From Kosakonia arachidis (GTDB lineage: Bacteria > Pseudomonadota > Gammaproteobacteria > Enterobacterales > Enterobacteriaceae): 64,000 nucleotides of DNA. The notes beneath the pieces are model-generated. The model was not told where the DNA came from, made no database searches, and saw only the letters and a list, made by a program, of their open reading frames with translations. Both the position numbers and the translations under genes were made by a program. Position 1 is the stretch's first letter. Every line of letters begins with the position of its first letter. The stretch lies in assembly GCF_900116535.1 (NCBI RefSeq), contig NZ_FPAU01000004.1, forward strand, positions 1-64,000, written 5' to 3'. Of the stretch, positions 1 through 64,000 are shown one piece after another.

Positions 1-348
1 TTCTGGTCTGTCGTCAGAACTTTCGGCCCAGAGCTACCTGAAGTGCCTCCTTATCCAGCATGGCTTCGGCGAGCAGCTTCTTGAGGCGGGCGTTCTCCTC
101 TTCAAGTGACTTAAGCCGCTTTACCTCAGGGACTTCCATGCCGCCAAACCTATTGCGCCAGGCATAGAAAGTAGCGTCTGAAATAGCATGCTTGCGGCAG
201 AGTTCCCGGGCAGAAACCCCGGCTTCGGCCTCGCGGAGGATACTGATAATCTGTTCGTCGGAAAAACGCTTCTTCATGGGGATGCCCTCACGTTGCTAAT
301 GAAGACATTACTAACATTGCGGTGTGTTAATCAACGGGGAGCAGGTCA
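1..348 (-). mobile_element. IS3-family (IS407-group-like) insertion sequence, partial
   Basis: This is the 5' end of an insertion sequence read on the minus strand; the rest lies left of the window. It carries an OrfA transposase subunit starting at 277. Upstream of it is a terminal sequence that on the minus strand begins TGACCTGCTCCCCGTTGATT and ends at 348, typical as remembered of IS407-group inverted repeats. The other end and the target duplication are not visible, so the exact element cannot be named. It sits about 230 bp outside the island's left attachment repeat. Confidence 0.75.
14..277 (-). CDS. IS3-family transposase OrfA
   Basis: An 87-aa OrfA protein of the IS3 family. The N-terminal half is a helix-turn-helix of the HTH_8 type (SARELCRKHAISDATFYAWR) that binds the element's terminal repeats. 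The C-terminal half is a leucine-zipper coiled coil (about residues 55-80, LKSLEEENARLKKLLAEAML) used for multimerisation. In this family a -1 frameshift fuses OrfA to the DDE catalytic OrfB, whose gene would lie left of position 1. Length and sequence are normal for the family, so this half looks intact. Confidence 0.9.
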   Translation of the reverse strand: MKKRFSDEQIISILREAEAGVSARELCRKHAISDATFYAWRNRFGGMEVPEVKRLKSLEEENARLKKLLAEAMLDKEALQVALGRKF

Positions 349-576
349 CCCCATCCCGTCATTGAGGGTGTAGGTTTTTCTTTAGGTTTGGCGCGTTTTA
401 TTTGGATGTCAGATAGCAGCATGTGTATAGAAAAAAGATCGAACCGGGTTATACACAATCCTATAAGCAATGTGTATAGATCCATTAGAAATTATGGAAT
501 TTGTTTAGACGTTGATTCTTTATTTTTTCTTTTATTTTTAGGTGGTTATGGAGTTTTTTGGACTATCTGAGGCTTG
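349..576. other. Non-coding stretch between IS end and island left att
   Basis: No convincing gene; a 60-codon open frame at 388-570 has no recognisable features and runs to the att repeat. The stretch contains TGTGTATAG at 422-430 and again at 471-479, with the inverse TATACACA at 450-457. They could be integrase arm sites of a neighbouring element or chance. The sequence is outside the 577/26288 repeats, so it is flanking DNA or the remnant of an earlier insertion at the same tRNA. Confidence 0.4.
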
Positions 577-603
577 ATATGGTGTCCCCTGCAGAAATCG
601 AAC
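577..603. repeat. Outer attachment site of the argW island
   Basis: The sequence copies the 3' end of argW: 18 identical bases (ATATGGTGTCCCCTGCAG), then, after one mismatch, AATCGAAC. The matching copy is 26288-26314 at the intact tRNA gene. It is the expected duplicate made when a P4-type integrase inserts an element into a tRNA 3' end. It marks the left border of an island of about 25.7 kb. Confidence 0.88.
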
Positions 604-847
604 TAGTAGTTAATTTACTGATTTAAAAGGCTTTTAATGAAGTTAAGTCTTTTATACCATCATAGATACCAACACTCCAAAAATAACCTTAAAAACTGTT
701 GTGAGACACTGAAAAAAGCGCCTTAATTATACTCAATTTTATCAGCCGTTGTTACTGTTTCACAGCTTGTTGATTGAAGAGCTGGTTCAAGGTGATGATG
801 AGCTGACTTCTACATTGAGCTATAAAACACAAATGTAAGGCCTCGGT

Positions 848-1660
848 ATGGATACGGTTCAGATCTACAAAGAGCTACAGGCTTGGTTCGACTACGACAA
901 CTATGTTGATGTTGAGTCTTGCACTTTGAAAGGCTTACATAAGGAGTTACAGGTCAGAAAGAACATCCTCGATTCAATTGAGTTTTTTGGAGAAGGGGAT
1001 GTTTATTTTAACCAGATCCTTGCAGGTAAGCCCTTAATCAGTAAAACGTTTGATAGCAACACTCATCTGACGGAAAGCCAAACGCACATACGACAAGTCA
1101 CCTTTGGTCATATTGAAAGCCTCAAAAGATCTCTTGAAATGTTCTCGCAAGAATCGTTCGTCAAAGGAAGTGATCAACTTACGAAAGAGGTCAAAGAGCA
1201 GCCACTAACTCAAAGTATGAGAGCCGTTTTTATGAGGACCAATGAAAGCCGTGTGTATACACACTTTGACTTGGAAAACTCATCAGATGAAGAAATCATA
1301 GGCTCGCTTCGTGCACTACTTCCGGTATGGAGGAAAGAGTATGGAATCAATAGCAGGAAGCAAGAGGCTTTCGGTCTGGGAAAGATTCTAAAGTTGGTTG
1401 ACTACCGTATCCTTCCAATGATTGATCTGCTCATGTGGGCTAAGTTGAAAGATGTTTCTCTTTCAAACACTATCCTTTCCAGACTGCTTTATCCTAAGCT
1501 CACAGATGAGGTTCGAGGAGATGAGCAACTCAAGGATACAGATCGTCCAATAGCTGCGAAGGCCATGTCAGGTGAGACCTGTAAGAATATTGAGAGTTTC
1601 ATTAACAAGAATCGTCATCTTAGCGATTTGTCAGTATCACAATTGAGAGAACTTACCTGA
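848..1660 (+). CDS. Unknown island protein (possibly DUF6387-like)
   Basis: A 270-aa soluble protein without signal peptide or membrane segments. It starts with a short motif, YKELQAWFDYDNY, and has a central LLPVWRKEYGI segment. From memory these resemble DUF6387-type proteins found in P4-type islands, but this is unverified and no function is known. It is the first gene inside the left att site, reads inward and stands alone, followed by about 100 bp of AT-rich DNA. The ATG at 848 is the only plausible start near the open-frame limit, with a weak purine-rich stretch upstream. Confidence 0.7.
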   Translation: MDTVQIYKELQAWFDYDNYVDVESCTLKGLHKELQVRKNILDSIEFFGEGDVYFNQILAGKPLISKTFDSNTHLTESQTHIRQVTFGHIESLKRSLEMFSQESFVKGSDQLTKEVKEQPLTQSMRAVFMRTNESRVYTHFDLENSSDEEIIGSLRALLPVWRKEYGINSRKQEAFGLGKILKLVDYRILPMIDLLMWAKLKDVSLSNTILSRLLYPKLTDEVRGDEQLKDTDRPIAAKAMSGETCKNIESFINKNRHLSDLSVSQLRELT

Positions 1661-1761
1661 TCATAAAAAATCTTTGTAGTAATAAAATCATCCATTAATA
1701 TTAGTGGTAAAAATTAGATGCTCAAACTAAATAAATTTCCAAACTAAAAAAAGGGGCTGCA

Positions 1762-2388
1762 ATGTTTTGTAATAAATGTGGTTCATCAATATCTGAGACT
1801 GTTAATTATTGTGGGCAGTGCGGAGAGGATTTAAGAGTTACAAAAGGCAGAGTGAATCAATCTATAGCAGGTGATAATGGATTTAGCGCCGGACAGCACA
1901 ATGTTTTTACAGGCAATAACATTAATTTAGGTATGAGAGATGAAAGGCCTAAAGCATTCATTGACAGGGAAAGTGTGAAGCCAGTTAAGTTAATGGGGAA
2001 GCATATAAAAACAGCATGGCTAATGGTGGTCGGATTTGTTGGTTTTTTTGCCAACGTAGCAACAATTTTTACATCAATTGGAACACCTAATAATTACAAT
2101 ATGATATTATGGTTGCTATGTAGTTTCAGTGCTTTTCTTTTTATTTTGGGGTTTTTACTAAAGCGATTTCGTTTTATGCCTTTGATTTTTCAAAGAAATG
2201 CCGAATCAGATAGGTCTGGATATGTCTATATTACAAAACTATCAGGTAATTGTGCTCTTTGTGATGGAGAATTGAAGCTTAGGCATTTGGGACCTAAAAA
2301 TAATAAGAAAATGTTTCTATGTTGTACAAGGAATCCTGAACATCGGTGCCATTTTGATCCGACCATCCTAAATGATCCTATAAATTAA
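1762..2388 (+). CDS. Zinc-ribbon membrane protein
   Basis: A 208-aa protein with three parts. Residues 2-22 form an N-terminal zinc ribbon (FCNKCG...YCGQCG, two CxxC knuckles). A Gly/Asn-rich low-complexity stretch (GDNGFSAGQHNVFTGNNI) follows at about residues 37-54. Two hydrophobic segments at about 85-107 and 113-133 should span the inner membrane. The C-terminal domain has a second Cys/His cluster (CALC, CC, HRC) resembling a topoisomerase-type zinc finger. An AAGGGG ribosome site precedes the ATG. The cellular role is unknown; membrane anchoring with two metal sites suggests sensing or nucleic-acid binding, which is inference. Confidence 0.8.
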   Translation: MFCNKCGSSISETVNYCGQCGEDLRVTKGRVNQSIAGDNGFSAGQHNVFTGNNINLGMRDERPKAFIDRESVKPVKLMGKHIKTAWLMVVGFVGFFANVATIFTSIGTPNNYNMILWLLCSFSAFLFILGFLLKRFRFMPLIFQRNAESDRSGYVYITKLSGNCALCDGELKLRHLGPKNNKKMFLCCTRNPEHRCHFDPTILNDPIN

Positions 2389-2689
2389 AAAATAAAAGCC
2401 TGTGATGAAATAAAAAATAATCTCAGGCTGAGAAAAATATTAAATACAATGGATTCACAGTAAAAACGATGCTCAGCAGCACAAGGGTGGAAGAGAAATG
2501 GTTTTCAAAATCTAAGTTTATCTGTTTCCATAAAATGTGCTCGATGTCAAGAGAGTGTGAAGGATTATTATTCTCCCCCACAATAGTCCTTTAACGATCT
2601 ACCACAAGAAACAATGTCCACTACATCCCTTCAAAGCCTGTTCCCGTCTCTTTAGTATCAACTCATCGACAAGACGAGGAGATACAGCA
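2389..2689. other. AT-rich intergenic region before the AlpA-like gene
   Basis: About 300 bp with no gene seen. An imperfect hairpin just after the zinc-ribbon gene (AGCCTG at 2398-2403 with CAGGCT at 2424-2429) may end its transcript. The right part must hold the promoter of the AlpA-like regulator. The leader motif CATCGACAA at 2664-2672 recurs before the next gene (2922-2930). Confidence 0.4.
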
Positions 2690-2902
2690 ATGACTACAGT
2701 AACTACAAACACCACACGACTGATCCGCTTACCTGAAGTGCTACATAAAACCGGTTACAAAAAAGCATGGATTTACCGATTGATTTCCGAAAATAGATTC
2801 CCTAAACCTATCAAATTAGGTTCGAGAGCTGTGGCCTTTATTGAGATTGAAGTCGATGAGTGGATTTCTAACACCATTAGCAATTCGAGAACAGCTTCAT
2901 AG
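2690..2902 (+). CDS. AlpA-family transcriptional regulator / excisionase-like protein
   Basis: A 70-aa MerR-superfamily winged-helix protein of the AlpA (phage_AlpA) type. The core LIRLPEVLHKTGYKKAWIYR is the helix-turn-helix, followed by the wing RFPKPIKLGSRAVAFIEIEV and the family's EVDEWI ending. In P4-type satellites and islands such proteins activate integrase expression or act as excisionases, so it is the likely switch for island excision. A GAGGAGA ribosome site lies about 8 bases before the ATG. The next gene follows 40 bp downstream and may be co-transcribed. Confidence 0.88.
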   Translation: MTTVTTNTTRLIRLPEVLHKTGYKKAWIYRLISENRFPKPIKLGSRAVAFIEIEVDEWISNTISNSRTAS

Positions 2903-2942
2903 TTAGGCTCCAGACGAACAACATCGACAAAGTGAGGACAAC

Positions 2943-3566
2943 GTGGAAATTAAAGAATTCATGAAAATTGGAAACCTTTCAAGGCTTGTGAGTCAAAAAA
3001 ACTTCGATAAGATTTTCGATGCTGAAGCTATCAGGTTATTACCTGTGAATACATTGAGTAAGAAATCCGCGGAATGTTTAAGCTATTACCTCGAAGATAG
3101 CGAATACAATCCATTCCAGGTTTTACCTGAGTTAAATGAAGATAGTCGAAACTATATCTATGAAACCATACTGTCAGTGATCAAATGTAATGAGCTACTC
3201 AGAAAGTTATCGAAAAAAATCACACAGAACGAAATTCATATTGCTGTAAAAGAGGCTGGAAAGGGCGAAGACCATATCTTGCTCTGTAGCTTAAGTGTGC
3301 AAAAAGGGATGTTAGACCATTATGTGAAAACAATGCCGGATCTTCTCCCAGATGAAGATTCATTTATGACAGATGACATGAATTTTCTTAAGCTAAGCAC
3401 TGAAGATATAACGAAAATTTTGCTGTGTGACATGTTGGAAAGAGGAGCATTGATGATTCATATGGGAGATGAACTCCGCAGTAAAGCTAAAGTTATTCAA
3501 GAGGAATACTGGAAAGAAGTAGAAAATATTTACAACGGACAAACGACAATAAAAATTATTATTTAA
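2943..3566 (+). CDS. Unknown island protein, 207 aa
   Basis: A 207-aa soluble, mainly helical, acidic protein with no recognised domain. The GTG at 2943 is preferred as start because GAGG lies five bases upstream; an internal ATG at 2961 would shorten it by six residues. It follows the AlpA-like gene by 40 bp, and both genes share the leader CATCGACAA plus a purine-rich ribosome site, so they are probably expressed together. It could belong to the regulatory or excision module, but that is position-based inference only. Confidence 0.65.
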   Translation: MEIKEFMKIGNLSRLVSQKNFDKIFDAEAIRLLPVNTLSKKSAECLSYYLEDSEYNPFQVLPELNEDSRNYIYETILSVIKCNELLRKLSKKITQNEIHIAVKEAGKGEDHILLCSLSVQKGMLDHYVKTMPDLLPDEDSFMTDDMNFLKLSTEDITKILLCDMLERGALMIHMGDELRSKAKVIQEEYWKEVENIYNGQTTIKIII

Positions 3567-3881
3567 AATGTCATCGTTCCAAAAGTGTAAAGTTTTAATA
3601 TCAAAAACTAGTAAAATTTAACAGAATACTTTCCAAATTATTTTTTGGAGCCGCTGTATTACTTATGCACTAAGGCTTTATTAGTTTTTCTTCTTGAATC
3701 GGGTATGACTACTCTTTACTAGCCGTACTGGTTTCTTTCACGTGAAAGAATTTTTTTTAAATATATAAATTCATTATAGATAAACCAATAAAAAGCAAAA
3801 AAAATTTGCAAAATTTAAATTGGTCAAATAAAGATAAGCCGTAGTGATTACTAAATGTAAAGTTTTCGGAGGGTTATTATA
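3567..3881. other. Intergenic region with palindrome upstream of recombinase operon
   Basis: About 315 bp of very AT-rich DNA. It contains the perfect 18-bp palindrome TTCTTTCACGTGAAAGAA at 3733-3750, followed directly by eight T residues. The short sequence TGTAAAGTTTT occurs at both ends of the region (about 3586 and 3857). It should hold the recombinase operon promoter and may hold the left end of that module. Confidence 0.5.
3733..3750. promoter_or_regulatory. 18-bp perfect palindrome (operator or terminator)
   Basis: TTCTTTCACGTGAAAGAA is self-complementary over its full length. The T8 run after it fits a weak intrinsic terminator for the upstream gene, while its symmetry also fits a dimeric repressor site controlling the recombinase operon about 130 bp downstream. 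The sequence alone cannot separate these. Confidence 0.4.
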
Positions 3882-5087
3882 ATGTCATATAAAATAAAAA
3901 AATTTGTGATGAGCAACGGCGAACGAGGATGCTTGGTTCTCGATAAAGAAACACAATTGCCAGTTTACTATCAAAATCTCTATCTCACAGCGAATGTAAG
4001 GAACAGAAGTGCGACCGCATCAACAATGGAGATAGTCGCAACAAACTTACTCATACTGAGTAATTACATGAAAAGTAGGAATATCAATATCATTGACAGG
4101 ATTGAAAACAAGGTATTCTTAACCGTAGCTGAAATTGATGACCTGATACGGTATGCAAAGCAACGGTTCGATCAACAAAAAATTACGAATGTAAGATTAC
4201 TCAAAGGAAAGCAGATTGCTACAAGAACTTTTAGTTACAGGATACACGTTTTTTCAAATTACCTAAAATGGTTGTGCGGATTGATTCATTCTATGAAGGG
4301 AATCCATGCCAGATATGAAATCGATACTTTCATAGAAAATTTGAGAGCACATCTCCCACGAAATAAATCACACAGCATGAACGACAGAAAAGACAAATCA
4401 TTGAGTGAAGAAAAAATAAAAACTCTGTTTAATCTGTTGGAAGTCGAAGGGAGCCAAAACCCCTTTCAGAAGGAGGTTCAAGTCAGGAACAGGCTCATTT
4501 TTACCTTGTTACTGAATTGCGGGTTGAGAGCAGGTGAGTTACTAAATCTTAAAGTAAATGATCTAAATCTTAGGAATAACACACTAAGTATCTTCAGAAG
4601 GCATGACTGCATTGAAGATCGGAGGCTAAATCAGCCATTAGTCAAAACTGGCGAAAGGATAATCCCATTATCAGACGAGTTAGTGATGGAGATTTTTGAT
4701 TACATACAAACTTGTAGGAGTAAAACCACTAAAAAGAAAAAACATGACTTCCTGTTTGTAACTCACAGCGCAGGTAAAACGGTAGGAGAACCATTATCTG
4801 TATCAGCATATGAGAAAATAATTTCAACTATTAAAAAAACAAGCCCGGAATTAAAAAATTTATCAGGGCATAAATTGAGACATTCCTGGAACTATTTTTA
4901 TTCAAATGAAATTGATGGTTCAAATTTAGAAAGCAGTCGAAAGTCAGGATTGAGGTGCTATCTCATGGGGTGGTCAAAAGATTCAAAGATGTCAGAAAAC
5001 TATAACTTCAAACACATATCAATGAAAGAAAAGGAAGTTATTGGGAGGGTTTATGATTCTTTGAGAAAAATAATCAAAGGGGAATGA
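3882..5087 (+). CDS. Tyrosine recombinase, first of a trio (Tn554 TnpA / GmtY-like)
   Basis: A 401-aa site-specific tyrosine recombinase. A long N-terminal core-binding region (about 1-170) precedes a complete catalytic domain: Arg216 in GLRAGELLNL, His330 and Arg333 in GHKLRHSW, the Trp of MGWSK, and nucleophile Tyr374 in SENYNF. GGAGG lies 9 bases before the ATG. One base separates it from the next recombinase, giving a translationally coupled operon of three recombinases and a small helper. The arrangement resembles Tn554 tnpABC and the gamma-mobile-trio islands; assignment to GmtY is from memory and needs a profile search. Confidence 0.88.
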   Translation: MSYKIKKFVMSNGERGCLVLDKETQLPVYYQNLYLTANVRNRSATASTMEIVATNLLILSNYMKSRNINIIDRIENKVFLTVAEIDDLIRYAKQRFDQQKITNVRLLKGKQIATRTFSYRIHVFSNYLKWLCGLIHSMKGIHARYEIDTFIENLRAHLPRNKSHSMNDRKDKSLSEEKIKTLFNLLEVEGSQNPFQKEVQVRNRLIFTLLLNCGLRAGELLNLKVNDLNLRNNTLSIFRRHDCIEDRRLNQPLVKTGERIIPLSDELVMEIFDYIQTCRSKTTKKKKHDFLFVTHSAGKTVGEPLSVSAYEKIISTIKKTSPELKNLSGHKLRHSWNYFYSNEIDGSNLESSRKSGLRCYLMGWSKDSKMSENYNFKHISMKEKEVIGRVYDSLRKIIKGE

Positions 5088-5088
5088 A

Positions 5089-6402
5089 ATGCAAATAAAT
5101 ACTTTAAAAAAAGAGAATGTGGTGCTTGCAATGATGGAAGGATATAGCTTCATTATTCCTGATATTAAATGGCAATTAGATAAAAATAATTGTGTTTACC
5201 CACACAAGGTTGCCGATAAAATGCCAGAGCCGATGCGTGTTGGTTATCTGAATACCTTGGCTTACTTTTCGGCTGAATACAGTTCAGGTTACACAAAAAA
5301 CATAAACCAGATTTTTAGTCAATGGTTAGGGATGATAGACATTAAGACGATCGATGCTAATGCGGTTTATCAATTTAATGTTAGTTTAGGGCCTGAGAAA
5401 AACTACAAACTAAACTCTATAAAGCAGTTTCTAACGAAGTGGAAAAAGCTCGGTTATGTAGGAGTTGAAACTTCCGCTTTAACAATGCTGGAAAAAATAA
5501 ATATTAAAACTAATTTGACAGGAGAAGCCGTTAAACGAAGAGACCCAAATACTGGACCGCTAACTGGAAAAGAGCTGGAAGTCGTTCTTAAGAGTATCAG
5601 CAATTTGTTAAAAGAAGATAAAATTCCCATGTATCTTTATTGCTATGTCATTCTTTTAGCAACAACGGGAAGGAGGCCTTTACAGTTAACCTCCTTAAAA
5701 ACAAAAGATCTCATCAGAACGGGAGACGGTTGCTTTCTAAATATACCGAAAGTTAAACAAAGGAAGGACTTTAGAAGTGAGTTTAGCATGGTAAGTATCG
5801 ATGACTGCCTTAATGAAAAACTAACAACCTTGATTGATATGAATCAAAAATATATCGAAGATAGTATTAATCAGAAGATTAGTCATATAAAAAATGAATT
5901 ACCTATATTCATGGACTACAAAAAACCCGTATCAATTCAGTCTGGTCAAAGTTTAGAAACCATCATGGCAACTGATTTTTTACATATGAAGAATTCATTT
6001 ATATCTAAAGAATTAAATAAAATCACCACTAAATTTAATATCCAGTCCTCAAGAACCCACAATCCTATAAGTCTGAATGCCAGACGATTCAGGTATACCC
6101 TTGGATCTCGTTTAGCAAAGGAAGGAGCCTCAGTTGAAGTGATAGCAAAAGCATTAGACCATAAATCCATCAACTCATCAGGGATATACGTAAAAAACAG
6201 CCCAGAAAATGTTCATGAAATTGACATGAAACTTCATTCATTTTTTGATCCTCTATCAAAGATCTTTCTTGGTGGCGATAGCATTCAGAACAAGAAGCTG
6301 TTTAGAGAATATGTTTTAAATTCTTTTGGATTTACTAATTGTAAACACGAACACGTAGAGTGTTTTACCTGCAAAAACTTTAGAGCCTGGAGTTCTGAAT
6401 GA
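5089..6402 (+). CDS. Tyrosine recombinase, second of the trio, with atypical catalytic box
   Basis: A 437-aa tyrosine recombinase. The first arginine box is present (Arg195/196 in TTGRRPLQL), as are His358 (LDHKS) and Tyr367 (GIYVK). The usual HxxR box reads RRFR, so His is replaced by Arg332 with Arg335 kept. A C-terminal Cys/His cluster (NCKHEHVECFTCKNF) may bind zinc. The start at 5089 follows the preceding stop by one base, with AAAGGGG as ribosome site, and the gene overlaps the next by ATGA. It may be a non-catalytic or directionality partner of the first and third recombinases, which is inference. Confidence 0.85.
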   Translation: MQINTLKKENVVLAMMEGYSFIIPDIKWQLDKNNCVYPHKVADKMPEPMRVGYLNTLAYFSAEYSSGYTKNINQIFSQWLGMIDIKTIDANAVYQFNVSLGPEKNYKLNSIKQFLTKWKKLGYVGVETSALTMLEKINIKTNLTGEAVKRRDPNTGPLTGKELEVVLKSISNLLKEDKIPMYLYCYVILLATTGRRPLQLTSLKTKDLIRTGDGCFLNIPKVKQRKDFRSEFSMVSIDDCLNEKLTTLIDMNQKYIEDSINQKISHIKNELPIFMDYKKPVSIQSGQSLETIMATDFLHMKNSFISKELNKITTKFNIQSSRTHNPISLNARRFRYTLGSRLAKEGASVEVIAKALDHKSINSSGIYVKNSPENVHEIDMKLHSFFDPLSKIFLGGDSIQNKKLFREYVLNSFGFTNCKHEHVECFTCKNFRAWSSE

Positions 6403-8030
6403 CCAATGTGATTTTATTCGAGCCAATAAATACTAATAATCCATCATTTAATGTTGAAGGTTTTATTGAGTTTTGTAAGAGTAATATATTCAACTCAAAG
6501 TTAGCGATTACATGGGAAAGCAATGTATGGAAGGGATGTTACAAATTCAACAAGTTTGACATGAAAAATAATCGAAATAGCAAAGATAAATTAGATGATG
6601 GTTTCATTGATTTTGCTAAAGCTTATATGTTTCATATTCATTCTTTTAACAAGTCAAAATCAAACCAGAATGCTTTGGCAATGTTGAAGATCGTTGAGTT
6701 TGTGCTATTGAAATCATACGGTGAAGCTAATTTAGTCAAGTGTAATAATAACATTTTTGATGAGTGTGTAAGAGTATCAACGGCTAAATATACGAAATTA
6801 ACAGCAGTTGGAATTGGTAAGGAACTTGAGAAACTATGTTTATTTTTGAGTGAAAACAGAATGACAAGCTCATCATACTTTTTTTGGGTAAATCCGTTAA
6901 GGCATAAAATAACTCAAAGTTGGCAAGGTTATGAACCTTCGCTGGAAGGGCACTCAAAATTACCAGATATAAAGTCTGTCATAGCCATTGCGGAGATTTT
7001 CTCAAAAGATGAAAGCCAACTGTCTGTGAGGGACATTTTCACAACGTCTGTTCTTACACTGCTGATGTGTGCACCAGGACGAATCTCGGAAATTTTAAGC
7101 CTTCCTGCGGATTGTGAGATTACAGAGCATGATGAGAACGGCATTGAACGATATGGTTTAAGGTTTTTTTCAGCGAAGGGGTATGCTGGAGACATCAAAT
7201 GGATTCCTTCAGTAATGGTCCCTGTAGCTAAAAAGGCCATAGCCCGGTTGAGAAAGTTGTCCACCCATCCAAGGTTTGTTGCAAAAACGATGGAAGGGAA
7301 GGTCCCTGAGTCATACAAACATGAACTCTTTACTAAAAAGCCTCAAAATTTTCCCTGGTATGATGAAGAAAAGAAAATCAAATATTCGAATGCTTTATGT
7401 CTGTTATTCGAGGGGCAATTATGTAAGAAAACGAGCAAACCTTTGGCACCTTTGTTCAGACCAACTGCTCAGTTTTTTAGACTGGATATTGATGCATTTG
7501 CAAGTATCAAAGGCACTACCAACCTGTTTAAAAGACACGGTTATATTAACGAAGATGGTAGCCCGTATTCGCTTAGGACTCATCAATTAAGACATCTACT
7601 TAATACGTTTTCTCAAATCAATGGTATGGACGAGTTTAGCATCGCCAGATGGTCTGGAAGGAAGTTGGTATCACAAAATGTTTCCTACGATCACCGATCA
7701 CACTTACAAATGATCAATCTCATGAAAGATAAAACTTCAATCGGAGCCGGTAATAGCCATAGGAAAAAAGAAATAGCTGTTATGGACATAACTGATTTCG
7801 ATTTATCGAATGATGGAGCTGTGCTCGTCACTAAGCATGGCTACTGCAAGCACTCATATGTTTTTGAGCCTTGTTGTTATTATCCCTTACAAGACTCTGG
7901 AAAGGATGATGGCCAACTAATGATGATACACACTAAAATTCTTGAAAAAACCAATTATGATAAAAATGATGGGAATGTTAATGCTGATAAATGGTATGAA
8001 TTTCAAAATAAAATAATAAAAGGAGAGTAA
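6399..8030 (+). CDS. Tyrosine recombinase, third of the trio (Tn554 TnpB / GmtZ-like)
   Basis: A 543-aa large tyrosine recombinase. Catalytic residues are visible: Arg228 in APGRISEIL, His395 and Arg398 in HQLRHLLNTF, a Trp in RWSGRK at the position often held by His or Trp, and Tyr430 in NVSYDH. The RWSGRK...YDH motif and the large size match TnpB of Tn554 and related elements. A C-terminal CKHSYVFEPCC cluster again suggests a metal-binding tail. It overlaps the upstream gene by 4 bp and abuts the next gene, so all four are probably translated from one message. Confidence 0.85.
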   Translation: MTNVILFEPINTNNPSFNVEGFIEFCKSNIFNSKLAITWESNVWKGCYKFNKFDMKNNRNSKDKLDDGFIDFAKAYMFHIHSFNKSKSNQNALAMLKIVEFVLLKSYGEANLVKCNNNIFDECVRVSTAKYTKLTAVGIGKELEKLCLFLSENRMTSSSYFFWVNPLRHKITQSWQGYEPSLEGHSKLPDIKSVIAIAEIFSKDESQLSVRDIFTTSVLTLLMCAPGRISEILSLPADCEITEHDENGIERYGLRFFSAKGYAGDIKWIPSVMVPVAKKAIARLRKLSTHPRFVAKTMEGKVPESYKHELFTKKPQNFPWYDEEKKIKYSNALCLLFEGQLCKKTSKPLAPLFRPTAQFFRLDIDAFASIKGTTNLFKRHGYINEDGSPYSLRTHQLRHLLNTFSQINGMDEFSIARWSGRKLVSQNVSYDHRSHLQMINLMKDKTSIGAGNSHRKKEIAVMDITDFDLSNDGAVLVTKHGYCKHSYVFEPCCYYPLQDSGKDDGQLMMIHTKILEKTNYDKNDGNVNADKWYEFQNKIIKGE

Positions 8031-8456
8031 ATGGCTAAACATATTACTGGTTATGATGAAAAATTGATAATGAAAGTCATTAATACTTGGAATGACGATG
8101 AGAAGCTGACCTGGGAGGCTTTATGTGACGAGTTGATAAAGATTATTGGTAAGAGACCTTCAAGGCAATCTTTGAGTAGTCATGTTAAAATTGCAGATTG
8201 TTTTAATTCAAAGAAGATGCTTCTCAAGTCTGGCGTGAAAGAAACATGTGTTGTTAAACCTGCTAATTTAAAAATTGCTTGTCAGAGAATAAAAAGGCTC
8301 GAAATTGAAAACGAAGCTTTGATAGCATTGAATAACAAGTATTTAGAGCAGTTTAAGATATGGCTATATAATTCTCATTTAAAGCAAATAACAGCCGAAG
8401 AGCTTAATCGTCCCTTACCTAAAAAAGATATTCAAATAGAAATTGATAGGTTTTAA
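8031..8456 (+). CDS. Small accessory protein of the recombinase trio (TnpC/GmtX-like)
   Basis: A 141-aa protein that starts immediately after the third recombinase stop; its GGAGAG ribosome site lies in that gene's last codons. The N-terminal half looks like a helix-turn-helix (LTWEALCDELIKIIG...PSRQSLSSHV). The C-terminal half is a coiled coil with heptad leucines (IKRLEIENEALIALNNKYLE). Tn554 TnpC is similar in size and position and affects the frequency and orientation of transposition. A role as DNA-binding accessory to the recombinases is likely; GmtX identity is untested. Confidence 0.75.
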   Translation: MAKHITGYDEKLIMKVINTWNDDEKLTWEALCDELIKIIGKRPSRQSLSSHVKIADCFNSKKMLLKSGVKETCVVKPANLKIACQRIKRLEIENEALIALNNKYLEQFKIWLYNSHLKQITAEELNRPLPKKDIQIEIDRF

Positions 8457-8491
8457 CTATTGACATGATTGAATATTATGATATTTCTTTA

Positions 8492-8508
8492 AATGTCAGG
8501 ATGACATT
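8492..8508. promoter_or_regulatory. Short inverted repeat before 135-aa gene
   Basis: AATGTCA-GGA-TGACATT is a perfect 7-bp inverted repeat with a 3-base spacer. It lies 21 bp before the next ATG and 36 bp after the recombinase operon, so it may be an operator. Confidence 0.35.
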
Positions 8509-8529
8509 CACAACAGCAAGGATGCTACT

Positions 8530-8937
8530 ATGAATAAATTAAACAGATATTTGCCAGATCAGAAATTTTTGATACTCCTTAATCGCTTCATTCTTAGATA
8601 CGATGAATCAGACTGCAACAAAGAAAAAATCGTAAAAGATGCCTACCTTTTCTGTGTAGGATACTTTTTGAAGTATCAGCAAGACTATCAGAATCCTTAT
8701 CTGAAGGGACCAAGCAACATTATTGCAGTTTTGAGTTCAGCTTTGCTCAGTCCAAACTTCTATACAATACCTTCAACTGTCAGCCTTGAACGAGTGCTGT
8801 ATTTCTACAAGTTTATTATCGAATACATTATCTGGAATGAGTATGAAGTAGAAAGAATATTTGCTACTCAAAAACAGAGTTTTACGCCTTCACCAGAGCT
8901 TAAATCAGATGGTTTCAAAATGAAGAAAAGGGTTTAG
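8530..8937 (+). CDS. Unknown island protein, 135 aa
   Basis: A 135-aa protein, aromatic-rich and predicted helical, with no recognised domain and no clear membrane segment. The segment LERVLYFYKFIIEYIIWNEYEVE is the most distinctive. AAGGA precedes the ATG by about eight bases. It follows the recombinase module by 73 bp that include a short inverted repeat, so it may be separately regulated. It could be cargo of the recombinase module or its last member. No function can be assigned. Confidence 0.6.
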   Translation: MNKLNRYLPDQKFLILLNRFILRYDESDCNKEKIVKDAYLFCVGYFLKYQQDYQNPYLKGPSNIIAVLSSALLSPNFYTIPSTVSLERVLYFYKFIIEYIIWNEYEVERIFATQKQSFTPSPELKSDGFKMKKRV

Positions 8938-8955
8938 GATATACTTTTTATTGAG

Positions 8956-9034
8956 TATGGCGATACAATAACTATGCCATATGATCTTTACACTTAACTT
9001 AGGGCGAGTGTTCTGCAAATGGATCATATGGCAT
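8956..9034. promoter_or_regulatory. Alternative-hairpin leader with 13-bp perfect inverted repeat
   Basis: ATGCCATATGATC at 8974-8986 is perfectly inverted as GATCATATGGCAT at 9022-9034, with a 35-base loop. The middle segment can instead pair with TATGGC at 8956-8961. The two hairpins are mutually exclusive and lie 58 bases before the next start codon. This could be a transcript switch, a recombination site or an operator. Confidence 0.4.
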
Positions 9035-9091
9035 CTCAGCTTTAATGTATGATATATTTTCTTTTATCTTATGGCTTTTCAGGATGATGAA

Positions 9092-9415
9092 ATGAACGAT
9101 TTTGAGCAAAAGCTCCTTCAGAATGGATTTTCGGCGAAGGATATCCGCAAGCTTAATGAAATTCTTACCCGAGATGAGAACAAATCAGATACACTTCAGT
9201 CTCTCATTCAGGAGCTGAGCAAGCGCTTTTGGGCTGGTATAATTTCCATGCTCATTATTTTATCAGTTTTCATTTATGGTATAGCGAAAGGGCATAAAGA
9301 AAGCCTGATTTCTTATGCTATCGTCCTTATCATCGGTGCCATAATCGTTTACTTTGTCATACCAATGAATCTGGCCTGGAAAGCACACAGGTTTGCTAGT
9401 AATAGCAAAAGTTAG
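9092..9415 (+). CDS. Small inner-membrane protein, 107 aa
   Basis: A small protein with a charged N-terminal helical region (about residues 1-45) and two hydrophobic segments (about 50-68 and 75-95), ending in a short basic tail. The ATG at 9092 is preferred because AGGATGATGAA precedes it; an upstream ATG at 9071 would add seven residues but has no ribosome site. It converges with the DUF4225-type gene, their 3' ends overlapping by 4 bp. That fixed overlap hints that the two membrane proteins work as a pair, for example toxin and immunity, but this is unproven. Confidence 0.65.
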   Translation: MNDFEQKLLQNGFSAKDIRKLNEILTRDENKSDTLQSLIQELSKRFWAGIISMLIILSVFIYGIAKGHKESLISYAIVLIIGAIIVYFVIPMNLAWKAHRFASNSKS

Positions 9416-10230
9416 TTTCCATTTTGGTTGTGATTCATCTGATAGAGGTTCACACCTATAGCGCTACCTTTCCAGATTGCTGTTGCACCTTTTAGAGCCA
9501 AGTCTTGTTTGCTCATCATCTGCACCTGGCGATAGTAATCAGTAGGGAGATACTTGAATATTCTCCAAGCCTCGGGTTTCAAAGTCAGTTTGAAAATTCC
9601 GTAGTAAGATGTAGTGAGATCAACTACTTGGTAAGCAAGCAGACCCAAGCGTTTATCAAATCCAAAAAATTCAGCTACATCCTGATAAGCTTCAATCACC
9701 GGATTGGAAGGATTCGAAACTCCTCTTAACTTGTCTATGCTTTCCGCCATTGAACCTGCACCATTAGCAATCAATGCAGAACCTGCAACAACACCGATAA
9801 CATTTCCACTGAACAGTGATCCAGCAAACAAGCCTACCCCAGCCACTAGCTGAACAGTCCCAAGAACTACTCCGATGCCGTCGATGACATAGCCAATGAT
9901 CTTTTCATGGTCATGGTAAAACTTCACAGAAGACGAAACTACGGCTTCTCCTGTTCTGAGCATCCTGTCCTGAATCTTTAAGTTTTGGGCTTCTTGTTTA
10001 AGATTCTGGATACACTCCTGACACTTATCATCCGAGATAGAAGTGCGGATAGTCTGGATCTGCAAGCGGGTGAACTCCTTTATTTCATCCTGAAACCTTA
10101 CACGGACAAGCGCATCCTTGAGATGGAACTGTGAGAGGGATGAGGCAACATTGACTAAGTGATTAGCCTCAAGACTTGCCATGCTCAGAAAGTAGTTTAA
10201 TTGCCTGTTCCTGTCCCAGTAGTTATCCAT
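9412..10230 (-). CDS. DUF4225-type membrane protein
   Basis: A 272-aa protein. Residues 1-110 are helical with a CQEC motif (DDKCQECIQNL). A hydrophobic, glycine-rich hairpin at about 113-160 (GYVIDGIGVVLGTVQLVAGV, then GNVIGVVAGSALIANGAGSM) looks membrane-inserting. The C-terminal part is soluble and ends in a Lys/Asn-rich tail. The layout and the VSNPSNPVIEAYQD...GFDKRLGLLAYQ region match, from memory, DUF4225 proteins of Enterobacteriaceae, which have been suspected to be toxins. AAGGATG precedes the ATG. It is divergent from the OLD-nuclease gene across about 350 bp. Confidence 0.75.
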   Translation of the reverse strand: MDNYWDRNRQLNYFLSMASLEANHLVNVASSLSQFHLKDALVRVRFQDEIKEFTRLQIQTIRTSISDDKCQECIQNLKQEAQNLKIQDRMLRTGEAVVSSSVKFYHDHEKIIGYVIDGIGVVLGTVQLVAGVGLFAGSLFSGNVIGVVAGSALIANGAGSMAESIDKLRGVSNPSNPVIEAYQDVAEFFGFDKRLGLLAYQVVDLTTSYYGIFKLTLKPEAWRIFKYLPTDYYRQVQMMSKQDLALKGATAIWKGSAIGVNLYQMNHNQNGN

Positions 10231-10586
10231 ACAACATCCTTAAAGATATGAGTTTCTGCACTGCAAAATTTACACCTAACTTTCTCATATGATAAGAAAT
10301 TTTTCATTATCATAATCAAGCAAGGAAAATCGTTTAACTAGCTGATTTTAAATAAAATTATTATTTTAGCAATAGTTATCACTGAAACTAATTTCACAAT
10401 TATGAAAGCATTATGTGAAGAAAATGTGGTGTAAATCTGCACGAAAAATTGTAAAGTATTATGTCATGCGCGGCAGAAGGCTTGCTAACAATTATTCATA
10501 TAGATAGTTATATTTCTTCTTTTATTCTAAGTCTGCATAACCAGCGAAAGTAAGTTAATCAAAATTAAACTTTGAGGCATAAAGGA
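10231..10586. other. Divergent promoter region before the Gabija-like operon
   Basis: About 356 bp of mostly AT-rich DNA between two divergent genes. ATTTACACC at 10268-10276 is inverted as GGTGTAAAT at 10428-10436, and the flanking bases are partly shared (TGCA next to both), so the pair may bind one regulator at both promoters. A small GC-richer patch at about 10465-10490 stands out. No ORF or RNA gene is supported. Confidence 0.4.
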
Positions 10587-12713
10587 ATGTATCTTAAAAG
10601 TATCAAAATAAACAATTTCAGAAAATTTGGTAGCAAAGATAATTTAATAGGCTTTGTAAAAGCTAATTCAGGAGACAATAATGAAGCACCAGTTGCTTCA
10701 TCAACCACTTTAATAGTAGGTAAAAATAATGCAGGTAAAACTACTATAACTAAAGCGTTAGAGTTTATTGTTGATGAAGGAGATAAGTTAGTCGGCTCAT
10801 ATTTTAATTTTGATTACTTAAATGGTTTATTGAATAAGTATATTGAAGGTGACTACAGTGAAACCCCAGAATTAAGCTTTATTTTAGAGGTGATTCTTGA
10901 TAATCGTGATCAAGATTTAGCGACTAACTTTGGGGAGTTTATTACTATTAGTGACAGTGAAGATGTTAAAAAAACGCAGTCAGCTATAGTTAAAATATTT
11001 TATGAAGTTAAAGACAAGGATTTGTTTGAAGTTGATATAAAAAAAGGAATTGACTTTCTTACTCTGAAAAAAAAGGATAGAGTTTCAAAATTTAAATATT
11101 TAGTGGACAAGATATCAGAAACTCAATTCAGACGAGTAGTAAAAGGATTAAACGGTAAGGGAGAGAAAAATATTAGGCTAAAAGATATAATTGATCTTAA
11201 GGTTATATCGGCTTCAAATAATATTCATGATAAAAGGTTGCTGGCTAAATCTTTTAATAAAATAATTAGGTATATGTACGAAGTCAACGATAGAAGTTTA
11301 CAGAGTATTAATAGTTTAGTTGAAAAAAATAATAGTAGATTGACGGGTAAAATTAGAAGAAATCATCAGAAGGGGATTCAATCTGTCTTGGAAAAAATCG
11401 TCTCTGAAAACGCATTGGCTTTCTCTTTAAGAGCTGACCTTACCTTCGATAAATTAATGACCGATCTTGTCACTTATGAGTACATAGACGGTGAACATCA
11501 TGTGCCAGAAGGGCAATTCGGTTTAGGTTATACTAATCTGATAAATATACTTAGCGAAATCATTGATTTTTCATATAGATGCAAATATATGAAAAAGCAA
11601 AGTAAAGTTCAGGTTTTATGTATTGAAGAACCTGAACTTTTTATGCATCCACAAATGCAAGTCAATTTCATTCGTCATATAGAAGAAGCACTTTTTGCAA
11701 TATTAAAACTATCAAGCAGAGATTTTGCCAATTTAAAAACTCAAATTGTCATTACTACACATTCATCACATATACTGAATAGTGTGATCCAGGAGAGCTG
11801 CTCATTAGATGAAGTTAATTATACATATCCAGAAAATGGGCTTAGCAAAAATATTATAATTAAAGACTCTGATATTGCTATGGGTAAGAGTGAGAAGGAT
11901 TATTTTCAGTTTATAAAAAAACATATAAAGCATCAAGTGCCTGAATTGTTTTTTTCTGATGCTATCATATTAGTCGAAGGGATTACTGAGGAAAGACTTG
12001 TTAACTTTTTCATAGAAAAGGATGTATCTCTTAGAAGAAAAAAGATTTCAGTATTCAGAATAGATGGTGCTCACGGCAGTGTTTACATAAAATTGTTGAA
12101 TGCTCTAAGAATTCCTTCATTAATCATTACTGATATTGATTTCCAAAGAGAAAAGGAATCTTTATATAAAGAAGTTGAAGTGCAAGAGAATAAGAAAATT
12201 AAAATCCCTCTCTATCCGCAACTTGACAAAATTGATGAAACTACACTCACAACTAATAAAACGCTCACTTTCATTCATGGAAGTTCAAAAGTAAATACCT
12301 TCAATGAATATTTCATAAAAGAAAATGTAAGGGTTTCATATCAAATTGAACCTGTTGAGCTTTACGCTTCAGGGACCCTGTTAAGTAAATGTTATGCTAC
12401 TAGTTTTGAAGAGGCACTAATTTTAGAGAATTATAGTAATCCTCTTTTTAAAGAAATTTTAAAAACAGTAATTCCTTCTGTTATGGATGAATTGCTTGGT
12501 GGGGATAATGTAGATGAAAATGTTTTATTCAAAAATTCTTACAGGTTACAAAAGAATTTATCCGAAAGTAAAAGTAAATTTAGTAACTCAATTATATACT
12601 CATTGGTTAACTCGGCAGAAAGTTCGGAACATCAATTATTAATCCCTAAGTATATTAAAGAAGGAATTGATTGGCTTTCAAATTACAAGTTCGCTGACGA
12701 GGTTGAATTATGA
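10587..12713 (+). CDS. gajA: OLD-family ATP-dependent nuclease, GajA-like (Gabija defence)
   Basis: A 708-aa ABC-type ATPase fused to a TOPRIM nuclease. Visible motifs are Walker A (GKNNAGKT, residues 45-52), the OLD signature region GLGYTNLI, Walker B (IEEPE, 346-350) and the H-loop (VITTHSSHIL). The TOPRIM acidic residues are also present: Glu464 in LVEGITEER and the DxD pair Asp516/Asp518. Class 2 OLD proteins encoded next to a UvrD-like helicase form Gabija, which nicks or degrades phage DNA when nucleotide pools drop. The ATG at 10587 has GAGG at a 9-base spacing; the TTG at 10572 is less likely. It overlaps the helicase gene by 4 bp. Confidence 0.85.
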   Translation: MYLKSIKINNFRKFGSKDNLIGFVKANSGDNNEAPVASSTTLIVGKNNAGKTTITKALEFIVDEGDKLVGSYFNFDYLNGLLNKYIEGDYSETPELSFILEVILDNRDQDLATNFGEFITISDSEDVKKTQSAIVKIFYEVKDKDLFEVDIKKGIDFLTLKKKDRVSKFKYLVDKISETQFRRVVKGLNGKGEKNIRLKDIIDLKVISASNNIHDKRLLAKSFNKIIRYMYEVNDRSLQSINSLVEKNNSRLTGKIRRNHQKGIQSVLEKIVSENALAFSLRADLTFDKLMTDLVTYEYIDGEHHVPEGQFGLGYTNLINILSEIIDFSYRCKYMKKQSKVQVLCIEEPELFMHPQMQVNFIRHIEEALFAILKLSSRDFANLKTQIVITTHSSHILNSVIQESCSLDEVNYTYPENGLSKNIIIKDSDIAMGKSEKDYFQFIKKHIKHQVPELFFSDAIILVEGITEERLVNFFIEKDVSLRRKKISVFRIDGAHGSVYIKLLNALRIPSLIITDIDFQREKESLYKEVEVQENKKIKIPLYPQLDKIDETTLTTNKTLTFIHGSSKVNTFNEYFIKENVRVSYQIEPVELYASGTLLSKCYATSFEEALILENYSNPLFKEILKTVIPSVMDELLGGDNVDENVLFKNSYRLQKNLSESKSKFSNSIIYSLVNSAESSEHQLLIPKYIKEGIDWLSNYKFADEVEL

Positions 12714-14764
12714 TGTATGAAGAATCTCAGGATGTACTTATAGAAGAAGTCAAGGTCTTTGATACCTTGCTTGGATATGTTAATGGCAAGAAGCCATTTT
12801 ATTTCCTCTCCGGTGCTGGTAGTGGCAAGACTCATGCTTTGATAAGTTTAATAAAAAAAATAATGCAAGATAAAAAATCGCAATTAGCATCATCGAGTCA
12901 GAAAATATTATGTATAACATATACTAATAATGCTAAAGATGAAGTTATCAGCAGGCTGGGTGAAAATGATTTAGTTTATGTGTCTACAATTCATAATTTT
13001 TTATGGGACATGATTCAACATCATATGGATGCTCTTATTGTAATTCATGTTGCATATTTGACTGATTTAATAAAGAAAAATGAAAATGAGTTATTTTATG
13101 ATGAGAGTGACAAGCCTGCATATCAAGTTTATAGGGGATTGAATCAAGCTGAAATAGAAGCACTCACATACTTTATTTCGGAAGATAACGAATCTTACTA
13201 TAAAATGAAAGAACTTAACGCAGGGGATTTTTGGCAACTATTAAATGATGAACTTGGCGAAGATTTTGGTAAGAAATTAAAAACAAACAAATCTCACGTG
13301 CTCAAAATATTTTCATGTATCAGAAGGATCTATAACTATAAAAATTGTTTAAAAAACATCGCTGATGGCGTTAGAGGTTATGACTTTATAGAATACAATA
13401 TAAGAAATGCAGAATGTCTTTATAAGAATAGAATTGGTCATGATACACTCTTACTTTATGCATATAAATTAATGGAAAACTATCCTTACTTTGCAAATAT
13501 TCTTATTGACAAGTTTCCGTATACCTTTATCGATGAATATCAAGATACACATGATAATGTCGTGGCTTTTTTCAAATTAATTACAGAACGTGTGAGGTCA
13601 AGTGATTCTCAATATTTAATTGGCTTATTTGGAGATCCATCCCAAGAGATCTACAGTTCAGGTGGTCGAACTTCGTTTTTGACCTTCGATGAAGTTCATA
13701 AAAACATCAATAGAAGATCGCATGATCAAATTATTGATTGTATAAATAAAATCAGAGGGGGACATCAGCCTATAAAGCAAGTTTCTATTTTTAGAAATAA
13801 AGATCTTGGCAGTGTTAGATGTTATATTTATCCGATGTCAAAATGTAATAAATTAGACATTGAAGAAATAATTGATTCTTATCGGTCCGAATGGGATGTA
13901 AGTTTATCTAACCAAATGGCTTGTCTTGTATCAAAAAATGAGATGCTTGCCGAAGTTTGTAATTTCTCAAACTTATATAGGAAAGTGAATGATTTGTTTG
14001 TTGCAGATAACAAAAACAATTATAAAAAAGTCAATGATGAATTTGTTGTGAACAATATTGATAAATTTGGTTCTTTTGCTTCCATTATGTATGCTTATTG
14101 TAAGCCTGCTTACTTGTTAAAATTAAAAAGCGATGCTCCTATAATTGAATTGTTTCCAAAGCTTCATTTGCAAGAATGCACAGTTAAAGATATTGGGATA
14201 GCAGTGCGTAAGTTGAATGCATTGAGTTATCGCAGCTTGGAAGATTATTTCGTCAGCCTATATGAATTGTTTAACACCACCAAAAATAAGAGAGTTAAAT
14301 CTTTAATTAAGTCTCTTTTACCAATCGAGTTTGATAGTGAAGACGTTTGGAAAGAAAAATTAGTTACATACTGTGGTTTGAGAAAAGTGAAGTTTGATGA
14401 CGCAGTATTTCAGAATTTTTTAAAGGTTGACTTTGATGAGATGATTCATTGGATGAGATACATCAATTCTAATAAAACCGATAGTCCAGTAAATGTCATG
14501 ACATGTCACTCGTCTAAGGGACTTGAGTATGAAAATGTAATTGTATTTTTAAACGATAATATGAACAGAAAGCATACGTATTTCTCCAGTCTTCTAAATT
14601 CGGATTTGAACGTAGAGTTGTCTCCTGACTTAGAAGAAGTTAGAAGGCTCTTATATGTGTCAACATCAAGAGCTATAAAAAATCTTCGAGTTGTGCTTTT
14701 TTCTGATAATGGACTTGAGAAGGGTAGCATTCAGAAAATTTTTGATGATTGTGTGTTTTTTTAG
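12710..14764 (+). CDS. gajB: UvrD/Rep-like SF1A helicase, GajB-like (Gabija defence)
   Basis: A 684-aa superfamily 1A helicase. Visible motifs are Walker A GAGSGKT (35-41), motif Ia-like TYTNNAKDEV, motif II DEYQD (275-279), motif III GLFGDPSQEIY, motif V-like CHSSKGLEYENVIV and motif VI-like RLLYVSTSRA. It starts inside the nuclease stop codon (ATGA), a translational coupling typical of Gabija pairs. As remembered, well-studied GajB proteins are near 500 aa, so the long middle region (about 330-580) is larger than usual. In Gabija the helicase is activated by DNA ends and helps turn on GajA. Confidence 0.83.
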   Translation: MMYEESQDVLIEEVKVFDTLLGYVNGKKPFYFLSGAGSGKTHALISLIKKIMQDKKSQLASSSQKILCITYTNNAKDEVISRLGENDLVYVSTIHNFLWDMIQHHMDALIVIHVAYLTDLIKKNENELFYDESDKPAYQVYRGLNQAEIEALTYFISEDNESYYKMKELNAGDFWQLLNDELGEDFGKKLKTNKSHVLKIFSCIRRIYNYKNCLKNIADGVRGYDFIEYNIRNAECLYKNRIGHDTLLLYAYKLMENYPYFANILIDKFPYTFIDEYQDTHDNVVAFFKLITERVRSSDSQYLIGLFGDPSQEIYSSGGRTSFLTFDEVHKNINRRSHDQIIDCINKIRGGHQPIKQVSIFRNKDLGSVRCYIYPMSKCNKLDIEEIIDSYRSEWDVSLSNQMACLVSKNEMLAEVCNFSNLYRKVNDLFVADNKNNYKKVNDEFVVNNIDKFGSFASIMYAYCKPAYLLKLKSDAPIIELFPKLHLQECTVKDIGIAVRKLNALSYRSLEDYFVSLYELFNTTKNKRVKSLIKSLLPIEFDSEDVWKEKLVTYCGLRKVKFDDAVFQNFLKVDFDEMIHWMRYINSNKTDSPVNVMTCHSSKGLEYENVIVFLNDNMNRKHTYFSSLLNSDLNVELSPDLEEVRRLLYVSTSRAIKNLRVVLFSDNGLEKGSIQKIFDDCVFF

Positions 14765-14779
14765 TTAGTTTTATTTATA

Positions 14780-14813
14780 AAATGGAAGCGATAAAGGATT
14801 ATCACTTCCATTT
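14780..14813. terminator. Bidirectional terminator-like hairpin
   Basis: AAATGGAAG (14780-14788) pairs with CTTCCATTT (14805-14813), and GATAA/TTATC extends the stem inside. A-rich and T-rich flanks fit termination of both convergent transcripts. Confidence 0.6.
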
Positions 14814-14825
14814 ATTTTGAAGTGT

Positions 14826-15455
14826 TTATTTATTAATTGTTTTATCGAAGATATGCATCCAGCGCTTAAGTTGCATTTCCGTATCCCGGATGCCTTCTTG
14901 TGAGTTAAAGTCACCCTTTTGGGGAAAGAACATTACTCTCCATTCTGGATACTGAACATCGTCCACTGCGATGTAAAAGCCCGATTCTCTGAAATCATGA
15001 GTGCGGTCGAGTTCTTTGTTGATACCAGCCCGTTCTCTCGTAGTAGATAAATTGTATCGCCACTCTTTGATTGCTGAGAACGGATAGGTCTTTTGTTTGT
15101 TCTCTTCCTTGAGATGGATAAGTCCTCTTTGCTGGTCGAGCTTCATAAAAGTGGAACCAAACTCATGACTCCACATACCGTCTTGCTCGCCAAAATGGTC
15201 TCTGGTGCTGGCATTCCACTTTTTGATGCGGAATTTTTTATAAGCAAACATCAAGAGCATGATGCTTGCGAAAATCCATACGACTGCAAGCTGGACCAAC
15301 CCCTGAATTCCAGAGAAATAGAAAATGACAATCGGAAGTGCAATTGCAATCCATACCCGTTTCATCATAAGGAAGTTGGGCTGTTTTACTTCAGTTGTTG
15401 CTGTCATAGGTTCGTCCAAGGTTAGTTTCTCTGAATCGAAGGCGCACGTATGCAT
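14826..15455 (-). CDS. Membrane-anchored protein (possibly DUF4755)
   Basis: A protein of up to 209 aa with two adjacent hydrophobic segments (about residues 32-50 and 52-70) near the N-terminus. A cytoplasmic domain of about 135 residues follows, with FMKLDQQRGLIHL, AIKEWRYN and EWRVMFFP segments. From memory it resembles DUF4755 proteins found next to mobilization genes; the function is unknown. The first ATG (15455) and an internal one (15407) are both possible; neither has a strong ribosome site. It is transcribed in the same direction as the relaxase, 248 bp downstream of it, so it may belong to the transfer region. Confidence 0.65.
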   Translation of the reverse strand: MHTCAFDSEKLTLDEPMTATTEVKQPNFLMMKRVWIAIALPIVIFYFSGIQGLVQLAVVWIFASIMLLMFAYKKFRIKKWNASTRDHFGEQDGMWSHEFGSTFMKLDQQRGLIHLKEENKQKTYPFSAIKEWRYNLSTTRERAGINKELDRTHDFRESGFYIAVDDVQYPEWRVMFFPQKGDFNSQEGIRDTEMQLKRWMHIFDKTINK

Positions 15456-15546
15456 CAGCTTATTCTGCTGATAAATCAGTGTGCTATGTGGTTTCGTTTG
15501 AAGTTACATTACGGCTAGGAAACAGGGTCTAGCAAATCATTTATAC

Positions 15547-15620
15547 CGATCGATCGCTTTCTTTTGATAGTCAATGACTATCATGAATAGATAATTGATC
15601 AGTAATAACGATCGATCGTT
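15547..15620. promoter_or_regulatory. Cluster of palindromes and five GATC sites
   Basis: The region holds CGATCGATCG (15547-15556), the inverted repeat TGATAGTC-AAT-GACTATCA (15565-15583), and the 14-bp palindrome AACGATCGATCGTT (15607-15620). Five GATC sites lie within 70 bp. It is the promoter side of the downstream membrane-protein gene and follows the relaxase gene. A methylation-sensitive operator or a transfer-related site is possible. Confidence 0.45.
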
Positions 15621-15703
15621 TTTATCTATCAATCTGATTTGAAATGAAAATATTTGTTGTGTTTGGCTTAGGGAATGATTTTAACTATCTGAAAACTAGC
15701 CGT

Positions 15704-16810
15704 TTAAAGAGGTTTAAATTGCGGTTTTCTAGCCGAGTCTTGAGAATTTACCTCAGAAATCTCTGGTGCTTCAGAGTTGCTGGTTCGTATTACGGTCAAG
15801 ATGAAGTTTCTTTTGAGAGGGTTGAGAATCGTTGAGCCAACAGCTTTTAAACTGGCAACAAGCTCCTCAAGGTAAGGTATCCATTGCAACCAGCGAGATC
15901 GGATATGTTCTCTGGAATTTGCCGTAAGGGGTGTTGGTATAGCTGTGGGAGGAACTTCAATGGGATTCGAAACGTTTTCATTGTCGGCAATCGATTCAGG
16001 AGCAACAGCCTCTATTGGTTGAGTGACGGTGATTCGTTTACTCATGTTTGACCAACTGTATGCCTTACCGAGCTGTGATGCCTTAAAAGCGACTCCCTGA
16101 TGCTCAAATGAAAAACCGTTCATCTTGCCAGTTGATGCGATGTTTGCTGTCGCTGATATGTTTTGCTTTTGTAACTCATTTATGAAGTCTTCGATTGTGA
16201 TGGTATCGAAGAAGATAAGGATCGCATCTATAGCTTCCTGTATCACTTTTCTAGAAGGTTTCTCTCCGATCCTATCTTGCATCATCTTTTCGTTACGAGT
16301 GAGCTTCCTTTGCTTCTTGCGTGGTTTAGCAGGAGAGGGACCTTTCGTTCGAGTGAGTTTGTGGTCTTGCTCAAGATCTTGGATCACACGGGTGCTTATC
16401 AGGTTTTCGTTCTTACCCAAGTAAAGTTGGCCATCTACTAAAACGTTTATACGGGAAGCAATGATGTGTATGTGCTGACCAGCTTCATCATTGTGTAGGA
16501 CATAACAACGAAGGTGAGTGTCACAGAAGCCCATTCTCTTCATGTAGTCGTCAGCGATGTTCTTCCATTGTTGATTTGTGAGTGATTCACCGACTGGGAG
16601 ACGAAGGGAGTTATGCCAAACTGGTTTAGTAACATCCTCTCTTAGCTTCTGAGTGTTCGCGAACTCAGCGATCAGCTCGTCTACAGTGATGCCCACAAGA
16701 TTGCCACCAATCACTACTGGTGTAGTCTTGTGATGAGGAGCAGGGGCAAGCGCATACGAGATGACTCCTCGGAAGTTTTTACCCCTTTTTATTTTATTCA
16801 TACCCTTCAT
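15704..16810 (-). CDS. MOBP-type relaxase
   Basis: A 368-aa relaxase (mobilization nuclease, VirD2/MobA family). The N-terminal nuclease domain shows the candidate catalytic Tyr19 (FRGVISYAL) and the metal-binding histidines of motif III, His106, His113 and His115 (HNDEAGQHIHIIASR). A conserved MNGFSFEYQGVAFKAS-like block follows at about residue 225. It nicks oriT and pilots the strand through a conjugation channel supplied by a helper. It starts 9 bp after the MobC-like gene stop. The C-terminus is short and low in conserved features compared with longer homologues. No type IV secretion genes are present, so the island is mobilizable, not self-transmissible. Confidence 0.88.
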   Translation of the reverse strand: MKGMNKIKRGKNFRGVISYALAPAPHHKTTPVVIGGNLVGITVDELIAEFANTQKLREDVTKPVWHNSLRLPVGESLTNQQWKNIADDYMKRMGFCDTHLRCYVLHNDEAGQHIHIIASRINVLVDGQLYLGKNENLISTRVIQDLEQDHKLTRTKGPSPAKPRKKQRKLTRNEKMMQDRIGEKPSRKVIQEAIDAILIFFDTITIEDFINELQKQNISATANIASTGKMNGFSFEHQGVAFKASQLGKAYSWSNMSKRITVTQPIEAVAPESIADNENVSNPIEVPPTAIPTPLTANSREHIRSRWLQWIPYLEELVASLKAVGSTILNPLKRNFILTVIRTSNSEAPEISEVNSQDSARKPQFKPL

Positions 16811-16819
16811 CTTGGATGA

Positions 16820-17212
16820 TCACTTTTCAAGTGTCAGCAGAGCATCTCTTACATGCGACAGTTTCAATTTTAAAGTGCTTACTTCCTGCGATAGTGGCTG
16901 AGCATCTTCGCCTCTGCGAAGCAGGAACGAAGTAAGATCATTCAGTTTCTGTAGGGAATCAGTAAGCTCCTGCCAGGCTTCTTTGTTGATTTCGGGAACA
17001 GAAGGGGGTAGTTGCTGAAGAGCTGAGGATCTAAGCCAACAGCTCCTGCTTAGCTGTCCTCTGAACTGGTTTACTTTGCTCAGCTCGACTTCGTTTAATC
17101 TGACTGTTACTGAGTGTTTGCGAAGACGATTAGGGGGTAATTTTTTAACGGCAGGATCATTAGTAAATGTAGAAGGAAAATCATCGTCGAATATAATATT
17201 ATTTTTTTTCAT
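16820..17212 (-). CDS. MobC-like relaxosome accessory protein
   Basis: A 130-aa basic protein. Residues 30-65 (RKHSVTVRLNEVELSKVNQF) have the beta-strand plus helix pattern of ribbon-helix-helix mobilization proteins, followed by a helical C-terminus. Such proteins bind oriT and help the relaxase to open the DNA. AAGGAG lies 6 bases before the ATG. The relaxase gene follows after 9 bp, so the two form an operon. The oriT-like hairpin at 17350-17388 lies upstream, as expected. Confidence 0.78.
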   Translation of the reverse strand: MKKNNIIFDDDFPSTFTNDPAVKKLPPNRLRKHSVTVRLNEVELSKVNQFRGQLSRSCWLRSSALQQLPPSVPEINKEAWQELTDSLQKLNDLTSFLLRRGEDAQPLSQEVSTLKLKLSHVRDALLTLEK

Positions 17213-17349
17213 ATCAACTCCTTTTGATATTTAGGTTTAATAGCAAATCCATATGCTATCTATAATAAATACCATAAAGATCAATCGCGTCAATGTGTTG
17301 GGATTGAGGATTTTGCTTTGATCTTTCTTTTTCAACCAAAGGGCAGAAA

Positions 17350-17388
17350 AAGCAAGGCAACTGAGCATCGCTCAGTTAGCCCTTGCTT
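17350..17388. other. Candidate oriT stem-loop
   Basis: AAGCAAGG (17350-17357) pairs with CCTTGCTT (17381-17388), and AACTGAGC (17359-17366) pairs with GCTCAGTT (17370-17377) around an ATC loop, with a small bulge between the stems. There is no T-tract, so it is not a simple terminator. It lies 138 bp upstream of the MobC-like gene. Confidence 0.5.
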
Positions 17389-17483
17389 GCTTGACTTTAT
17401 AAAAAAAAAGGTTATTAAGATTATTGATATAAATGAAAAAGGATTAATAAATGAAAATATTTTATAAACTTGCAATCTTAATA

Positions 17484-17520
17484 AAAACAAAGCCACACTA
17501 TATCAGTGGGGCTTTGTTTT
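17484..17520. terminator. Bidirectional intrinsic terminator
   Basis: AAAACAAAGCC (17484-17494) pairs with GGCTTTGTTTT (17510-17520), with CACT/AGTG extending the stem. A- and T-rich flanks occur on both sides. It lies just downstream of the three-gene NdpA-like operon and marks its end. Confidence 0.8.
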
Positions 17521-17569
17521 ATTTTCTTCTTGCTGTTTCGCTTGTCGAGATATTTAATCTGACTTGGAG

Positions 17570-17863
17570 TTAGCCTATATTATTGTAAATTCCATTTGAA
17601 CTTATGGGATGTGGAATGTTAAAAGATATGGCTATTATTAAAATAACATTGACTATAAAAACTAAAGCCAATATAGATAGGAAATAAAATTTCGTAACAT
17701 CTTTGGCTTTTTGTGATTCTTTTTCTGATAATTTTAAATCTTTAACTCTAATTTTTATATTAATTAAGTGGGCTATGTAAGAAATTATTAAGGATAAAAT
17801 GCAAATATAAATATAAGTTTCATAGGTATTCCAATAGTTTTCAAAAATAGTGTTGATGTTCAT
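17570..17863 (-). CDS. Small two-span membrane protein, third gene of NdpA-like operon
   Basis: A 97-aa protein with hydrophobic segments at about residues 16-36 and 58-82, separated by a charged loop rich in Lys and Glu (KIRVKDLKLSEKESQKAKDV). GGAG precedes the ATG. It begins 50 bp after the 407-aa gene stop and ends at a strong terminator, so it is the last gene of the NdpA-like operon. Its family was not recognised. A membrane partner or regulator of the 407-aa protein is a reasonable guess. Confidence 0.65.
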   Translation of the reverse strand: MNINTIFENYWNTYETYIYICILSLIISYIAHLINIKIRVKDLKLSEKESQKAKDVTKFYFLSILALVFIVNVILIIAISFNIPHPISSNGIYNNIG

Positions 17864-17913
17864 TTCTACTCCATTTTGTGAATGTTATCTAGACTATTAT
17901 AATAACAATTATC

Positions 17914-19137
17914 TTAGTTTGATGTAAAAAATATTAGAATATTGGCTATGTTCTCTTTGAACTGATAAAGCACAAAGAGAAGCCAAATTAAACAGCCAAA
18001 ATAAATTATTCCTTCAAGAAATGTTAGGATTCTATCAGCGGATTCTTTCTTATGCCTTAATTTCTCTAAGGCATTTTTTATTACACTATTTACTTTTTGA
18101 GTTAAGGCGAGATCCACATCGTCTGTATTCTCTTTGGTAAATAGCTCCATTGTTTTATCTGATGATTCAATTATGTCATTCAGAGAATTCTTAGCATTAC
18201 GAATACCGATAATAACTACAGCACAGGTAAGAAGCATTGCTACAAAAATCAGTAATAATCCTGAAGAAGTCCATCCTTTAATAATTGCTGTACTAACTAA
18301 TACAGCGGGAATTGTTAATGATTTAGTCTGATGCTCTTGCACTAATGAATTCAACTTACTTAGGAAATCTAACTTTTGTATTTCAACATCATTAATGACT
18401 TTGTTAATGGAGTATTTATTTATGTATATTTCGTAATTTAATGAGAATAGCTCCCATAATTTATATGGTTTTTTTAATATATCTGAGAGAAATAATTCTT
18501 TTTCGCTAAACTCATTGTACAACTCTATTAGAGATGACCTCATTACAAGCTTTCTTTCATAAGAATGAAGATCAGCACTTGTAAGTGTGTCCATGTCACA
18601 AGGTTCGGTATCAATGTCAATTAAAAAACTCTCTTCAAGATTTTTAAGAGGGAGTTTATAAGTGGTTATTTTTTTTGATTTCCCACCCTCCATTACAAAT
18701 ATATATGTAGGCCACCAGTTCTGGCGGTCATACTCTATATGATCAGATATTTTAGCTAAGATCTTGCACCAATTTTTATAAGCATCAACAGATTTCCTTA
18801 ACTTGTCCCTATCTTGTTCTGTTGAATTATTGATGTAAAAATCGTCAAAGAATTTTTTTTCATTTTTTATGGTCACTCTTAAATTCTTGAAAAAATCGGT
18901 TATTGATTCAAACCAACCTATATCTGTAGTTAATAAAAGAGATAGTTTAACTGAGTCATTACTAACTTCTTTATTTGCTTCTAAAATTTCCTCTTTCTCA
19001 AGCTCTACAATTTCGCTCTCTATTTGACTAAAAACATCCATATTGAAGACCCATACATGATAGGGGTCTTGAAACTCAACCGAAGCTGAGCAATTTCTCA
19101 CTTTCAATAATAAATTTAATAAATCTGGCCTATTCAT
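17914..19137 (-). CDS. Unknown coiled-coil membrane protein, second gene of NdpA-like operon
   Basis: A 407-aa protein of no recognised family. Residues 1-275 form a soluble, helical, charged domain with the motif RQNWWPTYIFVMEGGKSKK near residue 138. Two membrane segments follow at about 278-315 (LTIPAVLVSTAII and LLLIFVAMLLTCAVVIIG), then a coiled-coil-like stretch and a last membrane segment at about 380-402. Its ATG overlaps the end of the NdpA-like gene by 8 bp, so the two are translationally coupled. A membrane effector or sensor working with a DNA-bound partner is the simplest reading, as inference. Confidence 0.7.
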   Translation of the reverse strand: MNRPDLLNLLLKVRNCSASVEFQDPYHVWVFNMDVFSQIESEIVELEKEEILEANKEVSNDSVKLSLLLTTDIGWFESITDFFKNLRVTIKNEKKFFDDFYINNSTEQDRDKLRKSVDAYKNWCKILAKISDHIEYDRQNWWPTYIFVMEGGKSKKITTYKLPLKNLEESFLIDIDTEPCDMDTLTSADLHSYERKLVMRSSLIELYNEFSEKELFLSDILKKPYKLWELFSLNYEIYINKYSINKVINDVEIQKLDFLSKLNSLVQEHQTKSLTIPAVLVSTAIIKGWTSSGLLLIFVAMLLTCAVVIIGIRNAKNSLNDIIESSDKTMELFTKENTDDVDLALTQKVNSVIKNALEKLRHKKESADRILTFLEGIIYFGCLIWLLFVLYQFKENIANILIFFTSN

Positions 19138-20233
19138 CTGCTAACTCTGATAGTTTCGCAATAATATCAGGATCGGTTATTTTCTGAACTACAGTAACCT
19201 CATTTGTTTCTGTATTAAATTTTACTGGCTTATCAGAGTCTGGTCGTCCGATATGATGCTTTTTAATGCTTAATTTTGCTATAGGAGTATCAATATCAAG
19301 CCACTCCAGTTTTTTCTTATCGCTCGATAAAATTTCAAACTCCTCATTAACTTCAAAACCTTGATCATTTACATATTCAACAAACTTATTTTTATGCTCA
19401 GCCTTATCAACTGGTATAATTGAATCGATTTGGATTTGAATTTGTTCAAGAGAAATTGAATGTCCCTTTTTACACTTATCGAAAAGCTCTTTGACTTTGG
19501 ATTCCAATTTTTCTTTTAGTGGCCGGCCTAAATCTTTTTCCTTAGAAAAAGATTCAATCGCAAGAATAACTTGTTCGCTACTAGTCTTATTGGAAACTAT
19601 TTCATCCGCACCTATAGATTTAGTAAAATATTGTCTTAACTCGCCGCTACCACGTATGAAACATAGATTGTTTTTATTTTTTTCATCATCTTTTTCATCT
19701 AATTCTGCTCTAAATCTTACCAAGTCAACTCTTGCACCTTGAAGAAATTTATCCAAATCAATAATATATACCGGATTAAGTTGCAAGTTCTCTTTGAATC
19801 TAAGGGCATCAGCATTTTTAAGCATTAAAACTAATATTCTTTCAAACTGAATTTCAGATGTTCCATCATCTCTTTGATTTTCAAGTTTATAATGTGTGAA
19901 CACTAATATGGCACCATTACTTGCCCTTGATTGCTTAGCAGATGAAATTAATTTGTTAGTAATAAAGTCACTTACAAACTCTTTAAAAGAATGTTCATTT
20001 TTGATATGGCTTAAAAGTTTATAGGGAAATGAGTTTTGTGGGTATGGGCTTAAGAATCGGGCATGAGTCTTACTACTCTTATGAAATCTGGCATCAACTC
20101 TTGTCGTAAAAGTAATTACCTCCTCCTGATCAACGGGCCACGGTTCGCCAATGGTTTTAGACCAATCCTTTTGATTTTCTTCAGGTGGAACAATCTTTAC
20201 CGCTATAGCATTGAGAACTTGGATAGAAGCCAC
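19130..20233 (-). CDS. NdpA/YejK-like nucleoid-associated protein
   Basis: A 367-aa protein resembling nucleoid-associated NdpA (YejK, NA37 family). Shared landmarks are an ILVFTHYKLE-like strand (GGFVLFCHYRY in E. coli), ENLQLNPVYIIDLD (ENLDINPTHYLDI), a FIRGSGELRQYF block (FLKGRVGRKVADF), FVEYVNDQGFEVNEEF (FTEFAAEQGYELEESF), and a C-terminal FNTETNEVTV strand. YejK itself is chromosomal, so an island copy coupled to membrane genes suggests a specialised role. The start is GTG at 20233 with GGGG upstream. The downstream gene overlaps by 8 bp. Confidence 0.78.
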   Translation of the reverse strand: MASIQVLNAIAVKIVPPEENQKDWSKTIGEPWPVDQEEVITFTTRVDARFHKSSKTHARFLSPYPQNSFPYKLLSHIKNEHSFKEFVSDFITNKLISSAKQSRASNGAILVFTHYKLENQRDDGTSEIQFERILVLMLKNADALRFKENLQLNPVYIIDLDKFLQGARVDLVRFRAELDEKDDEKNKNNLCFIRGSGELRQYFTKSIGADEIVSNKTSSEQVILAIESFSKEKDLGRPLKEKLESKVKELFDKCKKGHSISLEQIQIQIDSIIPVDKAEHKNKFVEYVNDQGFEVNEEFEILSSDKKKLEWLDIDTPIAKLSIKKHHIGRPDSDKPVKFNTETNEVTVVQKITDPDIIAKLSELADE

Positions 20234-20378
20234 TTTAACCCCGAATTATTGATGTGTAGTAATTTAGAAAAATTTTTTTCAGTATATTCTGATTTTCATA
20301 AAAATTTCTTTTCAGGTAAAGAAATATTTAAGTATTCATAGGGTTATAAACCGTTAACTCTATGTATTTTAATGTTTT

Positions 20379-21059
20379 TTATTTTTTGTAGGGACTTAAA
20401 ATGGCATAACTCAATGATATCGGTAATGTTTTTAATGCATCTTGCCTTTCCTCAAAATAATCATACCTGTCATAGATCCCTTCAACATCTTTGAGCTTGT
20501 GATTCAGGCATCGCTCGGCCACACGAGGAGGAACGGACAGAGAAGCGAGTAAGCTCCGGCTGGTTCTTCTCAAATCATGAACCGTAAAATATTTAATGCT
20601 ACCCATTACATTAGGTGGTTGCTTCTTCCTGCTAGGCTCGATACCGAACAGCTTCGCTATGGCCCTGTTAAGAGTGTCTTTTCCCATGTGCTGCGACTTG
20701 CTCACACGGTGATTAGGTAAAACATAAGGCGAATCCCATGCTCTGACATTTAGCTCTTCTAAAATCTCAATAGCAAGCGGTGGAAGTGGAATGACTATGC
20801 CAACACCAGACTTGCTCCTTTCCTTAGGTAAAAACCATTTTTTATCTTCTAAATTGAATTCCGACCACGGGGCTTCTGTCAGCTCACTTTTGCGAACAGC
20901 GAGAAGCAGTAGTAGGGCACATGCCAGTTAATTATCAAGAAAGAAGCTGTCAGAGTGCTCTCTGAACGTTTTAAAAACATAAGCAATCTCTTCTAAGCTC
21001 AATGCTCTTTCTCTGCTTTTTTTAACTTCTCCGGCATCGCTGTTATTTAAATCTATAGC
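20379..21059 (-). pseudogene. Decayed P4-type integrase (C-terminal remnant)
   Basis: Reading left from 21059, a P4-type integrase catalytic domain is recognisable: SRERALSLEEIAYVF, LACALLLLLAVRKSELTEAP, then FTVHDLRRTSRSLLA, RCLNHKLKDVEGIYDRYDY. An in-frame TAA at 20928-20930 replaces what is normally a Tyr codon in a NYLACALL motif, and a further TAG lies at 21060-21062. The N-terminal half is absent. Only 20379-20705 remains as an ATG-started open frame. The break lies just behind the ParB/RepB-like genes, so insertion of the serine-recombinase module may have truncated it. Confidence 0.85.
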
Positions 21060-21137
21060 CTAGATTTTCTTAACTTAAGCGAGTTTGATATCATCCTTGA
21101 ATAGTTCTAATCCTAAAATCTGTTTATGAAAAAAGCG

Positions 21138-22010
21138 TTAAGTTAATTTATCAATGTCAGATATCTTGGTAAGTTCACTAAGGTAATCTTGTTTATTCCT
21201 AAGAAGCCAATGGAAAACCTTGGGGTTTTCGAGTATTTTTTTTATGTGAGAGATAACTATCGTTAGCTTCAGACTATTGGAACCGTAGTTTTCTTTTATC
21301 TTTTGCGTATCGAAATGGACCTGAGCCATCTCTTTTTCAAGCCTTTCAATTGCTTTTCTATTACCGGATCTCTCATCAATGTTAGGTTTTCCTTTGTCGT
21401 TTAAAAGCTCAGGTGATGAACTGTGATAAAGCGATTGAGCAAAAATCTTTGAATAATTATCAAATTTTATCATTAGGTTTGCACATTCAATTTGCCTAAA
21501 AGGAATCATTCTTTTTAAGATCATAAAGGTGTTCTTAGGTATATCTCTATCATTAAATAATTCTATAACTTCAGGGCATATGCCTTTCAAAACTGATAGA
21601 TTACTTTTAAGAGAGTCGGAGCTTATATTTAATGCTGAACAGAGCATGTCTTCAGGAACACCTACTCTAACAGCTTCTTTTAACATTCTTTGAATTTGAA
21701 TTATTGTTATTCTATTGACTTTTTTGTTGGGCGTATAAGTGTCGTAAACAGTTGAAACGAGACAAGCAACTCTTTCTTCTCCAATATCTTTTAATGCCTC
21801 AACTCTCAGATGACCATCGAGGATTTGTGCAGTGCCATCAGCCCCATTAATGTAAATCAGTATAGGTTCGACTAATCCAAGTGCAGAGATCGTGCTCTTT
21901 ATTTGAATGTATTTTTGGCTACTTTTATAGTTGGTAGGAGGTTTTTTTGTATAAATAAGATCAGATAATTTAAAGCTGACTGTTTTTTCATTAAAGCAGT
22001 ATTTAATCAT
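21138..22010 (-). CDS. ParB/RepB-like protein 2 of serine-recombinase module
   Basis: A 290-aa protein with an N-terminal ParB-type nuclease fold. LVEPILIYI and ILDGHLRVEALKDIGEERVACLV at about residues 45-85 match the usual GQ/DGHxRxxA box. A central helix-turn-helix region and a RepB-type C-terminal domain follow. It begins 7 bp after the preceding ParB-like gene, with GAGG before the ATG. No ParA ATPase gene is present, so it is unlikely to serve classical partition. Coupling to a serine recombinase suggests a role in recombination control or element maintenance. Confidence 0.75.
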   Translation of the reverse strand: MIKYCFNEKTVSFKLSDLIYTKKPPTNYKSSQKYIQIKSTISALGLVEPILIYINGADGTAQILDGHLRVEALKDIGEERVACLVSTVYDTYTPNKKVNRITIIQIQRMLKEAVRVGVPEDMLCSALNISSDSLKSNLSVLKGICPEVIELFNDRDIPKNTFMILKRMIPFRQIECANLMIKFDNYSKIFAQSLYHSSSPELLNDKGKPNIDERSGNRKAIERLEKEMAQVHFDTQKIKENYGSNSLKLTIVISHIKKILENPKVFHWLLRNKQDYLSELTKISDIDKLT

Positions 22011-22017
22011 TTTAACC

Positions 22018-22890
22018 TCAGCAAGAAGTATTCTTCATTATAACTTTGACTACTTCATTTAAATTCTCTTCGTTTAAAATTTTACTAAACTCTTCGCTTT
22101 CAGATAACTCTTTAAATATTTGACCGGCTATGAGTAAGTTTCTCTCGATATATTCAGCTTTGTTTTTTATTTTTCTGTGCTGTGAAATGTTATCTTGGTA
22201 AATCTGTTTAAGCTCATCAGTGGTGAGTTTTTTCTTTTTCTTTGCAACTCCGAAACTATTGTTCAGAAACCCTTTTAAACCTTCATCTCGGGAATCCAGT
22301 ATATCTCTTATTTTACCAACATCTTTATGCTTTATTAAACCTTCATCAAAAGCTTTAATTAGTAATTCTTGCCCACCTTCGAAGTCTACTCTGGCAATTT
22401 CAACTGCAAGTGAAATTGGAATGCTTCCTGATTCTACAGCAGATAATAGTTTGTTTTCTCCTTTGCTAATTAGCATAGTCAAACTGGTAATCCAGTGTAA
22501 TGATAGGCCAGTAGAATAGGATATTTCTTTGTTAGATAAACCTTGGTCATTCATTTCTTTTATTCGTTGGAACTGCTCGCCCGCTCTTGGTATTACACGA
22601 GCCATATTTTCAACCAAACTCATTATGTATGCTTTGTTTTCATCAATGTCCAGTATGAAAGCCGGTATTAGCTCTTCTCCCAAAGCTGAGAGTGATTCAA
22701 GTCTGCCCTGACCACAAATTAAGGCAAATTCGTATTTTCTATCCGCAATCCTTCTTACTGTTATTGGTTTTCTTAATCCACTTGTATCAATACTATCTGT
22801 TATCTCAGCATGTTTGAATTTGTTCCGGGAACGAGGAATTACAACTTTTATTTTTGATATTTCAAGCATGTGAATTTGGTCGTCGTTCAT
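22018..22890 (-). CDS. ParB/RepB-like protein 1 of serine-recombinase module
   Basis: A 290-aa ParB-family protein: ISKIKVVIPRSRNK and FALICGQGRLESLSALGEEL (the GQGR box) form the N-terminal ParB domain, VENMARV follows, then a helix-turn-helix (LSNKEISYSTGLSLHWITSL) at about 117-136. The C-terminal half is helical with a KKKKK stretch and resembles plasmid RepB proteins. The ATG is directly adjacent to the recombinase stop, with GGAGG lying in the recombinase's last codons, so expression is coupled. It presumably binds DNA sites in the module; none can be named. Confidence 0.78.
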   Translation of the reverse strand: MNDDQIHMLEISKIKVVIPRSRNKFKHAEITDSIDTSGLRKPITVRRIADRKYEFALICGQGRLESLSALGEELIPAFILDIDENKAYIMSLVENMARVIPRAGEQFQRIKEMNDQGLSNKEISYSTGLSLHWITSLTMLISKGENKLLSAVESGSIPISLAVEIARVDFEGGQELLIKAFDEGLIKHKDVGKIRDILDSRDEGLKGFLNNSFGVAKKKKKLTTDELKQIYQDNISQHRKIKNKAEYIERNLLIAGQIFKELSESEEFSKILNEENLNEVVKVIMKNTSC

Positions 22891-24423
22891 TTACGCTACC
22901 TCCATTTCCGTAGTTGAAAGCATATCAAAGAAGGTCCTGATGTTATCAAATCTATACATCTCAAATAAAAGGTTATTATTCTCTTTTAGACTCAGTTCAT
23001 TTTCAAAACTTTCAAGCGAAGGTAGGATGTAATAATCTACAGGTTCGGTATTAAGGCTGTTCATTCTTGCAATCACACTAACTTCAGGATTTAGCCCCCT
23101 GTCTAATCTAACTATCCATCTATATTTTCCAGATCTCATTCTTCTACATCGAGAAAGTATTATGGTAAAGGTTAAGCTTTTGTTTATGGTGATTAGTTTA
23201 TTATCTAATATAGATATTTCGCTATTGTTAATTTCTTGGTGTATTTTATTTATAATGTGGTTATGTTTAATACGTAGGGATGAGTTTATTTCTAAATAAC
23301 GGTAATCTCGTTCGGGTGTGTAATTTATCAGCTTATATGCTGGTAGAAGTCCTCCAAAGCGGCTTGCTACTACACTGCTTGATGGACCATTATCCTCTTC
23401 ATCTATGATAAAACCTGATATTTTTCCATGAGTCGAAAGGATCTTTTTTAAAAATTCAAGAATCTCTTCATTGCTCATTTTTATTGAGCGGTTATCAATT
23501 ATCTCTTTCGCTAACCTGAATTTTTCTTCTGAGATTATGGGTTTAAAAAAGGAATTATACTCAATCCAATCTTCTTCGGGATTTTGAACTCTTTTAGTTT
23601 TCAGTTTCTGAGATGTTCGATTATATGTATACTTACCAGTATAGCGATTATTTATAAGCACAGAATGTATCCGGCTTCTTGTCCAATCCGATCTGTCGCT
23701 GTATTTATATCCTTCTTGGTTTAGTTTTGAAGCGATGAGATACTCATTTAATCCTTCAAAAATGAACATGTTAAATATTTTCTTTACTAAGTCCGTTTCC
23801 TTTTTACTTCCTGGCACTAAGACTATCCTGTCTGTTTGCAAACTTTTTCTCTCACCATTGTTGAGTATCATTTTCGCTTTGTTATTATTATCAAGTAACT
23901 TTCTTTTAAGTCCGTATCCAGGCACTCCGCCTTGATAGTATCCTCGCTTAACAAGATTTACATGTCCGGCAAATACTTTGATTGAAAGGTTTTTACTAAA
24001 GGCTCCCGCAGCATACATAAGTGATGAAAGTATGAACGTCTCAGTATCACTATTCGCAGGAAGATTTTCAGCACAGTAGATGACATCTACCTTATTCATT
24101 TTTAATAGATATTTATAGTAGATTCCTTCTTGTGGATCTTTAAAGCGACCAAAACGACTTACATCATATACAAGCACAGCATCAATATTGATTTCCTTAG
24201 TGAGTATGTCGTTGATTAACTTATTAAAATCATGCCTTCCTGACGTGGATACACCGCTTTTTCCTGCATCATCATAAGTATGCAAGATTTCCATATTGTT
24301 GTCGTCAGCATACTTTTTTATGAACTGAGCTTGGTTATCTAAAGAAAATTCCTGAAGATTTGTAGACATCCGTAGATATTGGGCTACTTTAACCTTCTGT
24401 TTTTCATCATTTTTATTATCCAT
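22891..24423 (-). CDS. Large serine recombinase
   Basis: A 510-aa site-specific recombinase. The N-terminal resolvase domain carries nucleophile Ser20 (YLRMSTNLQEFSLDNQ), VYDVSRFGRFKDP and the LSSLMYAAGAFSKNLS helix. The Recombinase domain follows (GGVPGYGLKR, then WTRSRIHSVLINNRYTGKY). The C-terminal 180 residues lack the usual zinc-ribbon cysteines. It leads an operon with two ParB/RepB-like genes, all with zero or near-zero spacing. AAGG lies 8-11 bases before the ATG. This module could have inserted itself within the island, next to a broken integrase. Confidence 0.88.
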   Translation of the reverse strand: MDNKNDEKQKVKVAQYLRMSTNLQEFSLDNQAQFIKKYADDNNMEILHTYDDAGKSGVSTSGRHDFNKLINDILTKEINIDAVLVYDVSRFGRFKDPQEGIYYKYLLKMNKVDVIYCAENLPANSDTETFILSSLMYAAGAFSKNLSIKVFAGHVNLVKRGYYQGGVPGYGLKRKLLDNNNKAKMILNNGERKSLQTDRIVLVPGSKKETDLVKKIFNMFIFEGLNEYLIASKLNQEGYKYSDRSDWTRSRIHSVLINNRYTGKYTYNRTSQKLKTKRVQNPEEDWIEYNSFFKPIISEEKFRLAKEIIDNRSIKMSNEEILEFLKKILSTHGKISGFIIDEEDNGPSSSVVASRFGGLLPAYKLINYTPERDYRYLEINSSLRIKHNHIINKIHQEINNSEISILDNKLITINKSLTFTIILSRCRRMRSGKYRWIVRLDRGLNPEVSVIARMNSLNTEPVDYYILPSLESFENELSLKENNNLLFEMYRFDNIRTFFDMLSTTEMEVA

Positions 24424-24851
24424 TGCAGTGCCTTAGTGCAACTGTGGAAAACCAATCTGTATAAAAATTGATCAATTTCGTTCTGGTTGCAACCTTTTTC
24501 GGCATTAATTTATTAAGTTTGTTTTTCAGTTACAAAACAAAACCGCTTTTGAAGATTCATTGTTATGAACCAGGGGGAGAGGATGGTTGAGTGATAAGAA
24601 TGAAATGAAAATCTTGTAATATAAGGATGGTTTAACTTATTGATTTGCAGTTTTATTTGGATAATTTATAAACATCGATTTTTGAAGTATGTCATTAATA
24701 ACCATCATTGTTTTTGCCACGATTATGATGAATGGATGTATGTATTAAGGTAATTATTTATTTTACAAAGGGGAGCTTTGAATTCTTGATAGATATTCGC
24801 ATCCCCATTGAGTTATCGATTATAAAATATTAAATACGTATCGTTTGCTAC
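24424..24851. other. AT-rich gap between serine recombinase and island integrase
   Basis: About 428 bp with no supported gene on either strand. It should hold the recombinase promoter (right to left) and possibly the right end of the serine-recombinase module. GTGCAACTGTGG and GGTTGCAACC lie close to the recombinase start. No trace of the missing integrase N-terminus was seen here. Confidence 0.4.
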
Positions 24852-26111
24852 TCATTTTTCTGATTGTTGAATAGAGTAGGAAAAAGGGGTCTGTGCTTCT
24901 TTTTTACAAGCTTCCAGGTAGTCAGCCCACCATTGCAACATGAGTTTCCGTTCTTCCAAATGCTCCGCTTTGTGTATGTATGCAGCTCGGACACTGTTGC
25001 GTTCCTGGTGGCTCATTTGTCTCTCTACAGCATCTCTCGACCATAATCCTGATTCGATCAAGGCACTACATGCCATAGTCCTGAAACCATGCCCGCAGAC
25101 TTCTACTTTCGTATCGTAGCCCATCGTCCTGAGTGCTTTGTTGACAGTGTTTTCACTAATGGGTTTGTCGTCCCCAGTAAAACTGATGAACATAAGTTCT
25201 TTGTCACCACTGATCGTATGAAGCTCTTCCAAGAGTGCTTTAGCTTGTGTGCTTAGTGGAACCAGATGTGGGGTTTTCATCTTTGCCCCTCTTGCAGAAT
25301 ATTTTACCCCGTTCATAGGTTTTCGCTTTCCGGGAATAGTCCACAATGAGTTCTTCAGATCAACTTCTGACCAGCGGGCAAATCGCAATTCACTTGAACG
25401 GACAAAGGTCAGGAGTGTTAACTGCACTGCAATTTGAGTAATACCTTTTCCTTTATAAGCTTCCAGTCTATTCATCAGTTCTGGCAAGCGCTCTAAAGAA
25501 AGGGCAGGGCGATGAACACTTTTAGTGGAAACAACAGCACCAGCGAGGTCGTTTGCAGGATTCTGTTCAATCAACGCATTGTGAACGGCATACCTCATTA
25601 CCGCCGTAATGCGCTGTTGTAAGCGGGAAGCCAGTTCATGGTGTCCAGAAGCTTCTGCTTTTTTTAAAGGAACCAATAAATCACGAGTTTTTAGTTCGCT
25701 GATATTACGTTTGCCGATGACTGGGAACACATGGGAAACAAGGCTGTTCAAAACAGTTGTTCTATGACTGTCTGACCAGGTTCTGTTACTGGTATGCCAT
25801 TCTCTGGCAACTTGCTCAAATGTTAGCAAGCCTTTGCTCTCAATCTTTTGCGCTTTTCGCTTTTCACTTGGGTCTACATGGTTTGCAATGAGCTGACGGG
25901 CTTCATCTCTTCTTCGTCTGGCTTCTGACAATGAAACCTCTGGATAAACACCCAGTGCGAGAATTTTCTGTTTACCAGCGAAGCGATACTGAAAACGCCA
26001 ATACTTGGAACCACTTGTGGTGATCAACAGGTGCATACCATTACCGTCTGTCAATTTGACAGGTTTATCAGAAGGCTTTGTATTTCTTACTGTTAACTCA
26101 GTTAGCGCCAT
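24852..26111 (-). CDS. P4-type tyrosine integrase of the argW island
   Basis: A 419-aa integrase of the P4 / IntS type. An N-terminal DUF4102 arm-binding domain (LTVRNTKPSDKPVKLTDGNG) and a SAM-like core-binding domain precede the catalytic domain, with Arg in TFVRSSELRFARW, HGFR in CGHGFRTMACSAL, His in MSHQERNSV and nucleophile Tyr in RAAYIHKAEHLEER. It inserts and, with a directionality factor, excises the island at argW. It lies 179 bp from the intact tRNA, transcribed away from it, the usual arrangement. It is distinct in sequence from K-12 IntS of CPS-53, although both use the same tRNA. Confidence 0.93.
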   Translation of the reverse strand: MALTELTVRNTKPSDKPVKLTDGNGMHLLITTSGSKYWRFQYRFAGKQKILALGVYPEVSLSEARRRRDEARQLIANHVDPSEKRKAQKIESKGLLTFEQVAREWHTSNRTWSDSHRTTVLNSLVSHVFPVIGKRNISELKTRDLLVPLKKAEASGHHELASRLQQRITAVMRYAVHNALIEQNPANDLAGAVVSTKSVHRPALSLERLPELMNRLEAYKGKGITQIAVQLTLLTFVRSSELRFARWSEVDLKNSLWTIPGKRKPMNGVKYSARGAKMKTPHLVPLSTQAKALLEELHTISGDKELMFISFTGDDKPISENTVNKALRTMGYDTKVEVCGHGFRTMACSALIESGLWSRDAVERQMSHQERNSVRAAYIHKAEHLEERKLMLQWWADYLEACKKEAQTPFSYSIQQSEK

Positions 26112-26287
26112 ACTAAAAACCCTCTTCTGATGGTATATGCATTATCGAACTTAAAATACCAACATATGTACCAACAAAACAGCGTGGATTTTGAAATATG
26201 ACGGTGTACGTTAATGGGCTACAAATGGAAGGTAAGTGTTTGAAGTTGAAGAGTTGACTAGACTTTAAGATACTTAGGTGGGCTAAC

Positions 26288-26314
26288 ATATGGTGTCCCC
26301 TGCAGGAATCGAAC
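26288..26314. repeat. Inner attachment site within argW 3' end
   Basis: This is the second copy of the att direct repeat (compare 577-603), covering the CCA end, acceptor strand and T-arm of argW. The tRNA remains intact, as expected when the element supplies the same 3' end. The identity block is 26288-26305. Confidence 0.88.
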
Positions 26315-26365
26315 CTGCAACTAGCCCTTAGGAGGGGCTCGTTATATCCATTTAACTAAGGGGAC
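26291..26365 (-). tRNA. argW: tRNA-Arg (anticodon CCU)
   Basis: A 75-nt tRNA on the minus strand with encoded CCA. The acceptor stem GTCCCCT pairs with AGGGGAC. The anticodon stem AGCCC/GGGCT encloses the loop CTCCTAA, giving anticodon CCU for the rare AGG codon. The T-arm GCAGG-TTCGATT-CCTGC is perfect. Its neighbour yfdC and its sequence identify it as argW, a well-known insertion site for prophages and islands in Enterobacteriaceae. Confidence 0.97.
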
Positions 26366-26433
26366 AAGGCGGCGGGAGTATAACGTCATTTCCCTGCTGC
26401 GTTAAGCATGTTTGCCGCCAAGTGGTTAAACAG

Positions 26434-27366
26434 TCACCGTTTATGTTTTTTTTCTGCGCCTTTGTCTGAGTTTATCTGTGCTTCTGCCCGGGCTTTTTCT
26501 TCAGCCTTGCGTGTGTTGATCATGTCGTTACGGATTTGCGCATGGCTGAGCAGGGCGAAAATAAAAGTACCGCCGCAGATATTTCCGGCGAGCGTTGGCA
26601 AAGCAAATGGCCAAATAAATTCGCTCCAGTGCACGGTGCCGTTAAATACCAGAAAAAAAATCTCTACCGCGCCGACCACAATGTGAGTGGTATCAGCCAG
26701 TGCAATCAGCCACGTCATCAACACGATCACCACAATTTTCGCGGAGCCAGCAGCCGGAAACATCCACACCATTGTCGCGATGATCCAGCCGGAAAGAATG
26801 GCATTCGAAAACATCTCCTGCGGCGTATTCTTCATTACATCCATCCCGATGTTGACAAAGGCATCACGCGTTTCTTTGTCAAAGACCGGCATATATTCAA
26901 ACGCCCAGGCAGCAACCGCGGTACCAAGCAGGTTTCCCAGTAGTACCACGCCCCATAACCGCGCCATCAGTGCAAAATTTCCCCAGTTCGGATTTTGCAT
27001 CACTGGCAGAACGGCCGTCACGGTGTTTTCGGTAAAGAGTTGCTGGCGTGCCATAATGACAATAATAAAACCGAAGGTGTACCCCAGATTCTCCAGCAGA
27101 AAACCGCCCGGAACGCCCTCCAGTTGCACATGAAAAATCCCTTTTGCCAGCAATGATGATCCCATCGACAGCCCGGCGGCAATAGCTGACCAGAACAGCG
27201 CCATAGCGTCTCGTTCCAGCTCTTTTTCGCCATCCTGGCGAATATGTTCATGAATCGCCATGGCCCGGGAGGGGAGGCGATCCTCATCAAGTTCGATTTT
27301 TTCGCCGTGCTTTTTTTCGTCGCTCTTGACCTCAATTTCATCGCTGTGCTTATCAATTTTCTCCAT
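26434..27366 (-). CDS. yfdC: FNT-family inner-membrane protein YfdC
   Basis: A 310-aa member of the formate/nitrite transporter family. A charged N-terminal tail of about 65 residues precedes six predicted membrane helices, including GLSMGSSLLAKGIF, LGNLLGTAVAAWAF and NAILSGWIIATMVW. The start at 27366 (MEKIDKH) is chosen over an upstream ATG because GAGG precedes it and the length then equals the K-12 protein. The substrate is not established. It is divergent from mlaA and next to argW, as in E. coli. Confidence 0.93.
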   Translation of the reverse strand: MEKIDKHSDEIEVKSDEKKHGEKIELDEDRLPSRAMAIHEHIRQDGEKELERDAMALFWSAIAAGLSMGSSLLAKGIFHVQLEGVPGGFLLENLGYTFGFIIVIMARQQLFTENTVTAVLPVMQNPNWGNFALMARLWGVVLLGNLLGTAVAAWAFEYMPVFDKETRDAFVNIGMDVMKNTPQEMFSNAILSGWIIATMVWMFPAAGSAKIVVIVLMTWLIALADTTHIVVGAVEIFFLVFNGTVHWSEFIWPFALPTLAGNICGGTFIFALLSHAQIRNDMINTRKAEEKARAEAQINSDKGAEKKHKR

Positions 27367-27671
27367 ATTTACCTCGCTTCTGCTGCACTGGTGTCTAAAG
27401 CGTAGCGGTTTTACGCTGCTTTCCACGGCGGCATCGTCTTAAAGTGCAGGGAAAAGCAACAACGGCGATACGGCATAAGCAAAGTTTGTATAGAATTGTT
27501 AATAAGCCGTATAGATAATGTCGGCTATGCTGGTTTGAGCCTCGTTCACGGCGTGGACATCATAATATGCGCTGATACAATGCGTTGCATCACTTCGACG
27601 CAAACCCGGCGTTGCGTTCGCGTTATTATAGATGGCCTTCTGCACTGGTCATTTTCTTCAGGGAGACACCT

Positions 27672-28424
27672 ATGAAATACCGCCTGTCGGCGCTTGCGTT
27701 GGCAACCACTGTACTGGTCGGCTGCGCCAGTTCTCAGCAGACGCAGGGGCGTTCGGACCCGCTTGAAGGATTCAACCGGACTATGTACAACTTTAACTTC
27801 AATGTGCTGGATCCATACGTTGTTCGCCCTGTGGCGGTAGCATGGCGTGATTATGTGCCACAACCTGCGCGCAACGGCCTGAGCAACTTCACCAGCAACC
27901 TTGAAGAGCCTGCGCAGATGGTGAACTACTTCCTGCAAGGTGATCCCTATCATGGCATGGTGCATTTTACGCGTTTCTTCCTGAACACTTTGCTGGGTAT
28001 GGGCGGCTTTATGGATGTCGCCGGTATGGCGAACAGCAAATTGCAGCGTGAAGATCCGCACCGTTTCGGCAGTACGCTGGGGCACTATGGTGTTGGTTAC
28101 GGTCCGTATATGCAGTTGCCGTTCTATGGCAGTTTTACTCTGCGTCAAGATGGCGGCGATATGGCGGATACGCTTTATCCGGTGCTCTCGTGGCTGACAT
28201 GGCCGCTTTCTGTCGGTAAATGGGCCGTAGAAGGTGTCGAATCCCGTGCGCAACTGCTCGATTCCGACGGCTTGCTGCGCCAGTCTTCCGATCCTTATAT
28301 CCTCGTGCGGGAAGCCTATTTCCAGCGTCACGATTTTATCGCCAATGGCGGCAAGCTGAAGCCGCAGGAAAATCCGAACGCGCAGGCGATTCAGGGCGAT
28401 TTAAAAGATATCGATTCGCAATAA
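27672..28424 (+). CDS. mlaA: Outer-membrane lipoprotein MlaA (VacJ)
   Basis: A 250-aa lipoprotein with a signal peptide and lipobox LVGC (residues 15-18). It forms a ring in the outer membrane and passes misplaced phospholipids from the outer leaflet to periplasmic MlaC and the MlaFEDB complex, keeping lipid asymmetry. The conserved DPLEGFNRTMYNFN and the C-terminal SSDPYILVREAYFQRHDF are present. The start is the ATG at 27672 after GGGAGACACCT. The N-terminal mature sequence (SQQTQGRSD) differs from E. coli. It converges with fadL across a shared terminator. Confidence 0.95.
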   Translation: MKYRLSALALATTVLVGCASSQQTQGRSDPLEGFNRTMYNFNFNVLDPYVVRPVAVAWRDYVPQPARNGLSNFTSNLEEPAQMVNYFLQGDPYHGMVHFTRFFLNTLLGMGGFMDVAGMANSKLQREDPHRFGSTLGHYGVGYGPYMQLPFYGSFTLRQDGGDMADTLYPVLSWLTWPLSVGKWAVEGVESRAQLLDSDGLLRQSSDPYILVREAYFQRHDFIANGGKLKPQENPNAQAIQGDLKDIDSQ

Positions 28425-28441
28425 AACGGGTCGCAGCAAAT

Positions 28442-28469
28442 AAAAAAGGTGAGCCTGGCTCACCTTTTT
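28442..28469. terminator. Bidirectional terminator between mlaA and fadL
   Basis: AAAAAAGGTGAGC, a short loop, and GCTCACCTTTTT form a strong stem with A- and T-tracts, ending both convergent transcripts. Confidence 0.85.
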
Positions 28470-28484
28470 CTTATCTACACGTTA

Positions 28485-29846
28485 TCAGAAGGCGTAGTTA
28501 AAGTTAGCGCCGTAGAGGAACGCGCGGCCTTCAGACTGGAATGTATACGGGCCCTCGGTGAACTTCACTTTCTGACCATGCATATAAGAGAAGCCAACAT
28601 CAACGGAGGCGTCCTTATTAAAGGCATAGGTTGCACCCGTGCTCAGCCACAGACGATCCTGGTCAGGAATGGATATCGTGCGTTTGTTAGCCGGAACCGG
28701 GCTGTCATCAAAGGCGATACCGGCGCGGAAGGTCCAGTTATCATCCATATAATAAGTGGTACCCAGCGCGAGGCGATATGCATCTTTAAAGCCTTCATCT
28801 TTATAGAACAGCGTTTGACCGTTATCACCGGTTGCTTTCAGTTCCTGGAATTGGCTCCAGCTGGTATAGGTCAGACTGTAGTGAACTGCCCATTTGGGAT
28901 CGACGCGGTTATAACCCGAAACTTCCCACATCTCTGGCAGATGGAGCGACAGCGAACCATTGGTGGTTGAGCCTCCAGTACCAGATGGCAAGCCAAGCCC
29001 CAGTGCTGCGTTAATCGGGTTAAGCGTTGTCGGCAGGTTGCTCTTATAATTGCCATCGAAGTCAACTTTCACTTCGGAGCGGTAAGTGAATGAGTAACGG
29101 TTGTTTTTATCTAGCTCGTAAAGGATACCGGCGTTCCAGCCAAAACCCCATTCATCGCCTTTCAGATACGCGATTTGCGTATCACGGCTAATACCGCCCG
29201 CCTGTGCGCCAATAGCGGCAGCCTGTTGGGCGCTAAGCTGGCCGGATCGCACCATGCCTGGCAGGCTGGCGCCTATGATCTGCGGCAGATCGCCTGCGTA
29301 ACGCTCAATCTTCGCACGAGCATAAACGGCATCAAAACCAAGACCGAAGCTCCAGTGGGGGTCAAGACGATATGCGCCACTAAGGTTCAGGTTCAGTGTT
29401 TCGAGATCGGTTTTACCACCCATCGACCCGGCCGCGTTGCCATCATTAAACTCTGTTGCCAGCCCGAAGTTGGAGGTCAGCGAAGCCCCCCAGCCGAACT
29501 GATCGTTAATTGGCGCGACAAAGTGCAGGTTTGGTACCCACGCGGTCGGCGCGATGTTTTTCTGGCTTGCATCATTACCAATCGCGGAACGGCCAGTGAC
29601 ATCGACATCCGGATCAATAAACACCGCACCGCCGGAGAACGTCGGGCGGTCGAACATGGTAATCAACGCAGGGTTACGGCTGACATTACCCGCATCATCC
29701 GCAATCGCACCTTCACCGGAATAAGCGCGGCCAAGACCAGAGGCCGAAAATTCATTGAGTTGAAAGCCTGCAGACCAGGCCTGAGTAGAGACAATTGCCA
29801 CTGCGACTGCCAGAGCAGACTTGGTAAAACGGGTTTTTTGGCTCAT
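28485..29846 (-). CDS. fadL: Long-chain fatty acid outer-membrane transporter FadL
   Basis: A 453-aa precursor with signal peptide (about 26 residues, ending AWSA). The N-terminal hatch begins [20 protein letters not shown], followed by a 14-strand beta barrel with the terminal NFNYAF typical of outer-membrane proteins. It admits long-chain fatty acids for beta-oxidation and commonly serves as a phage receptor. Loop regions near residues 80-90, 190-225 and 275-295 differ strongly from E. coli, as expected for surface-exposed parts. The start (MSQKTRF) has a GAGG site upstream. Two FadR sites lie upstream at about 29945-29980. Confidence 0.95.
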
Positions 29847-30223
29847 GACCATAACCTCATTCGAAATCGATTTATTTTTATTCAAACTATGTTACGTGTT
29901 GTAACAGGAGCGCGAAGTGTAGGGTCTGTGTTACAGCAGAGAAATCAGACCAGTGGCGGAAGTATAGGTCGGACCAGATGGGATGTTGCAAGTTTGTATA
30001 TAAGTTTTTTCAATTGTGATCTCTGAAACGGGATCTGCGTGGCAAAATCGCCGGGGGTAATAATCACTCAATTGGACGATTTTTGTTTTGGATCATTTTT
30101 AAGTGTGATTTCGGTCACTTATCCACTTTCGGAAGATTATCAACTGGAGACGCCATGAGCAGCGGCGTAAAATATGTCCATCGTTTATCTGGCACCCAGG
30201 GTGCTAATTCAGAGGAATTAACA
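29847..30223. other. fadL-yfcZ intergenic regulatory region
   Basis: About 377 bp between divergent genes. It holds two FadR-type sites near fadL and otherwise promoter DNA for fadL and yfcZ. No further gene is supported. Confidence 0.5.
29945..29980 (-). promoter_or_regulatory. Tandem FadR operators of fadL
   Basis: On the minus strand ATCTGGTCCGACCTATA (29963-29979) and CCACTGGTCTGATTT (29944-29958) closely match the FadR consensus. The spacing is like that described for E. coli fadL, where FadR represses until long-chain acyl-CoA binds it. Confidence 0.8.
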
Positions 30224-30508
30224 ATGAGCAAATGCAGTGCTGATGAAACCCCGGTTTGCTGCTGTATGGATGTTGGTACCATCATGGACAACTCCGACTG
30301 CACCGCCTCTTACAGTCGCGTATTCACCCACCGCGTTGACGCCGACGAAACGTTGGCCGCGCTGAGTGCAAGAGCCCGGAGCGTGGAATCCGAGCCTTGC
30401 CAAATCACCCCCACCTTCACTGAAGTGGAGAACGGTGTGCGTCTCGATATCGATTTTGTTTTCGCCTGCGAAGCGGAAACCCTGATTTTCCAGCTTGGTC
30501 TGCGTTAA
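30224..30508 (+). CDS. yfcZ: YfcZ/YiiS-family protein
   Basis: A 94-aa small soluble protein of DUF406 (YfcZ/YiiS). The N-terminus has a cysteine cluster (CSADETPVCCCMDVGTIMDN), and the C-terminus ends in the family motif FACEAETLIFQLGLR. Function is unknown. The ATG at 30224 is chosen for its AGAGGA site and because the length equals K-12; the longer upstream frame has no support. It lies between divergent fadL and co-directional fadI, separated from the latter by a terminator. Confidence 0.92.
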   Translation: MSKCSADETPVCCCMDVGTIMDNSDCTASYSRVFTHRVDADETLAALSARARSVESEPCQITPTFTEVENGVRLDIDFVFACEAETLIFQLGLR

Positions 30509-30518
30509 TCTTCCCGCC

Positions 30519-30544
30519 AACGCCTCCTTTCACGGAGGCGTTTT
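30519..30544 (+). terminator. Terminator after yfcZ
   Basis: AACGCCTCC-TTTCAC-GGAGGCGTT followed by T residues forms a compact intrinsic terminator 11 bp after the yfcZ stop. Confidence 0.85.
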
Positions 30545-30622
30545 GCTAAGTATCCCTGTGCCTTAGCTCGCATTTTTCTCTCGCTCCCATTGGCTATATG
30601 TAAAAAATTGGTTAAGACTGTT

Positions 30623-30639
30623 ATCAGGTCAGACCACTT
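30623..30639 (+). promoter_or_regulatory. FadR operator of fadIJ
   Basis: ATCAGGTCAGACCACTT matches the inverse FadR consensus and lies 30 bp before the fadI start codon. Confidence 0.7.
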
Positions 30640-30668
30640 TAAATATACGCTGTTAACAGGGGAGTGTT

Positions 30669-31976
30669 ATGAAGGCATTACCGCTTGTCACCCGCCAGGG
30701 CGACCGCATTGCCATTGTCAGTGGGTTACGGACCCCGTTTGCCCGCCAGGCCACCGCTTTTCACGGCATTCCGGCGATCGATCTCGGTAAAATGGTGGTG
30801 GGAGAGATGCTGGCGCGCAGCGAAATTCCCCCGGAAGTGATTGAACAACTGGTGTTTGGCCAGGTCGTTCAGATGCCGGAAGCGCCTAATATCGCGCGTG
30901 AAATCGTACTCGGTACTGGCATGAGCGTCCATACCGATGCCTACAGCGTCAGCCGTGCCTGCGCAACCAGTTTCCAGGCCGTGGCCAACGTCGCAGAAAG
31001 TCTGCTGGCGGGAACTATTCGCGCCGGTATTGCTGGCGGAGCGGATTCCTCCTCTGTTTTACCAATTGGCGTCAGTAAAAGGCTGGCGCGTGCGCTAGTG
31101 GATGCCAACAAAGCGCGCACTGTGGGGCAAAAACTGAAACTCTTCTCCCGCTTGCGCTTGCGCGACCTGTTGCCAGTACCTCCCGCCGTCGCGGAGTATT
31201 CCACCGGATTGAGAATGGGAGATACGGCTGAGCAGATGGCGAAAACATACGGCATCAGCCGTGAACAGCAGGATGCGTTAGCCCACCGCTCACACCAGTT
31301 AGCCGCGCAGGCCTGGGCAGAAGACAAACTGCGTGATGAAGTAATGACCGCCTATGCGCCGCCGTTTCGTGATCCCTTTGAACAAGATAATAATGTTCGT
31401 CATAACTCCAGCCTTGCTGATTACGCGAAGCTTCGTCCCGCCTTCGATCGCCAGCATGGCACTGTGACGGCAGCGAACAGTACGCCGTTGACCGACGGGG
31501 CTGCGGCTGTGATTTTAATGACCGAATCCCGTGCCCGGGAACTGGGATTATTGCCGCTGGGTTATTTACGCAGCTATGCGTTCACCGCCATTGATGTGCA
31601 ACGGGACATGCTGCTTGGTCCGGCCTGGGCGACGCCGCTGGCGCTGGAAAGAGCCGGGCTGACGATGGCTGATTTGACGCTTCTCGATATGCACGAAGCT
31701 TTTGCCGCGCAAACCTTAAGCAACCTGAAATTGATGGCCAGCGAGCGTTTTGCCCGAGAGGTACTTGGACGCTCACAGGCGACCGGCGAGGTGGATGACA
31801 GCAAGTTTAACGTGCTGGGCGGCTCCATCGCTTACGGCCATCCGTTTGCTGCCACCGGCGCGCGCATGATCACCCAAACGTTACGTGAACTGCGCCGCCG
31901 GGGGGGAGGCTTTGGTCTGGTAACTGCCTGCGCTGCGGGCGGTCTGGGTGCGGCAATGGTTCTGGAGGCTGAATAA
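30669..31976 (+). CDS. fadI: 3-ketoacyl-CoA thiolase FadI
   Basis: A 435-aa thiolase, the beta-subunit of the second (anaerobic-favoured) beta-oxidation complex. Active-site Cys lies in SRACATSFQ (about residue 98), the His in [11 protein letters not shown] and the second Cys in TACAAGGLG. It cleaves 3-ketoacyl-CoA to acetyl-CoA and a shortened acyl-CoA. GGGGAG precedes the ATG. Stop and fadJ start overlap (TAATG), so the two subunits are coupled in translation. FadR control is indicated by the upstream site. Confidence 0.96.
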
Positions 31977-34123
31977 TGGCAATGATGTCCGCATTTACGC
32001 TTAATGTGCATCCCGACAATATCGCGGTCGTCACCATTGATGTGCCGAATGAAAAAATGAATACCCTGAAAACGGAGTTTGCAGGTGAAGTGCGCGCCAT
32101 GCTGAAACAGATCCGCGACAACAAGGCGCTACGTGGTGTGGTGTTTATCTCAGCCAAGGCAGACAATTTCATCGCTGGCGCGGATATCAATATGATCGCC
32201 CGTTGCCAGACGGCAAAAGAGGCCGAGGATCTGGCCCGGCAAGGGCAACAAGTGATGGCGGAAATCCATGCGTTGTCGATTCCCGTGGTTGCCGCAATTC
32301 ATGGCGCTTGTCTGGGCGGTGGGCTGGAATTGGCGCTGGCGTGCCATCGCCGGATTTGTACGGACGACGGGAAAACGATGCTGGGATTGCCGGAAGTTCA
32401 GTTAGGACTGCTTCCCGGTTCCGGCGGGACACAGCGATTGCCACGTTTGGTTGGCGTCAGTACGGCGCTGGATATGATCCTCAGCGGAAAACAACTTCGT
32501 CCACGCCAGGCATTAAAAGTCGGGCTGGTAGACGATGTTGTACCGCATTCAATTCTACTCGAGGCCGCTGTTGAACTGGCCAAACAGGGGCGACCGATTG
32601 GCCGCCACCTGCCTGTTCGTGAACGGGTTCTGGCAGGTGCGCTGGGCCGCGCGTTGCTGTTCCGTATGGCGAGTAAGAAAACCGAACAAAAAACCCAGGG
32701 GAATTACCCTGCGACTACGCGCATTTTATCCGTCATTGAAACCGGGCTGGCACAGGGGCGCAGCAGCGGTTATGACGCCGAAGCGAAAGCGTTTGGCCAA
32801 CTGGCGATGACGCCACAGTCGCAGGCGTTACGCCACCTGTTCTTCTCCAGCACCAGCGTTAAAAAAGATCCGGGCAGCGAGGCGCAGGCTGGTCCATTGA
32901 ACACGATCGGTGTACTGGGCGGCGGATTAATGGGCGGTGGAATAGCTTTCGTCACGGCAAGCAAAGCAGGATTGCCGGTTCGCATAAAAGATATTAATGC
33001 GAAAGGGATTAACCACGCGCTGAAATATAGTTGGGAAGAGCTGGATAAAAAAGTGCGTCGTCGCTACCTGAGAGCGGGCGAACGTGATAAGCAGTTGGCG
33101 AAAATATCCGGTACGCTGGATTTTAGCGGCTTTGCTCATCGTGACCTGGTCATTGAGGCTGTGTTTGAGGATCTGGCTTTAAAACAGAAAATGGTGGCTG
33201 AAGTGGAAGCCCATTGTTCTGCTCACACTGTTTTTGCCTCTAATACATCTTCTTTACCGATCGGCGATATTGCAGCCCAGGCTGCGCGACCAGAGAAGGT
33301 AATCGGATTACATTTTTTCAGCCCGGTGGAAAAAATGCCGCTGGTGGAAGTGATCCCACACGCCGGAACGGATGAGCAGACCATCGCTACTACGGTAAAA
33401 CTGGCGAAAAAGCTGGGCAAAACGCCGATTGTGGTAGCGGATAAAGTCGGATTTTACGTGAACCGCATTCTTGCTCCCTATATTAATGAAGCCATCCGGC
33501 TGCTGAGTGAAGGCGAGCGCATCGAAGATATTGATCGCGCACTGGTGAAATTTGGCTTCCCCGTCGGACCGATCCAGTTACTGGATGAAGTGGGTATCGA
33601 TACCGGTACAAAAATTATTCCGGTACTGGAAAACGCTTATGGTGAACGGTTTAACGCCCCTGCAAGTATTGTGAGCGCAATTCTGAATGACGATCGCAAA
33701 GGGAGAAAAAATGGTCGCGGTTTCTATCTTTACCCTGCTAAAGGGCGTAAAAGCAAAAAGCTGGCCGATCCGGTGATCTATCCCCTGATTGGTGCCTCCG
33801 GCGGTGGGCGGCTATCGTCAGAGCAGATGGCGGAACGCTGTGTGCTACTGATGCTGAATGAGGCAGTGCGTTGCTTTGATGAGCACGTGATTCGCAGCGC
33901 GCGAGACGGCGATATTGGTGCCGTATTTGGCATCGGTTTTCCGCCGTTTTTAGGTGGGCCGTTCCACTATATTGCGGCATCAGGAGCGGGCGATATCGTG
34001 GCGAGGTTGCAGCGGCTGGAAGTGCAATACGGCGCGCGCTTTGCACCTTGTGAGCCACTGTTGCGTATGGCGGAGCAGGGGGTAATTTTTTGGTCGCAAA
34101 ACGAAACTGAAGATGTGAATTAA
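31976..34123 (+). CDS. fadJ: Multifunctional fatty acid oxidation protein FadJ
   Basis: A 715-aa alpha-subunit. The N-terminal crotonase domain (about 1-190) has IAGADIN and the catalytic Glu-containing [20 protein letters not shown]. The NAD-binding 3-hydroxyacyl-CoA dehydrogenase domain begins at [14 protein letters not shown] (about residue 310) with [13 protein letters not shown], and C-terminal HAD domains follow. It hydrates enoyl-CoA and oxidises the product for FadI. The start overlaps the fadI stop by one base. The N- and C-terminal ends differ most from E. coli. Confidence 0.96.
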
Positions 34124-34332
34124 GGTCTAAAAATTTAATTCTGTTATTCCTCATGGCGTTCACGGTTATTTTGTAAACAGTGATTGACTATGCTTACACC
34201 ATTGAGGTAAAAAACAGCGTTTCATTCATGGAATGGATCAGGCACAATGCCCGGCCATTGATACTTTCCGTCGTCGCGAAATGATTTCGCAGTGAAAGTG
34301 TTGATGATTCTGGTTAACAAAAGCGGTGCAAT

Positions 34333-34818
34333 ATGCAAGTTTTTATCATGCGTCACGGCGACGCTGCCCTCGATGCAGCCAGTGACTCGGTTCGTCCCTT
34401 AACCCCTTGTGGCTGTGACGAATCTCGTCAAATGGCAACATGGTTGAAAGGCCAAAAAGTGGATATTGAACGTGTTCTGATCAGCCCTTTTTTACGTGCT
34501 GAACAAACGCTGGAAAAGGTAGGGGAGTGTATGAACCTGCCTGACAACGTGGATGTCCTGCCGGAATTGACGCCTTGCGGCGATATCGGTCTTGTCAGTG
34601 CCTATTTACAGGCGCTGGCGAATGAAGGAACCTCTTCTGTGCTGGTGATCTCTCACCTGCCGCTGGTTGGTTACTTGGTGTCCGAGCTTTGCCCGGGTGA
34701 AGCGCCGCCGATGTTTACCACCTCCGCCATTGCCTGCGTTACGCTGGGTGAAGACGGCAAAGGGGTTTTTGACTGGCAAATGAGTCCCTGCAACCTGAAG
34801 ATGCGAAAAGCTATCTGA
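34333..34818 (+). CDS. sixA: Phosphohistidine phosphatase SixA
   Basis: A 161-aa histidine phosphatase. The RHGDAALD motif contains catalytic His8, SPFLRAEQT the second Arg and VISHLPLVGY the second His. It removes phosphate from histidine phosphotransfer proteins, described for ArcB and the nitrogen PTS protein NPr. Length equals the K-12 protein. About 209 bp separate it from fadJ, giving room for its own promoter. A clear terminator follows. Confidence 0.95.
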   Translation: MQVFIMRHGDAALDAASDSVRPLTPCGCDESRQMATWLKGQKVDIERVLISPFLRAEQTLEKVGECMNLPDNVDVLPELTPCGDIGLVSAYLQALANEGTSSVLVISHLPLVGYLVSELCPGEAPPMFTTSAIACVTLGEDGKGVFDWQMSPCNLKMRKAI

Positions 34819-34840
34819 ATTCGCCGGACGCTGAAAAACG

Positions 34841-34863
34841 AAGAGCCGCTTTATGCGGCTCTT
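34841..34863 (+). terminator. Terminator after sixA
   Basis: AAGAGCCGC-TTTAT-GCGGCTCTT is a perfect 9-bp stem between convergent sixA and smrB and can serve both. Confidence 0.75.
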
Positions 34864-34876
34864 GGCGTTTCTGCCA

Positions 34877-35428
34877 TCAGGGAAGTTCCGGCGGTTGCCA
34901 CTCTTCCACTTCTATCAGCACCAGAATTGCTGCGTCGCCGCCATACTCTTTCGGCGCCTGGTGAAACGCCATCACATGCGGGTGCTGCGCCAGCCACAGC
35001 GGTGTCTGTTGCTTCAGAATGTGTTTACCGTGGCCGTGCATCACGCAGGCACAGAACACATGTTCACGGCGACAGGCGGCGATTAGCGCCCCCAGTTCTT
35101 GCTTCGCCTGTTGCTGCGTTAAACCGTGTAGATCGAGAAACAATTCCGGCGAGTAGTCGCTCCGGCGGAGCTTTTTCAGCTCAAAATGGCTGACATCTTC
35201 TCGCACATATTTGACCGGACCTTCGGTATTAAGCAGCGGTTGAAACTCGTCGGAAAAGTAGTGACTGTTATCGGCCTGTTCCTGTAATAACCGTTTCACC
35301 GGAACCTCGCTGATTTTTTTCCGCGCCGGGCGATGTACCACGGTATCCTGCTTAAGGCGGCGTGTACCGGTCATCAATTGCTGGAACAACGCCTGTTCCT
35401 CCTCGCTAAGTGATGGTTTCTTTTTCAT
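34877..35428 (-). CDS. smrB: Ribosome-collision endonuclease SmrB
   Basis: A 183-aa protein with a C-terminal Smr domain: [16 protein letters not shown] at about residue 98, then [20 protein letters not shown]. SmrB binds collided ribosomes and cuts the mRNA between them to start rescue. The N-terminal region (about 1-85) carries the conserved helix used for ribosome contact. The gene is divergent from prmB, as in E. coli. Confidence 0.95.
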
Positions 35429-35594
35429 TTGTGCGTCTCATCTTTTCTTTCCTTCAGTGTACCCGACTCACTGCGACCCCAGTGAAGCAAAATGCATTTT
35501 TCCCCTCTGGCTGGTGCGTGAGGTGCTGATTTATCGCCGTCTTCATGGCAAACTAGCCGCCGAATTTAATGCGAGCATGCGCCTGGGGGATACT

Positions 35595-36527
35595 ATGGAT
35601 AAAATTTTTGTCGATGAAGCAGTGAATGAGCTGCATACCATTCAGGACATGCTGCGTTGGGCGGTCAGCCGCTTCAGCGCCGCGAATATCTGGTACGGTC
35701 ACGGCACGGATAACCCGTGGGACGAAGCAGTGCAACTGGTACTGCCGACGCTCTATCTACCGCTCGACATCCCGGAAGATATGCGTACCGCGCGCCTGAC
35801 TTCCAGCGAGCGGCACCGCATTGTTGAGCGCGTGATCCGTCGTGTTAATGAGCGTATTCCGGTTGCTTACCTTACTAACAAAGCGTGGTTCTGCGGCCAC
35901 GAATTTTATGTCGATGAGCGCGTGCTGGTGCCGCGTTCCCCGATCGGCGAGCTTATCAACAACCGCTTTGCCGGTCTGATTAATCAACAGCCGCAGCATA
36001 TTCTGGATATGTGTACTGGCAGCGGCTGTATCGCTATTGCGACAGCGTACGCTTTCCCGGAAGCGGAAGTGGACGCCGTTGATATCTCTGCGGATGCGCT
36101 GGCGGTAACGGAGCGCAATATTGAAGAGCACGGACTGATTCACCACGTTACGCCTATCCGTTCCGATCTGTTCCGCGATCTGCCGAAAGTGCAGTACGAT
36201 CTGATTGTCACCAACCCGCCGTACGTTGATGAAGAAGATATGTCCGATCTGCCGTCGGAATACCGTCACGAGCCGGAACTGGGCCTGGCATCAGGCAGCG
36301 ATGGCCTGAAACTGACGCGTCGTATTCTGGCATGTGCCCCCGATTACCTTGCTGACCATGGCATCCTGATTTGTGAAGTCGGCAACAGCATGGTACATCT
36401 GATGGAACAATATCCGGACGTCCCGTTCACCTGGCTGGAGTTTGATAATGGCGGGGACGGCGTCTTTATGCTGACCAAAGCGCAGCTGATTGCCGCACGC
36501 AAACACTTCAGCATCTATAAAGATTAA
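35595..36527 (+). CDS. prmB: Ribosomal protein uL3 glutamine methyltransferase PrmB
   Basis: A 310-aa SAM-dependent methyltransferase that modifies a glutamine of ribosomal protein L3. The SAM-binding [21 protein letters not shown] and the catalytic NPPY in [15 protein letters not shown] are present. The start MDKIFVDEA at 35595 gives the family length; an open frame extending upstream to 35457 has no recognisable similarity. aroC follows after 45 bp, so the two may share a transcript with mepA and yfcA. Confidence 0.95.
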
Positions 36528-36572
36528 AACGACAAAACGACGCTCAACACCAACAACGACAATGGAGCCGTG

Positions 36573-37658
36573 ATGGCAGGTAACACAATTGGACAACTTT
36601 TCCGCGTAACCACGTTTGGCGAATCGCACGGCCTGGCGCTGGGGTGCATCGTTGACGGCGTACCTCCGGGTATTCCGCTGACCGAAGCCGATTTACAACA
36701 CGATCTCGACAGACGACGTCCGGGAACATCTCGCTATACCACCCAGCGTCGCGAAGCCGATCAGGTGAAGATTCTGTCCGGCGTCTTTGAGGGCGTCACC
36801 ACAGGTACCAGCATTGGTCTGCTGATCGAAAACACCGATCAGCGATCGCAGGATTACGGCGCGATTAAAGATCTGTTCCGTCCGGGCCATGCGGATTACA
36901 CCTACGAACAAAAATATGGTCTGCGTGACTATCGCGGCGGCGGCCGTTCCTCCGCGCGCGAAACCGCCATGCGTGTGGCCGCTGGCGCGATCGCCAAGAA
37001 ATATCTGGCGCAGAAATTCGGCATTGTTATTCGCGGCTGTCTGACTCAGATGGGCGAGATCCCGTTGGAGATCAAAGACTGGACGCAGGTTGAACAGAAC
37101 CCATTTTTCTGCCCTGACCCGGACAAAATCGAGGCGCTGGATGAACTGATGCGCGGCTTGAAAAAAGAGGGCGACTCCATCGGTGCGAAAGTGACGGTGG
37201 TGGCCGATGGTGTTCCGGCTGGTTTTGGCGAGCCGGTGTTTGACCGTCTTGATGCTGATATTGCGCATGCGCTGATGAGTATCAACGCGGTGAAAGGCGT
37301 GGAAATCGGCGATGGCTTTGAAGTCGTGAAGCTGCGTGGCAGCGAAAACCGCGACGAAATCACGCAGCTGGGTTTCGGGAGCAACCACGCGGGCGGCATT
37401 CTTGGCGGCATCAGCAGCGGGCAGCAAATTATTGCCAATATCGCACTGAAACCGACGTCGAGTATTACCGTGCCGGGTCGTACGATTAATCGTTTTGGCG
37501 AAGAAGTGGAGATGGTAACCAAAGGCCGTCACGATCCGTGTGTGGGTATTCGGGCCGTGCCGATTGCTGAAGCGATGCTGGCGATCGTGCTGATGGATCA
37601 CTTACTGCGGCAACGTGCACAAAACGCTGATGTCACTACCGATATTCCACGCTGGTAA
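36573..37658 (+). CDS. aroC: Chorismate synthase
   Basis: A 361-aa enzyme converting 5-enolpyruvylshikimate-3-phosphate to chorismate, the last shared step of aromatic synthesis, with reduced FMN. Family signatures are present: [39 protein letters not shown] and the C-terminal [17 protein letters not shown]. The ATG at 36573 is used rather than the adjacent GTG. It leads a cluster with mepA, yfcA, epmC and yfcL at short spacing. Confidence 0.97.
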
Positions 37659-37661
37659 ACA

Positions 37662-38486
37662 ATGAAAAAAACGGCAATTGCGCTGTTTACTCTGTTGATG
37701 TGTGCCGCCGCTGTGGCAGCGACACCGTGGCAAAAACTGACTCATCCGGTCGCTGGTAGCCCGCAATCCATTGGTGCCTTCGCCAATGGTTGTATCGTTG
37801 GCGCGCATGCGCTGCCGCTGCAATCGGACAACTATCAGGTAATGCGCACTGACCAGCGGCGCTACTTTGGTCATCCCGATCTGGTGCTGTTTATTCAGCG
37901 TCTGAGCAATCAGGTGCACAATCTGGGGCTGGGGACGATGCTGGTAGGTGATATGGGGATGCCGGCTGGTGGACGTTTTAACGGCGGCCACGCCAGCCAT
38001 CAATCCGGTCTGGATGTTGATATCTTCCTGCAACTACCGAAAACGCGTTGGAGCGCTGCACAGTTGCTGAAACCACAGGCTCTGGATCTCGTCTCACCCG
38101 ATGGTAAGCAGGTCGTGCCTGCGCTGTGGAAGCCGGAAATCAGTAGCATGATCAAACTGGCGGCAAAAGATAACGATGTAACGCGCATTTTCGTTAATCC
38201 GGCGATCAAACAGCAGCTTTGCCTCGATGCTGGAACCGATCGCGACTGGTTGCGTAAAGTGCGTCCGTGGTTCCAGCATCGTGCGCATATGCACGTGCGT
38301 CTGCGTTGCCCGGCCGATAGCCTGGAGTGCCAGGATCAACCTTTGCCACCACCTGGCGATGGTTGTGGAGCAGAACTGCAAAGTTGGTTTGAACCGGCGA
38401 AACCCGGCAGCACAATCCCTGAGAAAAAGACGCCGCCGCCATTGCCGCCGTCTTGTCAGGCTTTACTGGATGAACACGCACTCTGA
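37662..38486 (+). CDS. mepA: Penicillin-insensitive murein endopeptidase MepA
   Basis: A 274-aa periplasmic zinc endopeptidase (LAS family) with a 19-residue signal peptide ending in AVAA. Zinc ligands lie in [16 protein letters not shown] and RAHMHVRL. It cuts D-Ala-mDAP cross-links in peptidoglycan. The C-terminus is proline-rich (TPPPLPPSC). It begins 3 bp after aroC and its stop overlaps the yfcA start (TGATG). Confidence 0.95.
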
Positions 38487-39298
38487 TGGAACTCTTTCAA
38501 CAACTGTTTATGGTATCGCCATTACTGCTGGTGGTGCTTTTCTTTGTCGCGCTGTTGGCCGGCTTTATTGACTCGCTGGCGGGCGGTGGCGGGCTGTTAA
38601 CGGTGCCTGCGTTACTGGCGGCAGGTATGACGCCCGCCGAGGCACTGGCAACGAATAAATTACAGGCCTGTGGCGGTTCGATTTCTGCGTCGCTGTATTT
38701 TATCCGCCGCAAAGTGGTGAATCTTGCCGATCAGAAACTCAATATCCTGATGACCTTTATCGGATCAACTACCGGCGCGCTGCTGGTGCAACATGTGCAA
38801 TCGGATGTGTTACGCCAAATCCTGCCGATCCTGGTGATCTGTATTGGCCTCTACTTTCTGTTGATGCCGAAGCTGGGTGAAGACGATCGTCAGCGTCGTT
38901 TGTACGGGCTACCGTTTGCGCTGGTATCCGGTGGATGTGTGGGTTTTTACGACGGTTTCTTCGGCCCCGGCGCCGGGTCATTCTACGCACTGGCTTTTGT
39001 GACCCTCGCAGGGTACAACCTGGCGAAATCCACCGCGCATGCCAAAGTGCTGAATGCCACCTCGAATATCGGCGGCCTGCTGTTGTTTATTATTGGCGGC
39101 AAAGTTGTATGGGGCACGGGTTTCGTCATGCTGGTCGGGCAGTTTCTCGGCGCGCGGATGGGCTCGCGTCTGGTGCTCAGCAAAGGGCAAAAACTCATTC
39201 GTCCGATGATTGTGATTGTCTCGGCGGTGATGAGTGCAAAACTTCTTTATGACAGTCACGGCCAGGAGATCCTCCATTTTCTGGGGGTGAACGTATGA
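38486..39298 (+). CDS. yfcA: TauE/SafE-family membrane protein YfcA
   Basis: A 270-aa inner-membrane protein with eight or so predicted helices in two TauE-type repeats. Visible signatures are GFIDSLAGGGGLLTVPALLA and GFYDGFFGPGAGSFYALAF. Members export sulfite or organosulfonates in other species; the substrate here is unknown. Start overlaps the mepA stop and its end overlaps epmC by 4 bp, so it is translated as part of the aroC cluster. Confidence 0.94.
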   Translation: MELFQQLFMVSPLLLVVLFFVALLAGFIDSLAGGGGLLTVPALLAAGMTPAEALATNKLQACGGSISASLYFIRRKVVNLADQKLNILMTFIGSTTGALLVQHVQSDVLRQILPILVICIGLYFLLMPKLGEDDRQRRLYGLPFALVSGGCVGFYDGFFGPGAGSFYALAFVTLAGYNLAKSTAHAKVLNATSNIGGLLLFIIGGKVVWGTGFVMLVGQFLGARMGSRLVLSKGQKLIRPMIVIVSAVMSAKLLYDSHGQEILHFLGVNV

Positions 39299-39834
39299 CA
39301 CATCACTACCAACAATTAATTGATATTTTTGACGGTTGCTTTGCCGACGATTTTAATACCCGTCTGATTAAAGGCGACGACGAACCGATTTATCTTCCTG
39401 CTGATGCGAACGCGCCTTATAACCGCATTGTTTTTGCTCATGGTTTTTATGCCAGTGCATTACATGAGATTTCGCACTGGTGTATCGCCGGTGCCGAGCG
39501 TCGTAAGCAGGTGGATTTTGGCTACTGGTATTGCCCTGACGGCCGCGATGCGGTGACGCAGGGGCAGTTCGAGGATGTCGAGGTAAAACCGCAGGCCTTT
39601 GACTGGTTGTTCTGCGTGTCGGCGGGTTTCCCGTTTAATGTCAGTTGCGACAATCTGGAAGGCGATGTTGAATCAGATCGTATCGTATTTCAGCGTCGCG
39701 TTCACGCGCAGGTTATGGCTTATCTGGATCAGGGCATTCCCCCGCGTCCGGCACGTTTTATCAAAGCATTACAGGATTATTATCAAACGCCGCCTTTAGC
39801 GGCAGAACAGTTCCCATGGCCGGAAGATCTTTGA
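39295..39834 (+). CDS. epmC: Elongation factor P hydroxylase EpmC
   Basis: A 179-aa protein that hydroxylates the lysylated Lys of elongation factor P, finishing the EpmA/EpmB modification. The metal-binding block LHEISHWCIAGAERRK and the nearby DFGYWYCPDGRDA are conserved. It overlaps yfcA by 4 bp and is followed by yfcL after 27 bp. Length and sequence match E. coli YfcM. Confidence 0.94.
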   Translation: MTHHYQQLIDIFDGCFADDFNTRLIKGDDEPIYLPADANAPYNRIVFAHGFYASALHEISHWCIAGAERRKQVDFGYWYCPDGRDAVTQGQFEDVEVKPQAFDWLFCVSAGFPFNVSCDNLEGDVESDRIVFQRRVHAQVMAYLDQGIPPRPARFIKALQDYYQTPPLAAEQFPWPEDL

Positions 39835-39861
39835 AGCCATGTTGTCAAAAGAGGAAGAGAG

Positions 39862-40140
39862 ATGATCGCGGAGTTTGAATCACGCATTCTGGCGTTAATC
39901 GATAATATGGTGGATCACGCCAGTGATGATGAGTTGTTTGCGGGCGGTTATCTGCGTGGCCACCTGACGCTGGCGGTGGCTGAACTGGAAGGCGAGGATG
40001 ACTATTCGCCAGAAAATCTGCACCAGAAAGTCACCAGTAGTGTGGAAACCGCCATTCAGGCCGGAGAACTGTCGCCGCGCGATCAGGCGCTGGTGATGGG
40101 CATGTGGGAAAATCTGTATCAGCAGGCGAAGTCGCATTAA
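39862..40140 (+). CDS. yfcL: YfcL family protein
   Basis: A 92-aa acidic, helical protein of the YfcL family; function unknown. It has the conserved ATGs and features [20 protein letters not shown] and a C-terminal [25 protein letters not shown] precedes the ATG. It is the last gene of the aroC cluster, followed by an ERIC element. Confidence 0.92.
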
Positions 40141-40149
40141 GGGGCGTTT

Positions 40150-40421
<272 letters not shown>

Positions 40422-40518
40422 CTGGGTAATGCTGACGTTTATCCGGCCAATATCCGGGCCTACGGGTGTAGGTCGGACAAAACAACGCCGCCAGCCTGCA
40501 AAGCCAATGTGGGCACCT

Positions 40519-42519
40519 TCACTTCACCGCTCTGCCTTTCAATAACTTCCTGACCCACAAACGATTCGGATTAAGCGCTGCCAGTGTTTCGCCATCCAGC
40601 GGAATCGGCTCGTCACTCATCTGCGAAGCCAGAATCTCCGCTGCCAGCGGCGCGCTGCACAAACCGCGCGAACCGAGTGCGCCGAGCATGAATAAATCTT
40701 CGTAGATCGGTGCTCTGACCGCTTCCTCCGGCCGTTCTGACAGTTGGGCGTAAGCTGCCAGTGTCGCCTCGAAATCGGCGATATTCCCGACCATTGGCAG
40801 ATGATCCCGCGTTGCACATCGCACACCGCAGCGCGCTTCACCGGCGCTGACATCTACCTCTTTTGCCCAGGCCGCATGCGGGAAACAGTCTATAAGCCGC
40901 TGGCGATTCTGTTGCTGATCTGCCTCGCTGTAATCTGCCGTTTGCTGTCCGCGATGATAGCTGGCACCGATGCAGTGTTGCTGGTTATGCGGGTTCTGCG
41001 GTGTCAGATAACCGTCGTAGCACAGCACCTGGCGAAGCGCAGAGAGCATATTGCTGGTCGGAATATGACTGACCTGACCGGCAACAGGATAAACGGGCAG
41101 TTTCTCCGTTTGCGGGAAATGATGAATGCGATGCCCGTTGGCCAGCACTACTGCTGCATGTGTTCGCAGGCCACCACGGCGGAAATGAAGTTGCCAGCGC
41201 TGTTCTTCACGGCTCAAGCGTTCAACATCATGTCCATAATGCACTTGCAGGCCTTGCTCGCAGGCCAGCTTAATCGTAGCAGCCGTTAACTGCGCCGGGC
41301 AGAGCCAGCCGCCGAGCGGATAATTCACACCTTCGCATTCCGTTTCCACGCCAGTTTCGGCTTTCACCGCCTGAGCGTCAATCGCACTGGCAATCTCCGG
41401 CGGCAGATCCAGCGTCAACATTTGCGCGATTTTTTGTTGGCTTTTTTCATCCCATCCAAGTTGTGTGACGCCGCACCACTGATGGTCAAACGTCACGGGT
41501 AACGCATCGTACAGACGACGGGCAAAGGTAAATGCCGCGGGAAAGAAGCGGGTCAGCGCCGGATCGTGAGCACTGAGCAGAGGATAAAGCGCTCCCTGGC
41601 GGTTGCCGGATGCACCTTCGGCGGGCGCATCATCGGCGCAGTAAAGCGTCACCTGCCAGCCGCGTCGTAGCAAGGCCAGCGATAACAGCGCGCTGGCGAC
41701 ACCGCCGCCAATCAGAGCCACATCACGTACCTCTGTGCCGCTGCGGGCAAACCACGGCGTACGCGGTACAGGCGCAATGACATTTTCCATTACGCCGGTC
41801 AGCATTTCGCGTTTGCGACCAAAACCTTTACTTTTGCGCATAGTAAACCCGGCCTCCTGCAAACCCCGACGAACAAAACCGGCCGAGGTAAAGGTCGCCA
41901 GTGTGCCGCCCGGTCTTGCCAGACGAGCCATCGCGGCAAACAGGTTAGGGGTCCACATATCCGGGTTTTTCGCCGGGGCAAAGCCATCCAGGAACCAGGC
42001 GTCAACGCGCTGGTTTAGTGAATCATCGAGCATATCGGTGAGTTGATTGATATCGCCAAACCATAAATCCAGCGTCACACGACCTTCATCGAGCAGCAGT
42101 CGGTGGCAGCCACTAAAGGGTAGTGGCCACTGCGTCTGTAGCTGTTCCGCCCATGACGCCAGTTCCGGCCAGTGCGCGTGGGCTTTGCGCAGATCTTCCC
42201 GGGTGAGAGGAAATTTTTCAAAACTGATGAAATGTAATCTTTCCAGGGTAGCGTCAGGATTGGTTGCGCGAAAGACCGCGAATGCCTGCCACAACGTGAG
42301 GAAATTCAGACCGGTGCCAAAACCGCTCTCCGCGACCACAAACAGCGGGCGCGGGTGATCAGGGAAACGTTGTTCCAGTTGGTTGCCGCCGAGGAAAACA
42401 TAACGCGTCTCTTCCAGCCCGTTATCATTAGAGAAATAGACGTCGTCGAAATCTCGGGAAACAGGTGTACCTTCAGCGTTGAATTCGAGGTTGGCGGATT
42501 GTATAGCGGTTTGTTTCAC
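40519..42519 (-). CDS. mnmC: Bifunctional tRNA modification enzyme MnmC
   Basis: A 666-aa fusion enzyme completing mnm5s2U at the tRNA wobble position. The N-terminal methyltransferase (about 1-245) has [15 protein letters not shown] and [17 protein letters not shown]. The C-terminal FAD oxidoreductase begins at [18 protein letters not shown] and includes [13 protein letters not shown] and [14 protein letters not shown]-like motifs. The GTG at 42519 ([13 protein letters not shown]) is preferred by comparison with E. coli; a 41-residue upstream extension runs into the fabB promoter. It is divergent from fabB. Confidence 0.94.
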
Positions 42520-42594
42520 GTAAGTTACTCGTCCATCAGGCAGTGTCTCGATCTTAACGGGGGACAAAGAAAGGCGCAAATTTCCACCGAAAAT

Positions 42595-42630
42595 GTCTGA
42601 TCGGACTTGTTCGGCGTACAAGTGTACGCT
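42595..42630 (+). promoter_or_regulatory. FadR and FabR sites of fabB
   Basis: GTCTGATCGGACTTGTT (42595-42611) matches the FadR consensus; FadR activates fabB in E. coli. Directly after it GGCGTACAAGTGTACGCT (42613-42630) is the FabR-type palindrome, by which FabR represses fabB when unsaturated fatty acids are plentiful. Both lie 45-80 bp before the start codon. Confidence 0.8.
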
Positions 42631-42674
42631 ATCTTGCGACACGAAACTTAATTAGTGCGACTTAGGGGTATTGA

Positions 42675-43889
42675 ATGAAACGTGCAGTGATTACTGGCCT
42701 GGGCATCGTTTCCAGCATTGGTAATAACCAGCAGGAAGTCCTGGCATCTCTGCGTGAAGGACGCTCAGGGATCACATTCTCTCAGGAATTTAAAGATTCC
42801 GGCATGCGCAGCCACGTATGGGGTAACGTTAAACTGGACACCACTGGTTTGATCGACCGTAAAGTGGTTCGTTTCATGAACGATGCCTCTATCTATTCCT
42901 ATCTTTCCATGCAGCAGGCGATTGAAGACGCTGGTCTGAAAGATGAGGTTTATCAGAACAACCCACGAGTGGGCCTGATTGCAGGTTCCGGCGGTTCTTC
43001 TAAATCTCAGGTTTTCGGCGCTGATGCAATGCGTAGCCCGCGTGGTCTGAAAGCTGTGGGTCCTTATGTAGTGACTAAAGCGATGGCGTCGGCAGTGTCC
43101 GCTTGCCTCGCAACACCCTTTAAAATCCACGGTGTTAACTACTCTATCAGTTCTGCTTGCGCCACTTCTGCGCACTGCATCGGTAACGCGGTAGAACAGA
43201 TTCAACTGGGCAAACAGGACATCGTTTTTGCTGGCGGCGGCGAAGAGCTGTGCTGGGAAATGGCCTGTGAATTTGACGCGATGGGCGCGCTGTCCACCAA
43301 ATACAACGAAACGCCAGAAAAAGCGTCCCGTACCTATGACACGCACCGTGATGGTTTCATTATCGCGGGCGGTGGCGGTATGGTTGTTGTTGAAGAGCTG
43401 GAGCATGCACTGGCACGCGGCGCGCACATCTACGCAGAGATCGTTGGCTACGGCGCGACTTCTGATGGTGCGGATATGGTAGCGCCGTCAGGCGAAGGCG
43501 CAGTACGTTGCATGAAGATGGCAATGCAAGACGTTGATACACCGATCGACTACCTGAATTCCCACGGCACGTCCACACCGGTTGGTGACGTGAAGGAACT
43601 GGGCGCTATCCGCGAAGTGTTCGGCGACAACAGTCCGGCTATCTCCGCCACCAAAGCGATGACCGGTCACTCTTTGGGTGCTGCTGGCGTACAGGAAGCG
43701 ATCTACTCATTGCTGATGCTGGAACACGGTTTTATCGCGCCGAGCATTAACATTGACGAGCTGGACGAGCAGGCTGCTGGCCTGAACATCGTGACAAAAC
43801 CTATGGAAGCTGCTCTGACGACGGTAATGTCCAACAGCTTCGGTTTTGGCGGTACTAACGCCACATTGGTGATGCGCAAACTTAAATAA
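42675..43889 (+). CDS. fabB: Beta-ketoacyl-ACP synthase I
   Basis: A 404-aa condensing enzyme needed for unsaturated fatty acid synthesis. The catalytic Cys lies in [16 protein letters not shown] (about residue 163), with the two histidines in [11 protein letters not shown] and [12 protein letters not shown], and the loop [11 protein letters not shown] near the end. It elongates cis-3-decenoyl-ACP. It is monocistronic with a strong terminator and is controlled by the adjacent FadR/FabR sites. Confidence 0.97.
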
Positions 43890-43919
43890 GTTTGTCCGCA
43901 AGCAGATCAAGCAGATGAA

Positions 43920-43943
43920 GAGAGCCACTGGCTCTCTTTTTTT
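43920..43943 (+). terminator. Terminator after fabB
   Basis: GAGAGCC-ACT-GGCTCTC followed by a T run is a textbook intrinsic terminator 30 bp after the fabB stop. Confidence 0.9.
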
Positions 43944-44101
43944 ATGCATTGACAAGCTGTCGTGGCGGTCGACAGACTCCTTGCCGCAACATGCTCAACA
44001 CGATAATACGCCAGCGGTTAACATTCACCACCGCACCTTAATCCTTGCAATCAGGTAGAGTGGCATGTCACTGCCAAATCCCACCTTACTTGGCGTTATA
44101 A

Positions 44102-45631
<1,530 letters not shown>

Positions 45632-45635
45632 CGAT

Positions 45636-45663
45636 AACCCCCTCCGTCCGGAGGGGGTTTTTT
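45636..45663 (+). terminator. Terminator after GH1 gene
   Basis: AACCCCCTCCG-TC-CGGAGGGGGTT followed by T residues; it lies between the convergent GH1 and flk genes. Confidence 0.9.
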
Positions 45664-46681
45664 AACTCACCAGCCAGAAAAGCGCTAATGCGATAAGCAG
45701 GACGATAAAAAAGAACCCGGGTCGCGTGGAAATTGATTTTATCGTTTCGACAATGGGGGCGACAAACGGGCTGTAAATGGGTTGAATATCGCGCACTTCA
45801 AATGTACCCGTCGCACGTTCTGTGCGGCGTAAAAAGACCTGATTAAGAATGTCTTGAACCTGCGACGTCGTCAGGATTGTCTGCGGCGTAGCCTGCCATG
45901 TCTGCTGGGCATACTCGGTAATAGTACGCATTTCTGTATCATCCAGCGGTTGTTTCAGGGCAGTCTGGATCGTGTGCAGCGTAGGTGCGCTATGTGTGCT
46001 TAACGTCTGTCGCGCCTGCAGCCATGTCATCAGCGGCGCGAAATGTTTCGCCGGAATCAGCTCACCGGTTTTGACGCCGGAAAGCTCCATCATCGACTGC
46101 CAGATTAATTTACCGGATTCGCCTGTTGCTGCCGCCAGTTTCGTCACCGCCTGGTTCAGTGAGTTGTGCTCGGCAGGCAGCAATGGACGCTCGGTGACCG
46201 GACGTTGCAGCGGCTGCGGGATGGTTATCTGGTTATTCTGCAACAGGGTTAGCACAGTTTTTAACTGCTGAGGCGTCAACTGGCTGAGCGCCGTCTGACC
46301 AAACTGCTGACGAATAAAATCGCTCACCGCCTGGCGATTATTCCCCTGGCTTAACAGCTCCGTCAGCTGTGAGATCACCTGGCGGGTGGTGTGATTCTGC
46401 GTTGCAGTTTCTACGCGCTGGTTGAGGTTCTGCTCAGCAGCAGGAAAGTGGCGTGAGAGCAGCGGGGCGTCATTCTTCAGCCCTAAATCGTGTTTGATGC
46501 CAGCCCATACTTCCGCGCTTTGCTGCTGCGTTAGCGCAATTAAGCGAATAACCAGTCGCTCCAGCACGGTACGTTGCAGGGTGGATAAGGGCTGTTCGCC
46601 AGCATTATTCGCGGCGTTCGCGGGTTGTGTCGGCTCTTGCCCTGGAGGGCGCGCGGGCGTCCCCGGAATGGGTTGCATCAT
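45662..46681 (-). CDS. flk: Flagellar regulator Flk
   Basis: A 339-aa protein anchored by a C-terminal membrane helix ([17 protein letters not shown]). The N-terminus is Pro/Gln-rich, the middle helical with the family [18 protein letters not shown] segment. Flk prevents premature export-specificity switching of the flagellar type III system before the P- and L-rings are built. It is divergent from pdxB, as in E. coli. The ATG-ATG start has GAGAGG upstream. Confidence 0.93.
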
Positions 46682-46791
46682 GGATTTCCTCTCACTCTCG
46701 CATGGCGGTAGTCGGCATTGCAGGTATGCCTGGCGGCGAGATTATGGCACACTTGCGCGCTCAACTCCCGTTCTCAAACAGGTACTGTAGC

Positions 46792-47928
46792 GTGAAAATC
46801 CTTGTTGATGAAAATATGCCTTATGCCCGCGATCTTTTTAGCCGTCTGGGTGAAGTGAAAGCGGTTCCCGGTCGCCCAATCCCGCTTTCGGAACTGGCCG
46901 ATGCTGATGCGTTAATGGTGCGCTCCGTGACGAAAATCAACGAGGCATTATTACAGGGGACGGGGATCAAATTTGTCGGTACGGCAACCGCAGGAACTGA
47001 CCATGTTGATGAAGGGTATTTGCAACAAGCGGGGATTGGCTTTTCCGCAGCGCCAGGCTGTAACGCCATTGCGGTTGTAGAGTATGTATTCTCTTCGTTA
47101 TTGATGCTGGCAGAGCGCGAAGGCTTTGCTCTTAAAGATCGTACAGTCGGGATTGTCGGTGTGGGTAATGTGGGTGGACGCTTACAGGCGCGCCTCGAAG
47201 CGCTGGGCATCCGCACGCTGCTATGCGATCCGCCGCGCGCCGATCGTGGTGATGACGGTGATTTCCGCTCGCTTGATGAGCTGGTGCGTGAAGCTGATGT
47301 GCTGACTTTCCATACACCGCTGTTTAGAGAGGGGCCGTATAAAACGCTGCACCTTGCGGATAATGCTCTGCTGGCGCGTCTGAAACCTGGCACTATTCTG
47401 ATTAATGCCTGTCGTGGCCCGGTGGTGGATAATGCGGCGCTGTTGCAGCGTTTACAGGCGGGACAAGCGCTTCATGTGGTGCTGGACGTCTGGGAGCCGG
47501 AACCTGACCTCAACGTAGAACTGCTGCAACGCGTTGACATTAGCACCTCGCATATCGCCGGATATACCCTTGAAGGTAAAGCTCGCGGCACAACGCAAGT
47601 GTTTGAAGCTTATAGTGAATTTATCGGTAAACGGACGCAAGTATCGCTTGATACGCTACTGCCTGCGCCGGAATTTGGCCGCATAACGCTGCACGGTCCT
47701 CTTGATCAGTCAACGCTAAAAAGACTGGTTCATTTGGTGTATGATGTGCGCCGTGACGATGCGTTGCTGCGAAAAGTGGCAGGCATGCCGGGTGAATTTG
47801 ATAAGTTACGTAAAAACTATCTTGAGCGTCGCGAATGGTCATCATTGTATGTACAGTGCGATGATGCCAGTGCCGCCGAACTGTTGCGGCAACTGGGTTT
47901 TAACGCCACGCACACCCCGGCTCGTTAA
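46792..47928 (+). CDS. pdxB: 4-phosphoerythronate dehydrogenase PdxB
   Basis: A 378-aa D-2-hydroxyacid dehydrogenase for the second step of pyridoxal phosphate synthesis. The NAD-binding motif [13 protein letters not shown] lies at about residue 117; the catalytic Arg is in [10 protein letters not shown] and the His in [13 protein letters not shown]. The GTG at 46792 starts the conserved [14 protein letters not shown]; a longer upstream frame overlaps divergent flk and is unsupported. usg, truA, dedA and accD follow in the same direction. Confidence 0.95.
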
Positions 47929-47942
47929 TGTCTTCTTAATGC

Positions 47943-47967
47943 TCCCTGCGGAACAATGCCGCAGGGA
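47943..47967 (+). terminator. Hairpin between pdxB and usg
   Basis: TCCCTGCGG-AACAATG-CCGCAGGGA forms a 9-bp stem followed by CGCTTTATTT, so it may attenuate read-through into usg. Confidence 0.6.
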
Positions 47968-47993
47968 CGCTTTATTTCCTGGAGTAAATCACC

Positions 47994-49007
47994 ATGTCTG
48001 AAGGCTGGAATATTGCCGTTCTTGGCGCCACTGGCGCTGTCGGAGAAGCCTTGCTCGAAACGCTGCAGGAGCGCCAGTTCCCGGTAGGCGAACTCTACGC
48101 GCTGGCCAGAGAAGAGAGTGCGGGCGAAAACTTGCGTTTTGCGGGTAAAACTGTGCGCGTAGAAGATGTTGCCAGTTTTGACTGGACGCAGGCGCAACTG
48201 GCATTTTTTGTCGCCGGTGCGCAGGCATCTGCAACCTGGATTGAAGAGGCCACCAACGCGGGTTGCCTGGTGATCGATACCAGCGGTCTGTTTGCGCTGG
48301 AGCCAGATGTGCCGCTGGTCATGCCGGACGTTAACCCCTTTGTGCTCGCAGATTACCGAAACCGCAATATTATTGCCGTGCCAGACAGCCTGACCAGCCA
48401 ACTGCTGGCCGGTATTAAGCCGTTGATTGACGAAGGCGGTTTTTCACGCGTATCCGTTACCAGCATGCTGTCTGTTTCGCGCAACGGCAAACAGGCGGTC
48501 AATGGGTTGGCAGGGCAGAGCGCCAAACTGCTGAATGGCATCCCGATTGACGAAGATGACTATTTTGGCCGCCAGCTTGCATTCAACATGTTGCCGCTGC
48601 TGCCGGATAGTGAAGGTAGCGTGCGTGAAGAGCGAGTGATTATCGATCAGATGCGCAAAATTTTGCAGGATGACGGTCTGATGATCTCCGCGAACTGCGT
48701 ACAGTCGCCGGTATTTTACGGCCATGCGCAGATGGTCAGTTTTGAAGCGCTGCGTCCGCTGGCTGCTGAAGAAGCGCGCGATGCATTTGCCCGTTTTGAC
48801 GAAATTGTATTGTCTGAAGAGAATGAATTTCCTACTCAGGTGGGTGATGCTTCCGGTCAGACGCATCTTTCTGTCGGCTGTATCCGTAATGATTACGGTA
48901 TGCCGGAGCAGATCCAGTTCTGGTCGGTGGCCGACAACGTTCGCTTCGGTGGCGCGCTGATGGCGGTCAAAACCGCCGAGAAACTGGTGCAGGAGTATTT
49001 GTACTGA
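47994..49007 (+). CDS. usg: Aspartate-semialdehyde dehydrogenase-like protein Usg
   Basis: A 337-aa member of the aspartate-semialdehyde dehydrogenase family with the NADP-binding start [18 protein letters not shown]. At the place where true enzymes carry the catalytic Cys (PNCST) it reads PDSLTS, so it is probably not an active dehydrogenase; the same is true of E. coli Usg. The role is unknown. Its stop overlaps the truA start (TGATG), showing translational coupling to a tRNA-modifying gene. Confidence 0.93.
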
Positions 49008-49819
49008 TGCAGGACGAAGTCAAAGCGCCAGTCTACAAAATTGCGCTGGGTATTGAGTACGACGGTAGCAAGTATTACGGCTGGCAGCGTCAGCAAGAAG
49101 TGCGCAGTGTGCAGGAGAAGCTGGAAAAAGCCCTCTCGCAGGTCGCTAATGAACCGATTAACGTGTTCTGCGCTGGTAGAACTGACGCAGGTGTGCATGC
49201 AACAGGGCAGGTGGTGCATTTCGAAACGACTTCGCTGCGCAAAGATGCCGCCTGGACGTTAGGGGTTAATGCGAATTTGCCTGCTGACATCGCGGTGCGC
49301 TGGGTAAAAACTGTTGCCGATGATTTTCATGCTCGTTTCAGCGCTACGGCTCGCCGTTACCGCTACATTATTTACAACCATCGTTTACGTCCGGCGGTGT
49401 TAGGCAACGGAGTTACGCACTACCACCAACCGCTGGATGCCGGGCGGATGCATCGCGCCGCGCAGTGCCTGCTTGGCGAAAATGATTTTACCTCGTTTCG
49501 TGCGGTGCAGTGCCAGTCGCGCACGCCGTGGCGCAATCTGATGCATATCAACGTCAGTCGCTACGGCAATTACATTGTGGTGGATATCAAAGCCAATGCC
49601 TTTGTACATCATATGGTCAGGAATATCGTCGGTAGCCTGATGGAAGTGGGTGCCAACAACCAGCCGGAGAGCTGGATAGCAGAGTTGCTGGCGGTCAAGG
49701 ATCGCACGCTGGCGGCAGCAACGGCGAAAGCGGAAGGGTTATATCTGGTGGCGGTGGATTATCCAGCGCGTTTCGACCTTCCGACTGCGCCAATGGGCCC
49801 GCTGTTCCTGGCGGACTAG
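49007..49819 (+). CDS. truA: tRNA pseudouridine synthase TruA
   Basis: A 270-aa enzyme making pseudouridine at tRNA positions 38-40. The catalytic Asp lies in [18 protein letters not shown] at about residue 60. [21 protein letters not shown] is the second family block. Start overlaps the usg stop. Length equals E. coli. Confidence 0.96.
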
Positions 49820-49847
49820 TCGCAATTCGTAAAAGGCAAAAGTAAAT

Positions 49848-50507
49848 ATGGACTTAATACACTTCCTTATTGATTTCGTTCTGCATATCGATGTGCATCT
49901 GGCGGAACTGGTCGCACAATATGGCATCTGGGTTTATGCGATCCTGTTTGTGATCCTCTTTTGCGAAACCGGGCTGGTGGTTACGCCTTTCCTGCCGGGG
50001 GATTCGCTGCTGTTTGTCGCTGGCGCGCTGGCCTCTCTTGGCACGAATGATCTGAATGTGCATCTGATGGTTGTATTGATGCTTATTGCCGCAATTGCCG
50101 GTGACGCCGTCAACTACACCATTGGGCGACTTTTTGGCGATCGATTATTTAGTAATCCGGATTCAAAGATTTTCCGTCGCAGCTATCTTGATAAAACCCA
50201 TCAGTTTTATGAACGGCATGGCGGCAAAACGATTATTCTGGCGCGTTTTGTACCGATTGTGCGGACATTTGCACCGTTTGTTGCCGGAATGGGGCATATG
50301 TCCTATCGCCACTTCGCCCTTTTCAACGTAGCAGGTGCGCTTTTATGGGTACTGCTGTTCACCTACGCCGGGTATTTCTTTGGCACCCTGCCGATGGTTC
50401 AAGAAAATCTTAAGCTGTTAATTGTGGCAATCATCGTGGTGTCTATACTTCCGGGTGTAATTGAGATTATTCGTCACCGACGCGCTGCGGCAAAGCAGAT
50501 AAAATAA
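49848..50507 (+). CDS. dedA: DedA-family membrane protein DedA
   Basis: A 219-aa inner-membrane protein of the DedA/VTT family, involved in lipid carrier flipping and proton-motive-force homeostasis. Family residues are visible in [33 protein letters not shown] and [19 protein letters not shown], with several membrane helices. It lies 28 bp after truA and about 100 bp before accD. Confidence 0.95.
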
Positions 50508-50610
50508 GGGCGCTATAGCGGTTCGACCACTTTTTTATCCCAAGTTGCGAACTGTTATGTTTTAATGTGCACCATTTATGGGCTACCAGGTTCATGTATA
50601 AAGGTTATCA

Positions 50611-51525
50611 ATGAGCTGGATTGAAAGAATTAAGAGCAACATCACTCCCACCCGCAAGGCAAGTATCCCTGAAGGGGTGTGGACAAAATGCGATAGCTGC
50701 GGTCAGGTGCTGTACCGCGCCGAGCTGGAGCGTAACCTTGAGGTCTGCCCGAAATGCGATCACCACATGCGGATGTCAGCGCGTAATCGCCTGCATAGCT
50801 TGCTGGACGAAGGTTCGCTGGTAGAACTGGGTAGCGAGCTTGAGCCGAAAGATGTGCTCAAGTTCCGTGATTCAAAAAAATACAAAGACCGTCTGGCGAC
50901 AGCCCAGAAAGAGACCGGCGAGAAAGACGCGCTGGTAGTAATGAAAGGCACGCTGCACGGCATGCCGATTGTGGCTGCGGCATTTGAGTTCTCCTTTATG
51001 GGAGGCTCCATGGGTTCCGTCGTTGGCGCACGCTTTGTGCGTGCTGTCGAGCAGGCGCTGGAAGACAACTGCCCGCTGATCTGTTTCTCCGCTTCCGGCG
51101 GCGCCCGCATGCAGGAAGCGCTGATGTCGCTGATGCAGATGGCGAAAACTTCTGCTGCACTGGCGAAAATGCAGGAGCGCGGTCTGCCCTATATCTCCGT
51201 GCTAACCGACCCGACCATGGGCGGCGTTTCCGCAAGTTTTGCGATGCTGGGCGATCTGAACATCGCAGAACCGAAAGCGCTGATCGGCTTTGCCGGCCCG
51301 CGCGTTATCGAGCAGACCGTACGTGAGAAACTGCCGCCGGGCTTCCAGCGTAGTGAGTTCCTTATCGAAAAAGGCGCGATTGATATGATTATCCGCCGTC
51401 CCGAACTGCGTATGAAGCTGGCACGTATTCTGGCAAAGCTGATGAATCTGCCTGCGCCGAATCCGGATGAATCGCATGTTGGCACGGTGACTCCGTTACC
51501 GGTCGATCAGGAAGGCGAAGCCTGA
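50611..51525 (+). CDS. accD: Acetyl-CoA carboxylase carboxyltransferase subunit beta
   Basis: A 304-aa subunit that with AccA moves the carboxyl group from biotin to acetyl-CoA, the first step of fatty acid synthesis. The N-terminal zinc ribbon ([17 protein letters not shown]) can bind nucleic acid, and the crotonase-fold core includes [19 protein letters not shown] and [12 protein letters not shown]. folC follows after 70 bp. Confidence 0.97.
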
Positions 51526-51536
51526 TAATACCGAAG

Positions 51537-51568
51537 GGCAGGGCCATCAGGCGCTGCCTTTTTGCTTT
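51537..51568 (+). terminator. Hairpin between accD and folC
   Basis: GGCAG and CTGCC around a partly paired loop, followed by TTTTTGCTTTT, make a probable weak terminator after accD. Confidence 0.55.
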
Positions 51569-51595
51569 TCAAACCGTACATTATCAACGGGCATC

Positions 51596-52864
51596 ATGGA
51601 CACTAAATGCATTCCGCAAGCCACGTCGCCCCTGGCCGCGTGGCTTTTTTATCTGGAAAACCTGCACAGTAAAACCATCGATCTGGGGCTTGAGCGCGTA
51701 AGCCTGGTGGCTGCGCGCCTTGATGTGCTCCGCCCCGCACCGTTTGTTTTTACCGTCGCTGGAACTAATGGCAAAGGCACCACTTGCCGTACGCTGGAGT
51801 CGATTCTGCTGGCGGCGGGCTATCGGGTTGGCGTTTACAGTTCGCCGCACTTGGTGCGCTATACCGAACGCGTGCGCATCCAGGGCGAAGAGCTGGCTGA
51901 AAGCGAACATACCCGCTCTTTTGCGGAGATTGAAGCGGTTCGTGGCGAGATTTCACTCAGCTATTTTGAATATGGCACTCTGTCAGCGCTGTGGTTGTTT
52001 AAGCAGTCGCAGCTCGACGTTGTGATCCTCGAAGTAGGACTGGGGGGTCGGCTGGATGCCACCAATTTGGTGGATGCGGATGTCTCTGTGGTCACCAGCA
52101 TTGCGCTGGATCACACCGATTGGCTTGGCCCTGACCGTGAAAGCATTGGCCGCGAAAAAGCGGGCGTCTTCCGCGGTGGTAAACCGGCAGTGGTCGGTGA
52201 ACCGGATATGCCGCAGTCCATTGCCGATGTGGCACAGGAGAAGGGCGCGCTGCTGTTGCGTCGGGGCGTTGACTGGCATTATGGCGTTAACGCGCAGGGC
52301 TGGCATTTTAGCGATGCTCTGGGCGAGCTTACCGAACTGCCGTTGCCGCAGGTACCGCAGCCAAATGCGGCAACCGCGCTGGCTGCGCTGCGTGCCAGTA
52401 AGCTCGCGGTCAGCGAACAGGCGATCCGCGACGGTATTGCCGGTGCTATTTTACCTGGACGTTTCCAGATTATCAGCGAGTCGCCGCGTCTGATCCTCGA
52501 TGTCGCCCACAATCCTCACGCTGCGGCTTACCTTGCCAGCCGTCTTGCCACGTTACCGAAGAAGGGCCACGTACTGGCGGTGATTGGCATGTTGCATGAC
52601 AAAGACATCGTCGGGACGCTTGCCTGTCTGGAGCCAGTGGTCGATAGCTGGTATTGTGCCCCACTGGAGGGGCCGCGCGGCGCAACGGCAGAACAATTGC
52701 TGGAGCATCTGAATTCTGGCCGCGCGTGGCCGGATGTTGCACAGGCCTGGCAGGCGGCGATGGCCGATGCTGACGCCAACGATACTGTTCTGGTGTGTGG
52801 ATCGTTCCACACGGTGGCACATGTCATGGAAGCAATGGATGCGGGGAGAACCGGTGGCAAGTAA
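51596..52864 (+). CDS. folC: Dihydrofolate synthase / folylpolyglutamate synthase
   Basis: A 422-aa Mur-ligase-family enzyme that joins glutamate to dihydropteroate and extends folate polyglutamates. The ATP-binding loop VAGTNGKGTTCRTLES, VVILEVGLGGRLDATN, SIALDHTDWLG and FDVAHNPHAA-type motif (LDVAHNPHAAAY) are all present. Its last 11 bases overlap dedD. Confidence 0.96.
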   Translation: MDTKCIPQATSPLAAWLFYLENLHSKTIDLGLERVSLVAARLDVLRPAPFVFTVAGTNGKGTTCRTLESILLAAGYRVGVYSSPHLVRYTERVRIQGEELAESEHTRSFAEIEAVRGEISLSYFEYGTLSALWLFKQSQLDVVILEVGLGGRLDATNLVDADVSVVTSIALDHTDWLGPDRESIGREKAGVFRGGKPAVVGEPDMPQSIADVAQEKGALLLRRGVDWHYGVNAQGWHFSDALGELTELPLPQVPQPNAATALAALRASKLAVSEQAIRDGIAGAILPGRFQIISESPRLILDVAHNPHAAAYLASRLATLPKKGHVLAVIGMLHDKDIVGTLACLEPVVDSWYCAPLEGPRGATAEQLLEHLNSGRAWPDVAQAWQAAMADADANDTVLVCGSFHTVAHVMEAMDAGRTGGK

Positions 52865-53564
52865 GTTTCAGAACCGTTTGATGGGTACCATTGTGCTGGT
52901 TGCGCTCGGGGTTATTATTCTTCCCGGGCTTCTCGACGGGCAGAAAAAACATTACCAGGATGAGTTTGCCGCGATCCCGCTGGTGCCGAAACCTGGCGAT
53001 CGCGATGAACCAGACATGATGCCCGCTGCGACGCAGGCACTTCCGGCGCAGCCGCCGGAAGGCGCGGCAGAAGAGGTGCGCGCTGGCGATGCAGAAGCAC
53101 CCTCGCTGGATGCTTCAAGGCTGGCGGCGAACGGCACTCCGCAACCGGAAGTCACCAGCACGCCGGTTGAGCAACCGAAACCTAAACCACAGCCAAAACC
53201 GCAGGTGCAGCAACAGAGCGCGCCGCCTGTAACGCGTGATAAAGCCAGCGAGCAACTCACTGTGACAAACGAAGCATCAGCGCCGCCAGCGAAAGCGCAG
53301 GACGACAAAGCGGTGCCAACCGGTAAGGCGTATGTGGTGCAGCTTGGCGCGCTGAAGAACGCGGATAAAGTGAATGAAATCGTTGGTAAATTACGTGGTG
53401 CAGGTTATCGCGTTTACACGTCGCCGACGACGCCTGTTCAGGGTAAAATCACCCGTATTCTGGTGGGGCCGGATGCATCACGGGATAAGCTGAAAGGCTC
53501 GCTGGAGGAGTTAAAACAGCTCTCGGGGCTGAGCGGCGTGGTGATGGGGTATACGCCAAACTAA
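52854..53564 (+). CDS. dedD: Cell-division SPOR protein DedD
   Basis: A 236-aa bitopic membrane protein. One N-terminal membrane span (MGTIVLVALGVIILPGLLDG) is followed by a long Pro/Ala/Lys/Gln-rich periplasmic linker (about 60-160). The C-terminal SPOR domain (YVVQLGALKNADKVNEIVGK...) binds denuded septal glycan. The GTG at 52854 gives the conserved start MASKFQNR and overlaps folC. The linker differs in length and sequence from E. coli, as is common. Confidence 0.94.
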   Translation: MASKFQNRLMGTIVLVALGVIILPGLLDGQKKHYQDEFAAIPLVPKPGDRDEPDMMPAATQALPAQPPEGAAEEVRAGDAEAPSLDASRLAANGTPQPEVTSTPVEQPKPKPQPKPQVQQQSAPPVTRDKASEQLTVTNEASAPPAKAQDDKAVPTGKAYVVQLGALKNADKVNEIVGKLRGAGYRVYTSPTTPVQGKITRILVGPDASRDKLKGSLEELKQLSGLSGVVMGYTPN

Positions 53565-53721
53565 AGGCCGAAGAAAAAAAAAGCGCCACTTCTCATCCCT
53601 CTTTGCACGGTAAAGCGGGCAGGGATGAAGGGAAATAATGCCCTGATGACAGGCAACCGGAACCGTGGCGTTGAATATTTTTTCAGCGCCATTTTTATTT
53701 CCGCGCGGGAAGGAAATCCCT

Positions 53722-53737
53722 ACGCAAACGTTTTCTT
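53722..53737. promoter_or_regulatory. PurR operator of cvpA-purF
   Basis: ACGCAAACGTTTTCTT matches the PUR box consensus and lies 57 bp before cvpA. PurR with hypoxanthine or guanine represses this operon in E. coli. Confidence 0.9.
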
Positions 53738-53793
53738 TTTCTGTTAGAATGCGCCCCGAACTGGACGACAGGGCGTAAAATCGTGGGACACAT

Positions 53794-54282
53794 ATGGTCT
53801 GGATTGATTACGCCATCATTGCGGTGATTGGTTTTTCTTGTCTGGTAAGCCTGATCCGCGGCTTTGTTCGTGAAGCGTTATCGCTGGTGACATGGGGCTG
53901 TGCTTTCTTTGTCGCCAGTCATTACTACACTTACCTGTCTGTCTGGTTCACGGGCTTTGAAGACGAACTGGTGCGTAATGGGATAGCCATCGCGGTACTG
54001 TTCATCGCGACGCTGATTGTCGGTGCTATCGTTAACTATGTGATCAGTGCGCTGGTCGAGAAGACTGGCCTGTCGGGTACAGACAGAGTACTGGGGATCT
54101 GTTTTGGCGCGCTACGCGGCGTACTGATCGTCGCCGCCATTCTGTTCTTTCTCGATACCTTTACCGGGCTGTCGAAAAGTGAAGACTGGCAGAAGTCGCA
54201 GCTTATCCCGCAATTCAGCTTCATCATCAGATGGTTTTTTGACTATCTGCAAAGTTCGTCGAGTTTCTTGCCCAGGGCATAG
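53794..54282 (+). CDS. cvpA: Colicin V production protein CvpA
   Basis: A 162-aa inner-membrane protein with four predicted helices (e.g. YAIIAVIGFSCLVSLIRG, LVTWGCAFFVASHYY) and the family RGFVREALSL and GTDRVLGICFGALRGVLIV motifs. It affects colicin V export and envelope stress, but its molecular role is unclear. It heads the PurR-controlled operon; purF follows after 33 bp. Confidence 0.95.
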   Translation: MVWIDYAIIAVIGFSCLVSLIRGFVREALSLVTWGCAFFVASHYYTYLSVWFTGFEDELVRNGIAIAVLFIATLIVGAIVNYVISALVEKTGLSGTDRVLGICFGALRGVLIVAAILFFLDTFTGLSKSEDWQKSQLIPQFSFIIRWFFDYLQSSSSFLPRA

Positions 54283-54315
54283 GCCCTGAGATGTGGCTTA
54301 ACGAGGAAAAGACGT

Positions 54316-55833
54316 ATGTGCGGTATTGTCGGTATCGCCGGTTTTATGCCGGTAAACCAGTCGATTTATGACGCGTTGTCGGTGCTTCAGCACCGTGGGC
54401 AGGATGCCGCAGGCATCATCACCATCGACGAAAACAACTGTTTCCGTCTGCGTAAGGCGAACGGTCTGGTGAATGATGTATTCGAGGCCCGCCATATGCA
54501 GCGCCTGCAAGGCAATATGGGGATTGGCCACGTACGTTATCCTACCGCGGGTAGTTCCAGCGCATCTGAAGCACAGCCGTTTTACGTAAACTCCCCTTAC
54601 GGCATCACGCTGGCGCACAACGGCAATCTGACCAATGCGCATGAGTTGCGTAAAAAGCTGTTCGAAGAGAAGCGCCGCCACATTAACACTACTTCTGATT
54701 CTGAAATCCTGCTCAATGTGTTTGCCAGCGAGCTGGATAACTTCCGCCATTACCCGCTGGAAGCTGACAATGTGTTTGCCGCCATTGCTGGCACTAACCG
54801 CCAGATCCGCGGTGCTTATGCCTGCGTGGCGATGATTATCGGCCACGGTATGGTGGCTTTTCGCGATCCGAATGGCATTCGCCCGCTGGTGCTGGGCAAA
54901 CGTGAAATCGGCGATGGCCGCACTGAATATATGGTGGCGTCTGAAAGCGTGGCGCTGGATACGCTGGGCTTCGAATTCCTGCGTGATGTAGCGCCGGGCG
55001 AAGCAGTGTATATTACCGAAAAAGGCCAGCTGTTCAGCCGCCAGTGCGCAGATAACCCGGTCAGCAACCCGTGCCTGTTCGAATACGTTTATTTTGCGCG
55101 TCCGGACTCTTTCATCGACAAAATTTCCGTCTACAGTGCCCGCGTCAATATGGGTACTAAGTTGGGCGAGAAAATCGCGCGCGAATGGGAAGATCTGGAT
55201 ATCGACGTGGTCATTCCTATCCCGGAAACGTCCTGCGATATCGCGCTGGAAATTGCGCGTATCCTTGGTAAACCGTACCGTCAGGGCTTTGTGAAGAATC
55301 GCTATGTTGGTCGTACCTTTATCATGCCGGGACAGCAACTGCGTCGTAAATCCGTACGCCGTAAGTTGAACGCAAATCGTGCTGAGTTTCGCGATAAAAA
55401 CGTGCTGCTGGTCGATGACTCCATTGTGCGCGGCACCACTTCCGAACAGATTATCGAGATGGCTCGCGAAGCCGGGGCGAAAAAAGTGTACCTCGTTTCC
55501 GCTGCGCCGGAGATTCGCTTCCCGAACGTTTACGGCATCGATATGCCGACGGCCAATGAGCTGATCGCCCACGGGCGCGAAGTGGATGAAATCCGCCAGA
55601 TCATCGGCGCTGATGGCCTGATTTTCCAGGATCTCAACGATCTTATCGAGGCAGTACGCTCTGAAAATCCGGATATCCAGCAGTTTGAATGCTCGGTGTT
55701 CAACGGTGTGTATGTCACCAAAGATGTTGATCAGAAGTACCTTGATTATCTCGACTCCTTGCGTAATGACGATGCTAAAGCGGTGCAGCGTCAGAACGAA
55801 GTGGAAAGCTTAGAGATGCATAACGAAGGTTGA
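54316..55833 (+). CDS. purF: Amidophosphoribosyltransferase PurF
   Basis: A 505-aa enzyme for the first step of purine synthesis, turning PRPP and glutamine into phosphoribosylamine. After Met removal, the N-terminal Cys ([13 protein letters not shown]) is the glutaminase nucleophile. The PRPP-binding motif [14 protein letters not shown] lies near residue 363. Length equals E. coli. A GC-rich hairpin separates it from ubiX. Confidence 0.97.
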
Positions 55834-55840
55834 TCCTGCC

Positions 55841-55864
55841 GCGCCCCTCCATCATGAGGGGCGC
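55841..55864 (+). terminator. Hairpin between purF and ubiX
   Basis: GCGCCCCT and AGGGGCGC form a perfect 8-bp stem around an 8-base loop. The T-tract is missing, so it probably acts as attenuator or RNA stabiliser rather than full terminator. Confidence 0.6.
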
Positions 55865-55926
55865 AATCTGTTGCAACGCCCTCTATAATCAGGCAAAGTT
55901 CGTCCGACAAAAAAGGGGCAACAATC

Positions 55927-56508
55927 ATGAAACGACTCATTGTGGGAATCTCTGGTGCCAGTGGCGCAATCTACGGCGTTCGCTTGTTGCAGGTGCTGCG
56001 CGACGTGGCAGAGGTTGAAACCCATCTGGTAATGAGTCAGGCGGCCCGCCAGACGCTGGCGCTGGAAACTGATTTTTCTCTGCGCGATGTACAGGCGCTG
56101 GCGAATGTGGTGCATGATGCGCGCGATATCGCCGCCAGTATCTCGTCCGGTTCGTTTAAAACGGCAGGTATGGTGATTCTTCCTTGCTCGATCAAAACCC
56201 TCTCAGGTATTGTGCACAGCTACACTGACAGCTTGCTGACGCGTGCGGCAGATGTGGTGCTGAAAGAGCGCAGGCCGCTGGTGCTGTGCGTGCGTGAAAC
56301 GCCGCTGCACCTTGGGCATTTGCGCTTGATGACCCAGGCGGCGGAACTGGGCGTGGTAATCATGCCGCCGGTACCGGCGTTTTATCACCGGCCGCACAGT
56401 CTGGAGGCGGTGATTGATCAGACCGTTAATCGTGTGCTCGATCAGTTTGATATTGCGTTGCCGGAAGATCTGTTTGCCCGCTGGCAAGGAAGCGATGCCG
56501 CAAAATAG
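55927..56508 (+). CDS. ubiX: Flavin prenyltransferase UbiX
   Basis: A 193-aa flavoprotein that makes prenylated FMN, the cofactor of the UbiD decarboxylase in ubiquinone synthesis. The flavin-binding IVGISGASGAIYGVRLLQVL and SSGSFKTAGMVILPCSIKTLSGI are diagnostic. A ribosome site GGGGCAA precedes the ATG. It follows purF in the same direction, as in E. coli. Confidence 0.95.
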   Translation: MKRLIVGISGASGAIYGVRLLQVLRDVAEVETHLVMSQAARQTLALETDFSLRDVQALANVVHDARDIAASISSGSFKTAGMVILPCSIKTLSGIVHSYTDSLLTRAADVVLKERRPLVLCVRETPLHLGHLRLMTQAAELGVVIMPPVPAFYHRPHSLEAVIDQTVNRVLDQFDIALPEDLFARWQGSDAAK

Positions 56509-56697
56509 TGCGCCGCTATCCGGTATGCGTTTTTTTGGGGCAATTCTGCAAGCGTGATCATATCCTCAACATTTAATCCTCTTTTCCCTGTGCTATCACT
56601 CCGGTTCGTTCAGTAGACCTGCTATCTTTCATCATTAAGTAAGTTTGCAACGTTTTATTAACAAATTTAACGCGGTTTTTTTCCGGCTGCGGGAAAC

Positions 56698-56713
56698 TGG
56701 CATAAGACGTGCA
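56698..56713 (+). promoter_or_regulatory. Sigma-54 promoter of argT
   Basis: TGGCATAAGACGTGCA has GG and GC at -24/-12 spacing and closely fits TGGCAC-N5-TTGCA, matching the nitrogen-regulated argT promoter of E. coli and Salmonella. Confidence 0.75.
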
Positions 56714-56780
56714 AGGTAACTGCCAGCAACACACAACACAACGTAATACAGAATAAAAACAGAACACTTGAGGGTAATGT

Positions 56781-57563
56781 ATGAAGAAGACGGTTCTCGC
56801 TCTGTCTTTACTGTTGGGCCTGTCAGCGACAGCCAGCGTTTTTGCAGCGCTTCCCCACACAGTGCGTATCGGTACTGATCCAACCTATGCGCCGTTCTCA
56901 TCGAAAGATGCGAAAGGGGACGTCGTGGGTTTTGATATCGATCTCGGCAACGAAATGTGCAAACGCATTCATGTGAAATGCACTTGGGTCAGCAGCGATT
57001 TTGATTCGCTGATCCCGTCGCTGAAAGCGAAAAAAATCGACGCCATCATCTCTTCTCTGTCGATTACGGAAAAACGTCAGCAGGAAATTGCATTCTCTGA
57101 CAAGCTCTACGCCGCCGATTCCCGCCTGATCGCTGCCAAAGGCTCACTGATTCAGCCGACGTTGGATTCTCTGAAAGGCAAGCATGTTGGTGTATTGCAG
57201 GGCTCTACTCAGGAAAGTTATGCCAATGATAACTGGCGTACCAAAGGCATTGATGTAGTGACCTACCAGAACCAGGACCTGATTTACTCGGACCTCGCAG
57301 CGGGCCGCCTGGATGCGGCATTCCAGGATGAAGTCGCTGCCAGCGAAGGCTTCCTGAAACAACCTGCCGGAAAAGACTTCGCTTTTGCTGGCCCGTCAGT
57401 GAAAGATAAGAAATACTTCGGCGACGGCACTGGTATTGGTCTTCGTAAAGATGATACTGAACTGAAAGCCGCGTTCGACAAAGCGTTTGCCGCAATGCGT
57501 AAAGATGGCACCTACGACAAACTCGCCAAAAAGTACTTTGACTTTAACGTCTACGGCGATTAA
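56781..57563 (+). CDS. argT: Lysine/arginine/ornithine-binding protein ArgT
   Basis: A 260-aa periplasmic binding protein with a 22-residue signal peptide ending VFAA. It starts [27 protein letters not shown], the family ligand-binding signature. It delivers basic amino acids to the HisQMP transporter. It is a paralogue of HisJ, the next gene, reflecting an old duplication. The sigma-54 site at 56698 suggests nitrogen control. An inverted repeat at 57600-57631 follows it. Confidence 0.95.
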
Positions 57564-57599
57564 GGCTGCATAACCCGGCTCATCCGGGATGAGGGAAAT

Positions 57600-57631
57600 A
57601 TGCACCACGTTGAATAACTGGCGTGGTGCAT
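57600..57631 (+). terminator. Hairpin after argT
   Basis: ATGCACCACG (57600-57609) pairs perfectly with CGTGGTGCAT (57622-57631). The T-tract is poor, so termination may be partial. Confidence 0.55.
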
Positions 57632-57666
57632 TTATACGGTAAATGTTTCGTTATGGTGCGCACTGC

Positions 57667-57682
57667 GCACTATGTTGGTGCA
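57667..57682. promoter_or_regulatory. NtrC-like site upstream of hisJ
   Basis: GCACTATGTTGGTGCA matches the remembered NtrC consensus GCACCATATTGGTGCA at 14 of 16 bases and lies about 80 bp upstream of a sigma-54-like promoter. Confidence 0.55.
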
Positions 57683-57760
57683 TCAATGCATAGTTAAGCA
57701 TCCACACTGCAAAAAAAGCCAGCTCACGGGCATAATTTTTTGCCTTGCCGGGGCATATGA

Positions 57761-57776
57761 TGGCACGATAACGGCA
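57761..57776 (+). promoter_or_regulatory. Sigma-54-like promoter of hisJ
   Basis: TGGCACGATAACGGCA keeps the full TGGCACG -24 element and GC at -12, 51 bp before the hisJ ATG. With the NtrC-like site it suggests nitrogen control of the histidine transporter. Confidence 0.55.
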
Positions 57777-57827
57777 CCGTATTGTTCTGAGAATTCCCTT
57801 AGGAAAGACAGTCTGTTGAGGATAATG

Positions 57828-58610
57828 ATGAAAAAACTGGTGCTCTCCCTTTCGCTGGCGCTTGTGTTTTCCAGCGTTTCTACTGTGTTCGCCGCTATTC
57901 CGCAAAAATTACGTATTGGTACCGATCCCACTTATGCGCCTTTTGAATCGAAGAATGCGCAGGGCGAATTGATCGGTTTTGACATCGATTTAGCGAAAGA
58001 ACTGTGCAAACGCATCAAAACCCAGTGTGTGTTTGTTGAGAACCCGCTGGATGCACTGATTCCCTCGCTGAAAGCGAAAAAAATTGACGCCATTATGTCA
58101 TCGCTCTCCATTACTGAAAAACGCCAGCAGGAAATTGATTTCACCGACAAGCTTTACGCGGCGGATTCCCGACTGGTGGTTGCGAAAAATTCTGACATCC
58201 AGCCGGATCTGGACAAGCTGAAAGGCAAGCGCGTCGGCGTGTTGCAGGGCACCACGCAGGAAACTTACGGTAACGTAAACTGGGCACCAAAAGGCGTGGA
58301 AATCGTCTCTTATCAGGGCCAGGACAACATCTACTCTGATCTGACTGCCGGCCGTATTGATGCCGCGTTCCAGGATGAAGTGGCAGCCAGCGAAGGTTTC
58401 CTGAAAACGCCGGTTGGCAAAGATTACAAATTTGGTGGTCCGTCCATCAAAGATGAGAAATTGTTTGGCGTCGGTACTGGCATGGGCGTGCGCAAAGGTG
58501 ATACCGAACTGCGCGATGCGCTGAACAAAGCGTTTGCTGAAATGCGTGCGGACGGCACTTACGAAAAGCTGGCGAAGAAATACTTTGATTTTGATGTTTA
58601 TGGTGGCTAA
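57828..58610 (+). CDS. hisJ: Histidine-binding periplasmic protein HisJ
   Basis: A 260-aa binding protein with a 22-residue signal peptide ending VFAA. The mature start [20 protein letters not shown] is conserved. It captures L-histidine for HisQMP. The second ATG of a doublet (57828) is chosen, giving K-12 length; the longer upstream frame crosses the promoter. About 86 bp with a hairpin separate it from hisQ. Confidence 0.95.
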
Positions 58611-58633
58611 TACCACCCGTGCTTAACGTGCAG

Positions 58634-58655
58634 CCCCTCTCAGATTTGGGAGGGG
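58634..58655 (+). terminator. Hairpin between hisJ and hisQ
   Basis: CCCCTC and GAGGGG form a short stem after hisJ. Such structures allow more binding protein than membrane subunits to be made from one operon. Confidence 0.5.
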
Positions 58656-58696
58656 AAAAGACACGGCAAAACACTACATACGACAGGACAGGCTGC

Positions 58697-59383
58697 ATGC
58701 TGTACGGGTTTTCTCAAGTTATATTACACGGTGCATTAGTCACTCTGGAGCTGGCCATCAGTTCGGTGGTGCTGGCGGTACTTATTGGTCTGGTGGGCGC
58801 AGGTGCGAAACTGTCGAAAAACCGGGTGCTGGCGCTGATCTTTGAAGGCTATACCACGCTCATTCGCGGTGTTCCGGATCTGGTGTTGATGCTGCTGATT
58901 TTTTACGGCCTGCAAATTGCGCTCAACAGCATCACGGATGCGCTGGGTATGGATCAACTGGATATCGATCCGATGGTAGCCGGTATTATTACCCTCGGTT
59001 TTATTTACGGCGCTTATTTTACGGAAACCTTCCGCGGCGCCTTTATGGCGGTACCTAAAGGACATATTGAGGCGGCAACGGCGTTTGGTTTTACCGGTCA
59101 GCAAATCTTCCGTCGCATACTGTTCCCGTCGATGATGCGTTACGCGCTGCCTGGTATTGGCAACAACTGGCAGGTGATCCTGAAAGCGACCGCGCTGGTT
59201 TCGCTGCTGGGACTGGAAGATGTGGTCAAAGCCACTCAGCTCGCCGGGAAAAGCACATGGCAGCCCTTTTATTTTGCTATCGTCTGCGGGGTGATTTACC
59301 TCGTTTTTACAACAGTTTCCAATGGTGTGCTGCTTTTTCTCGAACGTCGCTACTCCGTGGGTGTGAAGAGGGCTGACCTGTGA
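58697..59383 (+). CDS. hisQ: Histidine/basic amino acid ABC permease HisQ
   Basis: A 228-aa inner-membrane permease subunit with five predicted helices and the binding-protein-dependent transport loop EAATAFGFTGQQIFRRILFP. It pairs with HisM. The ATG at 58697 (MLYGFSQVI) matches K-12; its end overlaps hisM by 4 bp (GTGA-type overlap). Confidence 0.95.
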   Translation: MLYGFSQVILHGALVTLELAISSVVLAVLIGLVGAGAKLSKNRVLALIFEGYTTLIRGVPDLVLMLLIFYGLQIALNSITDALGMDQLDIDPMVAGIITLGFIYGAYFTETFRGAFMAVPKGHIEAATAFGFTGQQIFRRILFPSMMRYALPGIGNNWQVILKATALVSLLGLEDVVKATQLAGKSTWQPFYFAIVCGVIYLVFTTVSNGVLLFLERRYSVGVKRADL

Positions 59384-60096
59384 TCGAGATCATTCATGAG
59401 TACTGGCGATCGCTGCTGTGGAGCGACGGTTATCGCATGACGGGCGTGGCAATTACTCTGTGGCTGTTGATTTCATCGGTGGCAATGGGCGGCGTGTTGG
59501 CCGTGTTTCTGGCTATCGGACGTGTTTCCAGCAATAAATTTATCCGCTTTCCGATATGGTTATTTACCTACGTGTTTCGCGGTACGCCGCTTTATGTTCA
59601 GTTGCTGGTGTTCTATTCAGGCATGTACACGCTGGAGATCGTCAAGGGAACCGAGCTGCTGAATGCCTTCTTCCGTAGCGGCCTGAACTGCACGGTGCTG
59701 GCGTTGACGCTCAATACCTGTGCCTATACCACTGAGATTTTCGCTGGAGCGATCCGTTCGGTGCCGCACGGCGAAATTGAGGCGGCGCGGGCTTATGGTT
59801 TTTCGTCGTTCAAAATGTACCGCAGCATTATTCTGCCGTCGGCGCTGCGCATTGCGCTGCCTGCGTACAGTAACGAAGTGATTTTGATGCTGCACTCAAC
59901 GGCGTTGGCCTTTACCGCTACGGTGCCGGATCTGCTGAAAATTGCCCGTGATATCAATTCCGCAACTTACCAGCCGTTTACCGCGTTTGGTATTGCTGCG
60001 GTACTGTATCTGATTATCTCTTATGTGCTGATTAGCTTATTCCGTAAGGCGGAAAAGCGCTGGTTGCAGCATATGAAACCTTCTTCGACGCACTGA
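59380..60096 (+). CDS. hisM: Histidine/basic amino acid ABC permease HisM
   Basis: A 238-aa permease partner of HisQ, with five predicted helices and the EAA loop [20 protein letters not shown]. It starts with GTG overlapping the hisQ stop. hisP follows after 7 bp. Length equals K-12. Confidence 0.95.
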
Positions 60097-60103
60097 GAAC
60101 ACG

Positions 60104-60877
60104 ATGTCTGAGAATAAATTAAACGTTATCGATCTGCACAAACGCTACGGCGAACATGAAGTGCTGAAGGGCGTCTCGTTGCAGGCCAACGCGGGCGATG
60201 TGATTAGCATTATCGGTTCCTCAGGTTCCGGCAAAAGTACTTTTTTGCGCTGTATTAACTTCCTCGAAAAACCAAGCGAGGGGACCATCGTTGTCAACGG
60301 CCAGAATATCAATCTGGTACGTGATAAAGATGGCCAGTTGCGGGTTGCGGATAAACACCAATTGCGTCTGCTGCGCACGCGTCTGACGATGGTGTTCCAG
60401 CACTTCAACTTGTGGAGCCATATGACGGTGCTGGAGAACGTCATGGAAGCGCCGATTCAGGTGCTGGGCTTGAGCAAGCAGGAAGCCCGCGATCGCGCGG
60501 TAAAATATCTGGCGAAAGTCGGTATCGATGATATGCAGCAGCAAAAGTACCCGGTTCATTTGTCCGGTGGTCAGCAGCAGCGTGTATCCATTGCCCGCGC
60601 GCTGGCGATGGAACCAGAAGTATTGCTGTTTGATGAACCGACTTCGGCGCTCGATCCTGAGCTGGTGGGCGAAGTGCTGCGCATTATGCAGAAACTGGCG
60701 GAAGAGGGGAAAACCATGGTGGTGGTAACGCATGAAATGGGCTTTGCTCGCCATGTTTCCACTCACGTTATCTTCCTGCACCAGGGCAAGATTGAAGAAG
60801 AGGGCGCGCCGGATGAGGTGTTCGGTAACCCGAAAAGTACGCGTTTGCAGCAATTCCTCAAGGGTTCGCTGAAGTGA
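60104..60877 (+). CDS. hisP: Histidine ABC transporter ATPase HisP
   Basis: A 257-aa ATPase, two copies of which drive HisQM. Walker [10 protein letters not shown] (about 38-46), the Q-loop [12 protein letters not shown], signature [10 protein letters not shown] and Walker [15 protein letters not shown] are all intact. It serves both HisJ and ArgT. It ends the operon and converges with a GNAT gene across a hairpin. Confidence 0.96.
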
Positions 60878-60881
60878 TATA

Positions 60882-60902
60882 AGGCCGCCATACAGGCGGC
60901 CT
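60882..60902. terminator. Hairpin between hisP and GNAT gene
   Basis: AGGCCGCC-ATACA-GGCGGCCT is a strong 8-bp stem between two convergent genes; T-tracts are weak. Confidence 0.6.
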
Positions 60903-60906
60903 CAAT

Positions 60907-61401
60907 CTATGCTTTTTCTCGACGGTAAATCCAGTCGTCATGATATTCGCCGTGCAGCAGATAGGCTTTTTCCAGCACCTGCACGCGCTGAAAACCGCTT
61001 TTTTCCAGCACTTTCACCGACCCTTGATTCTCTGCCAATACCCAGGCGTTAAGTGCCTGTACCTTGCTATCAAACGCGTAATTGCACAGGGCCTGTAGCG
61101 CTTCTGATGCGATGCCTTGCCCTTGCGCTGCAGGCGTAATCGAGTAGCCTACATCAGCTTCCTGCGGGTTGTGGTGGCTGATACGCAGACCGATATCACC
61201 CACCGAAGCATGCCGCTCGTTGCGAATAATAAAAGCGTGACGATCGGCAAGCCGATCGTCGAACAGGGTGCGGATATGCTCTTCAGAAGCTATCTCGCCC
61301 ATATAGCGCATCACGTTGCCATTCCTGCGTAGTTGCAGGAAAAATGGCCAGTCGTCAGGTTCAAACGAGGAGAGAGTCAAACGGGAAGTGTACAACGTCA
61401 T
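60907..61401 (-). CDS. GNAT-family N-acetyltransferase (RimJ/RimL-like)
   Basis: A 164-aa acetyltransferase. The start MTLYTSRLTLSSFEPDDW and the acetyl-CoA loop DVGYSITPAAQGQGIASEAL are typical of the RimJ/RimL subgroup, with ENQGSVKVLEKSGFQ near the end. The substrate is unknown. In E. coli K-12 the neighbour of hisP on this side is the recombination-promoting nuclease gene yfcI (rpnB), so this gene is a lineage-specific occupant of the position. Base composition is like the core, so transfer is not obvious. Confidence 0.85.
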   Translation of the reverse strand: MTLYTSRLTLSSFEPDDWPFFLQLRRNGNVMRYMGEIASEEHIRTLFDDRLADRHAFIIRNERHASVGDIGLRISHHNPQEADVGYSITPAAQGQGIASEALQALCNYAFDSKVQALNAWVLAENQGSVKVLEKSGFQRVQVLEKAYLLHGEYHDDWIYRREKA

Positions 61402-61470
61402 GCCAGCGCCCTTTACGGTGGTAAAGCACCTCAGCTTACCACTGAAAACGCGCTGGCGGAGCCACGAAAA

Positions 61471-62367
61471 TTAAGAGGTTACAATATCTTCCAGCGCCTC
61501 TTCCAGATCGTACCAGCGGAAAGCAAAACCGGCGGCTTCAAGGCGTTTCGGCAGTGCACGCTGGCCGCCAAGCACCAGAACGGAGGATTCGCCCATCATC
61601 AGGCGCACGGCAAAAGCGGGCGCGCGCATAATGGCCGGACGGTGTAGCACATGGCCGAGTGTGTGAGTAAATTGCTCATTGCGCACGGGATAGGGCGAAA
61701 CCATATTGAACGGCCCGTGCAGATCATTATCCAGTAGCCAAAGAATACCGTTCAGCATATCGTCGATATGGATCCACGCCAGATACTGACGGCCATTGCC
61801 AATCGGACCGCCGAGACCGAGACGGAACAGTGGTAGCAGCTTGCCGAGGATCCCGCCCTGTGGCGCGAACACCACACCGGTACGCAGCAGGCAAACCCGG
61901 GTGCGTTCGCTTTGTGCTTCACAGGCAATTTGCTCCCAACGGTCGCAAAGTTTGTGGGTGAACTCGTTATGCGGCGGCTCCTCTTCAGTGACCACTACTT
62001 CACCGAGATCGCCGTAGTAGCCTGTCGCAGATCCCGAAATCAGCACCTGCGGCGGCGTGTCACTGGCCTTAATCAAATCCGCCAGCTGTTGCGTTATCTG
62101 CCAGCGGCTGTTGCATAGACGCTGCTTCTGCTCCTCGCTCCAGCGTTTATCGGCGATCGGCTCGCCTGCCAGGTTGACCACTGCATCAAACTCATTAAGG
62201 TGAGTGTGATCGTTTAGCCCTTTCCACAGCGTCACGCGGCCATCAAGCAGCTGTTGCGCTTTGGCCGGGCTGCGCGTCACAACGGTAACGGCATGCCCAA
62301 GTTCCAGCAGCCGAGGGATGAGATGACGACCAATCAGACCTGTCCCGCCGGTAATCAGTATCTTCAT
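61471..62367 (-). CDS. yfcH: SDR-family NAD(P)-binding protein YfcH
   Basis: A 298-aa short-chain dehydrogenase-like protein of the TIGR01777 (SulA/YfcH) group. The cofactor motif is [20 protein letters not shown] at the N-terminus, with [13 protein letters not shown] and [20 protein letters not shown] following. The catalytic role is unproven. GGAGG precedes the ATG by 7-8 bases. In E. coli folX lies between yfcH and yfcG; here only 113 bp separate them. Confidence 0.92.
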
Positions 62368-62480
62368 ATTTCCCTCCTTTGGTGATGTTCCATTTCAGCA
62401 TAAATGAGCGGCTCAAATTCGCGTGCGATACCGAACACATTTCACGGATTTTTTAACTATCAGAACAGGTTACCTGGCTT

Positions 62481-63110
62481 TCATACTTGCTGTGCTTTTT
62501 GCAGCGCCCGCTCGGTGGCGGGACGGGTACGGATGCGCTCATACCAGTTAAACACCGCGGGATAATCGTCAAGATTCACGCGCTGACGCTGGTGGGAGTG
62601 GATCCACGGCCAGGCGGCAATATCCGCGATGCTGTAATGCTCACCTGCCAGCCATGGAACTCGCTCCAGCCGCTTATTCAGGACCTGATACAGTCGTTGG
62701 GTTTCGACTTGATAGCGCTCAATAGCATAGGGGACCGGCTGTGGCGCAAAGTGGTTAAAGTGATGGTTTTGCCCGAGCATTGGGCCCAAACCGGCGACCT
62801 GCCAGAAAAGCCACTGCAAGGTGACATGGCGTTCACGTAGTTCACCGCTGAGCAATCTTCCTGTTTTTTCCGCCAGATATAGCAAAATTGCGCCAGATTC
62901 AAACACGCTCAGCGGCATCCCGCCATCGGCAGGCATGTGATCGACAATAGCCGGGATTTTATTGTTCGGAGAGATAATCAGAAAATCCGGACGAAACTGG
63001 TCTCCTTTGCTGATATCGACGCGGATCAGGTGATATTCCAGCCCGCTCTCTTCCAGAAATAGCGTTACTTTATGACCGTTTGGTGTGGGCGCAAAATAGA
63101 GGTCTATCAT
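62481..63110 (-). CDS. yfcG: Glutathione-dependent disulfide-bond oxidoreductase YfcG
   Basis: A 209-aa glutathione S-transferase homologue of the Nu class, which in E. coli reduces disulfides using two bound glutathiones. MIDLYFAPTPNGHKVTLFLEE carries the Asn/Thr active-site region, NKIPAIVDH the cis-Pro and FESGAILLYLAEKTG the glutathione contacts. The ATG at 63110 with GGAG upstream is preferred to 63140. The C-terminus is about six residues shorter than in K-12. Confidence 0.93.
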   Translation of the reverse strand: MIDLYFAPTPNGHKVTLFLEESGLEYHLIRVDISKGDQFRPDFLIISPNNKIPAIVDHMPADGGMPLSVFESGAILLYLAEKTGRLLSGELRERHVTLQWLFWQVAGLGPMLGQNHHFNHFAPQPVPYAIERYQVETQRLYQVLNKRLERVPWLAGEHYSIADIAAWPWIHSHQRQRVNLDDYPAVFNWYERIRTRPATERALQKAQQV

Positions 63111-63215
63111 CAATACTCCAGGTCTAAGAATCATTGTCACTCTCAGAGTATAGGCGTTCCCTCTGGCTGCTGAGTTTCCATTAAGTGACAGCCTGGACAG
63201 GACGTTATATTTTGA

Positions 63216-63890
<675 letters not shown>

Positions 63891-63945
63891 TAAGCCCGCA
63901 GACTTCCGTTATCATGGGCTGTTTTCTTCCACATGAGGTGCAGTG

Positions 63946-64000
63946 ATGAAACTGATGTTTGCATCGGACATTCATGGGTCGTTACCCGCGACGGAGCGTG
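63946..64000 (+). CDS. yfcE: Phosphodiesterase YfcE, 5' end only
   Basis: The first 18 codons (MKLMFASDIHGSLPATER) match the metallophosphodiesterase YfcE, with the first metal-binding motif SDIHG. The window ends here. A GTG at 63943 would add one Met as in K-12. GAGGTGCA precedes it. Confidence 0.88.
   Translation, partial: MKLMFASDIHGSLPATER

Follow-up and report, generated by a model that had tools for sequence, protein, structure and literature searches.

Four adjoining genes near the left end of the window (the whole 64,000-nucleotide stretch of Kosakonia arachidis DNA analysed here) are homologous to the ginABCD operon of GInts. We read them, with a probability of roughly 0.6, as a GInt-type module that has become part of an integrative and mobilizable element (IME) at argW and that recombines a short core sequence upstream of ginA. 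GInts are characterised by ginABCD and belong to the Tn6571 family in Bardaji 2017 (PMC5385486), and they are reported from E. coli defence islands in passages of Hochhauser 2023 (PMC10121019).

Four tightly packed genes form a diverged ginABCD operon

3882..5087, + strand: ginA, tyrosine recombinase, 401 aa (PF00589; GinA homology; catalytic residues)
5089..6402, + strand: ginB, tyrosine recombinase, 437 aa (PF00589; NF041502 below cut-off; XerH profile)
6399..8030, + strand: ginC, large recombinase-like protein, 543 aa (GinC homology; motif residues)
8031..8456, + strand: ginD, small HTH/long-helix helper, 141 aa (GinD homology; predicted helices)

A sequence-only reading of this DNA had described four closely packed open reading frames, and their coordinates, sizes, and junctions were recovered exactly as claimed: a 1-bp gap separates ginA from ginB, ginB and ginC overlap by 4 bp, and ginC and ginD abut with 0 bp between them. 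Alignments indicated that all four frames and the gene order are preserved in three E. coli relatives at 53 to 86% protein identity, and thus the four-gene set is not a product of chance.

The same reading took three of the products to be tyrosine recombinases, which held for two of them and, by motif only, for the third. Pfam family PF00589 (Phage_integrase) matched GinA at 73.7 bits and GinB at 46.1 bits. The catalytic R, H, R, and Y of GinA are present in 38/38 aligned homologues; in GinB, H and Y are present in 39/39, and the His of the HxxR motif is replaced by Arg in 35 of those 39. GinB also matched XerH by profile (E=5e-4) and scored 325.9 bits against NCBIfam model NF041502, below the cut-off of 350. 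Neither GinC nor GinD matched Pfam, NCBIfam, or PHROGs at E<=0.001. GinC is called a recombinase only because an Arg, a His-x-x-Arg, and a Tyr at tyrosine recombinase spacing are invariant in 38/38 aligned homologues; profile and fold gave no support, as profile-profile comparison with GinA returned a probability of 0.5%, a profile search of solved structures found no recombinase, and the AlphaFold model was unusable (pLDDT 35). For GinD, short helices and one 40-residue helix (residues 77 to 116) were predicted with a pLDDT of 73, a modelled fold in line with the HTH/coiled-coil helper that had been proposed, and no PDB match was found at E<=0.001.

All four products are homologous to Gin proteins. 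Plasmid islands linked to ssb, a location that agrees with the published ssb site, served as the reference in place of the published GInt type sequences; against these islands, identity is 28 to 37% for GinA, 26 to 34% for GinC, and 26 to 46% for GinD. No close relatives were found on plasmids, as each of the 59 plasmid records that match GinC does so at <60% identity, and a phage origin was rejected, with no GinC match at E<=1e-5 among 50,697 phage records. GinC here keeps both Arg I and the Tyr, whereas published GinC is said to lack Arg I in passages of PMC5385486 or the Tyr in passages of PMC10214605. We conclude that the quartet is, as judged by protein homology, a diverged ginABCD operon that corresponds gene by gene to the GInts found behind ssb genes on plasmids, a name absent from the candidates put forward earlier.

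The quartet lies in the backbone of an argW island

577..594, + strand: left 18-bp argW repeat ATATGGTGTCCCCTGCAG, distal island end (exact copy of 26288-26305)
848..1660, + strand: DUF6387 protein, backbone gene (PF19924, 255 bits)
2690..2902, + strand: AlpA-type HTH, backbone gene (PF05930, 75.6 bits)
8530..8937, + strand: p135, backbone gene to the right of the slot held by gin or a perhaps Rep-like gene (family A5)
9037..14824: exchangeable cargo slot with a 114-aa protein, a DUF4225 protein, and Gabija GajA and GajB (limits from Pantoea locus L099)
15704..16810, - strand: relaxase (PF03432, 84.2 bits)
16820..17212, - strand: MobC-like accessory gene (38% to the neighbour of the relaxase gene in E. 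coli islands)
24852..26111, - strand: island integrase at argW (Arm-DNA-bind_3, Phage_int_M, Phage_integrase)
26288..26305, + strand: right 18-bp repeat, 3′ end of argW (tRNA-Arg cct, 26291-26365) (exact repeat copy)

The island spans 577 to 26305 between its argW repeats, and the match to the Pantoea island begins at 580. It has the features of an IME, namely a site-specific integrase, flanking repeats, and a relaxase of its own (MobA/VirD2-like), and it is probably transferred with the aid of a helper. The MobC-like gene has no Pfam match, and its counterpart in L001 gave a sub-threshold NikA-like match. E. coli islands carry a protein ~35% identical to the DUF6387 protein in the same place and an AlpA-type HTH protein that is 69 to 70% identical; by analogy, the latter would be a directionality factor or regulator. 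Family A5, to which p135 belongs, occurs in 29/392 genomes of the window's family, its own genome counted. Within the genus, 13/14 other genomes gave no match to window positions 1700 to 20000, and one gave a 270-bp match inside the relaxase. The common backbone in the window's family reads DUF6387-AlpA-gin-p135-relaxase-MobC, with gin inside it. The earlier view of a mobility module with several recombinases and a small helper, located in a Gabija-carrying argW island, was right.

Relatives from Pantoea (L099) and Erwinia (L100) match the DNA from AlpA to p135 at 91 to 92% and the DNA from 14825 onward at 89 to 93%. Between these stretches, other genes replace 9037-14824, including DUF4225 and Gabija (GajA, 646.6 bits; GajB, 699.7 bits), and in L100 the match ends already at 8862. 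Because both islands keep the gin backbone and replace this segment, Gabija was not brought with gin as one block, and the proposal that 3.6 to 14.8 kb forms a single nested block is rejected. The idea of a separate element nested in the island is not supported either, since gin occupies one and the same backbone position, to the left of p135, in islands located at differing sites (argW, tRNA-Thr, tRNA-Leu, tRNA-Arg tct, and beside mutS). A suggested pair of DUF4225 genes is reduced to one: 9412-10230 matches DUF4225, but the 114-aa protein has no Pfam match. We conclude that Gabija is cargo of the argW island in a separate slot.

A core with a rapidly changing centre precedes ginA

3702..3729, + strand: unsplit recombination core GGTATGACTAC - TCTTT - ACTAGCCGTACT (invariant arms, hypervariable centre)
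3733..3750, + strand: 18-bp perfect palindrome TTCTTTCACGTGAAAGAA (in a second variant, paired positions differ in a symmetrical way)

About 150 bp upstream of ginA lies a 28-bp core with inverted arms of roughly 11 bp. Across 18 loci (window included), the arms are nearly invariant and the central 5-mers take 16 distinct forms, differing even among near-identical neighbours: L083 and L084 differ at 2/143 flanking positions and at 4/5 central ones (P=3.9e-6). The adjoining palindrome is a probable dimer binding site. With up to 3 mismatches allowed, the complete core is matched nowhere else in the host genome, and thus no partner site came to light. An exact 11-mer, GGTATGGATAC at 845, at the start of the DUF6387 gene, was judged a chance match because the L084 homologue lacks that start. 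No Gin-split island, with the core parted into attL and attR, was found when the species collection was searched with the right half only, the core being joined in 6/6 loci. In E. coli, the match extends over >=80% of a query centred on the core at 358/362 places, and all 60 of the 362 matches that were listed, mostly from O157:H7 clones, span the core. We conclude that the core centre changes far more quickly than any of the surrounding sequence, as though the site had been broken and resealed many times.

Modules are exchanged and the slot has alternative occupants

To the left of the core's centre, loci L001 and L004 share 161 bp without a difference; to its right, they are 69% identical over 300 bp. 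Such one-sided pairs number 9 of 153 and occur on three left backgrounds. The right-hand crossover is gradual and may reflect homologous recombination. Trees of GinC and of the relaxase have no strongly supported split in common (7/11 and 11/13 contradicted). We conclude that islands have swapped gin cassettes, the core being the site of the left crossover.

Of 31 relatives retrieved, 23 carry gin to the left of p135, 7 carry a winged-helix gene there, and 1 could not be scored; none carries both genes. These relatives come from 35 places, less the window and three matches that were weak and partial; L076 was unscorable and stands outside the tree label count, and the scan covered stretches no longer than 20 kb and two families of Rep proteins. 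The relaxase tree places at least two changes of occupant in this slot. The winged-helix gene is perhaps Rep-like: its product has sub-cut-off matches to RepL, Rep3_N, and phage O in L072 and to Rep3_N and phage O only in L073, and 49-bp direct repeats adjoin the gene in both. In L019, the slot carries a Replicase (PF03090, 105 bits). Two loci (L056 and L063) are partial for gin, and three carry broken copies, with a frameshift in ginD (L012), an IS600 interrupting ginC (L013), and a frameshift in ginA (L014). About 3 kb separates ginD from p137 in L053. Five islands beside mutS, which was recognised by eye (L060, L064, L065, L067, and L080), have no AlpA match and an integrase-like gene of their own.

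Proposed mechanism and relation to known systems

We infer that Gin acts on the core and recombines it with other DNA. GinA, GinB, and GinC, together with GinD, would bind the core and the adjoining palindrome. Strand exchange with heterologous cores or targets would proceed across a 6-bp overlap, and the core would receive a copy of its partner's central bases. Gin would provide the island with a second recombination route besides the argW integrase, either by circle integration and re-excision or by core-to-core fusion and module swapping; transfer of the island itself would call for the relaxase together with conjugation machinery supplied by a helper. Several results weigh against this mechanism: no split core turned up in the loci searched, the complete core has no further match in the host genome, neither profile nor model supports GinC as a recombinase, and the cassette exchanges have a gradual right-hand crossover. 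For experimental GInts, passages of PMC5385486 report changes compatible with 6-nt staggered cuts and attI sequences that were altered after excision.

As in GInts, one operon encodes three tyrosine recombinase-like proteins (GinC here by motif only) and a small HTH protein, and the cargo includes defence genes. All four genes are essential for the excision and integration of GInts. In an integrated GInt, however, the gin operon marks the 5′ boundary, whereas this island starts at 577 and ginA at 3882. GInts are flanked by Gin-made attL and attR of 10 to 17 nt; here, 18-bp argW repeats flank the island and the Gin-type core is single and unsplit. GInts are, moreover, termed putatively non-mobilizable (PMC10214605), whereas this island has a relaxase. 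Direct repeats at the right ends of ssb-GInts were looked for, and nothing convincing was found.

RITs consist of three tyrosine recombinases side by side and lack a fourth, helper gene; the presence and conservation of ginD set the quartet apart from them by definition, not by sequence. Strand-biased circularizing elements (SEs; PMC10214605) share a four-gene recombinase operon and have a 6-bp spacer, flanked by C and C′ arms, in which earlier partners are recorded. Their gene order is different, intA-tfp-intB-srap, and their second protein, Tfp, lacks the RHRY catalytic motif, whereas GinB, compared by description, retains H, Y, the box I R, and the final R and departs from the motif only in the Arg that replaces the His of HxxR. 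The host island itself resembles EARL (ROD21-like) islands such as ICEKp258.2, for which PMC10763509 describes a P4-type integrase at a tRNA, an AlpA factor and DUF6387 gene at the opposite end, and a relaxase; the P4 type of the window's integrase was judged from its Arm-DNA-bind_3 and Phage_int_M domains. It differs in that the examined part of the ICEKp258.2 gene table contains no recombinase quartet, and in that EARL islands lie mostly at tRNA-Asn. EARL islands have a MOBQ relaxase, TraD, and pilus genes; the window's relaxase is MobA/VirD2-like, and no pilus or TraD match was found among the window proteins scanned with Pfam.

Alternative explanations

A complete GInt could instead have lodged as a guest in an older IME; it would begin at the core (3702) on the left, end somewhere downstream, and carry the genes after ginD as its cargo in Bardaji's sense. 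Such a guest would explain why the gin operon is leftmost in its own block with cargo after ginD, and why homology to the E. coli islands has sharp DNA edges at 3691 and 8543. We nonetheless consider it unlikely. No second core was found in the window at <=8 mismatches, with the proviso that GInt repeats can be 10 nt and imperfect, so that a poor second core could be missed; the operon keeps a single backbone place across islands of many genomes; and conservation between islands extends some tens of base pairs beyond the core on its left as well, such that both sides of the core look like part of the gin site. A different kind of mobile unit, a gamma-mobile-trio or Tn554-type transposon with defence cargo, is barely credible. 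The gamma-mobile-trio is a recombinase module with defence cargo, and Tn554 carries tnpA-tnpB-tnpC with two recombinases. The general layout is similar in both cases. The proposed layout of Tn554 plus one recombinase was indeed observed, with three recombinase-like genes and a small helper, and the likeness to Tn554 (described in PMC10214605) extends to a large and an ordinary recombinase, a small TnpC-like helper, and a 6-bp footprint; the difference of one recombinase separates the two by layout, not by sequence. Membership in the gamma-mobile-trio, for which a comparison with GmtY, GmtZ, and GmtX in NCBIfam had been suggested, is contradicted by a GmtY score of 33.8 bits against an NCBIfam cut-off of 340, an order of magnitude lower, and by the lack of a match between the four proteins and any other Gmt-named model at E<=0.001. 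Cargo that changes independently of the module argues against both transposon types.

The shared slot between AlpA and p135 raises another reading, in which the Gin quartet stands in place of a replication initiator. Its action at the core would keep or multiply the excised element, for example, as copied-out circles, a copy-out having been proposed for strand-biased elements, or by parking in any AT-rich target; each event would rewrite the central bases of the core, which would then be a readable trace of the island's recombination history. The mutually exclusive occupancy, the Replicase in L019, the direct repeats in L072 and L073, and the repeated switching of the slot are all in keeping with this reading. 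A common slot, however, is no proof of a common function, the winged-helix proteins match Rep families only below cut-off, the scan was limited in length and in Rep families, and L053 and the five mutS islands depart from the simple slot arrangement. To our knowledge, no such recombinases are known to replicate DNA, and we regard the reading as quite unlikely. Very unlikely, too, is a decayed passenger with no present role, in which the variable centre would reflect relaxed constraint. The three broken copies would suit decay, but the catalytic residues are retained in nearly all aligned copies, and drift is very unlikely to have changed 4/5 central bases while 141/143 flanking bases stayed the same.

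Implications

GInts have been described as islands that are putatively non-mobilizable (PMC10214605) and whose transfer could not be shown. Their quartet in relaxase-bearing islands points to a possible transfer route, and gin modules are swapped between such islands at one short site. The fast-changing core centre provides evidence from nature that strands are exchanged with other DNA, and it offers a direct assay. A recombinase trio plus a defence gene, we caution, need not be a single unit, and the slot for gin or a Rep-like gene raises the question of why islands need one or the other. We conclude that the known gin quartet is here an exchangeable part of a different kind of island and not in the setting of a GInt.

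Identity of the four genes

The sequence-only reading had placed four tightly packed genes at window positions 3882 to 8456, and the coordinates and junctions of all four open reading frames were confirmed in the window. GInts are genomic islands defined by ginABCD, that is, by three integrases and a small protein (PMC5385486, as far as its accessible text goes), and we call the window's genes ginA to ginD (products of 401, 437, 543, and 141 amino acids). GinA and GinB matched Phage_integrase in Pfam, and GinC and GinD had no match at E ≤ 0.001 in Pfam, NCBIfam, or PHROGs. Membership in the gamma-mobile-trio, which had been proposed, was not borne out, because the GmtY model gave 33.8 bits on GinA and 23 bits on GinB, far below its cutoff of 340. 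A protein search with GinC matched 59 plasmid records (40 among the matches listed), and in the six opened, a homologous operon lay directly 3′ of an annotated single-stranded-DNA-binding protein gene (ssb), the location given for six GInts in the available part of PMC5385486. The window proteins were 28 to 37% (GinA), 26 to 32% (GinB), 26 to 34% (GinC), and 26 to 46% (GinD) identical to those of four ssb-linked plasmid islands. Gene order and relative sizes were the same, but by annotation GinB and GinC are longer in the ssb-linked GInts (504 to 526 and 616 to 689 amino acids).

Catalytic residues were read from alignments of Gin proteins from integrative and mobilizable elements and ssb-linked islands, in which many rows are closely related to each other. 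Arg I, HxxR, and Tyr were invariant in the 38 aligned rows of GinA and likewise in the 38 of GinC. In GinB, Arg replaced the His of HxxR in 35 of 39 rows and the last Arg of that box was present in 38; the other His and the Tyr were present in all 39, and the box I arginines in 38 and 39. By contrast, the sources as accessible describe GinC as having no first Arg (PMC5385486) or no catalytic Tyr (PMC10214605). Weighing against the conserved residues, profile-profile comparison of GinC with GinA gave 0.5% probability, although the aligned piece was the Arg I box. GinC showed no profile similarity to solved recombinases, and its predicted structure model was unusable.

Island backbone and cargo

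Features of the island, in window coordinates:
1-280: contig start, close to an IS3-type orfA that lies immediately beyond the island; the chromosome beyond the left argW repeat lies outside the window
577-594 and 26288-26305: 18-bp repeat bounding the island, second copy at the 3′ end of argW
1656-2607: second variable slot, with a zinc-ribbon gene between DUF6387 and AlpA genes; a 661-amino-acid gene instead in the Pantoea island L099
2943-3566: 207-amino-acid protein after AlpA; similar proteins of ~104 amino acids there in some other islands (by eye)
3702-3729: 28-bp core
3882-8456: ginABCD
8457-8530: ginD-p135 gap; a TTGACA-type promoter was seen by eye, and inverted repeat TGTCAGGATGACA shows symmetrical changes of its outer bases among relatives; possible control of p135 by its own repressor
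8530-8937: p135 (also p137), right of the gin slot
9037-14824: cargo slot with Gabija
15472-15616: noncoding, preceding the relaxase gene, with repeated CGATCGATC motifs; two E. coli islands conserve it at ~69%; may serve as oriT or operator
20379-20705: 108-amino-acid open reading frame similar to the C terminus of an integrase, probably left over from an earlier element
21138-24423: two ParB/RepB-like genes, then a gene for a serine recombinase, adjacent to the integrase; the same three gene kinds are annotated at 21941-25230 of E. coli island L017

The integrase gene adjoins argW, and the island also carries a relaxase. Megablast found DNA relatives of the gin block in 34 of 5,426 E. coli genomes; by blastn, at least 80% of window 3690-7600 was present in 362 E. 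coli genomes, with O157:H7 strains prominent among the matches listed. Twelve E. coli islands (L001 to L004 and L012 to L019) were inspected by hand. All twelve had DUF6387 and AlpA left of the slot and p137 right of it, and gin occupied the slot in all except L019. Relaxase and MobC-like genes came next in L001 to L004 and L014 to L018; L019 had a relaxase without the MobC-like gene, and L012 and L013 had neither within the stretch read. A tRNA gene directly adjoined L015, L016, and L019. His-Xaa-Ser (hxs) cassettes were frequent cargo of the E. coli islands (L002 and L015 to L018). We conclude that the window island carries a GInt-type module; by the defining features, the island itself is not classed as a GInt.

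Islands of Pantoea (L099) and Erwinia (L100) had an AlpA-gin-p135 backbone 91 to 92% identical to the window, and identity resumed at 14825 (89 to 93%). The DNA between p135 and that point had no match to the window; L099 carries three other genes there (one, by eye, for a 607-amino-acid ATPase) and L100 two. L100 adjoins a tRNA-Arg (tct) gene, with its integrase at the DUF6387 end. Since both islands keep gin while this stretch is replaced, the proposal that the genes up to about 14.8 kb, including Gabija (GajA, 646.6 bits; GajB, 699.7 bits), are cargo of the gin module did not hold. We conclude that Gabija is cargo in an island slot that changes independently of gin.

Alternation of gin with a Rep-like gene

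Of 392 genomes in the window's family, 29, the window's own included, matched a p135/p137 profile, at 35 places in all; 31 of these were fetched, leaving aside the window and three matches that were weak and partial. Left of p137 lay gin in 23 regions, a winged-helix gene of 171 to 188 amino acids on the other strand in 7, and a contig end in 1. No region, in stretches of up to 20 kb scanned for two Rep families, held both gin and a Rep-like gene. The winged-helix gene matched RepL, Rep3_N, and phage O, all below cutoff, and L019 carried Replicase PF03090 (105 bits). Direct repeats of 49 bp, counted without a chance control, adjoin the winged-helix gene (three in L072, two in L073) in a layout that might be like an origin's. 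On the relaxase tree, two changes between gin and Rep-like states were needed. L053 was an exception to the usual layout, with ~3 kb separating ginD from p137. So were five gin islands beside mutS (L060, L064, L065, L067, and L080), which had no AlpA match; another HTH gene stood in its place, and their integrase-like gene was larger and of a different kind.

A core with a hypervariable centre 5′ of ginA

Each of the 18 window-type loci examined had a core 5′ of ginA consisting of GGTATGRMTAC, 5 bases, and ACTAGCCGTACY; the window is one of the 18, and two others, L003 and L004, do not differ from each other over 148 bp. The arms varied at 3 positions, and the centre took 16 different 5-mers. 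L083 and L084 differed at 2 of 143 flanking but 4 of 5 central positions (hypergeometric P = 3.9e-6); among the 21 closest nonidentical pairs, which are not independent, P was ≤0.003 in 19 and 0.013 and 0.037 in the others. That close pairs differ mostly at the centre argues against drift. Six second-type loci had a similar site that varied mainly at its centre. Among ten loci of other gin types, four (L054, L060, L065, and L080) had an inverted 11-6-11 site upstream of ginA that matched at 9 or more of 11 positions, and six (L053, L018, L066, L070, L071, and L062) fell short of this; one further match elsewhere in L060 is probably due to chance. The whole core had one match at ≤3 mismatches in the window's genome. 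An exact copy of GGTATGGATAC, the usual left arm, at 845-855, the start of the DUF6387 gene, is probably fortuitous.

Exchange of gin between islands

Compared in 100-bp steps, E. coli islands L001 and L004 showed 97 to 100% identity as far as the core, whose centre falls in the 97% step, then 51 to 89% over the gin operon and 92 to 100% between the far side of p137 and a point past the relaxase gene, with identity recovering gradually within p137. Nine of 153 window-type pairs had ≥96% identity in the left flank and ≤69% in the right; they fall on three left backgrounds and therefore represent at least three exchanges. GinC and relaxase trees of 26 shared loci, quick trees with long branches, did not agree on any strongly supported split; contradictions affected 7 of 11 and 11 of 13 such splits. 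On the basis of the L001/L004 profile, the nine pairs, and the tree conflict, we conclude that gin is a module moving between these islands, with the core as its left-hand limit.

GInts in E. coli defence islands have been published (PMC10121019, accessible text), with a figure of 7.5% for Escherichia in the portion available of PMC10214605, and DUF6387, AlpA, and the integrase type are common to the window island and the EARL islands, as far as PMC10763509 was accessible. In literature that included PMC8865565 and PMC5704250 and consisted mostly of open-access main texts without supplements, there was no description of gin as part of the backbone in islands that carry a relaxase, of hypervariability at the core centre, or of an alternation between gin and Rep-like genes.

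No split core was found, which speaks against common Gin-made integration: a search of 84,980 species genomes with only the right half detected six loci, all of them joined (L081 being the same island as L068), and a core-centred query was at least 80% covered at 358 of 362 E. coli places, all 60 among the matches listed spanning the core. For excised GInts, an altered attI and changes compatible with 6-nt staggered cuts are described (PMC5385486, in part), and strand-biased circularizing elements are likewise reported to keep the partner's centre after recombination (PMC10214605, in part). By analogy, Gin most likely recombines the island core with partners that differ in the central bases and may be chromosomal targets or cores of other islands, and the partner's centre would stay behind in the core.
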